Below are positions 1 through 22,825 of a DNA stretch of 22,825 nt, in pieces. Source of the stretch: a virus; the IMG/VR virus record IMGVR_UViG_3300032278_000123, positions 1 to 22,825 of that record. One strand, 5' to 3'. The notes under the pieces were generated by a model, which ran no database searches, had not been told where the DNA came from, and saw only the letters and a program-made list of their open reading frames with translations. A program made the position numbers and the translations under genes. How positions within the stretch are numbered: the stretch's first letter is position 1; each line of letters opens with the position of its first letter.

Positions 1-118
1 TTAGTTTGTCAATATCACCGCCACTAAAGCCGCTAACTTGACCGCCACCTTTGCCAGCAGGCTCTACACCTCTTTCGTATCGAGAGATATTGTGCCCATA
101 TTTTTGTCGTTTAGCCAT
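1..118 (-). CDS. Partial virion core protein, probable internal virion protein (N-terminus only)
   Basis: Thirty-nine codons are visible from an ATG at 118-116 to the window edge, with no stop, so the gene continues to the left. The start follows a good ribosome site (AAAAGGAT, about 5 nt upstream). The visible peptide begins MAKRQKYGHNISRYERGVEP and then runs into a Gly-rich stretch. No domain can be recognised in so short a piece. By position, directly downstream of a Gp14-like protein, it should be the next ejected core protein (T7 Gp15 or Gp16 equivalent). That assignment comes from gene order only. Confidence 0.55.
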   Translation of the reverse strand, partial: MAKRQKYGHNISRYERGVEPAGKGGGQVSGFSGGDIDKL

Positions 119-128
119 TTTTATCCTT

Positions 129-740
129 TTAATATAGCGTCAATGTTGAGTAAGCACCTTTACTTGTAGTCAATCTTGGAGCCTTGTTAAAATCAGTTAG
201 CTTCCCTGCCTTGGTCATTTCAAGTTCCATCCCAGTCGTTAATATAGTTTGGCCAGCACTCATAATACCTTGCTGAAGAGCTTGTTTGCCCAGTAGACGT
301 TGACGTGTAGCATCTCCCCAAAATCCAAACTTTTCGATGTCAACTTGCATTTGAAGGGCAATAAGATCTTCTTTAACTAGAATATCAGTCTCATCAAAAA
401 TTTCATCCCCTGGCGCGTCAACTCCTGCCATGGCATATTGAGTTGCTTGTCTTCCAATAAGATGACGTCGCTGCCTTCTAATCAATTTGGCTTTTGCATC
501 ACCTTGCTGCTGTACGATAGTTGCGCTCCGCTCAGCCATTTGCGCGTTATACTCACGCATTTCAGCTGCATTAACACCAGCTTGGATTTGTGACATGGCC
601 ATCGCGCCAGTCATGCCCATTACCAAGGTAGTCATATTCATGCCAACTGTCACACCGCCAATTGGGCCCATTAAAGCCATTGCACCTACGCCAACCGCTA
701 CTCCTAACGCTATACCTAAGCCTTCTCCAACACTTGACAT
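129..740 (-). CDS. Internal virion protein, T7 Gp14-like
   Basis: The protein has 203 residues, close to T7 Gp14 (196). Residues 1-60 are Gly/Ala/Met-rich and hydrophobic, suited to membrane insertion, and are followed by a charged helical middle (about 60-160) rich in Gln, Arg and Glu. In T7, Gp14 is ejected from the capsid and forms the outer-membrane part of the DNA ejection channel. Here it lies after the nozzle and Gp13-like genes and before another core protein, as in T7. An AGAAGG ribosome site precedes the ATG. The 1-base gap to the upstream gene stop indicates co-translation. The family call rests on length, composition and order rather than on a diagnostic motif. Confidence 0.7.
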   Translation of the reverse strand: MSSVGEGLGIALGVAVGVGAMALMGPIGGVTVGMNMTTLVMGMTGAMAMSQIQAGVNAAEMREYNAQMAERSATIVQQQGDAKAKLIRRQRRHLIGRQATQYAMAGVDAPGDEIFDETDILVKEDLIALQMQVDIEKFGFWGDATRQRLLGKQALQQGIMSAGQTILTTGMELEMTKAGKLTDFNKAPRLTTSKGAYSTLTLY

Positions 741-741
741 T

Positions 742-1185
742 TTATAAAAACCTTCTCATTAAATAGTAATCTTCTTTATTTGGACCGTATCGTTTAAGTT
801 CTGCCTCTTTTTCAAACCCAAAAAATTCAGCTAATCTTACCGCCTTCTTAAAGTCCTTTATAACATAACAATTGAGACGATGAAACTTAAATTGTTTGGT
901 TATTAAATCTAAGTAATTTTTTATATCTTTAATACAACGTAGTTTTCTTTTCTTAAATTCAGGGGAAAGAAACATATATGCTTCTCCCACTCCTGTCCAC
1001 AAGGGCATTATCCCACAAATTCCTAAAATTTTTCTATCCTCCCACCAAGAAAAAGTAGCTCCACTTGTTTTCAATGCTCTATGAATATTCTTTAAATTAG
1101 GCCCATAGTTCTCTAAAAGTTTTTTTTCAGGGCCTTCTAATTCTAGCAGATCAAAATGCCATTCTTGATATGGGACTACTATCAT
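742..1185 (-). CDS. GNAT-fold protein, T7 Gp13-like
   Basis: The 147-residue protein is close in size to T7 Gp13 (138). It has a GNAT-like layout: a central strand pair around residues 43-63 (SWWEDRKILGICGIMPLW), a strand-helix segment with YMFLSPEFKK (70-79), a later strand HRLNCYVIKDFKKAV (102-116) and the closing AEFFGFEKE turn (119-127) typical of N-acyltransferases. T7 Gp13 is needed for virion assembly and is lost from the mature particle; whether these phage GNATs acetylate anything is unsettled. The start overlaps the stop of the tail nozzle gene as TGATG, which implies translational coupling. An acetyltransferase that modifies a virion or host protein is the alternative. Confidence 0.72.
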   Translation of the reverse strand: MIVVPYQEWHFDLLELEGPEKKLLENYGPNLKNIHRALKTSGATFSWWEDRKILGICGIMPLWTGVGEAYMFLSPEFKKRKLRCIKDIKNYLDLITKQFKFHRLNCYVIKDFKKAVRLAEFFGFEKEAELKRYGPNKEDYYLMRRFL

Positions 1186-3539
1186 CAGTCATATGTGGAC
1201 ATTTGAATTAAAAGAGCTGAAATCGTACACGGCTGTACCGTATCAGACTTTACATATAGCTTATTTTCTGTTGTATAGGCTGAAGGCATTAAAAATTCAA
1301 AGTCTCCAGTTTTCGGGGTCGTCACAGCCATCGTACTTGTTGTCGTCCTAAATGGTACGACATTTACACTTGTAGAAGCTGGTCCTGCCTTTAAACCGAC
1401 TGTCTCATAAACTCTAAAGATTACCTTATCAATCCTGCCTCGTTTACCTTGCGTCGTGCCATATTGGCTTTTTGGCTCCAGGCTAACTGTTTCAAGTTCA
1501 GCATCATAACCTAAACCGACATGACACTTAGTTGTTGCATTTGTTAAAGTAATGGCTCCTGAAGAGACGACCTTATCAGACTCTACAGCACCATTATTTA
1601 ATACCTTTACTGTTTGACCCTCAAGGTGATCTAGACCACTTAAACTAGTTGCAGAACTCCCTGAATAAGTTAATCCAGAATCTACAAAGAAGGCATCCTC
1701 AGCTACATGACCATCATCTTCACGATATTCTTCTTCCATAAACTCTACATATTGCTTTGTTGCGCCATTAATTGTTCTTTGCACAATCATATATAATGTA
1801 TCATATAGATCACTAATCCCTGGTGTAATCGCAAGACTTTTAACTTCAGGAATAGTTTCATTAGTCGTAGCAAGTCTAGTTGAATCTGTTGTTGAAAGCT
1901 TAAGAAGCCCTGTGGCGCCATGTGTAGTTTCTGTAACTGTAACTATGGCAGCAGCAGGATTGGCTACTGTAAAATCTGCGTGGGCATTAATCGCTGTATA
2001 AATATTATCAGCAGTTGTGTCATTAGACTCGTTAGGTCGCCACCCTAATGTTTCCGCGGGAGCAGCACCGCTACTAGCCTCTGATGTAAAGATAACCGAA
2101 TCTCCATTTGACTTAGTAACTGTAATCTTTGTACCAACTGTAATATTAGCATAATCTGAAACTGTAATTGTGGCGCTTCCTACACGACCACCTAATTGAT
2201 GTTGATGCCAGGCAGTGGTCTTATGCGCCCTGTTATAGGTCATTCCAAGTAAGAGGCCATCACCACGACGTGCCCATAAGGTCGTATTAGGGTAATTAGC
2301 AAAAGCCAATTCCTTTATTAAGCCATATCCTAGATGCTCAGAAAATAGCATAAGATCTGGCGAGGTATAAGAATCGTAATCTAAGTTATAGGCAAACTCC
2401 CTAACTTTTTTCTGGTTTTTTCCCACAAAGAATATAGCCTTAGAAGCTGGGACAATATTTACGTCAGCTGCACCATCTTTAGTTTCATTGGTAGCTAGCA
2501 CAGTAGATGCTGATAATGCAGTTGTAGCTGAACCAGAACTTAAGTTATAGGTTCCATCTTTGGTCATAATTGCAAGGTATCTACCTCCATAAATTGCGGT
2601 AATCTGATTGACTTGATCTGAGGAGATTGCATATTGAACAGCATCATCATCAGCAACTGTACCGTCTACTTGAGTTGGGGCAAAATTCTCAAAATCTGCA
2701 GTCTTTGAACCAAAGACAGTATTAGGTTGTTCGGTCGTATCTGCAAAAAATAAACGTTCCTCATAAAATGTAACCTTAGATGGATAGGTAGCGCTAGAAG
2801 TTTTATGAAAAGCGCCTAATCGCCAATCTGTAGATGATCCTGTGCCGCCCCATACAGCTTTAGTATCTATTGTCACTACAGTAGCAGAAGTAAAAGCAGT
2901 AATTACTCCCCATCCCCAATTAGAATCTTTAACTCTCAAGGATCTCCCTACGTCAGTAGAAGCAAAGGTACTAGCACTCGCTGTCATCGTTCGGCTTCCA
3001 AGACCTGTTGCTGAAGGAGTCATAGTTGTTGTAGTAGTATTAGTTGGAAGATATGGACCATCTAAAAAAGAAATATCAGTAAGAGTCCAAGTTGTATGCG
3101 CACTACGCGTTAATTTTCTAGGTACATGGTCAGGATGCACAATAAACATTGTATCGGCTGACTGTACATAGTCAATGTCAAAAATTTGAGCTGCGGTATA
3201 AGTAGTAGTCAATTCATAAGCAGTAGTTCCAGAAGAATAGATCTGTCCTTCATCTTTATAAAATCTAATATAATTATGACCAAACTCTAAGATATAAGCT
3301 TGAGTTTTAGAGAATACAAAAGGAATTAACCTAGCTCCTGAATTAGAACCAGTAGAAGTTTTTATTTCTGCGATATGCCGTGTACCTGATCGTTTGACAA
3401 TTCCGCCCGTTGGGATAACGTGAAAATTTTTAATAAGGGATGCAGCATTATAGTACTGCTCTATGTCTACACGACCATTTAGTCTCGGTGTGAGCTCGCC
3501 CGCAGTAAAGTTAGTTTGGATAGGTGATGAATCTGCCAT
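1185..3539 (-). CDS. Tail tubular protein B (nozzle), T7 Gp12-like, with inserted domain
   Basis: The 784-residue protein forms the distal nozzle of the short tail. The N-terminus (NFTAGELTPRLNGRVDIEQYY, residues 9-30, then NFHVIPTGGIVKRSGTRHIA) is typical of the phage nozzle family. Later landmarks are LIPFVFSKTQAYILEFG (71-87), FYEERLFFADT (258-268) and IVQRTINGATKQYVEFME (585-602). T7 Gp12 is 794 aa. Between the conserved AWHQHQLGG (443-451) and VKSLAITPG (566-574) lies a Ser/Thr-rich block of about 115 residues that looks like an inserted beta domain. The gene sits 6 nt after tail tubular protein A, and its stop overlaps the next start. Family identity is secure; the insertion is inferred from memory of other nozzles. 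Confidence 0.9.
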   Translation of the reverse strand: MADSSPIQTNFTAGELTPRLNGRVDIEQYYNAASLIKNFHVIPTGGIVKRSGTRHIAEIKTSTGSNSGARLIPFVFSKTQAYILEFGHNYIRFYKDEGQIYSSGTTAYELTTTYTAAQIFDIDYVQSADTMFIVHPDHVPRKLTRSAHTTWTLTDISFLDGPYLPTNTTTTTMTPSATGLGSRTMTASASTFASTDVGRSLRVKDSNWGWGVITAFTSATVVTIDTKAVWGGTGSSTDWRLGAFHKTSSATYPSKVTFYEERLFFADTTEQPNTVFGSKTADFENFAPTQVDGTVADDDAVQYAISSDQVNQITAIYGGRYLAIMTKDGTYNLSSGSATTALSASTVLATNETKDGAADVNIVPASKAIFFVGKNQKKVREFAYNLDYDSYTSPDLMLFSEHLGYGLIKELAFANYPNTTLWARRGDGLLLGMTYNRAHKTTAWHQHQLGGRVGSATITVSDYANITVGTKITVTKSNGDSVIFTSEASSGAAPAETLGWRPNESNDTTADNIYTAINAHADFTVANPAAAIVTVTETTHGATGLLKLSTTDSTRLATTNETIPEVKSLAITPGISDLYDTLYMIVQRTINGATKQYVEFMEEEYREDDGHVAEDAFFVDSGLTYSGSSATSLSGLDHLEGQTVKVLNNGAVESDKVVSSGAITLTNATTKCHVGLGYDAELETVSLEPKSQYGTTQGKRGRIDKVIFRVYETVGLKAGPASTSVNVVPFRTTTSTMAVTTPKTGDFEFLMPSAYTTENKLYVKSDTVQPCTISALLIQMSTYD

Positions 3540-3545
3540 GTCATT

Positions 3546-4151
3546 TTACGTGGTGTACTTATTCCACCTATAATCGCTTAAGTTAGTACCACTAATTCTA
3601 GAGTCAATCCAGAAATCAGCATCAAGACCCTCTGGAGTACCTTCCATCGCGTCTGTACTTCTAGCCATCATCAATTTACTCATATATAATTGAGACATTG
3701 ACTCTAATATTCTTAAGTCTTGTACAAGTGGCATTGTTAAATTTTGAGCTAGCTTAGCTGCAATTGTATCCATTAATAAGGTGTCATACGTACCGACTGC
3801 GGTATTTCTAAAAATGTATGTGCATCTAAAAACACTTGTCTCACTTAAAACCTTATCGCCTTCAATCTTATATTCAATCGTATCATCTTCAGGTCTTACC
3901 AGTCTCAACCAGTCAGCTGGTAACTGAAATTCATATTTAAAATAATATACAGGGGTAGTTGATGTAAGTCCTAGATTTGCTCTTTTAATACACGAGTTCC
4001 AAGGATGCATTCTAAAAACGCAATCCCTAGTATCATCATACATTTCATTTGCAAAACGCGCCGCCTTAGTATCTTCAGTTAATGAAGTAATAAATTCTGC
4101 GCCTAAATATCCTAGGGCTCTGTTAACAATATCTGTTTTTGTTTGTGCCAT
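3546..4151 (-). CDS. Tail tubular protein A (gatekeeper), T7 Gp11-like
   Basis: The 201-residue protein matches T7 Gp11 (196) in length. Family landmarks are the N-terminal KTDIVNRALGYLGAEFI (5-21), the helix TKAARFANEMYDDTRDCVFRMHPWNSC (28-54) and the strand-turn YYFKYEFQLPADWLRLVRP (69-87). Such proteins form a dodecameric ring between portal and nozzle and receive the tail fibres. The gene opens the tail half of the late region directly behind a terminator-like hairpin, so a good share of its transcripts may be read-through. The ribosome site is weak (AAAGAA), possibly because the leader is occupied by that hairpin. Confidence 0.9.
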   Translation of the reverse strand: MAQTKTDIVNRALGYLGAEFITSLTEDTKAARFANEMYDDTRDCVFRMHPWNSCIKRANLGLTSTTPVYYFKYEFQLPADWLRLVRPEDDTIEYKIEGDKVLSETSVFRCTYIFRNTAVGTYDTLLMDTIAAKLAQNLTMPLVQDLRILESMSQLYMSKLMMARSTDAMEGTPEGLDADFWIDSRISGTNLSDYRWNKYTT

Positions 4152-4160
4152 AATTCTTTA

Positions 4161-4199
4161 ATAATAAAAGTAAAGGGGCGCTATTGCTAACCCCCTTAC
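4161..4199 (-). terminator. Rho-independent terminator after the capsid genes
   Basis: On the minus strand, GTAAGGGGG (4199-4191) pairs with CCCCTTTAC (4178-4170) as a 9-bp stem with one G-U pair and a 12-nt loop. TTTTATTATT follows at once. It lies just after the small head protein and before tail tubular protein A, the place that T-phi occupies after T7 gene 10. Confidence 0.7.
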
Positions 4200-4207
4200 A
4201 ATGAGTA

Positions 4208-4699
4208 TTAGTCTACTACATATATAATGTAGCCTACTAGATCGTCGCCGTCCACCATAGCCGTTGGAGATGTAGCTCTGATAACCACTCCACCTTGAGA
4301 TTCAAAAGTGTAAGTTCCACCAGTAGCCTTGATACCAGCTAAAGCACCCTCAAGGGTGAAATAACCAACTGTATCAACGCTCAAACCATCAACCATTCCG
4401 TCTGGATCAGCTGCAACCGCATCGCCGTCTTTGTCAGTATAAGCGTCCCAGCCTAAATCAAGCGTAGCTGAACTAGTTGTCCAGTTACAATAAACTCTTG
4501 ATAAAGATCCAAGCACTTTTACATTTCCTGCAGGCAATGAAAAAAGAGCCACAGATGAACCTGCGTCTCCTGTTCCGTCTTGATCATGTGTAAAGAATGC
4601 AATTCTTAGTCTTCCATGATAGACGTGCGCTGCATTTAATGTAACGGGAGTCGCAGTAGCGTTTGTATACTCGGTAGATTTTTGAGTAGTAACAGCCAT
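4208..4699 (-). CDS. Small putative head or decoration protein
   Basis: The 163-residue protein is rich in Thr, Ala, Gly and Val with alternating strand-like segments, consistent with an all-beta structural protein. It has no membrane segment and no catalytic motif. It starts 12 nt after the capsid gene stop with a strong AGGAGG ribosome site and is followed by the terminator, so it is expressed together with the major capsid protein. I recall similar MAVTT-type small proteins next to capsid genes in marine phages, usually labelled structural or hypothetical. A capsid decoration or head-fibre role is inferred from position and composition and is not demonstrated. Confidence 0.6.
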   Translation of the reverse strand: MAVTTQKSTEYTNATATPVTLNAAHVYHGRLRIAFFTHDQDGTGDAGSSVALFSLPAGNVKVLGSLSRVYCNWTTSSATLDLGWDAYTDKDGDAVAADPDGMVDGLSVDTVGYFTLEGALAGIKATGGTYTFESQGGVVIRATSPTAMVDGDDLVGYIIYVVD

Positions 4700-4711
4700 T
4701 TTAGCCTCCTA

Positions 4712-5599
4712 TTATGCTTCTGAGCACTTAATTTCCAACACTTTGCCCTCTTCCATTCGAGTTGCCCCGAAAGAAGCTGAACAATATACTTGGGTAGAAT
4801 TACGTTTGTCTCGCCTTGGTCCGATATCAGCTGTGATATCTTTACCCATAGCAAGTAACATTCCAGACCTAGCCCATGCGATAACTCGTCGATAACTATT
4901 AGAATCAGTTGCTACTCTTTCAGTCCTAACAAATAGGAAACCCATGAATGAGTTAATCTCACCCTGAACTAAAGCTTTGACTGAATTGTAGTCAGCACTT
5001 GTAACTTCAGTAGTTTGAAGTAAATCATTTACTTGCTGAGCAGTCACTGCACAATATCTTGGATCAGAAGGATCATTTTCCTGTGAGTCCAAGAGACGTT
5101 TAGCTTCTCTAAGTTTTCCAATAGTTAGTCCCGAATTAGTTGCGGAACCTGATTCGACATAATTAACGGCGATAACATCGCCAGATGGGTGAGTTACTGA
5201 TGTACTTCCGGTCTTACCTGAATAAGCAGTACCAAAAGCGTTCTCAATAATCACGTCATCCATTTTTCGGCCAAGGGCCCAAGCGGCATTTTGTGCGTAA
5301 GGACTAGATGGGTCGATAAGAAGTCGAATCCTATCCGTTCTATCAATCATATCCGCCCAGTCAAAATCCCTCAATGAGACTTGTCGTCTGTCATGAGGAG
5401 TTGAGATGAGTGGAGTATCACTGTGACGGCTAGTAACTTCTACCGCGTCAACTGATCCTATACGATCATAATATTCAAACTCTGCATTTTGTGTTTCCAT
5501 TCGTACAAAGGGTCGTAGTCTTGAACCTTTTTGTTGTAGAAGATGTTCTACATTAGCACGATACTGGTTCACAAATGCTGTCGTTATATTTATAGACAT
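4712..5599 (-). CDS. Major capsid protein
   Basis: The 295-residue shell protein starts MSINITTAFVNQYRANVEHL and has the features of a podovirus capsid family: RPFVRMETQNAEFEYYDRIG (29-48), then DTPLISTPHDRRQVSLRDFDW (61-81), DMIDRTDRIRLLIDPSSPYAQ (83-103) and IGPRRDKRNSTQVYCSASFGATRME near the C-terminus. It lies directly after the scaffold gene and before the small head protein, the normal T7-like order. The ATG has GGAGG about 10 nt upstream. No second in-frame or frameshifted capsid form is evident. Highly expressed late genes are expected here, and the terminator after the next gene fits that. Confidence 0.9.
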   Translation of the reverse strand: MSINITTAFVNQYRANVEHLLQQKGSRLRPFVRMETQNAEFEYYDRIGSVDAVEVTSRHSDTPLISTPHDRRQVSLRDFDWADMIDRTDRIRLLIDPSSPYAQNAAWALGRKMDDVIIENAFGTAYSGKTGSTSVTHPSGDVIAVNYVESGSATNSGLTIGKLREAKRLLDSQENDPSDPRYCAVTAQQVNDLLQTTEVTSADYNSVKALVQGEINSFMGFLFVRTERVATDSNSYRRVIAWARSGMLLAMGKDITADIGPRRDKRNSTQVYCSASFGATRMEEGKVLEIKCSEA

Positions 5600-5629
5600 A
5601 TTATGTGCCTCCGTTGTGTCGTATTATTA
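5600..5629 (-). promoter_or_regulatory. Capsid ribosome site and T7-promoter-like core
   Basis: On the minus strand the leader of the capsid gene reads TAATACGACACAA (5626-5614), 11 of 13 matches to the recognition half of the T7 RNA polymerase promoter, followed by the GGAGG ribosome site. The TATAGGG initiation half is absent and no other copy was found, so promoter activity is doubtful. Confidence 0.25.
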
Positions 5630-5761
5630 ATATAATTCGTAACTGCTACCCAAGCGGACAATTACTTGCTTGTTTACGTCTATGCCTTCATCGACGGATG
5701 GACCATAAGGTTCCCCATCATCCTCGACTGTATCACTAGTCGAAGAATTCGTAAATAACAA
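5627..5761 (-). CDS. Candidate 44-aa acidic ORF between scaffold and capsid genes
   Basis: The 164-nt gap between scaffold and capsid holds an open frame from a TTG at 5761-5759 to TAA at 5629-5627. The peptide has an acidic middle (DTVEDDGEPYGPSVDEGIDV) and a more regular tail (NKQVIVRLGSSYELY), which reads like real protein. There is no ATG or GTG in frame and no ribosome site before the TTG. The frame is -1 relative to the scaffold stop, so an extension by frameshifting is conceivable, but no canonical slippery heptamer is present. It may be a real small head protein, a decayed gene or chance. Confidence 0.3.
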   Translation of the reverse strand: MLFTNSSTSDTVEDDGEPYGPSVDEGIDVNKQVIVRLGSSYELY

Positions 5762-5763
5762 TT

Positions 5764-6639
5764 TTAAGTTATTGGTGTTTCATCTGGATACGCCATTTTA
5801 AACAGATTATCCATCTTAACTACGGCTGCAGCATGACTCGCATGCTCTGAATCGTGATAAGCCTTCGTAAAGTCTTCATCCCGATTATGTCGAGCAATCT
5901 CTGCTTGAGCTTGGTCAGGAGTCATTACAAATGCTCTATCTGCGCCTGCATCTGATTTACCTTCTGCTAGACCTGATCCAATAGTAGCAAATAATTTTAC
6001 CATCATCGGATTATCACCCATACCAGACACATTAAGCCATTCCTTAAGATTACCATCGCCATAAGTCTCAACCGCGCGTTTTGCCAAGTCTATACGTTCG
6101 TCATATGCCTTACCAAACTCTTTTTTAAGTGAGTCACGCCATTCAGTTCGTTGAGCCTCCAGTGTTTCACCTTGTACTTCAGATTTATTTGCCATATAGC
6201 CATTATAATTATCATATAATGCTTTAGCTTGTGCTGTAGTCAAACCAGCACCATGAGCCATATCTCTATATTCTTTTTCAAAATCATCATCGTACACCAT
6301 TCCTTCAGGAAGGGTAGGTCTTTCACCAAATTTATAATCTTGAGGCGTCGCAGGTCTACCTAAATCATTATAAAATGTACCCCACTCTTCATCAGTGGCT
6401 TCTTTCCCAGGAAGGGCAATTCTGTCCTTCCCAATCATTTTTTGGCCATGCACATAGCTTTTAGCCAAACTTTCGACATCTTTGATGTCAGTTAACGAAG
6501 GATCCAGTTTTAAATCATCGGGTAGAGAACCTTTCCAATCAACAGTTGCTGTTTCAGTAGTTGGTGTATCAGCAATTTCTGTTGTAGGAGCAGTTTCCGA
6601 GCTACCCGTGATTACGGACCCAGTTTCTTCTTCACTCAT
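5764..6639 (-). CDS. Capsid assembly scaffold protein
   Basis: The start is taken at the ATG 6639-6637, which has GGAGGT 8 nt upstream; a longer frame begins 54 nt earlier but lacks a site and would overlap the previous gene much further. The 291-residue product is acidic and low in hydrophobics, with an N-terminal Ser/Thr/Glu-rich disordered stretch, a helical middle (EFGKAYDERIDLAKRAVETYG) and a charged C-terminal helical part containing HNRDEDFTKAYHD, the usual style of podovirus scaffolds. It would direct procapsid assembly and then leave the head. It lies between portal and capsid genes as in T7 (Gp9). Confidence 0.85.
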   Translation of the reverse strand: MSEEETGSVITGSSETAPTTEIADTPTTETATVDWKGSLPDDLKLDPSLTDIKDVESLAKSYVHGQKMIGKDRIALPGKEATDEEWGTFYNDLGRPATPQDYKFGERPTLPEGMVYDDDFEKEYRDMAHGAGLTTAQAKALYDNYNGYMANKSEVQGETLEAQRTEWRDSLKKEFGKAYDERIDLAKRAVETYGDGNLKEWLNVSGMGDNPMMVKLFATIGSGLAEGKSDAGADRAFVMTPDQAQAEIARHNRDEDFTKAYHDSEHASHAAAVVKMDNLFKMAYPDETPIT

Positions 6640-6889
6640 TTGTAACCTCCATATTGAGCATGTTTTTAAAGTCCTCAGGTCGTTTCTCAACAAACTTGAG
6701 GATAGATATTACGATCCGTCTCATTCCTTCGCGATGAGCCGTCTCGTGTGAGTCGCCTGGCACATGCGTAGTGTCAAAGACGAAACCTGTTCTACAAAGA
6801 TGCTCAATCACTAACCGACCATCTTTTGAATCAAATACTTTCTTATATAACTCGTTTAAATGTTCTAGACTAATTCTACTCTGCGGCAT
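6632..6889 (-). CDS. Bbp19-like small phage protein
   Basis: The 85-residue soluble protein has the pattern FDSKDGRLVIEHLCRTGFVF (19-38) followed by HVPGDSHETAHREGMRRIVI (42-61). This resembles the Bbp19-type family found beside portal genes (F.S..G..VL..L, then a central Arg/Gly helix). The function of that family is not established; its constant place in head modules suggests a role in assembly or maturation. The gene overlaps the end of the portal gene by 14 nt and the start of the scaffold gene by 8 nt. It is a translationally nested member of the late operon. Confidence 0.65.
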   Translation of the reverse strand: MPQSRISLEHLNELYKKVFDSKDGRLVIEHLCRTGFVFDTTHVPGDSHETAHREGMRRIVISILKFVEKRPEDFKNMLNMEVTNE

Positions 6890-8495
6890 TATTTGCTGCT
6901 CCAGCTTCGGCTAAATTTTTTACGGCTTGTGAACCTTGTTGCGCGGCTTCAGCTTGTTGCATTTGTTCTTGCTGTTCTTGTCTTTGTTGCCTAACTGCCT
7001 GGACTTCTTCTGGGGGATTTAAGATCTGTGGTGGTGCATCTAATAAATGATGCAGATACCTAAATGTTTCATCTGCATTTAAGTTATCTATTAATTCTGG
7101 TTTAACCTGCATTAATGGAGCCATAGTCTCAAATAATCTGGTAACTGTAAACATTTGATTAGTTTTTTGTGCTTTTGCAATAGGCGAAGTATAATTAACC
7201 TTTAATCCTTCAGCCTGCAGCATCATCGGTGCAGGAGGAAGCTGTTTCTTACGAGATAGAATTTGATACACGCGCTCAATTAAAGGTCCAAGAAATTCAT
7301 TTTGTAGACGACCAACCATTGGACCCATCATTCTCATTTTTTCTTCTTGCCGCGCCATAACTTCTGTAGCTGTCATCTGAGGACCTTCTTCTGGCATATT
7401 CATCCAATCAACATGGAATGTAGACTGAATATGCTCACGTCTATTCTGCACTAAGTCTAATCCAATATCAGGTCTTGACTTAGTTTCTAATGGCTCAATT
7501 CTATCCTGAGTACCTGCACGATAGAAATTAAGACCACCTGGTACAGTTCGTACAGGAAGAATAAAACCATCATCTGGTACAAGTAAAGGTGGATCTGTAA
7601 CTTTTTGAGCGGCTTTGATGATAGTTTTCATCATCTGGTTTACCATCTTGATGTCAGGGAGGGACGTCATAGCTGGTGATCTTCCATAGATCTCTCCAGC
7701 AACTTTTTGCCAGCGAGGAACCATATATGGAAATTCATCAAAACCGCCTTCTTCGAGGAGAGCCTTTTCTTCAATTAATACATAACAAGATTTAAAATTC
7801 TTTTTTGTAGGTTTCTTAATCGGTTCACCATAAGTCTCTGATGGTTCTACCGCATGGATAACATCAAATTCACGATATGGATCTTTTTCTGTAATTTTAA
7901 CAACATTCTCTGGAACCGCTTCGCCAAATCTTTCTATAAGTTGTCTGCCATTTCGTTTGTACTTACGATAAAGAGTATCTATAAACCCCTTATCATTTTC
8001 TTGGATATAACAGTCAGCTAAATGAAAAGTTCTAAAAACAATATCAGCCCCAGGATTATCTTGTACCATCATAACCCCAGTACCAAATGAACCTAGATCA
8101 AGATATAACTCATGAGCTTGACTGTTGAAATTACTATTTGGAAGATTGAAGACTCTATCATAAAGGACATTTGTAGTTAACTCTAGCCACTCTTTAACTT
8201 CTAATTCTTTATTTAACTCATCATCAAAAGTTGTTAAGGTAAACCAGCGTTGAGAAGGAGATGTTAAAAAACTATGTAGACCCGAGGCAAGCTGTTCATT
8301 TGCCAATGGTGCAGTAGTATCATAGATCTTTTCATATCTAGTCGTATCAGCACGATAACGAACTGAGGAGAAATCTCCCCTATTAGGATTGACATATTCA
8401 GCGCAATCCTGCCATAAATTTTCCCAAGGAGTTCTAAAACTTTTTAAAGACTCCTGTTTCTTAATAATCTGCGTAACTAAATCACCATACTCCAT
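6876..8495 (-). CDS. Portal protein (head-tail connector), T7 Gp8-like
   Basis: The 539-residue protein matches T7 Gp8 (536) in length. Family features include the N-terminal RTPWENLWQDCAEYVNPNRG (21-40), then YEKIYDTTAPLANEQLASGL, PSQRWFTLT and the central FPYMVPRWQKVAGEIYGRSP segment. The C-terminus is a Gln-rich coiled coil, normal for podovirus portals. Twelve copies form the DNA gate at one capsid vertex and bind terminase during packaging. The ATG directly follows the stop of the Gp7.3-like gene with no intergenic bases. Confidence 0.92.
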   Translation of the reverse strand: MEYGDLVTQIIKKQESLKSFRTPWENLWQDCAEYVNPNRGDFSSVRYRADTTRYEKIYDTTAPLANEQLASGLHSFLTSPSQRWFTLTTFDDELNKELEVKEWLELTTNVLYDRVFNLPNSNFNSQAHELYLDLGSFGTGVMMVQDNPGADIVFRTFHLADCYIQENDKGFIDTLYRKYKRNGRQLIERFGEAVPENVVKITEKDPYREFDVIHAVEPSETYGEPIKKPTKKNFKSCYVLIEEKALLEEGGFDEFPYMVPRWQKVAGEIYGRSPAMTSLPDIKMVNQMMKTIIKAAQKVTDPPLLVPDDGFILPVRTVPGGLNFYRAGTQDRIEPLETKSRPDIGLDLVQNRREHIQSTFHVDWMNMPEEGPQMTATEVMARQEEKMRMMGPMVGRLQNEFLGPLIERVYQILSRKKQLPPAPMMLQAEGLKVNYTSPIAKAQKTNQMFTVTRLFETMAPLMQVKPELIDNLNADETFRYLHHLLDAPPQILNPPEEVQAVRQQRQEQQEQMQQAEAAQQGSQAVKNLAEAGAANNAAE

Positions 8496-8675
8496 TTAAG
8501 CACCTAATATAGTTTTTTTCTTCAGATATTTTGGATCTTCTTCTAATTCACCTGCCACAATCATTGCCCGAGAGCCATATCCCTTTCGCCGCGCGGTAAG
8601 CTGCGCCTTTTCAGGTTTAGGCTTTGGCGTTGGTGGTACACTTGGCGCATTACCACCTCCAAACATTCCTCCCAT
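8496..8675 (-). CDS. Gp7.3-like small virion protein, 59 aa
   Basis: A 59-codon gene exactly fills the gap between terminase large subunit and portal. It starts at the ATG 8675-8673 with AGGAGG 5 nt upstream and ends with TAA at 8498-8496, touching the portal ATG. The peptide begins MGGMFGGGNAPSVPPTPKPK, has a basic LTARRKGYGSR stretch and ends KYLKKKTILGA. A Gly-rich N-terminus, a proline-lysine linker and a Lys-Lys-Thr-(Leu/Ile)-Leu-Gly end are the pattern of small proteins found directly upstream of podovirus portals, where T7 has Gp7.3, a tail-assembly and ejected protein. Family assignment is by pattern and location. Confidence 0.75.
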   Translation of the reverse strand: MGGMFGGGNAPSVPPTPKPKPEKAQLTARRKGYGSRAMIVAGELEEDPKYLKKKTILGA

Positions 8676-9971
8676 TTATCCTCCTAGTACTCCGTATTCG
8701 CCTTCAGCAAAAGTCGGGAGCTTCTGCTTATTAATATTTAAGTCCCTTGTTCCCAATGCAAGGTAGCGGAAGGCGTCTGCCGCGTGACTCGTCCAGTCGT
8801 GTAATGGTCTATCGTGATAGACCTTGTTCTTTTCATCATAGTCTTTACGGTACTGCCGCAACGCCTCCACTAATAGACTACAACGTTTCTCGTCGAAATA
8901 ACACCTTGGAATGACAGTTCTTGCCGCTTCTATGCCATCATGTATTTTAATGTTAGGACAGACATAAAATCGCAATCCTAAGTCTCTGGCTACTTCATAC
9001 CTAGATTTTCCAGTACCCATCTCCCTTACCTTAATATCATGCGGGGCGATATGCTTGCCATAGACATAATCTTTGTCTCTAAGATATTTAATATAGTGCG
9101 GGATACCTTCTCCCTGATTTTCATAGTAGTCAATAATCCGATATTCATTCCCAAACCGCTGAAAGAAGATAATTGCAGTAGAGTCGGCCATGCCAAGATC
9201 CCAGGCTGTATGAACTTCGAGCCGAGTTTCGTAGGGCACGTTTTTAATTCTTTCCTCCGCTAACGCCTTCGCCATTAAACTACCATAGTAGGAACCAACT
9301 AATGGAGCATCAAAGGAACAATAAAATTCTTGCTGGATAAGCTCATCAGGCATCCCTGCCTCACGTTCTTCTTCAATTGCATCTTTACTTACGGCCCGAG
9401 TGTCATCCACGCTTAGTCGTTGGGAAAACCACTTTTCGTTTCTAGTTGCCATATTGAAGAGGTCATATCCGTGGTTTCGACCTCTAGCGGTATAAATAAA
9501 AACCGCCCATCCGCCATTCTCTGCCAAGATGGGACGCATAAGATCCCAGGCCCTTGGATCCTGAAGACTGTATTCGGAGAACACGACACCGACTGGGTTT
9601 GATCCCACAAGCCTGTCAATGTTATCTGTTCCAACAACTTGGTAAATAGAGCCATTCTTAAGTGTCAACCTCATGTCTGTGTTGTTTACTGCAGCGACAA
9701 GTGGATCTGGAAAGTGCGACAAAAAGCTCCTTCCCGTCTTTGTCATACCGTCCCAAATAATCTTCCGGCCTTGGTTGTAGGTAGGCAGCAAATGCCAATA
9801 AAGGCCCTTGCGTTTTATAGCTTGCGTCGCACAAAAGTTCACTGATAGTAAATCTTTTCCAGCTCGCCTGTGCCACACAGCAACTGCGCGTTTTCCACCC
9901 TTCTCCAGATACTTCCAGAGGTGTAATTGGTAATCGCGCGGTCTCCAATCGTGCGGGACCGTTATATCCAT
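8676..9971 (-). CDS. terL: Terminase large subunit
   Basis: The 431-residue packaging motor has both expected domains. The N-terminal ATPase shows a Walker A-like WHRRAGKD (33-40) and the Walker B-like VVFSEY (129-134), a Ser-Glu variant of the usual Asp-Glu that I recall from related terminases. YTARGRNHG (160-168) is a likely coupling motif. The C-terminal nuclease has the first acidic site in WDLGMADSTAI (257-267) and a later one in DWTSHAADAFRYL (392-404). It cuts and translocates concatemeric DNA at the portal. It starts 2 nt after the small subunit stop region and ends touching the Gp7.3-like gene. Confidence 0.93.
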   Translation of the reverse strand: MDITVPHDWRPRDYQLHLWKYLEKGGKRAVAVWHRRAGKDLLSVNFCATQAIKRKGLYWHLLPTYNQGRKIIWDGMTKTGRSFLSHFPDPLVAAVNNTDMRLTLKNGSIYQVVGTDNIDRLVGSNPVGVVFSEYSLQDPRAWDLMRPILAENGGWAVFIYTARGRNHGYDLFNMATRNEKWFSQRLSVDDTRAVSKDAIEEEREAGMPDELIQQEFYCSFDAPLVGSYYGSLMAKALAEERIKNVPYETRLEVHTAWDLGMADSTAIIFFQRFGNEYRIIDYYENQGEGIPHYIKYLRDKDYVYGKHIAPHDIKVREMGTGKSRYEVARDLGLRFYVCPNIKIHDGIEAARTVIPRCYFDEKRCSLLVEALRQYRKDYDEKNKVYHDRPLHDWTSHAADAFRYLALGTRDLNINKQKLPTFAEGEYGVLGG

Positions 9972-9973
9972 AT

Positions 9974-10261
9974 CTACTCTTCTTTTTTCTCTGTTTCATC
10001 AAAACTCACCACATTCACGTTAAGGCCGCCGTCTAGTGTTGCGTCAAGCTCGACTGCCTTTCTTTTCGGTGCGACGTATTGGGCAAGCTCCTTATTAGCC
10101 TGGAACCTAAGTTCAGGCGTATTATTCGGATCCTGGGCAATATTAGCAAGTGCCTCAATCGGATCGCAATTCAATTCTTTAAGCTTTTCAAGCACAACAA
10201 GGCTCTTAGTGCCTAGTGAGCCCTTCGGGCGTCCCGAACCTGGTCTACTGCCTCCGTGCAT
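9974..10261 (-). CDS. terS: Terminase small subunit (probable)
   Basis: The 95-residue protein starts MHGGSRPGSGRPKGSLGTKS. Such a GGxRxGSGRPKG start is a flexible, AT-hook-like DNA-binding tail common in small terminase subunits. The middle (DPIEALANIAQDPNNTPELRFQANKELAQYVAPKRKAVE) is helical and would form the oligomerisation core, and the C-terminus is acidic. It would recognise phage DNA and stimulate the large subunit. It lies directly before terL and 8 nt after a micro-membrane gene whose stop codon is fused to its GGAG ribosome site. Small terminases diverge quickly, so the call leans on context. Confidence 0.8.
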   Translation of the reverse strand: MHGGSRPGSGRPKGSLGTKSLVVLEKLKELNCDPIEALANIAQDPNNTPELRFQANKELAQYVAPKRKAVELDATLDGGLNVNVVSFDETEKKEE

Positions 10262-10269
10262 TTAATCTC

Positions 10270-10392
10270 CTACGAAAAATAACCGAAAACCAGGACAACG
10301 ATACAACCAATAATAAACCACTTAAGGGCTTTCTTACCTTCGTCTACATTGAACCAAGTCCACATATCTTTCATTCTTTCAAATATCCACAT
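10270..10392 (-). CDS. 40-aa single-span membrane protein, holin candidate
   Basis: The ATG at 10392-10390 has GGAGG 4 nt upstream, and the frame ends at TAG 10272-10270, which runs into the ribosome site of the small terminase gene. The peptide has an N-terminal amphipathic part (MWIFERMKDMWTWFNVDEGKK) and a single hydrophobic span WFIIGCIVVLVFGYF near the C-terminus. T7 places its holin (gene 17.5) just before gene 18, the small terminase, so a lysis or membrane-depolarising role is a reasonable guess. At 40 residues it is shorter than typical holins. No recognised family. Confidence 0.68.
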   Translation of the reverse strand: MWIFERMKDMWTWFNVDEGKKALKWFIIGCIVVLVFGYFS

Positions 10393-10404
10393 GTTTCCTC
10401 CTAA

Positions 10405-10491
10405 TTAATATCTCCACTTTATCAGCCATAAGATAAACCATATCAGTCCGCCTAGAGCAAATAACTGTAAAAGACCAAAATTCATATCCAT
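10405..10491 (-). CDS. 28-aa hydrophobic micropeptide
   Basis: The reading frame runs from ATG 10491-10489 to TAA 10407-10405, with TTAGGAG about 8 nt upstream of the ATG and the next gene's GGAGG 7 nt after the stop. Almost the whole peptide is one membrane span (LLQLFALGGLIWFILWLI) with a basic end KWRY. It resembles in style the very small inner-membrane peptides that are often missed in annotation. Together with the 40-aa neighbour it forms a two-gene membrane cassette ahead of the terminase genes. Function unknown; a lysis accessory or small toxin is possible. Confidence 0.6.
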   Translation of the reverse strand: MDMNFGLLQLFALGGLIWFILWLIKWRY

Positions 10492-10711
10492 AATTATACT
10501 CCTAAGGGATAAAGATACCCCAATATAACATAAATGTATATTGTTATTTTGTCCGTTTATAAAATCCTCCCCACTAAAACGAGTAAGTAGAAATAGAGCG
10601 CTTGCTTAGGCGTCTATTTTACGCCCAGGCCTGTTATATGGCTAAGTTTAGGAGGCCTGTGCAAACGTTTTTTATAAACCAGGCGAGTAAGACTCGTAGA
10701 AAGGAAGTATC
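10492..10711. other. Gene-free divergent region with hairpins
   Basis: These 220 nt separate the minus-strand late genes from the plus-strand early unit and should hold promoters for both, although no clear -35/-10 pair is visible. The TTTATAAAAT at 10556-10565 is one AT-rich candidate. Inverted repeats are frequent: ACAT/ATGT with ATAT/ATAT near 10524-10542, GGCGT (10609-10613) with ACGCC (10621-10625), CAGGCCT (10626-10632) with AGGCCTG (10653-10659), and CGAGT (10684-10688) with ACTCG (10692-10696). The last lies just before the ribosome site of the 53-aa gene. Confidence 0.5.
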
Positions 10712-10873
10712 ATGATCAAATGGGTATCTCACTATCATCAGCCATTGACCGCATTACTAGTGGAACTGGCTGATCCAGTAAGCGTACTAGACGAGCATGA
10801 AGGCTACGACTACGCCGGTACGCTTGACGGCTACGTGTATCATGACGGAAGACTTATTAGCAATGAGTCGTGA
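10712..10873 (+). CDS. 53-aa hypothetical early protein
   Basis: The ATG follows AAAGGAAG with 6 nt spacing, and the frame ends at TGA 10871-10873. The product starts MIKWVSHYHQPLTALLVELA and is acidic in the second half, with DEHEGYDYAGTLDGYVYHDG. No family is recognised. The codons are richer in C and G (TAC, GAC, GGC, CTA) than most genes in the window, a property shared with the next gene at 11023. It is the first gene of the plus-strand unit and is directly followed by a long RNA hairpin. The start codon and ribosome site are convincing, but the function is unknown. Confidence 0.6.
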   Translation: MIKWVSHYHQPLTALLVELADPVSVLDEHEGYDYAGTLDGYVYHDGRLISNES

Positions 10874-10874
10874 C

Positions 10875-10925
10875 TAGCTCTCCTCGCCTGTAGTCAGTCT
10901 ATCGACTATAGGCAAGGGTAAGCTA
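10875..10925 (+). ncRNA. Long imperfect hairpin in the transcript
   Basis: Nested pairing: TAGCT (10875-10879) with AGCTA (10921-10925), TCCT (10881-10884) with AGGG (10915-10918), then a 10-bp stem GCCTGTAGTC (10886-10895) with GACTATAGGC (10904-10913) containing one G-U pair, and an 8-nt loop. In total 19 pairs with two small internal loops. No T tract follows, so it is not a terminator. The G-U pairs form only in plus-strand RNA. It may be an RNase III processing site or a stability element at the 3' end of the 53-aa gene. Confidence 0.55.
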
Positions 10926-10937
10926 AGGCTGAAAAGT

Positions 10938-11000
10938 GCGGTCGAGGCGACGCCTGCGGTTAAGTGACAGACCGCTCCGACTCTCAGGATAAAATGTCAC
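10938..11000 (+). promoter_or_regulatory. H-type pseudoknot over a leader peptide start
   Basis: Stem 1 is GCGGT (10956-10960) with ACCGC (10971-10975), and its 10-nt loop contains GTGACA (10964-10969). That loop pairs perfectly with TGTCAC (10995-11000), giving a compact H-type pseudoknot with a 1-nt junction. An upstream GCGGTC (10938-10943) can compete for GACCGC (10970-10975), and a small hairpin AGGC/GCCT lies between. The 3' strand of stem 2 overlaps the ATG of the leader ORF at 10994, so folding would block its start. A translational control element is inferred from the pairing only. Confidence 0.5.
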
Positions 11001-11026
11001 GTACTACATTCAGGAATATCATATGA
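10994..11026 (+). CDS. 10-codon leader peptide coupled to the 119-aa gene
   Basis: ATG at 10994 follows CAGGAT with 4-5 nt spacing. The frame encodes MSRTTFRNII and stops with TGA that overlaps the ATG of the next gene as ATGA. The ribosome site of the next gene (AGGA, 11012-11015) lies inside this mini-ORF. The start is part of the pseudoknot described at 10938-11000. The arrangement is that of a translationally coupled leader, although a peptide this short can arise by chance. Confidence 0.4.
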   Translation: MSRTTFRNII

Positions 11027-11382
11027 AAAGTGGACTAACGCTACGCTACGTATGGGACCTTGATGGATGTAAGTCTCTTCTTGCGATTACTTCGACACCC
11101 CAGGTACGAGCTATTCTAACAGCTCTTATCGTTAAGGGTGTGTCTGAGTACTCTCGCGAGGAAATGATTGCTTTCTGGCATGAGCTCTGCGCTGGATTCA
11201 CTCATAAGGGACAACACATCCAGCTTCACTCTGGCATGGCTAGTTCTTGGAAGGGCGTCTTTGAGTACTACAGCAACCTTCCTGTGGACGGCTTCCGTGC
11301 AAGAGGTCTACTTAGCACACCTAATCCTAGTGTTAAGACTGAAGTCAAGGAACCATCCAAGTCCTCTTCTAAAGTTAACTAG
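11023..11382 (+). CDS. 119-aa hypothetical early protein
   Basis: The product starts MKSGLTLRYVWDLDGCKSLL, is predicted soluble, and ends in a Lys/Ser-rich tail (KTEVKEPSKSSSKVN) that looks disordered. The middle (SREEMIAFWHELCAGFTHKG) is helical with a Trp and a Cys but no known active-site motif. I do not recognise a family. The start overlaps the stop of a 10-codon leader and has AGGA 7 nt upstream. Codon choice favours TAC, AAG, GAC and TTC, unlike the A/T-ending codons in the genes to the right, which suggests strong expression or a different origin. It is probably an early host-takeover protein, inferred from its position behind the control RNA. Confidence 0.65.
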   Translation: MKSGLTLRYVWDLDGCKSLLAITSTPQVRAILTALIVKGVSEYSREEMIAFWHELCAGFTHKGQHIQLHSGMASSWKGVFEYYSNLPVDGFRARGLLSTPNPSVKTEVKEPSKSSSKVN

Positions 11383-11463
11383 AAGGGTACCTGGAGGATA
11401 AGGATACTTGATCTGTGTAGATTGAGAGATCTATAGGCTCAGATAAATGTCATCCTGAATTAG
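11383..11463 (+). other. Folded 3' untranslated segment
   Basis: After the 119-aa gene the transcript can fold CTTGATCT (11407-11414) with AGATTGAG (11419-11426) around GTGT, using two G-U pairs, enclosed by AGGAT (11401-11405) with ATCCT (11452-11456). It leads directly into the terminator stem. Confidence 0.4.
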
Positions 11464-11548
11464 TCCTCCCTCGAAAGGGTCTGCCAAACGGGTTCTGGTC
11501 ATCTACGACCAAACTTGTACCTAATCGAGGGAGGATTTTTTTATTTTT
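11464..11548 (+). terminator. Strong rho-independent terminator of the plus-strand early unit
   Basis: TCCTCCCTCGA (11464-11474) pairs perfectly with TCGAGGGAGGA (11525-11535), 11 bp, followed by seven T, an A and five T. The 50-nt loop contains its own hairpin TGGTC/GACCA with a 6-nt loop. A branched loop of this size is unusual for a simple terminator and may indicate a stable small RNA ending here. Confidence 0.75.
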
Positions 11549-11699
11549 CCGGCCCCGGGAGTGCAGAGGCGGCGGCTGAAGAGGCCCAGGTTTTTTTATC
11601 TGGTGCGGCGGCAGCGGACGATGCGGCTTCAGCTACTTCAAAAAGGGGTGCGGTATCGGTAAACGGGGCGGCGAGGCGGGTGCTGCGGCTTCTGAATAC
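11549..11699. other. GC-rich low-complexity patch between convergent terminators
   Basis: This stretch is rich in GCGGC, GGCGG and GCGGCT words and is much more GC-rich than its surroundings. The plus-strand frame that crosses it begins inside the terminator, has no ribosome site, and encodes an Ala-rich low-complexity chain, so I do not call it a gene. I see no minus-strand gene either. Confidence 0.5.
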
Positions 11700-11737
11700 A
11701 AAAAAAGGCCGCGGACCCCCGGATAGGAGCGCGCGGC
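11700..11737 (-). terminator. Rho-independent terminator facing the plus-strand unit
   Basis: On the minus strand GCCGCG (11737-11732) pairs with CGCGGC (11713-11708) across an 18-nt loop, and C then seven T follow (11707-11700). It would end transcripts coming from the minus-strand small genes to the right. An inverted repeat GTATCA/TGATAC at 11766-11787 lies between it and the last gene. Confidence 0.55.
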
Positions 11738-11799
11738 TGATAGAAGATGGATACTTCTTGGTTCTGTATCAACTGATCCGCTGATACTTTAAACTTCTG

Positions 11800-12132
11800 T
11801 TAGCTCTTCTTCGCCTGTTCTTCGACCTCAGTTACATAAGACTCTTCAGCCCAACGGCCTCCTGGCAACCAAGTATTAGCAACTGCAAGTACATAATCTC
11901 TCTCCAGCTGTCCTACATCATCTTGGCAAATTGTAGCAGTATGGCCGCCACGATATTCTCCTGAAACGACATCTGCAGCTAGACTTAAATGTTGTTCTAC
12001 TTCATCAGAAAACTCATCAGCTAGTGTCTTCTCCGTAAACGCCTTCACAGTCCTCTGCAATGTAGATTTAACAGCTGTACCACCATTTACATCTTCTAAT
12101 TTATAAATGTTGACGTAATACTTCTTTTCCAT
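11800..12132 (-). CDS. 110-aa hypothetical early protein
   Basis: The start is placed at the ATG 12132-12130, which has AGAAAGGTG 6 nt upstream; a GTG nine bases earlier is part of that site. The product begins MEKKYYVNIYKLEDVNGGTA and continues with an acidic, helical centre and a C-terminal Glu/Lys-rich end. Two short motifs, SGEYRGGHTATIC and NTWLPGGRW, are not diagnostic of a family I know. No membrane segment. It has its own copy of the early promoter motif directly upstream. Function unknown; likely one of several small early proteins made soon after infection. Confidence 0.7.
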   Translation of the reverse strand: MEKKYYVNIYKLEDVNGGTAVKSTLQRTVKAFTEKTLADEFSDEVEQHLSLAADVVSGEYRGGHTATICQDDVGQLERDYVLAVANTWLPGGRWAEESYVTEVEEQAKKS

Positions 12133-12140
12133 CTTTATCA

Positions 12141-12214
12141 CCTTTCTAATTAATATTAATTTTAATTATTATAATAATAAGTCTTCTAATAATTAAATAT
12201 AACTACTATTTTTT
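12141..12214 (-). promoter_or_regulatory. Early promoter repeat, copy A
   Basis: On the minus strand the core reads GAAGACTTATTATTATAA (12185-12168). The whole spacer, from the stop codon of the upstream gene to the AGAAAGG ribosome site, is 74 nt and matches copy B (12459-12532) at 65 positions by hand alignment. It precedes the 110-aa gene. Confidence 0.6.
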
Positions 12215-12448
12215 AATCTGCCACTCTGTGCCGCTTATATAATTATTATAAGCATCTCCAAGTCTATCTTCAAGTTTCTGCGACAACTCGTCATATATAA
12301 CAAACTCCAAATTTTTAACGTAGTTGCTATGTTGTTTATTAACTTCAATAGCCAAACTAAACAAAGCTTCTAATGCCATCGCGACTTCTTTATGTTTAGT
12401 TGGTATTGCTGCCAATTTATTTACAGCAGTTTGCACAGCTTCAACCAT
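12206..12448 (-). CDS. 80-aa hypothetical early protein
   Basis: A small helical protein (starts MVEAVQTAVNKLAAIPTKHK) with a run of alternating hydrophobic and charged residues (EVAMALEALFSLAIEVNKQH, then NYVKNLEFVIYDELSQKLED) that could form a coiled coil or helical bundle. No known motif and no membrane span. The ATG has AGAAAGGTG 8 nt upstream. The final Lys-Lys-stop (AAAAAATAG) forms the first bases of the downstream promoter repeat, so coding and regulatory sequence are fused here. It is the third of four small minus-strand genes. Function unknown. Confidence 0.7.
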   Translation of the reverse strand: MVEAVQTAVNKLAAIPTKHKEVAMALEALFSLAIEVNKQHSNYVKNLEFVIYDELSQKLEDRLGDAYNNYISGTEWQIKK

Positions 12449-12458
12449 TTTAAAAACA

Positions 12459-12532
12459 CCTTTCTAATTAATATTAACTTCTATTATTATAATTATAAAT
12501 CTTCTAATAATTAAATAAAACTGCTATTTTAC
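12459..12532 (-). promoter_or_regulatory. Early promoter repeat, copy B
   Basis: The minus-strand core is GAAGATTTATAATTATAA (12504-12487). It is nearly the same 74-nt spacer as copy A and again starts at the upstream stop codon (AAAATAG) and ends in AGAAAGG. It precedes the 80-aa gene. Confidence 0.6.
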
Positions 12533-12760
12533 TTCTATTTTTTCTAACTTCCCTTTTAACTCTTCATCTAGTTTTAAATATAATGCAGTCATAGTTTCAT
12601 ACATCTTATTTAACTCGGCAGGGATACGGTGGACATCTTCAAACGTATACTCCAGACCGCTATCTTCATGCTCTTGTTTACTTTGTATTCTTTTGAAGGC
12701 GATATCTTCACACACAAGTTTCAGTGCATCAGATATAAGCTTCATTTCCTTGTTGTTCAT
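12524..12760 (-). CDS. 78-aa hypothetical early protein
   Basis: The product starts MNNKEMKLISDALKLVCEDI and is a charged, mostly helical small protein with a segment EHEDSGLEYTFEDVHRIPAE (30-49) and a Lys/Glu-rich C-terminus (KLDEELKGKLEKIEVK). The ATG follows AAAAGGAG with 6 nt spacing. It lies 12 nt behind the 58-aa gene, so both are probably read from promoter copy C, whereas the next gene has its own promoter. The stop codon TAG is the first part of promoter repeat B. No homologous family recognised. Confidence 0.7.
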   Translation of the reverse strand: MNNKEMKLISDALKLVCEDIAFKRIQSKQEHEDSGLEYTFEDVHRIPAELNKMYETMTALYLKLDEELKGKLEKIEVK

Positions 12761-12772
12761 TTAATTCTCCTT

Positions 12773-12949
12773 TTAATCTTCTATAACCTTGATTATTATC
12801 TTCCCTTGTTTACCGCCATCTTTAATACTTTTTTCTTCATCAATCTCAATGTCAGTAATCTTCACATCATTGAAGGCGTTCTCAATATCAAGATTGTCAA
12901 TAACAACCCCGTCTTCCAAGTGCATCTTAAAAAACACATCATAAATCAT
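12773..12949 (-). CDS. 58-aa hypothetical early protein
   Basis: This short gene fills a gap that would otherwise look empty. It starts at ATG 12949-12947 with TTAGGTG about 8 nt upstream and ends TAA at 12775-12773. The peptide (MIYDVFFKMHLEDGVVIDNL at the start) is acidic and strand-rich, ending with DGGKQGKIIIKVIED, a regular alternating pattern that suggests a folded beta protein. It is the first gene behind promoter copy C and lies 12 nt upstream of the 78-aa gene. Function unknown. Confidence 0.65.
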   Translation of the reverse strand: MIYDVFFKMHLEDGVVIDNLDIENAFNDVKITDIEIDEEKSIKDGGKQGKIIIKVIED

Positions 12950-12956
12950 AAGTTCA

Positions 12957-13024
12957 CCTAATTAATACTATTACTATTATATATATTATAAATCTTCCAA
13001 TTTTTTATTAAAACTTCTATTTTA
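12957..13024 (-). promoter_or_regulatory. Early promoter repeat, copy C
   Basis: The minus-strand core is GAAGATTTATAATATATA (12997-12980), with the upstream AAAATAGAAGTTTTA that copies A and B also carry. It drives the 58-aa and 78-aa genes and lies back to back with the plus-strand copy at 13052. Confidence 0.55.
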
Positions 13025-13028
13025 TAAA

Positions 13029-13075
13029 ATTAGATGTATTATTTAATTTTAGGATGCTTTATTATATATAAAGAT
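13029..13075 (+). promoter_or_regulatory. Early promoter repeat, plus-strand copy
   Basis: The core reads GATGCTTTATTATATATA (13053-13070), 29 nt before the ATG of the zinc-finger-like gene. The preceding TAGATGTATTATTTAATTTTAG aligns with the upstream half of copies A and B. It forms a divergent pair with copy C. Confidence 0.5.
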
Positions 13076-13098
13076 AATAAAGTAAGAAAGGAGAAAAC

Positions 13099-13341
13099 AT
13101 GGCTGAGATGAAAAAGCGAATAGAATGCGACATTTGCGGTGGTCTATGTGAAATAAAGACTGATGCGAATGGAAAAGAATACTGGCGGGGTGGTGAAAGC
13201 GCTCACCCGTATGAGTTCTCTGACGAAGTCTTAAAACAGCGGGATGGTGACCCTAGATGTTGCATGCAATGTAATGTTGACATTGTAATGCCTCTACGAT
13301 TAGGTATGGTAACAATGGAGGAACTGAAAAATGAAGCATAA
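13099..13341 (+). CDS. Zinc-finger-like small protein
   Basis: The 80-residue protein has two CxxC-type clusters, CDICGGLC (10-17) and CCMQCN (54-59), which together could bind one zinc ion as a Cys4 ribbon. Between them is a charged linker with WRGGESAHPYEFSDE. Such small zinc proteins are common in phage early regions and may act as DNA- or protein-binding modulators; no specific function can be read here. The ATG follows GAAAGGAG with 7 nt spacing. The stop overlaps the start of the next gene by 11 nt, which suggests coupling. Confidence 0.75.
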   Translation: MAEMKKRIECDICGGLCEIKTDANGKEYWRGGESAHPYEFSDEVLKQRDGDPRCCMQCNVDIVMPLRLGMVTMEELKNEA

Positions 13342-13636
13342 GTTCGAAAAATTACAGGCAGAGGAGTCACTGAAACCTACTAACTCACTCTGGACGATAG
13401 ACAAAAAAGAAGACGAGCCCGACTTAAAAAGGGCGCAAAGATTTGTCTGTGGTTATATTGCGTGTGTTCAGCTGGAAGATGGTGACTGTCTCATAGTTAA
13501 CGAAGAAGGCAAACTTCATCAATTACCGATTAATGTAGCTGCGACTAAACTATGGAGAAAAAGTAATCCACTGTCTGAAGATTATATGGTTGGAAATGTT
13601 ATTTATATTAAGAAGGAAGCTAGAAAAAGTTATTAG
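13331..13636 (+). CDS. DUF3846-like small protein
   Basis: The 101-residue protein contains CGYIACVQLEDGDCLIVNEE (40-59), then GKLHQLPINVAATKLWR (60-76) and a final strand YMVGNVIYI (85-93). This order (strand, acidic turn, LIVNEEGK, Leu-Pro-hN-AT) is the pattern I associate with DUF3846, a small phage and plasmid family of unknown role. The region before residue 35 is charged and looks flexible. The gene overlaps the zinc-finger-like gene and ends just before the long gene-free structured segment. No catalytic residues stand out. Confidence 0.65.
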   Translation: MKHKFEKLQAEESLKPTNSLWTIDKKEDEPDLKRAQRFVCGYIACVQLEDGDCLIVNEEGKLHQLPINVAATKLWRKSNPLSEDYMVGNVIYIKKEARKSY

Positions 13637-13639
13637 AGA

Positions 13640-13912
13640 TTATGGGGGATGGAACCAGTACGCTGTAATGGCGTTGCATATATGTGGGTGAAATCCCTGG
13701 CAACATAGCCGAGTAAAATCGGCGACCCCCTGTAAAGGGAAGATTTTTGTAATATTAACTGTAGTTAATGATTTAGTATACAAAAAATAACAATCTTCCC
13801 GGTGATGAGGCGAGTACTTTACCCATGTTTCGTACAACTTTCATCGGAGTAAACATATGGGCTCATGATGAAAGTAGGGTTTCTCCGTACTCGCCGCTGA
13901 ACTTAAATTAAA
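13640..13912 (+). ncRNA. Candidate structured RNA, three paired domains
   Basis: About 275 nt with no credible gene fold into three domains in plus-strand RNA. Domain 1: GGGGG (13644-13648) pairs with CCCCC (13726-13730) around ACGC/GCGT (13660/13671), GTTGC/GCAAC (13673/13700) and GCCGA/TCGGC (13708/13719). Domain 2: GGGAAGATT (13737-13745) with AATCTTCCC (13792-13800), inner TTTGTA/TACAAA and TTAAC/GTTAA. Domain 3: GGCGAGTAC (13809-13817) with GTACTCGCC (13887-13895), enclosing ACTTTCATC (13837-13845) with GATGAAAGT (13867-13875). CCCAT and GTTT (13822-13830) can also pair with AAAC and ATGGG (13851-13861), a pseudoknot or alternative fold. I recognise no known RNA class. It precedes the 68-aa gene. 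Confidence 0.6.
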
Positions 13913-13925
13913 GAAAGGAGATAAG

Positions 13926-14132
13926 ATGAAACTTAATATGAGAGAAATAAAGTGGATTAGGCAGTCTTTATATGCGCATGCCACAAAATATAAGACCAGC
14001 CAAAATCCTGACTTCCTAAAATATAATGATCAACTTTTGAAACTTCACAAGAAGTTTCGTAAATGGGAGTTAAAAATAGAAGACAAATTAGAAAAAAGAC
14101 ATGATGAAACAACCAATATAGTGAGGTACTAA
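13926..14132 (+). CDS. 68-aa basic hypothetical protein
   Basis: The product is very basic and helical (starts MKLNMREIKWIRQSLYAHAT, later KLHKKFRKWELKIEDKLEKR), with no membrane span and no known motif. The ATG has AAAGGAG 6 nt upstream, one of the better ribosome sites in the window. It follows the structured segment at 13640-13912, which may control its translation or be processed away from it. It is separated by 1 nt from the next gene. A nucleic-acid-binding role would fit the charge, but this is only a guess. Confidence 0.65.
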   Translation: MKLNMREIKWIRQSLYAHATKYKTSQNPDFLKYNDQLLKLHKKFRKWELKIEDKLEKRHDETTNIVRY

Positions 14133-14133
14133 A

Positions 14134-14397
14134 ATGGAACTAAGGTATGGAACGAAAACCAGAACCAAACTAATGGAGGTTTGGAGGAACACATCTGCGA
14201 AACGAGACACAGCAGTTGATTTAAATATCGGTTACCTTGACGATGCTTTGTTGGGTTGGGCTTATCGTAATGCCCCCATCGAAGTGTTGAGAGAAAAACT
14301 AAGAGAATATAAAAAGAATTACGATTATATAGATAGGAGATACGACAAACGGACTAAGATTAGTACAGATGATTATACCGAAGAACTATACGACTAG
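14134..14397 (+). CDS. 87-aa hypothetical protein
   Basis: The 87-residue protein begins MELRYGTKTRTKLMEVWRNT. It is rich in Arg, Lys and Tyr, with a helical centre (IEVLREKLREYKKNYDYIDR) and an acidic end. No family is recognised. It is the last gene of the plus-strand group that started at 13099, and a terminator follows within 45-100 nt. The ATG has GAGG 8-10 nt upstream, within the end of the preceding gene. Confidence 0.65.
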   Translation: MELRYGTKTRTKLMEVWRNTSAKRDTAVDLNIGYLDDALLGWAYRNAPIEVLREKLREYKKNYDYIDRRYDKRTKISTDDYTEELYD

Positions 14398-14438
14398 TTC
14401 TTCCCCTAAATTGAGGGCTACAAAATAAAGGACACTTC

Positions 14439-14497
14439 AAAGTTACACTTCTAAAGTGTTAGTATATAGGGGTTTTTGAACTTTTTTTTATTTTTTT
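14439..14497 (+). terminator. Rho-independent terminator of the 13.1-14.4 kb group
   Basis: AAAGTT (14439-14444) pairs with AACTTT (14479-14484), enclosing ACACTT (14445-14450) with AAGTGT (14454-14459). The sequence then runs T7-A-T8. The long T tract is the best support; the outer stem overlaps its first bases. Confidence 0.6.
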
Positions 14498-14598
14498 TGT
14501 TGTAAAGTTACCAATAGACCAATAACTATCTCTCCTGCGATGGCCTAAACCATTGATTCTACATAATAAAGTTCATTATTGGTATATAGTATTGGGGC

Positions 14599-14724
14599 TC
14601 ATTTTGAGCCAATAATCGCCAATACAACCGCAAATGCCGCGGATATTCCTAATATAAATATCAGGACGAGGCCCGCGGCTAGCAGTAAAAGTGGCGAAAA
14701 TAACCAACTTAAAAACGTCAACAT
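14599..14724 (-). CDS. 41-aa membrane protein
   Basis: The frame starts at ATG 14724-14722, overlapping the stop of the preceding gene as TAATG, and ends at TGA 14601-14599. After a short start (MLTFLSWLFSP) almost all residues are hydrophobic (LLLLAAGLVLIFILGISAAF, then AVVLAIIG), enough for one long or two short membrane spans, ending in Ser-Lys. No family is recognised. It is the last gene of the minus-strand operon that begins at 15641. Pairing with another tiny membrane protein is reminiscent of holin and antiholin pairs, but this is inference from size and hydropathy alone. Confidence 0.6.
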   Translation of the reverse strand: MLTFLSWLFSPLLLLAAGLVLIFILGISAAFAVVLAIIGSK

Positions 14725-14849
14725 TAGTCCCAAACCTGTAAGATTACGTAGACTAATATTAAGAACCAGATACCGGCAACTGTCCAGCTAACTATTTTCC
14801 AGACGTTGTTCATTTTTATCTCCTGTTCCCAGTCAGTATGACTTTTCAT
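14724..14849 (-). CDS. 41-aa membrane protein with two possible starts
   Basis: The first ATG (14849-14847) overlaps the previous stop as TAATG and has GGAG 7-8 nt upstream. A second in-frame ATG at codon 13 (14813-14811) has its own CAGGAG site. The long form adds a charged MKSHTDWEQEIK to the short form, whose body has one membrane span (IVSWTVAGIWFLILVYVILQ) and a short WD end. Dual starts that differ in N-terminal charge occur in lambda-type holins, where the two forms antagonise each other. Here the arrangement is seen, but the function is inferred. The stop overlaps the next gene as TAATG. Confidence 0.6.
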   Translation of the reverse strand: MKSHTDWEQEIKMNNVWKIVSWTVAGIWFLILVYVILQVWD

Positions 14850-15061
14850 TATGCATCTCCTTGTTTTTTACGGATGCGTTCAATATCAACATATCCCGCA
14901 GCTTGGTAAGGAACAAGTTCTCCATCCTTGCGGACAAATTCCCCGTCCCTACCAATACGCGCTGCCAAAACACGTCGGTTCATCGTCACGTAAAGTGTAG
15001 GGTAGAGTACATGCTCTACCCCATTAACCCTTATCTTTCGATAAGTATCGTCAGGTGTCAT
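14849..15061 (-). CDS. 70-aa basic hypothetical protein
   Basis: I place the start at the ATG 15061-15059, 4 nt after the preceding stop. A longer frame with 11 more residues (rich in Lys and Arg) begins inside the upstream gene without a ribosome site. The product (MTPDDTYRKIRVNGVEHVLY at the start) is basic and strand-rich, with a segment RRVLAARIGRDGEFVRKDGE and no known motif. Its stop is shared with the start of the following membrane gene. Function unknown. The start choice is uncertain. Confidence 0.6.
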   Translation of the reverse strand: MTPDDTYRKIRVNGVEHVLYPTLYVTMNRRVLAARIGRDGEFVRKDGELVPYQAAGYVDIERIRKKQGDA

Positions 15062-15065
15062 TTTC

Positions 15066-15641
15066 TCACGACGCCTTAGCTTCCGATTTTTCATCGATTG
15101 TATTCCTTAACTTTTTTGTAAGTTTATTAACTTCATCAGTAATCCCATCGCACTCTTCTAAGATTTTCTGATGGTAAGGGTGCTCTTCAAACTCACCCTG
15201 ATGCTCAGCAAGGGTCATTCCGTGAGTCACTGCAATGTGCGATGAGTTTGGTATAAATTGCACCACACAAACATTCCCAACAAATTGAGGCATTCGACGT
15301 TGAATTTCGATAGTCTCACCTCTTTTTTCCTGGGACCACTTTATAAAGTTTAAGCGTGCTTCAATTGCCCACTTATTCAATACTCTGTCTTCCTTAATGA
15401 ATGTACTTTCAATAGGCGAGTAGTACATTGAAAAGTTTTCGGTAGGATGGACATCAGAATGCCGACCTATATTTGTAAGAAGGCCATCTGAACCATATTC
15501 TTTTAAAACTTCTCTGAAGTTATCACCTAAGATAAGGTGCTGCAGATGTTTCACAATATCGCCACGATTTTCAACTACCATATCTTCCCCTAAGCCAGGG
15601 TCTTGATTGACAGCATCAAAAGATTTAATATTCCAAGACAT
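15066..15641 (-). CDS. 191-aa hypothetical early protein
   Basis: The 191-residue soluble protein starts MSWNIKSFDAVNQDPGLGED. Distinct segments are NFREVLKEYGSDGLLTNIGR (41-60), a Trp-containing stretch around residue 90 and a strand-rich RRMPQFVGNVCVVQFIPNSS. The C-terminal third is Glu/Lys-rich and likely coiled. No catalytic motif or known family is recognised. It is the first gene of the minus-strand operon behind promoter copy at 15661-15711, with GAAAGGAG close to the ATG. As the largest early protein in this group it may be a host-takeover factor, but nothing in the sequence proves it. Confidence 0.7.
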   Translation of the reverse strand: MSWNIKSFDAVNQDPGLGEDMVVENRGDIVKHLQHLILGDNFREVLKEYGSDGLLTNIGRHSDVHPTENFSMYYSPIESTFIKEDRVLNKWAIEARLNFIKWSQEKRGETIEIQRRMPQFVGNVCVVQFIPNSSHIAVTHGMTLAEHQGEFEEHPYHQKILEECDGITDEVNKLTKKLRNTIDEKSEAKAS

Positions 15642-15660
15642 TTTTTCTCCTTTCTATATA

Positions 15661-15711
15661 TTATCATATAATATAATTATATTTCATCCGATTTTATAAG
15701 TACACTTCTTT
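15661..15711 (-). promoter_or_regulatory. Early promoter repeat, minus-strand copy before the 191-aa gene
   Basis: The minus-strand core is GATGAAATATAATTATA (15689-15673) preceded by a GAAGTGTACTTATAAAATCG upstream half. It lies back to back with the plus-strand copy at 15728-15772 in the 269-nt gap between the two divergent operons. Confidence 0.5.
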
Positions 15712-15727
15712 TTTTAAAAAAGAGGTA

Positions 15728-15772
15728 AAATAAATGTTTACTTTTATTATTGGAAGAATTATTATATATATT
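15728..15772 (+). promoter_or_regulatory. Early promoter repeat, plus-strand copy before the replication operon
   Basis: The core is GAAGAATTATTATATATA (15753-15770), preceded by AAAATAAATGTTTACTTTTA, which resembles the upstream half of the other copies. It would produce a leader of about 140 nt before the 93-aa gene; that leader holds a GGGGAGCTCC-rich segment (15859-15868) facing a run of C (15887-15892). Confidence 0.5.
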
Positions 15773-15910
15773 AAGTACTTAGAGTTAACACGACGGAGTT
15801 ATTCGGATAAGTTGTTTCTCTTTGTGCTTGTTTTGAAATGATGTTCATGTTAAATTAAGGGGAGCTCCGGAGATTCCCGTTTCCAGCCCCCCTCTTTTTA
15901 GGAGAAAGAT

Positions 15911-16192
15911 ATGAGAAGAAAGACAAAAAATAAGTGGGTTTATCAAATGCCGTCGATGCTCACTATAGAAGATGTAAATAAGAGGCGGCCTCCCTTACCC
16001 AATCAAGCACGCAATATTGCTAAGATTCTCTTAGAGGCGGGCGCATTAAAACGGCCAGCTCTTTTAGAAGCCATGCAGACACTAGTCAAGACGAAGCAAA
16101 AGGGTGGGGCAAATAGAATTTTAACATATTACCAGAAACTCTTAGTTGATGCTGGTTTTCTGATTTTGACAAAGAGGCCTAACAATGGCTAA
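15911..16192 (+). CDS. 93-aa basic protein, possibly DNA-binding
   Basis: The product starts MRRKTKNKWVYQMPSMLTIE and is strongly basic. Residues about 30-88 show a helix-helix-helix-strand pattern (NQARNIAKILLEAGALKRPA, then ILTYYQKLLVDAGFLILTK) that resembles a winged helix-turn-helix fold, but no family motif confirms it. The ATG follows TAGGAGAAAG with a good spacing. It opens the large plus-strand replication operon and overlaps the methyltransferase gene by 8 nt. A regulator of the operon or a replication accessory are both possible. Confidence 0.6.
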   Translation: MRRKTKNKWVYQMPSMLTIEDVNKRRPPLPNQARNIAKILLEAGALKRPALLEAMQTLVKTKQKGGANRILTYYQKLLVDAGFLILTKRPNNG

Positions 16193-17090
16193 TGCAAGAG
16201 GCAAAGAGATCGACAATACTCATCTGAGTATTGTACAAGCCGAGGCTCGAGGTTTTCTCCATAGGGATTATATTGCTCATTGCTTGCGCTGGACGCATGT
16301 GGTGAAATATCTTAGTCTCAAGAAAAGATACAAAGAAGCCAATATTCTAGATGTGGGATGTGGAAAGGACATGCCATTGGCTCGTACCTTAATGACCTCG
16401 AGACTCGCACCTATGTCATATTTAGGTGTGGATTTCAACGCGATGGAAATTCCTTCGATGTTTGAAAAGACTACCTTTCAACCTAAACTTATTCAGAATG
16501 AAGATTTTTCACTCCTTGACCTTAAATTATGGTTTGAGATGAAAATGGGAGAAGGGTGGAAACCTAACTATGTTACTTGTTTTGAAGTCCTAGAGCATGT
16601 TGAGCCGTGGACCGCGATTAAAATACTTGGCAACATTGGCGAGCATGTCAGTGATGATAATACATGCTGGTTCTCGACCCCTTGCTGGGATGAAAAGGTA
16701 GGGGCCGCCGCAAACCATGTTAATGAGATGACCTATGAGGCGTTCGGTTCTCTCTTAGAACATATGGGATTCAAGATTCTAGATCATTGGGGGACATTTG
16801 CCTCAATTAAAGATTATCGCATCCACATGGATCTAAAGACTGAAGAGATGTTTGACAAATTAAAAGAATATTACGATAGCAATTATATCGCAACGATATT
16901 TGCCCCGCTTTACCCGCAACACTCCCGAAATTGTCTTTGGGAGACTCAATTTTGTGGACGATTAAAGCTCGAAGAAAGGAACTTTGGACCAATAGATAAG
17001 ATTGAGGGCAGACTTGGTTCATCTACACACTGGAGAGAGTTAGTAAAATGTACAAACGCGGAAGAAAAGGAAGTTTCTACAGAGACGTAG
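16185..17090 (+). CDS. SAM-dependent methyltransferase (class I)
   Basis: The 301-residue protein carries a Rossmann methyltransferase core: motif I ILDVGCGKD (54-62), the acidic residue after strand 2 in GVDFN (81-85), the FEVLEHVE motif (133-140) and the strand 5 segment CWFSTP (161-166). This is the small-molecule or protein methyltransferase pattern; the (D/N/S)PPY motif of DNA amino-methyltransferases and the PC motif of C5 enzymes are absent. The C-terminal 100 residues are family-specific and contain several aromatic residues. The substrate is unknown. Its place upstream of the nucleotide enzymes leaves open a role in base modification. It overlaps the next gene by 43 nt. Confidence 0.75.
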   Translation: MANARGKEIDNTHLSIVQAEARGFLHRDYIAHCLRWTHVVKYLSLKKRYKEANILDVGCGKDMPLARTLMTSRLAPMSYLGVDFNAMEIPSMFEKTTFQPKLIQNEDFSLLDLKLWFEMKMGEGWKPNYVTCFEVLEHVEPWTAIKILGNIGEHVSDDNTCWFSTPCWDEKVGAAANHVNEMTYEAFGSLLEHMGFKILDHWGTFASIKDYRIHMDLKTEEMFDKLKEYYDSNYIATIFAPLYPQHSRNCLWETQFCGRLKLEERNFGPIDKIEGRLGSSTHWRELVKCTNAEEKEVSTET

Positions 17091-17431
17091 AAGACTTTCA
17101 TCGAAAGTTTCTGCTTGGATATGCTGGACGCCCAAGAATGCTTGAAGAGGAAATCATGCTGGCTAGGTGCAGTCACCAACAAGAGGAGCTTGCTGAGATA
17201 CTCAAAGGAATTTATGAAAATGATAAAGTGCAGGTTCTTGATGGGTTAGTTGATACTGTATATGTGGCGTTAGGCACATCCTATCTTATGGGCTTTGATT
17301 TTGAAGAGGCCTGGGATAGAGTCCATGAAACAAATATGAAGAAAGTTAGAATGAAAACAAAACGATCAAAGATAGATGTTGTAAAGCCAGTTGGCTGGAA
17401 AGCACCTGTCTTAAAAGACTTATGCGAATAA
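17048..17431 (+). CDS. MazG/PRA-PH-like nucleotide pyrophosphohydrolase
   Basis: The 127-residue protein is an all-alpha NTP pyrophosphohydrolase: a first helix DVEDFHRKF (13-21), the metal-binding QEELAE (45-50), a second acidic pair in LDGLVD (64-69) and the typical closing KPVGWKAPVL (113-122), which I recall from phage phosphoribosyl-ATP pyrophosphohydrolase-like proteins. Such enzymes cleave (d)NTPs to monophosphates. T4 Gp56, the dCTPase/dUTPase of the same broad fold, feeds dCMP hydroxymethylase and deaminase, and all three counterparts are neighbours here. Substrate cannot be read from sequence. It overlaps the methyltransferase by 43 nt and the kinase by 10 nt. Confidence 0.8.
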   Translation: MYKRGRKGSFYRDVEDFHRKFLLGYAGRPRMLEEEIMLARCSHQQEELAEILKGIYENDKVQVLDGLVDTVYVALGTSYLMGFDFEEAWDRVHETNMKKVRMKTKRSKIDVVKPVGWKAPVLKDLCE

Positions 17432-18435
17432 TAGTTTTAGATGGCCCCGATGCAGTAGGTAAGACTACTCTCGCGAAGGCAATTATAGAGAAGTATCCAA
17501 AAACTAAGTATTTCCACCTTGGTTATAGATACAAGGACAGGATGTTTGATTACCATACAGCGGCAATTAGGGTTGCTGGAAAAGCAGCGGTAACTCATAA
17601 CGTCATTCTTGATCGTTGGTGGCCGAGTGAAGGCTGCTATGCAAGTATATATCGAGGTGGTAGTGCTTGGCCGCTTCAAGGAAGGTTCTTAGAACGAGCC
17701 GGTTTAAAATACGGTGCAGTTTACGTGATGTGCCTGCCTGATGAAAATACTGCTAAAAGATTTAAAAAGATGAAAGAAGAGCGCACAGAGATGTATGAAG
17801 ATATTAAAGAAGTTAGCGAGCTATACACAAAGTTTTATAATGGAGACAAAGACCATAAAGATAAAGGAAATTATATTGATCAAATTATTCTTAATGGAGG
17901 CGCTAAAGAGATTCCTTATTTTTTACCTTACACCATTGAAAAGTGGGGTGCGCACAAAGATATGTTTATTGATATGATTATGCATGCCGCAAAAAAGATG
18001 AGAATGACACAGTGGCTAACTGCTTTAAATCCAAATGAGCATAACATCTTAGGACATAAGCAATTTGCTAAATATCTATTTGTAGGTGATAAAGTGAACC
18101 CTAAATATAAAAGATTATTTTGGCCATTTTTTGAATACGGAAATTGCAGTTTAAGCTTTACAACTATATTAAATAAATTGTGGATCAAAGAAAGAAATTG
18201 TGCTTGGACAAATATACATCATCCAATAACAGGACAACTTGATTTACGATTTCCTAAGGCTGCAAATGGTCATATCAAGATTATTGCATTAGGAAAAGAA
18301 GCAAAAGAAGCTTTAGATAAAAACGAGATTAAAACCCATGCGGTTTTAAAACACCCTCAGTACTATAGGAGATTTTTAGGTAGCCTAAAGACGGGGGACC
18401 CTTTATATAATGATTTGAAGGAGGTGATAATATGA
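17422..18435 (+). CDS. Deoxynucleoside monophosphate kinase fused to a UDG-like domain
   Basis: The 337-residue protein has two parts. Residues 1-195 are a thymidylate-kinase-like P-loop enzyme with GPDAVGKTT (8-16) and the DRWWPSE motif (64-70) that corresponds to the DRY/H base-binding motif. Residues about 205-330 resemble the uracil-DNA glycosylase superfamily: YLFVGDKVNP (218-227), WPFFEYGNCSL (234-244), AWTNIHHP (261-268), IIALGKEA (287-294) and KHPQYYRRF (310-318), in the order and spacing of motifs 1 to 3. The usual glycosylase catalytic residues are not obvious. It could phosphorylate dTMP or a modified dCMP; the second domain may recognise or remove a base. It shares ATGA with the next gene. 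Confidence 0.7.
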   Translation: MRIIVLDGPDAVGKTTLAKAIIEKYPKTKYFHLGYRYKDRMFDYHTAAIRVAGKAAVTHNVILDRWWPSEGCYASIYRGGSAWPLQGRFLERAGLKYGAVYVMCLPDENTAKRFKKMKEERTEMYEDIKEVSELYTKFYNGDKDHKDKGNYIDQIILNGGAKEIPYFLPYTIEKWGAHKDMFIDMIMHAAKKMRMTQWLTALNPNEHNILGHKQFAKYLFVGDKVNPKYKRLFWPFFEYGNCSLSFTTILNKLWIKERNCAWTNIHHPITGQLDLRFPKAANGHIKIIALGKEAKEALDKNEIKTHAVLKHPQYYRRFLGSLKTGDPLYNDLKEVII

Positions 18436-19223
18436 CAGCAAATGATGTTTGGTATCATACTGCCCTGCACTTGCTCAATACGGGAAAGGAGTTCAATCCA
18501 AAAGACTTAGACACCCGAGAGCACGTTAATTTTCAGACAGCAGTTCCAATGTCTCATCCATTTGTAACGTACAAGGAGAGAAAATTAGGTTATAAATTCA
18601 TGGCTGCAGAAGCCGCTACCATTTTGATTGGCGGAAATACTGTAGCAAGTTTAAAACCATTCTCAAAGGAAATCGCTAGTTTTTCTGATGATGGATATTT
18701 CTTCTCCGGTGCTTATGGACCGAGGGTCGTGGATCAACTTACATACATCGTAGACTGTTTGGTTGAGGATGAGTTTTCTCGACAGGCAGTAATGACTTTG
18801 TGGCGTAAGAATCCAAGACAAAGTAAGGATATTCCTTGCACTGTTGCATTACAGTTCTTAATAAGGGATGGAAGACTTCATTGCATTGCGACCATGAGAT
18901 CGAGTGATATCTGGTTGGGATGGCCATATGATGTGTTTAACTTTACCATGATCTCGCACTATCTCTCATTATTGTGGGAACATAGGAAAGGTTATTCTTT
19001 GACACTTGGTATGCTCTATATTAATGCTGGGAGTCAACATCTTTATTGGGACGATTTCGATAAGGTAAAGAAATTGCGTTCTGGCGACTATGACGAAAAA
19101 ATAGTTCTAGTAACTGAGTCACAGAACCCTTTTATAGGTTTTAATAGCCCACATAACTTGGTAGAGTGGCTTATTGAAAGAGCTGAGAATGGAGATTTGT
19201 TAGATAAATGCAGACAAGATTGA
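18432..19223 (+). CDS. Thymidylate synthase-family enzyme, possible dCMP hydroxymethylase
   Basis: The 263-residue protein aligns along the catalytic core of thymidylate synthase: the nucleophile Cys136 in DIPCTVALQF, the phosphate-binding Arg156-Ser157 and Asp159 in MRSSDIWLG, and His203 and Tyr205 in SQHLYW. In E. coli ThyA the segment GLPFNIASY holds Asn177, which reads the 3-NH/4-oxo edge of uracil; here the matching segment is GWPYDVFNF, with Asp167. Asn to Asp at this site is the hallmark of T4 dCMP hydroxymethylase (Gp42). The second Arg of the RR pair is Gln118. The enzyme should therefore prefer dCMP, making 5-hydroxymethyl-dCMP or 5-methyl-dCMP with a folate cofactor. Ordinary TS is the alternative. 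Confidence 0.75.
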   Translation: MTANDVWYHTALHLLNTGKEFNPKDLDTREHVNFQTAVPMSHPFVTYKERKLGYKFMAAEAATILIGGNTVASLKPFSKEIASFSDDGYFFSGAYGPRVVDQLTYIVDCLVEDEFSRQAVMTLWRKNPRQSKDIPCTVALQFLIRDGRLHCIATMRSSDIWLGWPYDVFNFTMISHYLSLLWEHRKGYSLTLGMLYINAGSQHLYWDDFDKVKKLRSGDYDEKIVLVTESQNPFIGFNSPHNLVEWLIERAENGDLLDKCRQD

Positions 19224-19420
19224 TGTCGTTCATTGAGTCAATGACTCAAGTAACAGTAGGTTTAGTGATTAGTTATACTTTCACACTGTTTGGGATGCCG
19301 TACTTCTTTGGTATTACCTTTACTTATAATGAAGCTGGATTAATCACATTAACTTACTTTTTCTTGTCTGCTATACGAATGTATATTATAAGAAGGATAT
19401 TTGATGCGACGTCCAAGTAG
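19208..19420 (+). CDS. DUF7220-like small membrane protein
   Basis: The 70-residue protein has two hydrophobic segments (about 12-32 and 44-60) and ends RMYIIRRIFDATSK. The starting pattern MQTRLMSFIESMTQVTVGL and the RRIF end are those of a small two-span phage family I know as DUF7220, found beside replication genes of many phages. The role is unknown; an anchor for replication enzymes has been one speculation that the sequence cannot test. It overlaps the thymidylate synthase-family gene by 16 nt and the deaminase by 17 nt, so it is embedded in the operon. Confidence 0.7.
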   Translation: MQTRLMSFIESMTQVTVGLVISYTFTLFGMPYFFGITFTYNEAGLITLTYFFLSAIRMYIIRRIFDATSK

Positions 19421-19898
19421 AGACTCATATTTCTTGTCAATGGCGCATCTTGTTAGTACCAGAAGTACTTGTGTAAGACGACAAGTTGGCTGCATACTTA
19501 TCGATGACAATAATTTTGTTGTTGCCACTGGTTATAATGGAGTTGGAAAAGGCCAAGTACATTGTATTACTAAACCATGTCCAGGTGCAAAATATACTAG
19601 TGGAAAGGGACTGGATAAATGTGAGGCAATTCATGCTGAACAAAACGCTTTATTACAGTGCAGAGATACTCAAAAGATTAGTAAAGCTTATTTGACGTTA
19701 AGTCCGTGCATTACATGCGTTAAATTATTATTAAACACGTCTTGTCGAGAACTTTTGTTTGATGAGGAATATATTAACTTAGATGCGAAAAGGATATGGA
19801 AAAATGCCCGTCGATTATGGACCCCGGCAAATGCCGTTGTGGACTCCGGAATCAAGGTGGACCCCTCCACCGGACTTCCCGGACTTGACAAAAGCTAA
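19404..19898 (+). CDS. Deoxycytidylate (dCMP) deaminase
   Basis: The 164-residue enzyme starts at ATG 19404, which has AAGGA 8 nt upstream; the preceding TTG codon is not needed. It contains the zinc and catalytic motifs HAEQNA (77-82) and PCITC (101-105) of the cytidine deaminase fold, and the typical STCVRRQVGCILIDD entry (21-35). It converts dCMP to dUMP, the substrate of thymidylate synthase, and is usually regulated by dCTP and dTTP. The His-Cys-Cys-rich insert CITKPCPGAKYTSG (54-67) is common in phage dCMP deaminases. The last 95 nt overlap the DNA polymerase gene in another frame. Confidence 0.9.
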   Translation: MRRPSRDSYFLSMAHLVSTRSTCVRRQVGCILIDDNNFVVATGYNGVGKGQVHCITKPCPGAKYTSGKGLDKCEAIHAEQNALLQCRDTQKISKAYLTLSPCITCVKLLLNTSCRELLFDEEYINLDAKRIWKNARRLWTPANAVVDSGIKVDPSTGLPGLDKS

Positions 19899-21702
19899 GC
19901 TGATTGCGTTTGACTGTGAAACTTGTGACCCAAACCTAATGACAATGGGACCTGGTGGCGTAAGAAATGATGGTAAGCTTATCGGAGTTTCTCTTGCTAC
20001 TGATACAGGGTTTAAGGGATATTATCCAATCGGTCATGAAGGGGGCGGAAATTTAGATAGGAAAAAAGTCCTTGCTTGGTTAAAAGAGCAATTAGAGACT
20101 GATATTTTTAAAGTTGGCGCTAATATTCTTTATGATCTAGAATGGCTGCGTTCCGTTGGTATTAATGTTAAAGGTCATTTTTATGATATTCAAGTAGCCG
20201 AGCCTTTAATAGATGAAGAAAGAAAAGAAGGATATAGCTTAGAAGTTCTTAGTCAAAGATATTTGGGACGTGGAAAAGATGAAACCTTATTAAAGGCAGC
20301 CGCAGAAGCTTATAACTTAGATCCTAAAAAAGATATGTGGCAATTACCTCCTCACTACGTAGGTGGATATGCTGAAATTGATGCTGTAAATACTTTGGAG
20401 ATATTTCAAAAACAAATTGAAATTTTAAAAGAAAATGGATTAGAAGAAATTTTTAGATTGGAGACCGCACTAATTCCATTAATATTAGATATGAGATTTA
20501 AGGGTGTAAGAATTAATATAGATAAGGCAGAACAATTAAACTCTAGGTATGAAAAGAAAGAAGGAGAGATGCTAGTCAAGCTTCGTGAGAAAGCCGGATT
20601 TCCTGTTGAACCTTGGAGCAGCGAGCAACTTGCATTAGCTTGCGAAAAAACTAGAACCTGGTTCCCAGTTACTGAAGCTGGCAATCCTTCATTTACTGCA
20701 GAATTTATGGGTAATAGCAAAGATCCGTTTTTGGAAATGGTCGCTGAGTTTCGAAAAGTTAATAAGATGAGGAGAGATTTTATAAAAAAAGTGTGCCTTG
20801 ATATGTCTGTTAAAGGACGTATCCACGCTCAATTTCATCAACTAAGAAGAGATTCTGAAGGGACTAGAAGTGGACGGTTTAGTTCTAGTAACCCTAATTT
20901 ACAGCAGATTCCGGCTCGAGACGAGTATTGGGGCCCATTGGTTAGGTCATTATTTCTTCCGGAAGAAGGACACCAGTGGGCTCGCTTAGATTATAATCAA
21001 CAAGAACCTAGGATGCTAGTTCATTATGCTGTGCTGCGTAACATTAGAGGTTCAAAAGAAGCTTGTGAAGCCTATAAACAAAAGGAAGCCGACTTCCATA
21101 CATTAGTAGCAGAAATGGCAGATATAGATAGAAAGACTGCGAAGACAATTAACTTAGGTATTATGTATGGAATGGGAACATTTAAGCTAGGACAGATGCT
21201 TAATTTAAATTATAATGCTGCAACTATTCTATTGGAGAAATATCATGGCAATGTTCCGTTTGTAAAAGGTTTAATGCATGAAGCCTCTAAAGCTGCCTTA
21301 TATAGAGGTGAGATTAAAACTCTTCTTGGAAGAAAAAGACATTTTGACTATTGGGAGCCAGCTGATTCTACTTTAAGATGGCCTAACAAGGAAATGCCTT
21401 TAAGAAAGATTGATGCAGAAAAAGTGTGGAAAGGTAGACCTTTAAGAAGAGCTTATACTCATAAGGCGCTAAATGCTCTTATTCAAGGCGCCTCAGCAGA
21501 TTTAACAAAGAAGGCTATGTTAGACTTATATACTGAATTAAATGTTGTCCCTCATTTACAGGTACATGATGAAATAGATATTTCTTATAAAGATGAAAAC
21601 GAACTAAAAAAGATTGCCCAGATCATGGAAAACTGTGTAGAATTAGAGGTGCCTTTAAAGGTAACATTAGAGAAAGGCCCATCGTGGGGAGAATGTAGGT
21701 GA
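19804..21702 (+). CDS. Family A DNA polymerase with 3'-5' exonuclease
   Basis: I choose the ATG at 19804 (AAGGA 10 nt upstream); a start 21 nt earlier or one at 19831 is possible. The 632-residue protein has an exonuclease domain with DCE (37-39), NILYD (107-111) and YAEID (189-193), and a polymerase domain with motif A LDYNQQEPR, motif B RKTAKTINLGIMYG (443-456) and motif C HDE (588-590). It is a T7-type replicative polymerase. The position equal to E. coli Phe762 is Leu, a variant frequent in marine phages. It begins inside the deaminase gene and ends overlapping the nuclease gene (GTGA). Confidence 0.93.
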   Translation: MPVDYGPRQMPLWTPESRWTPPPDFPDLTKAKLIAFDCETCDPNLMTMGPGGVRNDGKLIGVSLATDTGFKGYYPIGHEGGGNLDRKKVLAWLKEQLETDIFKVGANILYDLEWLRSVGINVKGHFYDIQVAEPLIDEERKEGYSLEVLSQRYLGRGKDETLLKAAAEAYNLDPKKDMWQLPPHYVGGYAEIDAVNTLEIFQKQIEILKENGLEEIFRLETALIPLILDMRFKGVRINIDKAEQLNSRYEKKEGEMLVKLREKAGFPVEPWSSEQLALACEKTRTWFPVTEAGNPSFTAEFMGNSKDPFLEMVAEFRKVNKMRRDFIKKVCLDMSVKGRIHAQFHQLRRDSEGTRSGRFSSSNPNLQQIPARDEYWGPLVRSLFLPEEGHQWARLDYNQQEPRMLVHYAVLRNIRGSKEACEAYKQKEADFHTLVAEMADIDRKTAKTINLGIMYGMGTFKLGQMLNLNYNAATILLEKYHGNVPFVKGLMHEASKAALYRGEIKTLLGRKRHFDYWEPADSTLRWPNKEMPLRKIDAEKVWKGRPLRRAYTHKALNALIQGASADLTKKAMLDLYTELNVVPHLQVHDEIDISYKDENELKKIAQIMENCVELEVPLKVTLEKGPSWGECR

Positions 21703-22106
21703 CAGAAAAAGATTTATGGCAGCTAATTCGTAAGAATATTCCAGGTCATTTATGCCGGATAGAAAATTTAGGAATGGCTGGAGTACCTGACATCCATGCT
21801 TGTCATCGTGGGGTTATGGTGTGGTTAGAATTAAAAATTGCCTCTGGACAGACTGTCTATTTTCAAAGTTCTCAGTTAGCTTTTATGCAAGAAGCAAAGA
21901 AAAATAGAGAGAATGTAAAGGTATTGATTAGAAAAAATGAACTACTTTATTTAATTAGAAGTAATATTTTAATAAAAGAAGTGTATAATTCAATTAATAG
22001 TGATAAGATTAAATTTAACTTGAGTGAATTTTCTAGAGCCTATATATGGGGAAAACCTTGGCGCTGGAATGAGATTACTCAAAAGATATATGAGAAAGAA
22101 GAATGA
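21699..22106 (+). CDS. VRR-NUC/PD-(D/E)XK nuclease-like protein
   Basis: The start is a GTG overlapping the polymerase stop as GTGA. The 135-residue protein has the small nuclease core: CRIENLGMAGVPDIHACHRG (19-38) with Pro-Asp at 30-31, followed by WLELK (42-46) as the Glu-x-Lys and QSSQLAFMQEA in the following helix. This is the VRR-NUC type of the PD-(D/E)XK superfamily. In T7 the comparable position after the polymerase module holds nucleases for host DNA breakdown and recombination. A junction-resolving or flap-cutting activity is plausible. The C-terminal 45 residues are Tyr/Trp-rich and unassigned. Confidence 0.75.
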   Translation: MTEKDLWQLIRKNIPGHLCRIENLGMAGVPDIHACHRGVMVWLELKIASGQTVYFQSSQLAFMQEAKKNRENVKVLIRKNELLYLIRSNILIKEVYNSINSDKIKFNLSEFSRAYIWGKPWRWNEITQKIYEKEE

Positions 22107-22417
22107 ATAATGTATATGTAGTGCAGGAGGTTAAAAATCGTAACCTTATGCCTGCTCAGAAATTTGGAGAACTAGTATTGCTACTGCCACCTGGAAATAT
22201 AGTTCTGTCACCTGCCCCAACTGTACGAAGGTTGGTTAAAGGTTTAAAGGATTATAATGACGACGATTATCTTTTAGCGATGGGAGACCCGATTGCAATA
22301 GGTCTCGCTAGTGCGATAGCAAGCGATTTCAATAATGGAAAAGTAAATTTTCTTAAATGGGATCGACAAGAAAGACTTTATTATAAAGTTAAGTGTAATA
22401 TATTTGGGAGAAAATAG
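22103..22417 (+). CDS. Conserved-type 104-aa phage protein of unknown function
   Basis: The product starts MNNVYVVQEVKNRNLMPAQK and contains FGELVLLLPPGNIVLS (21-36), DDDYLLAMGDPIAIGLASAI (53-72) and KWDRQERLYY (84-93). The combination of a GDP-hydrophobic helix and a WDRQ motif recurs in proteins encoded beside phage DNA polymerases, in my recollection, but no function is known. It could be a replication accessory protein. It shares ATGA with the nuclease gene and is followed directly by the next gene. Confidence 0.65.
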   Translation: MNNVYVVQEVKNRNLMPAQKFGELVLLLPPGNIVLSPAPTVRRLVKGLKDYNDDDYLLAMGDPIAIGLASAIASDFNNGKVNFLKWDRQERLYYKVKCNIFGRK

Positions 22418-22639
22418 ATGACATTAGCAGCTTTTGATCCAAGAAATATAACTTTATATAAAGAACCAAAATATTTATTACACTTCCAATGGGGAGGAGG
22501 AGGCAATATATATAGATATGCTTTGGTTGAGGTTATTCCGCCAAAGGAGATTAATTCTCTGACGAAACAAAAGGCAGATGAATTAAATTTAGAACAGAAA
22601 GAAATTTGGAGGACTAAATACAATGGATTTATCAGATGA
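22418..22639 (+). CDS. 73-aa hypothetical protein
   Basis: The ATG directly follows the previous stop codon, with GGGAGAAAAT as the ribosome region. The product begins MTLAAFDPRNITLYKEPKYL and has an aromatic HFQWGGGGNIYRYALVEVI segment before a charged helical end. No domain is recognised. It overlaps the next gene by 17 nt. It is a member of the replication operon of unknown function. Confidence 0.6.
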   Translation: MTLAAFDPRNITLYKEPKYLLHFQWGGGGNIYRYALVEVIPPKEINSLTKQKADELNLEQKEIWRTKYNGFIR

Positions 22640-22825
22640 TCAGTTAAAGGCGGTTTCTAAATTAGCTTTAGACATAGAAGCTCAAACATTAATAGTACAA
22701 GATTGTCAAGAATCTCTTGATAGAGCGATAACAAAATTAAGAGAATTGGAAGAGAAAATCCTTCCAGAAAAATTTGCAGAGCTTGGCTTAGCAGAAGTTA
22801 AGTTAAAAGATGGAAGTTCTGTTTC
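22623..22825 (+). CDS. Partial early/replication protein, N-terminus only
   Basis: Sixty-seven codons are visible from an ATG at 22623 with GGAGG about 10 nt upstream; the window ends before a stop. The visible part is a helical coiled coil (MDLSDDQLKAVSKLALDIEA at the start, then ITKLRELEEKILPEKFAELG) followed by LAEVKLKDGSSV. The pattern of a coiled coil, Leu-Pro, then Gly-Leu-hydrophobic-Asp-Gly resembles small phage proteins near exonuclease genes whose function is unknown; I am unsure of the match. Confidence 0.6.
   Translation, partial: MDLSDDQLKAVSKLALDIEAQTLIVQDCQESLDRAITKLRELEEKILPEKFAELGLAEVKLKDGSSV

Follow-up and report, generated by a model that had tools for sequence, protein, structure and literature searches.

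A phage gene cassette with a predicted route to 5-hydroxymethyl-dCMP and an associated SAM methyltransferase

The cassette, its gene order and its relatives

The window, meaning the whole stretch of DNA analysed here, is 22,825 nt long (one strand of IMG/VR record IMGVR_UViG_3300032278_000123, positions 1-22,825). It carries the following genes and domains:

16185..17090, + strand: class I SAM methyltransferase (Methyltransf_23; PF13489, 2.3e-13), opening the conserved cassette
17048..17431, + strand: MazG/PRA-PH nucleotide pyrophosphohydrolase (PF01503, 2.7e-9; phrog_671, 3.7e-24)
17422..18435, + strand: kinase, full gene (phrog_761, 1.3e-14)
17422..18033, + strand: N-terminal P-loop dNMP kinase domain, about residues 1-204 (phrog_761, 1.3e-14; AF2 model)
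18034..18435, + strand: C-terminal UDG-superfamily-like domain of the kinase protein, about residues 205-337 (Pfam of homologues; Foldseek)
18432..19223, + strand: TS-family enzyme, predicted dCMP hydroxymethylase (PF00303, 1.9e-15)
19208..19420, + strand: small DUF7220 protein, between hydroxymethylase and deaminase (PF23858, 9e-17)
19401..19898, + strand: dCMP deaminase (PF00383, 5.5e-18; phrog_174, 2e-36)
19783..21702, + strand: family A DNA polymerase with 3′-5′ exonuclease (PF00476, 6e-59; PF01612, 4.5e-10)

The MazG, kinase, TS-family and deaminase genes, which the initial annotation had grouped in a single operon, are all intact and do overlap or almost overlap. The conserved unit begins one gene further 5′, with the methyltransferase, which had been overlooked, as had the UDG-like second domain of the kinase. 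The gene list is also corrected by the DUF7220 ORF; it occupies its slot only in the window and in an independent assembly (L002, 99.955% identical to window positions 9413-22825), and its product is outside the conserved cassette. Since the cassette order is repeated in most of 80 IMG/VR loci, it is not due to chance. Among 83 loci, the kinase was found in 76, the deaminase in 71, MazG in 70 and the methyltransferase in 63. The family A DNA polymerase is the next gene of the conserved order, located 3′ of the cassette in most loci. When the window was compared at the nucleotide level with 50,697 phage records, nothing matched.

The window order (methyltransferase, NTP-PPase, kinase, ‘pyrimidine hmase’, dCMP deaminase, polymerase) is also that of MW202510.1, podovirus ct3Et533 (Manatee Spring), where functions are given as gene names only. 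Its hydroxymethylase is about 48% identical to the window enzyme and its kinase, unlike that of the window, has no C-terminal domain. The four-gene set, previously considered unusual, is thus not so, because this podovirus already carries it. Nor does the proposed T7-type phage find support, as judged by the absence of T7 RNA polymerase (PF00940) from the window, the overlapping record and the complete 41.7-kb relative MW202510, in a search where the positive controls HTVC200P, L034 and L100 were matched and about 10 kb of the window phage lay out of view. The siphoviruses AXL3 (a Stenotrophomonas phage) and PW916 have the same five-gene order. In AXL3, these are gp27-gp31, including a kinase with the C-terminal domain, and the cluster of this siphovirus was read by its authors as dTTP supply.

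The TS-family enzyme and the nucleotide enzymes

Asp167 of the TS-family enzyme, singled out earlier as a dCMP-type residue, aligns indeed with E. coli ThyA Asn177 and T4 gp42 Asp179. The catalytic nucleophile is Cys136, and a second aspartate, Asp133, is located at Cys-3. In T4 gp42, Asp145 activates water and Asp179 selects cytosine, and Asp (or Glu) at Cys-3 is a signature of hydroxymethylation, while Lys133/Ala176 are the CMP-type determinants of MilA (PMC6400193). Glu60, Tyr95, Arg117, Asp133, Cys136, Ser157 and Asp167 (alignment columns) are invariant in 139/139 homologues. Asp167 by itself proves little. However, the enzyme has Asp at both positions where dUMP-type ThyA has Leu (Cys-3) and Asn (177), and it carries the dCMP-type residues Arg117 and Ser157 where MilA has CMP-type Lys and Ala. 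One part of the published signature, Ser94-x-Tyr96 of T4 with Ser or Thr two residues before Tyr, was not observed: the window enzyme has Gly-Ala-Tyr, and Gly occupies the Ser94 position in 124/139 homologues and Ser in 15/139. This part is not universal, since the dUMP hydroxymethylase SPO1 gp29 has Ala there.

The best PDB match of the enzyme was the CMP hydroxymethylase MilA (1e-15). In a tree, it fell outside the T4 gp42 clade (100/99 split), with MilA and SPO1 gp29 as nearest characterised relatives, on long branches. Asp at Cys-3 is common to T4 gp42, MilA and SPO1 gp29. MilA shares in addition the cytosine Asp and differs by Lys/Ala instead of Arg/Ser, whereas the base-selecting residue of SPO1 gp29 is Asn. 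T4 gp42 belongs to a different clade, with 28% identity over 107 residues, yet equivalents of its Asp179, Asp145, Cys148, Tyr96 and Arg123 are kept. These residues make dCMP hydroxymethylase the most likely identity of the TS-family enzyme, in a lineage distinct from that of T4. A separate dUMP-type ThyA is also encoded in some relatives (L008 and L012).

The four predicted steps are those of T4 gp42, gp56, gp1 and Cd, and the dCMP deaminase is homologous to Cd (31% identity over 153 columns); it is predicted to convert dCMP to dUMP for dTTP supply. In contrast, no homology was detected between MazG and gp56 (hhalign probability 0.4%), nor between the kinase and gp1 beyond the P-loop (hhalign probability 6%). 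The substrates of MazG (a predicted dCTPase clearing unmodified dCTP) and of the kinase N-domain (a predicted hmdCMP kinase) are therefore guesses. The ‘T4-like’ label of the initial annotation therefore holds for function only, given the position of the TS-family enzyme apart from gp42 and the lack of detectable gp56 or gp1 homology in MazG and the kinase.

The AF2 model of the kinase protein (pLDDT 93.5) has a thymidylate-kinase fold in its N-domain, with VIA Z values of 13-14 against TMKs and an rmsd of 3.0-3.7 across 154-178 residues. Foldseek matched the model to YorR (2axp, 4e-6) and to UdgX (6iod/6l5a, E 4e-3 to 6e-3); the VIA match list of the protein is taken up by the kinase domain and not by the UDG-like part. 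Pfam gave sub-threshold UDG matches in four kinase homologues (6e-5 to 0.2) and none for the window protein; the PF03167 matches of L070 and L073 (6e-5 and 1e-4) were just under the cut-off. No match was obtained with the profile of the UDG-like domain against PDB sequences, so that its identity as UDG-like rests on Foldseek and on the Pfam matches of homologues. Conserved in this domain (alignment A2 numbering) are G62, K68, W74-P75, S83, E97, N104, G131, H151-P152 and R157-F158. A relationship of the kinase to a phage M6 P-loop protein, a possible 5hmdU DNA kinase, was discarded as only 23 P-loop residues align; other phage M6 candidates gave no match.

The methyltransferase of the cassette

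Glu134, Glu137, His138 and His178 of the methyltransferase are invariant in 142/142 homologues and form an ExxEH motif with a downstream His, as in metal-dependent O-methyltransferases. The motif after strand 4 is CFEVLEH and not of the DPPY type, in contrast to amino- or C5-DNA-methyltransferases. The Cys of an STPC motif, considered as a C5-methyltransferase-type catalytic residue, was rejected because it is not invariant (Val or Asn in some homologues). For the AF2 model (pLDDT 88), the best VIA Z values were 18.3 (CmoM), 17.8 (ChlM) and 15.8 (HEN1). Less than 1 Z unit separates CmoM from ChlM, and fold matches do not fix the substrate. Hen1, UbiG and CmoM have this fold and the ExxEH motif with its downstream His in common with the window protein, with less than 20% identity; the latter has its own conserved N- and C-terminal motifs.

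The genetic context is more informative. Among 77 loci seeded with the methyltransferase, a window-type hydroxymethylase is present in 38, a T4-gp42 homologue in 16 and a hydroxymethylase of a third lineage in 7; 6 more have a hydroxymethylase elsewhere in the record and the remaining 10 are fragments with a truncated gene region. The methyltransferase thus accompanies three unrelated types of hydroxymethylase, including true T4-gp42 homologues, and was never found without one in any testable record. It occurs in 5 of 50,697 phage records (four phages, AXL3 being present twice), all with the cassette, and in IMG/VR 345 loci were matched. In bacterial genomes, only three clear relatives were found (47%, 37% and 35% identity).

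The cassette described by MetaGPA resembles that of the window in core genes, order and Asp177, with a carbamoyltransferase in the methyltransferase slot (PMC8670742). Window-type cassettes differ by the SAM methyltransferase in this slot and by a kinase often fused to the UDG-like domain. The two slot genes were never found together: the methyltransferase is absent from 23/23 carbamoyltransferase loci, and no carbamoyltransferase was detected in 39 methyltransferase-bearing records. A hydroxymethylase is present in 21 of those 23 loci; whenever MazG could be identified in these, the 5hmC carbamoyltransferase precedes it by 33-228 bases. This genetic link suggests, with odds slightly in favour, that the methyltransferase acts on the hydroxymethyl group of hmdC or of a hmdC nucleotide. 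As to chemistry, 5-methoxymethyl-dC is tentatively proposed as its product; no report of methoxymethylcytosine in phage DNA was found among openly accessible papers.

A predicted pathway and its alternatives

Taken together, these results point with considerable confidence to a route to 5-hydroxymethyl-dCMP, replacing genomic dC by a 5hmdC derivative. The route had been put forward in the initial annotation and is now supported by Asp133 at Cys-3, by Arg117/Ser157, by AXL3 resistance and by MetaGPA, where Asp177, PRA-PH and dCMP deaminase co-occur in contigs with modified cytosine (PMC8670742). MazG would convert dCTP to dCMP, from which the TS-family enzyme, judging by its diagnostic residues, would form 5-hydroxymethyl-dCMP with methylene-THF. 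The kinase domain would convert hmdCMP to hmdCDP, the deaminase would direct surplus dCMP to dUMP, towards dTTP, and the phage PolA would then incorporate hmdCTP into DNA. The methyltransferase would probably cap the hydroxymethyl oxygen, perhaps giving 5-methoxymethyl-dC.

AXL3 DNA is cut by 2/37 enzymes, both with A/T-only sites, and resists all 35/35 tested enzymes with G/C in their site (PMC7504290); a modified G could in principle be the cause. The reading of its authors and those of PW916, in which dTTP supply is the sole role of the genes (dCTP to dCMP, dUMP, dTMP and dTDP), agrees with the family names. It is nevertheless very hard to reconcile with the Asp/Asp active site of all homologues, with this resistance and with the ThyX encoded by both phages, for dTMP in AXL3 (PMC7504290), or the dUMP-type ThyA of some relatives. 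Production of 5-methyl-dC by a dCMP methyltransferase, as in phage Xp12, whose DNA is likewise highly restriction resistant, appears highly improbable: in mutant TS, Asp at ThyA 177 is enough for 5mdCMP formation, as cited in PMC8670742, but the homologues all have the Asp that activates water in T4 gp42, where dUMP-TS has Leu, and the carbamoyltransferase of the same slot in sister cassettes requires a hydroxymethyl group.

A more serious alternative, although still rather unlikely, is plain 5hmdC DNA, the methyltransferase being merely carried along and acting elsewhere (on a host factor, RNA or a small molecule). Methyltransferase folds do not reveal substrates, and cassettes with hydroxymethylase and kinase without methyltransferase exist (Pelagibacter phage HTVC200P, L034 and L035). 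Against this stand the constant association with three hydroxymethylase lineages, the mutually exclusive occupation of the carbamoyltransferase slot, the restriction of the gene to cassette-bearing phage records, and the full block of G/C-site enzymes on AXL3 DNA, when T4gt 5hmC DNA is cut at least partly by 41/227 enzymes. The kinase-UDG fusion might instead act on DNA, phosphorylating hmC for further substitution in the manner of the 5hmdU DNA kinase of thymidine hypermodification. A UDG-like, base-flipping type of domain would suit this role, UDG-superfamily proteins excising 5hmC or glucosyl-hmC from DNA exist (Brig3, Brig1), and PLP-enzyme genes lie beside two methyltransferase-free hydroxymethylase cassettes (L079, L080). 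This seems improbable given the thymidylate-kinase fold, the 23-residue span of the phage M6 match and the need of the cassette for a dNMP kinase anyway.

An annotation of the hydroxymethylase cassette exists in GenBank (MW202510), and MetaGPA had linked it to modified cytosine; what is new here is the methyltransferase step. Under the methylated-hmdC reading, which we hold possible at somewhat less than even odds, podovirus, siphovirus and T7-like lineages with the cassette make an undescribed base, 5-methoxymethyl-2′-deoxycytidine or another methylated hmdC. A dedicated SAM methyltransferase would then parallel the T4 glucosyltransferases, in place of which the window has its methyltransferase, and the carbamoyltransferase of sister cassettes. 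In this reading, the UDG-like part of the kinase protein may serve to read or proof the modified nucleotide. T4-Gluco-transf (PF09198) was not matched in 50 relatives, in a search without positive control that does not establish absence.

Because such enzymes are mis-annotated as thymidylate synthases, the phages that carry them go unrecognised in databases. If the methyltransferase caps hmC, this would be the third hmC decoration after sugars and carbamoyl, and glucosylation should be blocked, possibly 5hmC-specific defences too. The proposal offers a testable chemical prediction for a widespread and unexplained restriction resistance, that of AXL3, and ties it to hundreds of environmental phages.

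Composition of the cassette and the phage that carries it

The four neighbouring genes that the initial annotation had read as a T4-like route to 5-hydroxymethyl-dCMP are all intact, each in the family named there, and form part of a longer conserved unit. We lined up 83 loci by their TS-family gene: the window, two phage records and 80 loci from IMG/VR. Of these, 76 were found to have the kinase, 71 the deaminase, 70 MazG, 63 a methyltransferase and 61 an extra C-terminal kinase domain, in a near-constant order: methyltransferase, MazG, kinase, TS-family, deaminase, polymerase. The set had been called unusual for such a phage; GenBank already holds a podovirus carrying it, with the gene name 'pyrimidine hmase', and the hydroxymethylase cassette itself is of a known kind. 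A small ORF directly before the cassette (window 15911-16192) gave no match in family searches; 23 other loci have a relative of it at that position. A small DUF7220 protein (19208-19420) lies between hydroxymethylase and deaminase, where it was seen in this phage alone. In locus L136, a C5-cytosine-methyltransferase-like ORF (~11134-12183) is flanked by the methyltransferase and MazG.

The window, a 22.8-kb IMG/VR virus record, is overlapped at 9413-22825 by a second record, L002 (99.955% identity), which runs on 6.4 kb beyond. Its minus strand carries podovirus-type head and tail genes (portal or head-tail adaptor, major head protein, tail proteins, internal virion protein), and its plus strand the cassette and a family A DNA polymerase. 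Among the tail genes, 742-1185 gives a weak GNAT acetyltransferase match (PF13420, 0.0017). AEP-type primase and UvrD- and SNF2-type helicases are also present on the plus strand of L002. The description as a T7-type phage was not borne out: no T7-type RNA polymerase was found in the window, L002 or the complete podovirus relative MW202510 (about 10 kb of the phage, estimated from this 41.7-kb relative, being unseen), while the positive controls HTVC200P, L034 and L100 all matched.

The AF2 model of the window kinase (pLDDT 93.5) contains a thymidylate-kinase-like domain and a second domain that appears, in the model, to resemble the UDG superfamily. UdgX is in its Foldseek list, and Pfam UDG falls just under cut-off in the homologues L070 and L073. 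Some UDG-family proteins are known to act as bacterial defences by removing 5hmC or glucosyl-hmC (Brig3, Brig1). Speculatively, the phage domain might detect or eliminate incorrect nucleotides, for example hmdUMP arising from the deaminase.

Diagnostic residues of the TS-family enzyme

Asp167, the residue first taken as pointer to a modified cytosine, does align with Asp179 of T4 gp42, and with Asn177 of E. coli ThyA. Asp at this position selects cytosine and, in mutant thymidylate synthases, can also yield 5-methyl-dCMP (PMC8670742); Asp167 alone therefore cannot separate hydroxymethylation from methylation. In T4 gp42, the water from which the hydroxyl arises is activated by Asp145, at the third position ahead of the catalytic Cys; in thymidylate synthases this position is Leu (PMC6400193). 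The window enzyme likewise carries an Asp, Asp133, three residues ahead of Cys136. In the CMP hydroxymethylase MilA, two positions hold Lys and Ala, and replacing these by Arg and Ser moves its preference towards dCMP (PMC6400193); the window protein has Arg117 and Ser157 at these positions. All five residues are invariant across 139 aligned homologues. At the published Ser94 mark of T4, the window and 124 of the 139 homologues have Gly, but this mark is not universal, since the dUMP hydroxymethylase SPO1 gp29 has Ala there.

In a tree, the cassette enzymes fell outside the T4 gp42 clade, nearer MilA and SPO1 gp29, both long-branched, so that exact placement is unsure. The enzyme is thus T4-like in predicted function and not in descent: the window protein is predicted to work like gp42 without being a member of its lineage. 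A separate dUMP-type ThyA occurs in some relatives (L008, L012). We consider the finding real, and its main reading, a 5-hydroxymethyl-dCMP route, very likely right.

The methyltransferase and its slot

The methyltransferase family occurs in five of 50,697 phage records (MW202510, MW202621, AXL3 twice and PW916), all of which also carry the cassette. A second IMG/VR search, seeded on the methyltransferase, gave 77 loci: 38 with the window-type hydroxymethylase, 16 with a true T4 gp42 homologue, 7 with a third lineage, six with a hydroxymethylase elsewhere in the record (both Asp residues present) and ten fragments with the relevant flank cut. The clearest gp42 homologues (44-49% identity to T4 gp42, with Ser94, Asp145 and Asp179 equivalents) include:

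L100:8542-9243, T4-gp42-type dCMP hydroxymethylase adjoining the methyltransferase
L099:3886-4593, the same
L107:917-1624, the same; others are found elsewhere

L100 (also G051), in this gp42-type group, is a T7-like contig with a T7-like RNA polymerase. The third, divergent lineage (L122-L129) keeps both diagnostic Asp residues. That the methyltransferase would act on the hydroxymethylase product is indicated most strongly by its linkage to hydroxymethylases that are not orthologous. Methyltransferase relatives in bacterial assemblies, perhaps prophages, show 47% (L169, Nitrospiraceae MAG), 35% (L170) and 37% (L171) identity.

Two loci with a related hydroxymethylase (L044, L078) have, in place of the methyltransferase, a carbamoyltransferase of the type shown by MetaGPA to act on 5hmC (PMC8670742). 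A search seeded on it gave 23 loci, of which 21 have a hydroxymethylase and none the methyltransferase; in all loci with a detected MazG gene, this gene follows the end of the carbamoyltransferase by 33-228 bases. Likewise, a carbamoyltransferase was absent from all 39 records that bear the methyltransferase. Fisher's test for the exclusion gave 5e-11 on the pooled table, whose rows share descent and were drawn from both ends, and 0.045 on the unbiased 50 records alone. Because the two share a slot and exclude each other, the methyltransferase behaves, as judged by gene content, like an alternative means of decorating the hydroxymethyl group. Other cassettes lacking both have a PLP-dependent enzyme (PALP; L079:8125-9027, L080:8072-8995) and unknown genes before the kinase, possibly for amino-acid-type hypermodification of cytosine. 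An ATP-dependent DNA ligase (L048:855-1799, L064:7201-8211), in L064 with a 5' deoxyribonucleotidase (NT5C, 8572-9180), lies upstream of methyltransferase-less hydroxymethylase cassettes.

The window methyltransferase is class I and lacks DPPY-type motifs. Homologues vary at the Cys that follows Ser-Thr-Pro; Glu134, Glu137, His138 and His178 are invariant, in 142 of 142. Hen1 and UbiG are among the profile matches, and by structure CmoM ranks first, in a tie with ChlM (HEN1: Z 15.8, rmsd 2.7). Hen1, UbiG and CmoM are O-methyltransferases, and Hen1 uses the ExxEH-plus-His pattern to bind a metal. On the simplest reading, the enzyme is predicted to O-methylate hmC, in DNA or as a nucleotide, to give 5-methoxymethyl-dC.

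Cassette-bearing phage DNA

The Stenotrophomonas siphovirus AXL3 encodes methyltransferase (gp31), hydrolase (gp30), kinase (gp29, aligning with the window kinase across both domains), TS-family enzyme (gp28, which shares both Asp residues) and deaminase (gp27). Of 37 enzymes tried on AXL3 DNA, only TasI and Tru1I, both with A/T-only sites, cut it; the authors interpreted the cluster as a source of dTMP, but remarked that AXL3 has ThyX as well (PMC7504290). We infer that the resistance is due to the cassette. In MetaGPA, TS-Asp177, PRA-PH and dCMP deaminase co-occur in contigs selected for modified cytosine (PMC8670742).

Of 227 enzymes, 41 cut T4gt DNA, which carries 5hmC, at least in part. 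By a rough count, which assumes that about ten of these 41 have A/T-only sites and compares differing panels, the chance that none of the 35 G/C-site enzymes would cut AXL3 DNA is ~0.5% for plain hmC and ~60% for fully glucosylated T4 DNA. This is only suggestive; it points away from plain hmC, in the same direction as the predicted O-methylation. None of the papers searched mentions 5-methoxymethyl-dC in phage DNA. What is new here is the methyltransferase in the decorator slot, and the base it would make is testable and possibly new to DNA.

Follow-up and report, generated by a model that had tools for sequence, protein, structure and literature searches.

A virus fragment in IMG/VR encodes a thymidylate synthase (TS)-family enzyme with an aspartate where E. 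coli ThyA has Asn177, which raises the question of what reaction this enzyme performs and what its neighbouring genes do with the product. Aspartate at this position is reported to characterise enzymes with cytosine substrates, namely T4 gp42, MilA and BcmA, and asparagine those with uracil substrates (PMC5175136, PMC6400193). The fragment, hereafter the window, is the whole 22,825-base stretch that was analysed and belongs to a podovirus-like phage; the minus strand encodes the terminase, the head-tail adaptor and the major head and tail proteins, and the plus strand the nucleotide and replication functions. A sister contig, 99.955% identical over window positions 9413-22825, extends 6.4 kb rightward with a primase and helicases. 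The features considered are the following:

16185-17090, plus strand: SAM methyltransferase, proposed tailoring O-methyltransferase (Methyltransf_23, 50.6 bits; Hen1 and UbiG profile matches; model pLDDT 89)
17048-17431, plus strand: MazG/NTP pyrophosphohydrolase (PF01503, 37.7 bits; phrog_671)
17422-18435, plus strand: dNMP (thymidylate-type) kinase with an extra C-terminal domain (phrog_761, 55.6 bits; PF02223, 21.9 bits, below the cut-off of 27)
18432-19223, plus strand: TS-family enzyme of 263 amino acids, proposed dCMP hydroxymethylase (PF00303; MilA the best solved match; AlphaFold pLDDT 91)
18828-18830, plus strand: codon of Asp133 (ThyA Leu143, T4 gp42 Asp145), the hydroxymethylation residue, located three positions ahead of the catalytic Cys (alignment; PMC6400193)
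18837-18842, plus strand: codons of the catalytic Cys136 and of Thr137 (ThyA Cys146 and His147; alignment)
18930-18932, plus strand: codon GAT of Asp167 (ThyA Asn177, T4 gp42 Asp179, MilA Asp186), cytosine determinant (sequence and alignment)
19401-19898, plus strand: dCMP deaminase, start codon TTG in the mechanical ORF listing (PF00383, 65.2 bits; phrog_174)
19783-21702, plus strand: family A DNA polymerase (PF00476, 200.2 bits)

The best NCBIfam match of the polymerase is DpoZ, an aminoadenine polymerase, at 302.5 bits and below the 500-bit cut-off. The extra C-terminal domain of the kinase measures ~170 amino acids and matches the Pfam uracil-DNA-glycosylase (UDG) superfamily in 4/24 members, and in 2 of 38 chosen records (31 of 80 IMG/VR contigs, five named family phages and two controls); no UDG match was found by Pfam in this domain of the window kinase, nor in the separate annotated glycosylase of locus L002.

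The aspartate at ThyA position 177

The first-pass annotation had set Asp167, within positions 18927-18935 (codons of Tyr166-Asp167-Val168), opposite Asn177 of E. coli ThyA, and had suggested a multiple alignment with ThyA, T4 gp42, MilA and SPO1-type enzymes as a check. MAFFT alignments of these and other enzymes bear the placement out, LYQRSCDVFLGLPFNIASY of ThyA and ATMRSSDIWLGWPYDVFNF of the window matching residue for residue with Asp167 on Asn177. An alternative Asn at this position is ruled out, as Asn170 could reach it only by a three-residue shift that breaks the LGxP match, and phmmer independently pairs the Asp167 stretch with MilA, placing the window Asp opposite the MilA Asp. Position 177 is Asp in 85/85 rows of the family alignment, from which a truncated T4 copy (L084) is excluded. 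In this count the scan peptide WPYDVFNF fixes the residue in part of the first set, and 47 of the 79 IMG/VR rows contain no scan peptide other than GYKFMAAE, which excludes residue 177. For the second and fourth sets no synthase residue was fixed by fetching, and the synthase counted is the best match of a family-built profile. Chance or misalignment as an explanation of Asp167 was rejected on the strength of the alignments and the 85 concordant rows.

The catalytic residues are kept as the annotation had stated, Cys136, Arg156, Ser157, Asp159, His203 and Tyr205 corresponding to ThyA 146, 166, 167, 169, 207 and 209. Because they are present in the window and invariant wherever aligned in the 85 family rows, the possibility of a dead enzyme was also rejected. 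The match to PF00303 (57.2 bits against a cut-off of 24.3) places the protein in the TS superfamily, the residues of which (Cys, Glu58, Tyr94, Arg166, Ser167, Asp169, His207 and Tyr209 in ThyA numbering) are all identical in the aligned window sequence; the canonical ThyA trio Asn177/Leu143/His147 is replaced by Asp167, Asp133 and Thr137.

In a metagenome study, 177 and 147 are reported as the two positions that best distinguish synthases of cytosine-modified DNA from other synthases (PMC8670742). Since Asp177 is a published determinant of cytosine specificity, Asp167 alone is not new but textbook knowledge, that is, a known determinant, correctly read, in a new member; the new part is a gene cassette variant with a neighbouring methyltransferase. 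As a specificity mark residue 177 does point to cytosine, but it sets no reaction by itself, being Asp also in Xp12-like phages and in an RB69 flavin monooxygenase. The further expectation of a substrate switch upon mutation of Asp to Asn is oversimplified, given that T4 D179N is reported to be crippled by up to ~3600-fold in kcat (PMC6400193).

Chemistry of the synthase

Because Asp177 is common to enzymes of differing chemistry, further positions were compared (143/147/169/177/209, ThyA numbering). The alignment gives D/T/D/D/Y for the window enzyme, T4 gp42 and MilA, L/H/D/N/Y for ThyA, D/N/D/N/Y for SPO1, N/P/D/D/Y for AXL1 and PaMx74 (relatives of the 5mC phage Xp12) and E/T/N/D/F for RB69ORF048c, and this short code appears to separate several chemistries of the TS fold. 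The T4 residue at position 143, Asp145, is reported to activate water for hydroxymethylation, with no product obtained from D145N (PMC6400193), and Asp133 of the window agrees with the published requirement for Asp or Glu three residues before the catalytic Cys. Asp is found at 143 and 169 in 85/85 family rows (D169 being fixed by the scan peptide MRSSDxWLG in part of the third set), and Tyr209 in all 83 rows that reach it. The Ser or Thr two residues before the active-site Tyr (T4 Ser94) is Gly93 in the window and Gly in 85/85 family rows, so that the published hydroxymethylation signature (PMC6400193) is only partly present, and we file the enzyme as one working like a dCMP hydroxymethylase rather than as a T4-gp42-type member. 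The Ser94 equivalent is also missing from SPO1 (Ala) and from Churro and Sonora (both Gly). Similarly, Gln118 of the window replaces one of two phosphate-binding arginines (ThyA Arg127, T4 Arg124), as it does in SPO1.

We consider the window synthase to be, with a probability of roughly 0.83, a phage dCMP hydroxymethylase. The observations behind this reading are the residue code, the predicted fold and the conserved gene cassette; substrate, product and mechanism we infer by analogy with T4 gp42. Cys136 would attack C6 of dCMP while Asp167 would hold and protonate cytosine N3, the one-carbon unit would come from methylene-tetrahydrofolate, and water steered by Asp133 would quench the exocyclic methylene to give 5-hydroxymethyl-dCMP and tetrahydrofolate. 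With tetrahydrofolate as the product, no dihydrofolate reductase (DHFR) would be needed. T4 gp42 resembles the window enzyme in Asp at 177 and 143, in Thr147, the catalytic Cys, Glu58, Tyr94, D169, H207 and Y209, and in having no ThyA closing tail, but it is distant in sequence and differs at Ser94.

The nearest fold of the window model (pLDDT 91) is MilA (VIA Z 26.1-26.2, rmsd 2.3-2.4, 244-246 residues), with ThyA folds behind it (Z 24.2 and below), and MilA is also the nearest solved sequence (phmmer 1e-15). MilA is a CMP 5-hydroxymethylase (PDB 5jnh, 5jp9, 5b6d, 5b6e) with the residue code of the window, and this proximity might suggest that the window enzyme likewise prefers the ribonucleotide CMP. 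MilA is, however, an antibiotic pathway enzyme whose ribose preference is reported to be set by Lys133 and Ala176 (PMC5175136); the window has Arg117 and Ser157 at these positions, the deoxy form, making a CMP preference extremely improbable. A second fold neighbour is PDB 9iqc (Z 23.9, rmsd 2.0 over 211), entitled 'monooxygenase dependent on riboflavin with dCMP and FAD'. Its near-identical relative RB69ORF048c shares Asp177 and Thr147 with the window, and an enzyme of this RB69 type, a flavin-dependent dCMP monooxygenase with a TS fold, would presumably yield 5-hydroxy-dCMP. We regard this as very unlikely for the window, the fold of which is nearer to MilA than to 9iqc: RB69 has E143/N169/F209 against D143/D169/Y209 in the window (D159 and Y205 for the latter two), D169 is reported to be a pterin-binding residue (PMC6400193), and D143, D169 and Y209 are all invariant in the family rows described above.

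Asp177 is equally found in AXL1 gp63 and PaMx74 gp52, which stand in for Xp12, whose own sequence was outside the comparison. These Xp12-like enzymes of the Pamexvirus group are dCMP methylase candidates, which would transfer a hydride from tetrahydrofolate, giving 5-methyl-dCMP and dihydrofolate; like the window enzyme they have a dCMP deaminase and pyrophosphohydrolase-type neighbours. Restriction data would accord with such a methylase, Xp12 DNA having been reported to resist 196 of 218 enzymes (PMC7653180), much as the DNA of Stenotrophomonas phage AXL3, a carrier of the window's cassette, resisted 35 of 37 and was cut by two only, both with A/T-only sites (PMC7504290). As AXL3 has the residue code of the window too, its resistance also counts in favour of the hydroxymethylase reading, although the result is compatible with any modification of C or G. 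Three differences nevertheless make a methylase improbable in the window. First, the AXL1 and PaMx74 enzymes have N143/P147 where the window has D143/T147. Second, the ThyA closing tail (IKAPVAI) is absent, the window enzyme ending in RAENGDLLDKCRQD and ThyA in GYDPHPGIKAPVAI in the alignment. Third, an annotated DHFR lies close to the synthase in AXL1 and PaMx74, whereas DHFR was matched in 0/36 family records, some of them fragments and the window's sister contig among them, using a search that recovered it in 2/2 Pamexvirus-group controls (both below the curated cut-off). The window's methyltransferase found no match in the searched stretches of AXL1 (23 kb) and PaMx74 (20 kb).

An ordinary thymidylate synthase or dUMP hydroxymethylase, as annotated for AXL3 gp28 and Pseudoxanthomonas phage PW916 ORF60, would be consistent with PF00303 membership and with the adjoining dCMP deaminase, which makes dUMP. 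We find this highly improbable given Asp instead of Asn at position 177, where the SPO1 dUMP hydroxymethylase and the enzymes of Sonora, Churro and Montesquieu, presumed to be dUMP hydroxymethylases as well, all combine N177 with N147. Moreover, seven of the 36 family records (some fragments) encode a separate dTMP synthase, namely ThyX in five and a second, full-length canonical ThyA (N177, L143, H147) in two (L181 and L182, from the records of L010 and L014). Together with the residue code, the MilA fold and the DHFR count, these separate synthases support the first-pass reading of a cytosine-specific enzyme like T4 gp42. The Asp residue thereby identifies phages whose enzyme is often annotated as 'thymidylate synthase' as a family that probably makes hydroxymethylcytosine.

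The gene cassette

The cassette runs in the order methyltransferase, MazG, kinase, synthase, deaminase and polymerase, both in the window and in MW202510. Phages AXL3 (a siphovirus) and PW916 have methyltransferase, NTP pyrophosphohydrolase, kinase, Asp177 synthase and dCMP deaminase in the same order without an adjoining polymerase, the PW916 kinase gene being unannotated in its record yet found by our search. Their synthases are 46% (AXL3) and 41% (PW916) identical to that of the window over the matched part, and AXL3 gp28 (L086, 9980-10789) and PW916 ORF60 (L087, 3280-4098) both show the two aspartates of a dCMP hydroxymethylase. The publications on these phages assign the cassette genes to the dTMP or dUMP pathway, gp28 being read as a dTMP synthase by authors who note a second, ThyX-type one (PMC7504290), and ORF60 as a dUMP hydroxymethyltransferase.

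Neighbours were counted on the same strand from 4 kb upstream to 3 kb downstream in those of 84 synthase-related loci with enough sequence, giving the kinase in 80/80, dCMP deaminase in 65/71, MazG in 64/76, polymerase A in 59/66 and the methyltransferase in 58/69. Such counts describe nearest relatives, as the best 80 loci were kept from synthase scans of 83 and 447 and from a methyltransferase scan of 392; 31 of the 78 methyltransferase loci share contigs with the first set, and the 239 synthase-bearing loci form 135 clusters. The association also appears when loci are fetched by a neighbouring gene. Methyltransferase-fetched loci (best 80 of 392) contain a synthase in 62/77, invariably D143/T147/D177, some of the remaining loci being too short; with at least 3.5 kb downstream the figure is 58 of 61, three being without a synthase. 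Loci fetched by a carbamoyltransferase, leaving out L192 (on the contig of L046), contain one in 20/22, always with D143 and D177 and with T147 in 19 and S147 in 1. All 82 synthases at loci fetched by neighbour genes thus carry Asp at both 143 and 177, in independent support of the hydroxymethylase reading.

For the kinase, MazG and deaminase, and for incorporation into DNA, we infer roles consistent with a dCMP hydroxymethylase at the centre of the cassette. The adjacent kinase would convert 5-hydroxymethyl-dCMP to the diphosphate, the MazG-type pyrophosphohydrolase would probably trim unwanted dNTPs, the dCMP deaminase would feed the branch leading to dTMP, and the family A polymerase would put the modified nucleotide into phage DNA and so protect it against restriction, hydroxymethylcytosine in phage DNA being a known kind of phage armour.

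Tailoring genes and the predicted cap

In loci L046 and L080 the methyltransferase is replaced directly before MazG by a Pfam-recognised O-carbamoyltransferase (TobZ-like for L046). The carbamoyltransferase-before-MazG order recurs in L203-L210 and L214, which with L046 have the gene order of the MetaGPA cassette, reported to comprise an Asp177 synthase, PRA-PH, dCMP deaminase and O-carbamoyltransferase (eLife 2021, PMC8670742). The window likewise groups an Asp177 synthase, MazG/PRA-PH and dCMP deaminase in one cluster but has a methyltransferase where that cassette has a carbamoyltransferase. A carbamoyltransferase in the window cassette was rejected, the methyltransferase occupying its place, and PF02543 was matched in 0/38 records including the window's sister contig (L046 and L080, which have it, lie outside those 38).

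The two genes appear to alternate. Among 119 clusters that extend at least 2.9 kb beyond the synthase on its upstream side, the methyltransferase lies within 4.5 kb upstream in 70, the carbamoyltransferase in 19, both in 0 and neither in 30, totals that are no frequencies as the clusters were partly fetched by the counted genes. The corresponding figures for the 90 synthase-fetched clusters are 63, 2, 0 and 25. The methyltransferase is found in 0/19 carbamoyl-selected versus 63/90 TS-selected clusters (Fisher p 5.2e-9), a value that overstates independence because a sampled tree requires only two switches between the methyltransferase and carbamoyltransferase states. This tree comprises 23 methyltransferase rows (a cluster sample, the window and AXL3) and all 19 carbamoyl rows, and L046 and L080 form a single clade nested within the methyltransferase family. 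Of 47 methyltransferase-selected clusters that include a synthase, 10 lack the methyltransferase within the 4.5 kb upstream of it on the same strand.

Profile matches of the window methyltransferase are headed by a lysine methyltransferase (1.8e-8), followed by several Hen1 chains (1.7e-6 and weaker) and UbiG (5e-5). Its E134, E137, H138 and H178 are invariant in 35/35 rows and form the HEN1-type ligand pattern of ExxEH plus a later His; HEN1 is reported to bind Mg via E796, E799, H800 and H860 (PMC10781085), ExxEH being aligned with a Hen1 and H178 paired with H860 by motif only. Motif IV of HEN1 is reported to resemble that of small-molecule methyltransferases and to differ from the motif IV of typical nucleic-acid enzymes (PMC1397878). 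In VIA comparisons the methyltransferase model (pLDDT 89) lies nearest to CmoM (Z 18.0, 221 aligned, rmsd 4.0) and also matches HEN1 (Z 15.4, 186 aligned, rmsd 2.9). Many class I enzymes follow close behind CmoM, so the fold does not decide the role. CmoM itself transfers a methyl group to an oxygen in the C5 side chain of a tRNA uridine.

For a carbamoyltransferase encoded on the same contig as such a synthase, activity is reported on 5hmC in DNA and on 5hmdCTP, but not on 5hmdUTP or 5mdCTP (PMC8670742). With a putative O-methyltransferase in the place of this O-carbamoyltransferase, and both beside a probable hydroxymethylcytosine maker, 5-methoxymethylcytosine is the simplest prediction. 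We therefore propose, tentatively and as a possibility that we think somewhat doubtful, that the cassette makes this base, a 5-hydroxymethyl-dC with its hydroxyl methyl-capped by the O-methyltransferase and undescribed in DNA; the target of the methyltransferase may instead be RNA ends, another hydroxyl or a second base. No report of methoxymethylcytosine in DNA was found in the open PMC literature, nor, in titles and abstract openings there, any report of the methyltransferase cassette. If the proposal is correct, many uncultured cassette-bearing phages as well as the cultured AXL3 and PW916 would carry 5-methoxymethylcytosine. The swap of carbamoyl for methyl tailoring predicts a new DNA base that is testable in an already cultured phage.

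Other caps may occur in further relatives. T4 adds glucose, whereas a scan of 16 window proteins recognised no glucosyltransferase. The Gram-positive phages ATCCB (Lactobacillus) and vipetofem (Enterococcus) share the window's five-position code and have an annotated beta-glucosyltransferase at most 0.5 kb downstream of the synthase, which further supports the hydroxymethylase reading. Neither the methyltransferase nor the carbamoyltransferase was matched in Pelagibacter phage HTVC200P, and neither is in the annotation of a 6.7 kb stretch of HTVC119P; relatives with neither gene would carry plain hydroxymethylcytosine or another cap. L066, a locus without the methyltransferase, has a deoxy-pyrimidine 5'-nucleotidase match (NT5C) at 8572-9183, upstream of the synthase. 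Finally, L081 (8125-9030) and L082 (8072-8998) have an ORF matching PALP-type PLP-dependent enzymes that immediately precedes the kinase, at or close to the tailoring position, the match exceeding the curated cut-off only in L082 and a similar-looking ORF of L083 having no Pfam match; the ORF of L081 and L082 possibly represents a third kind of tailoring.
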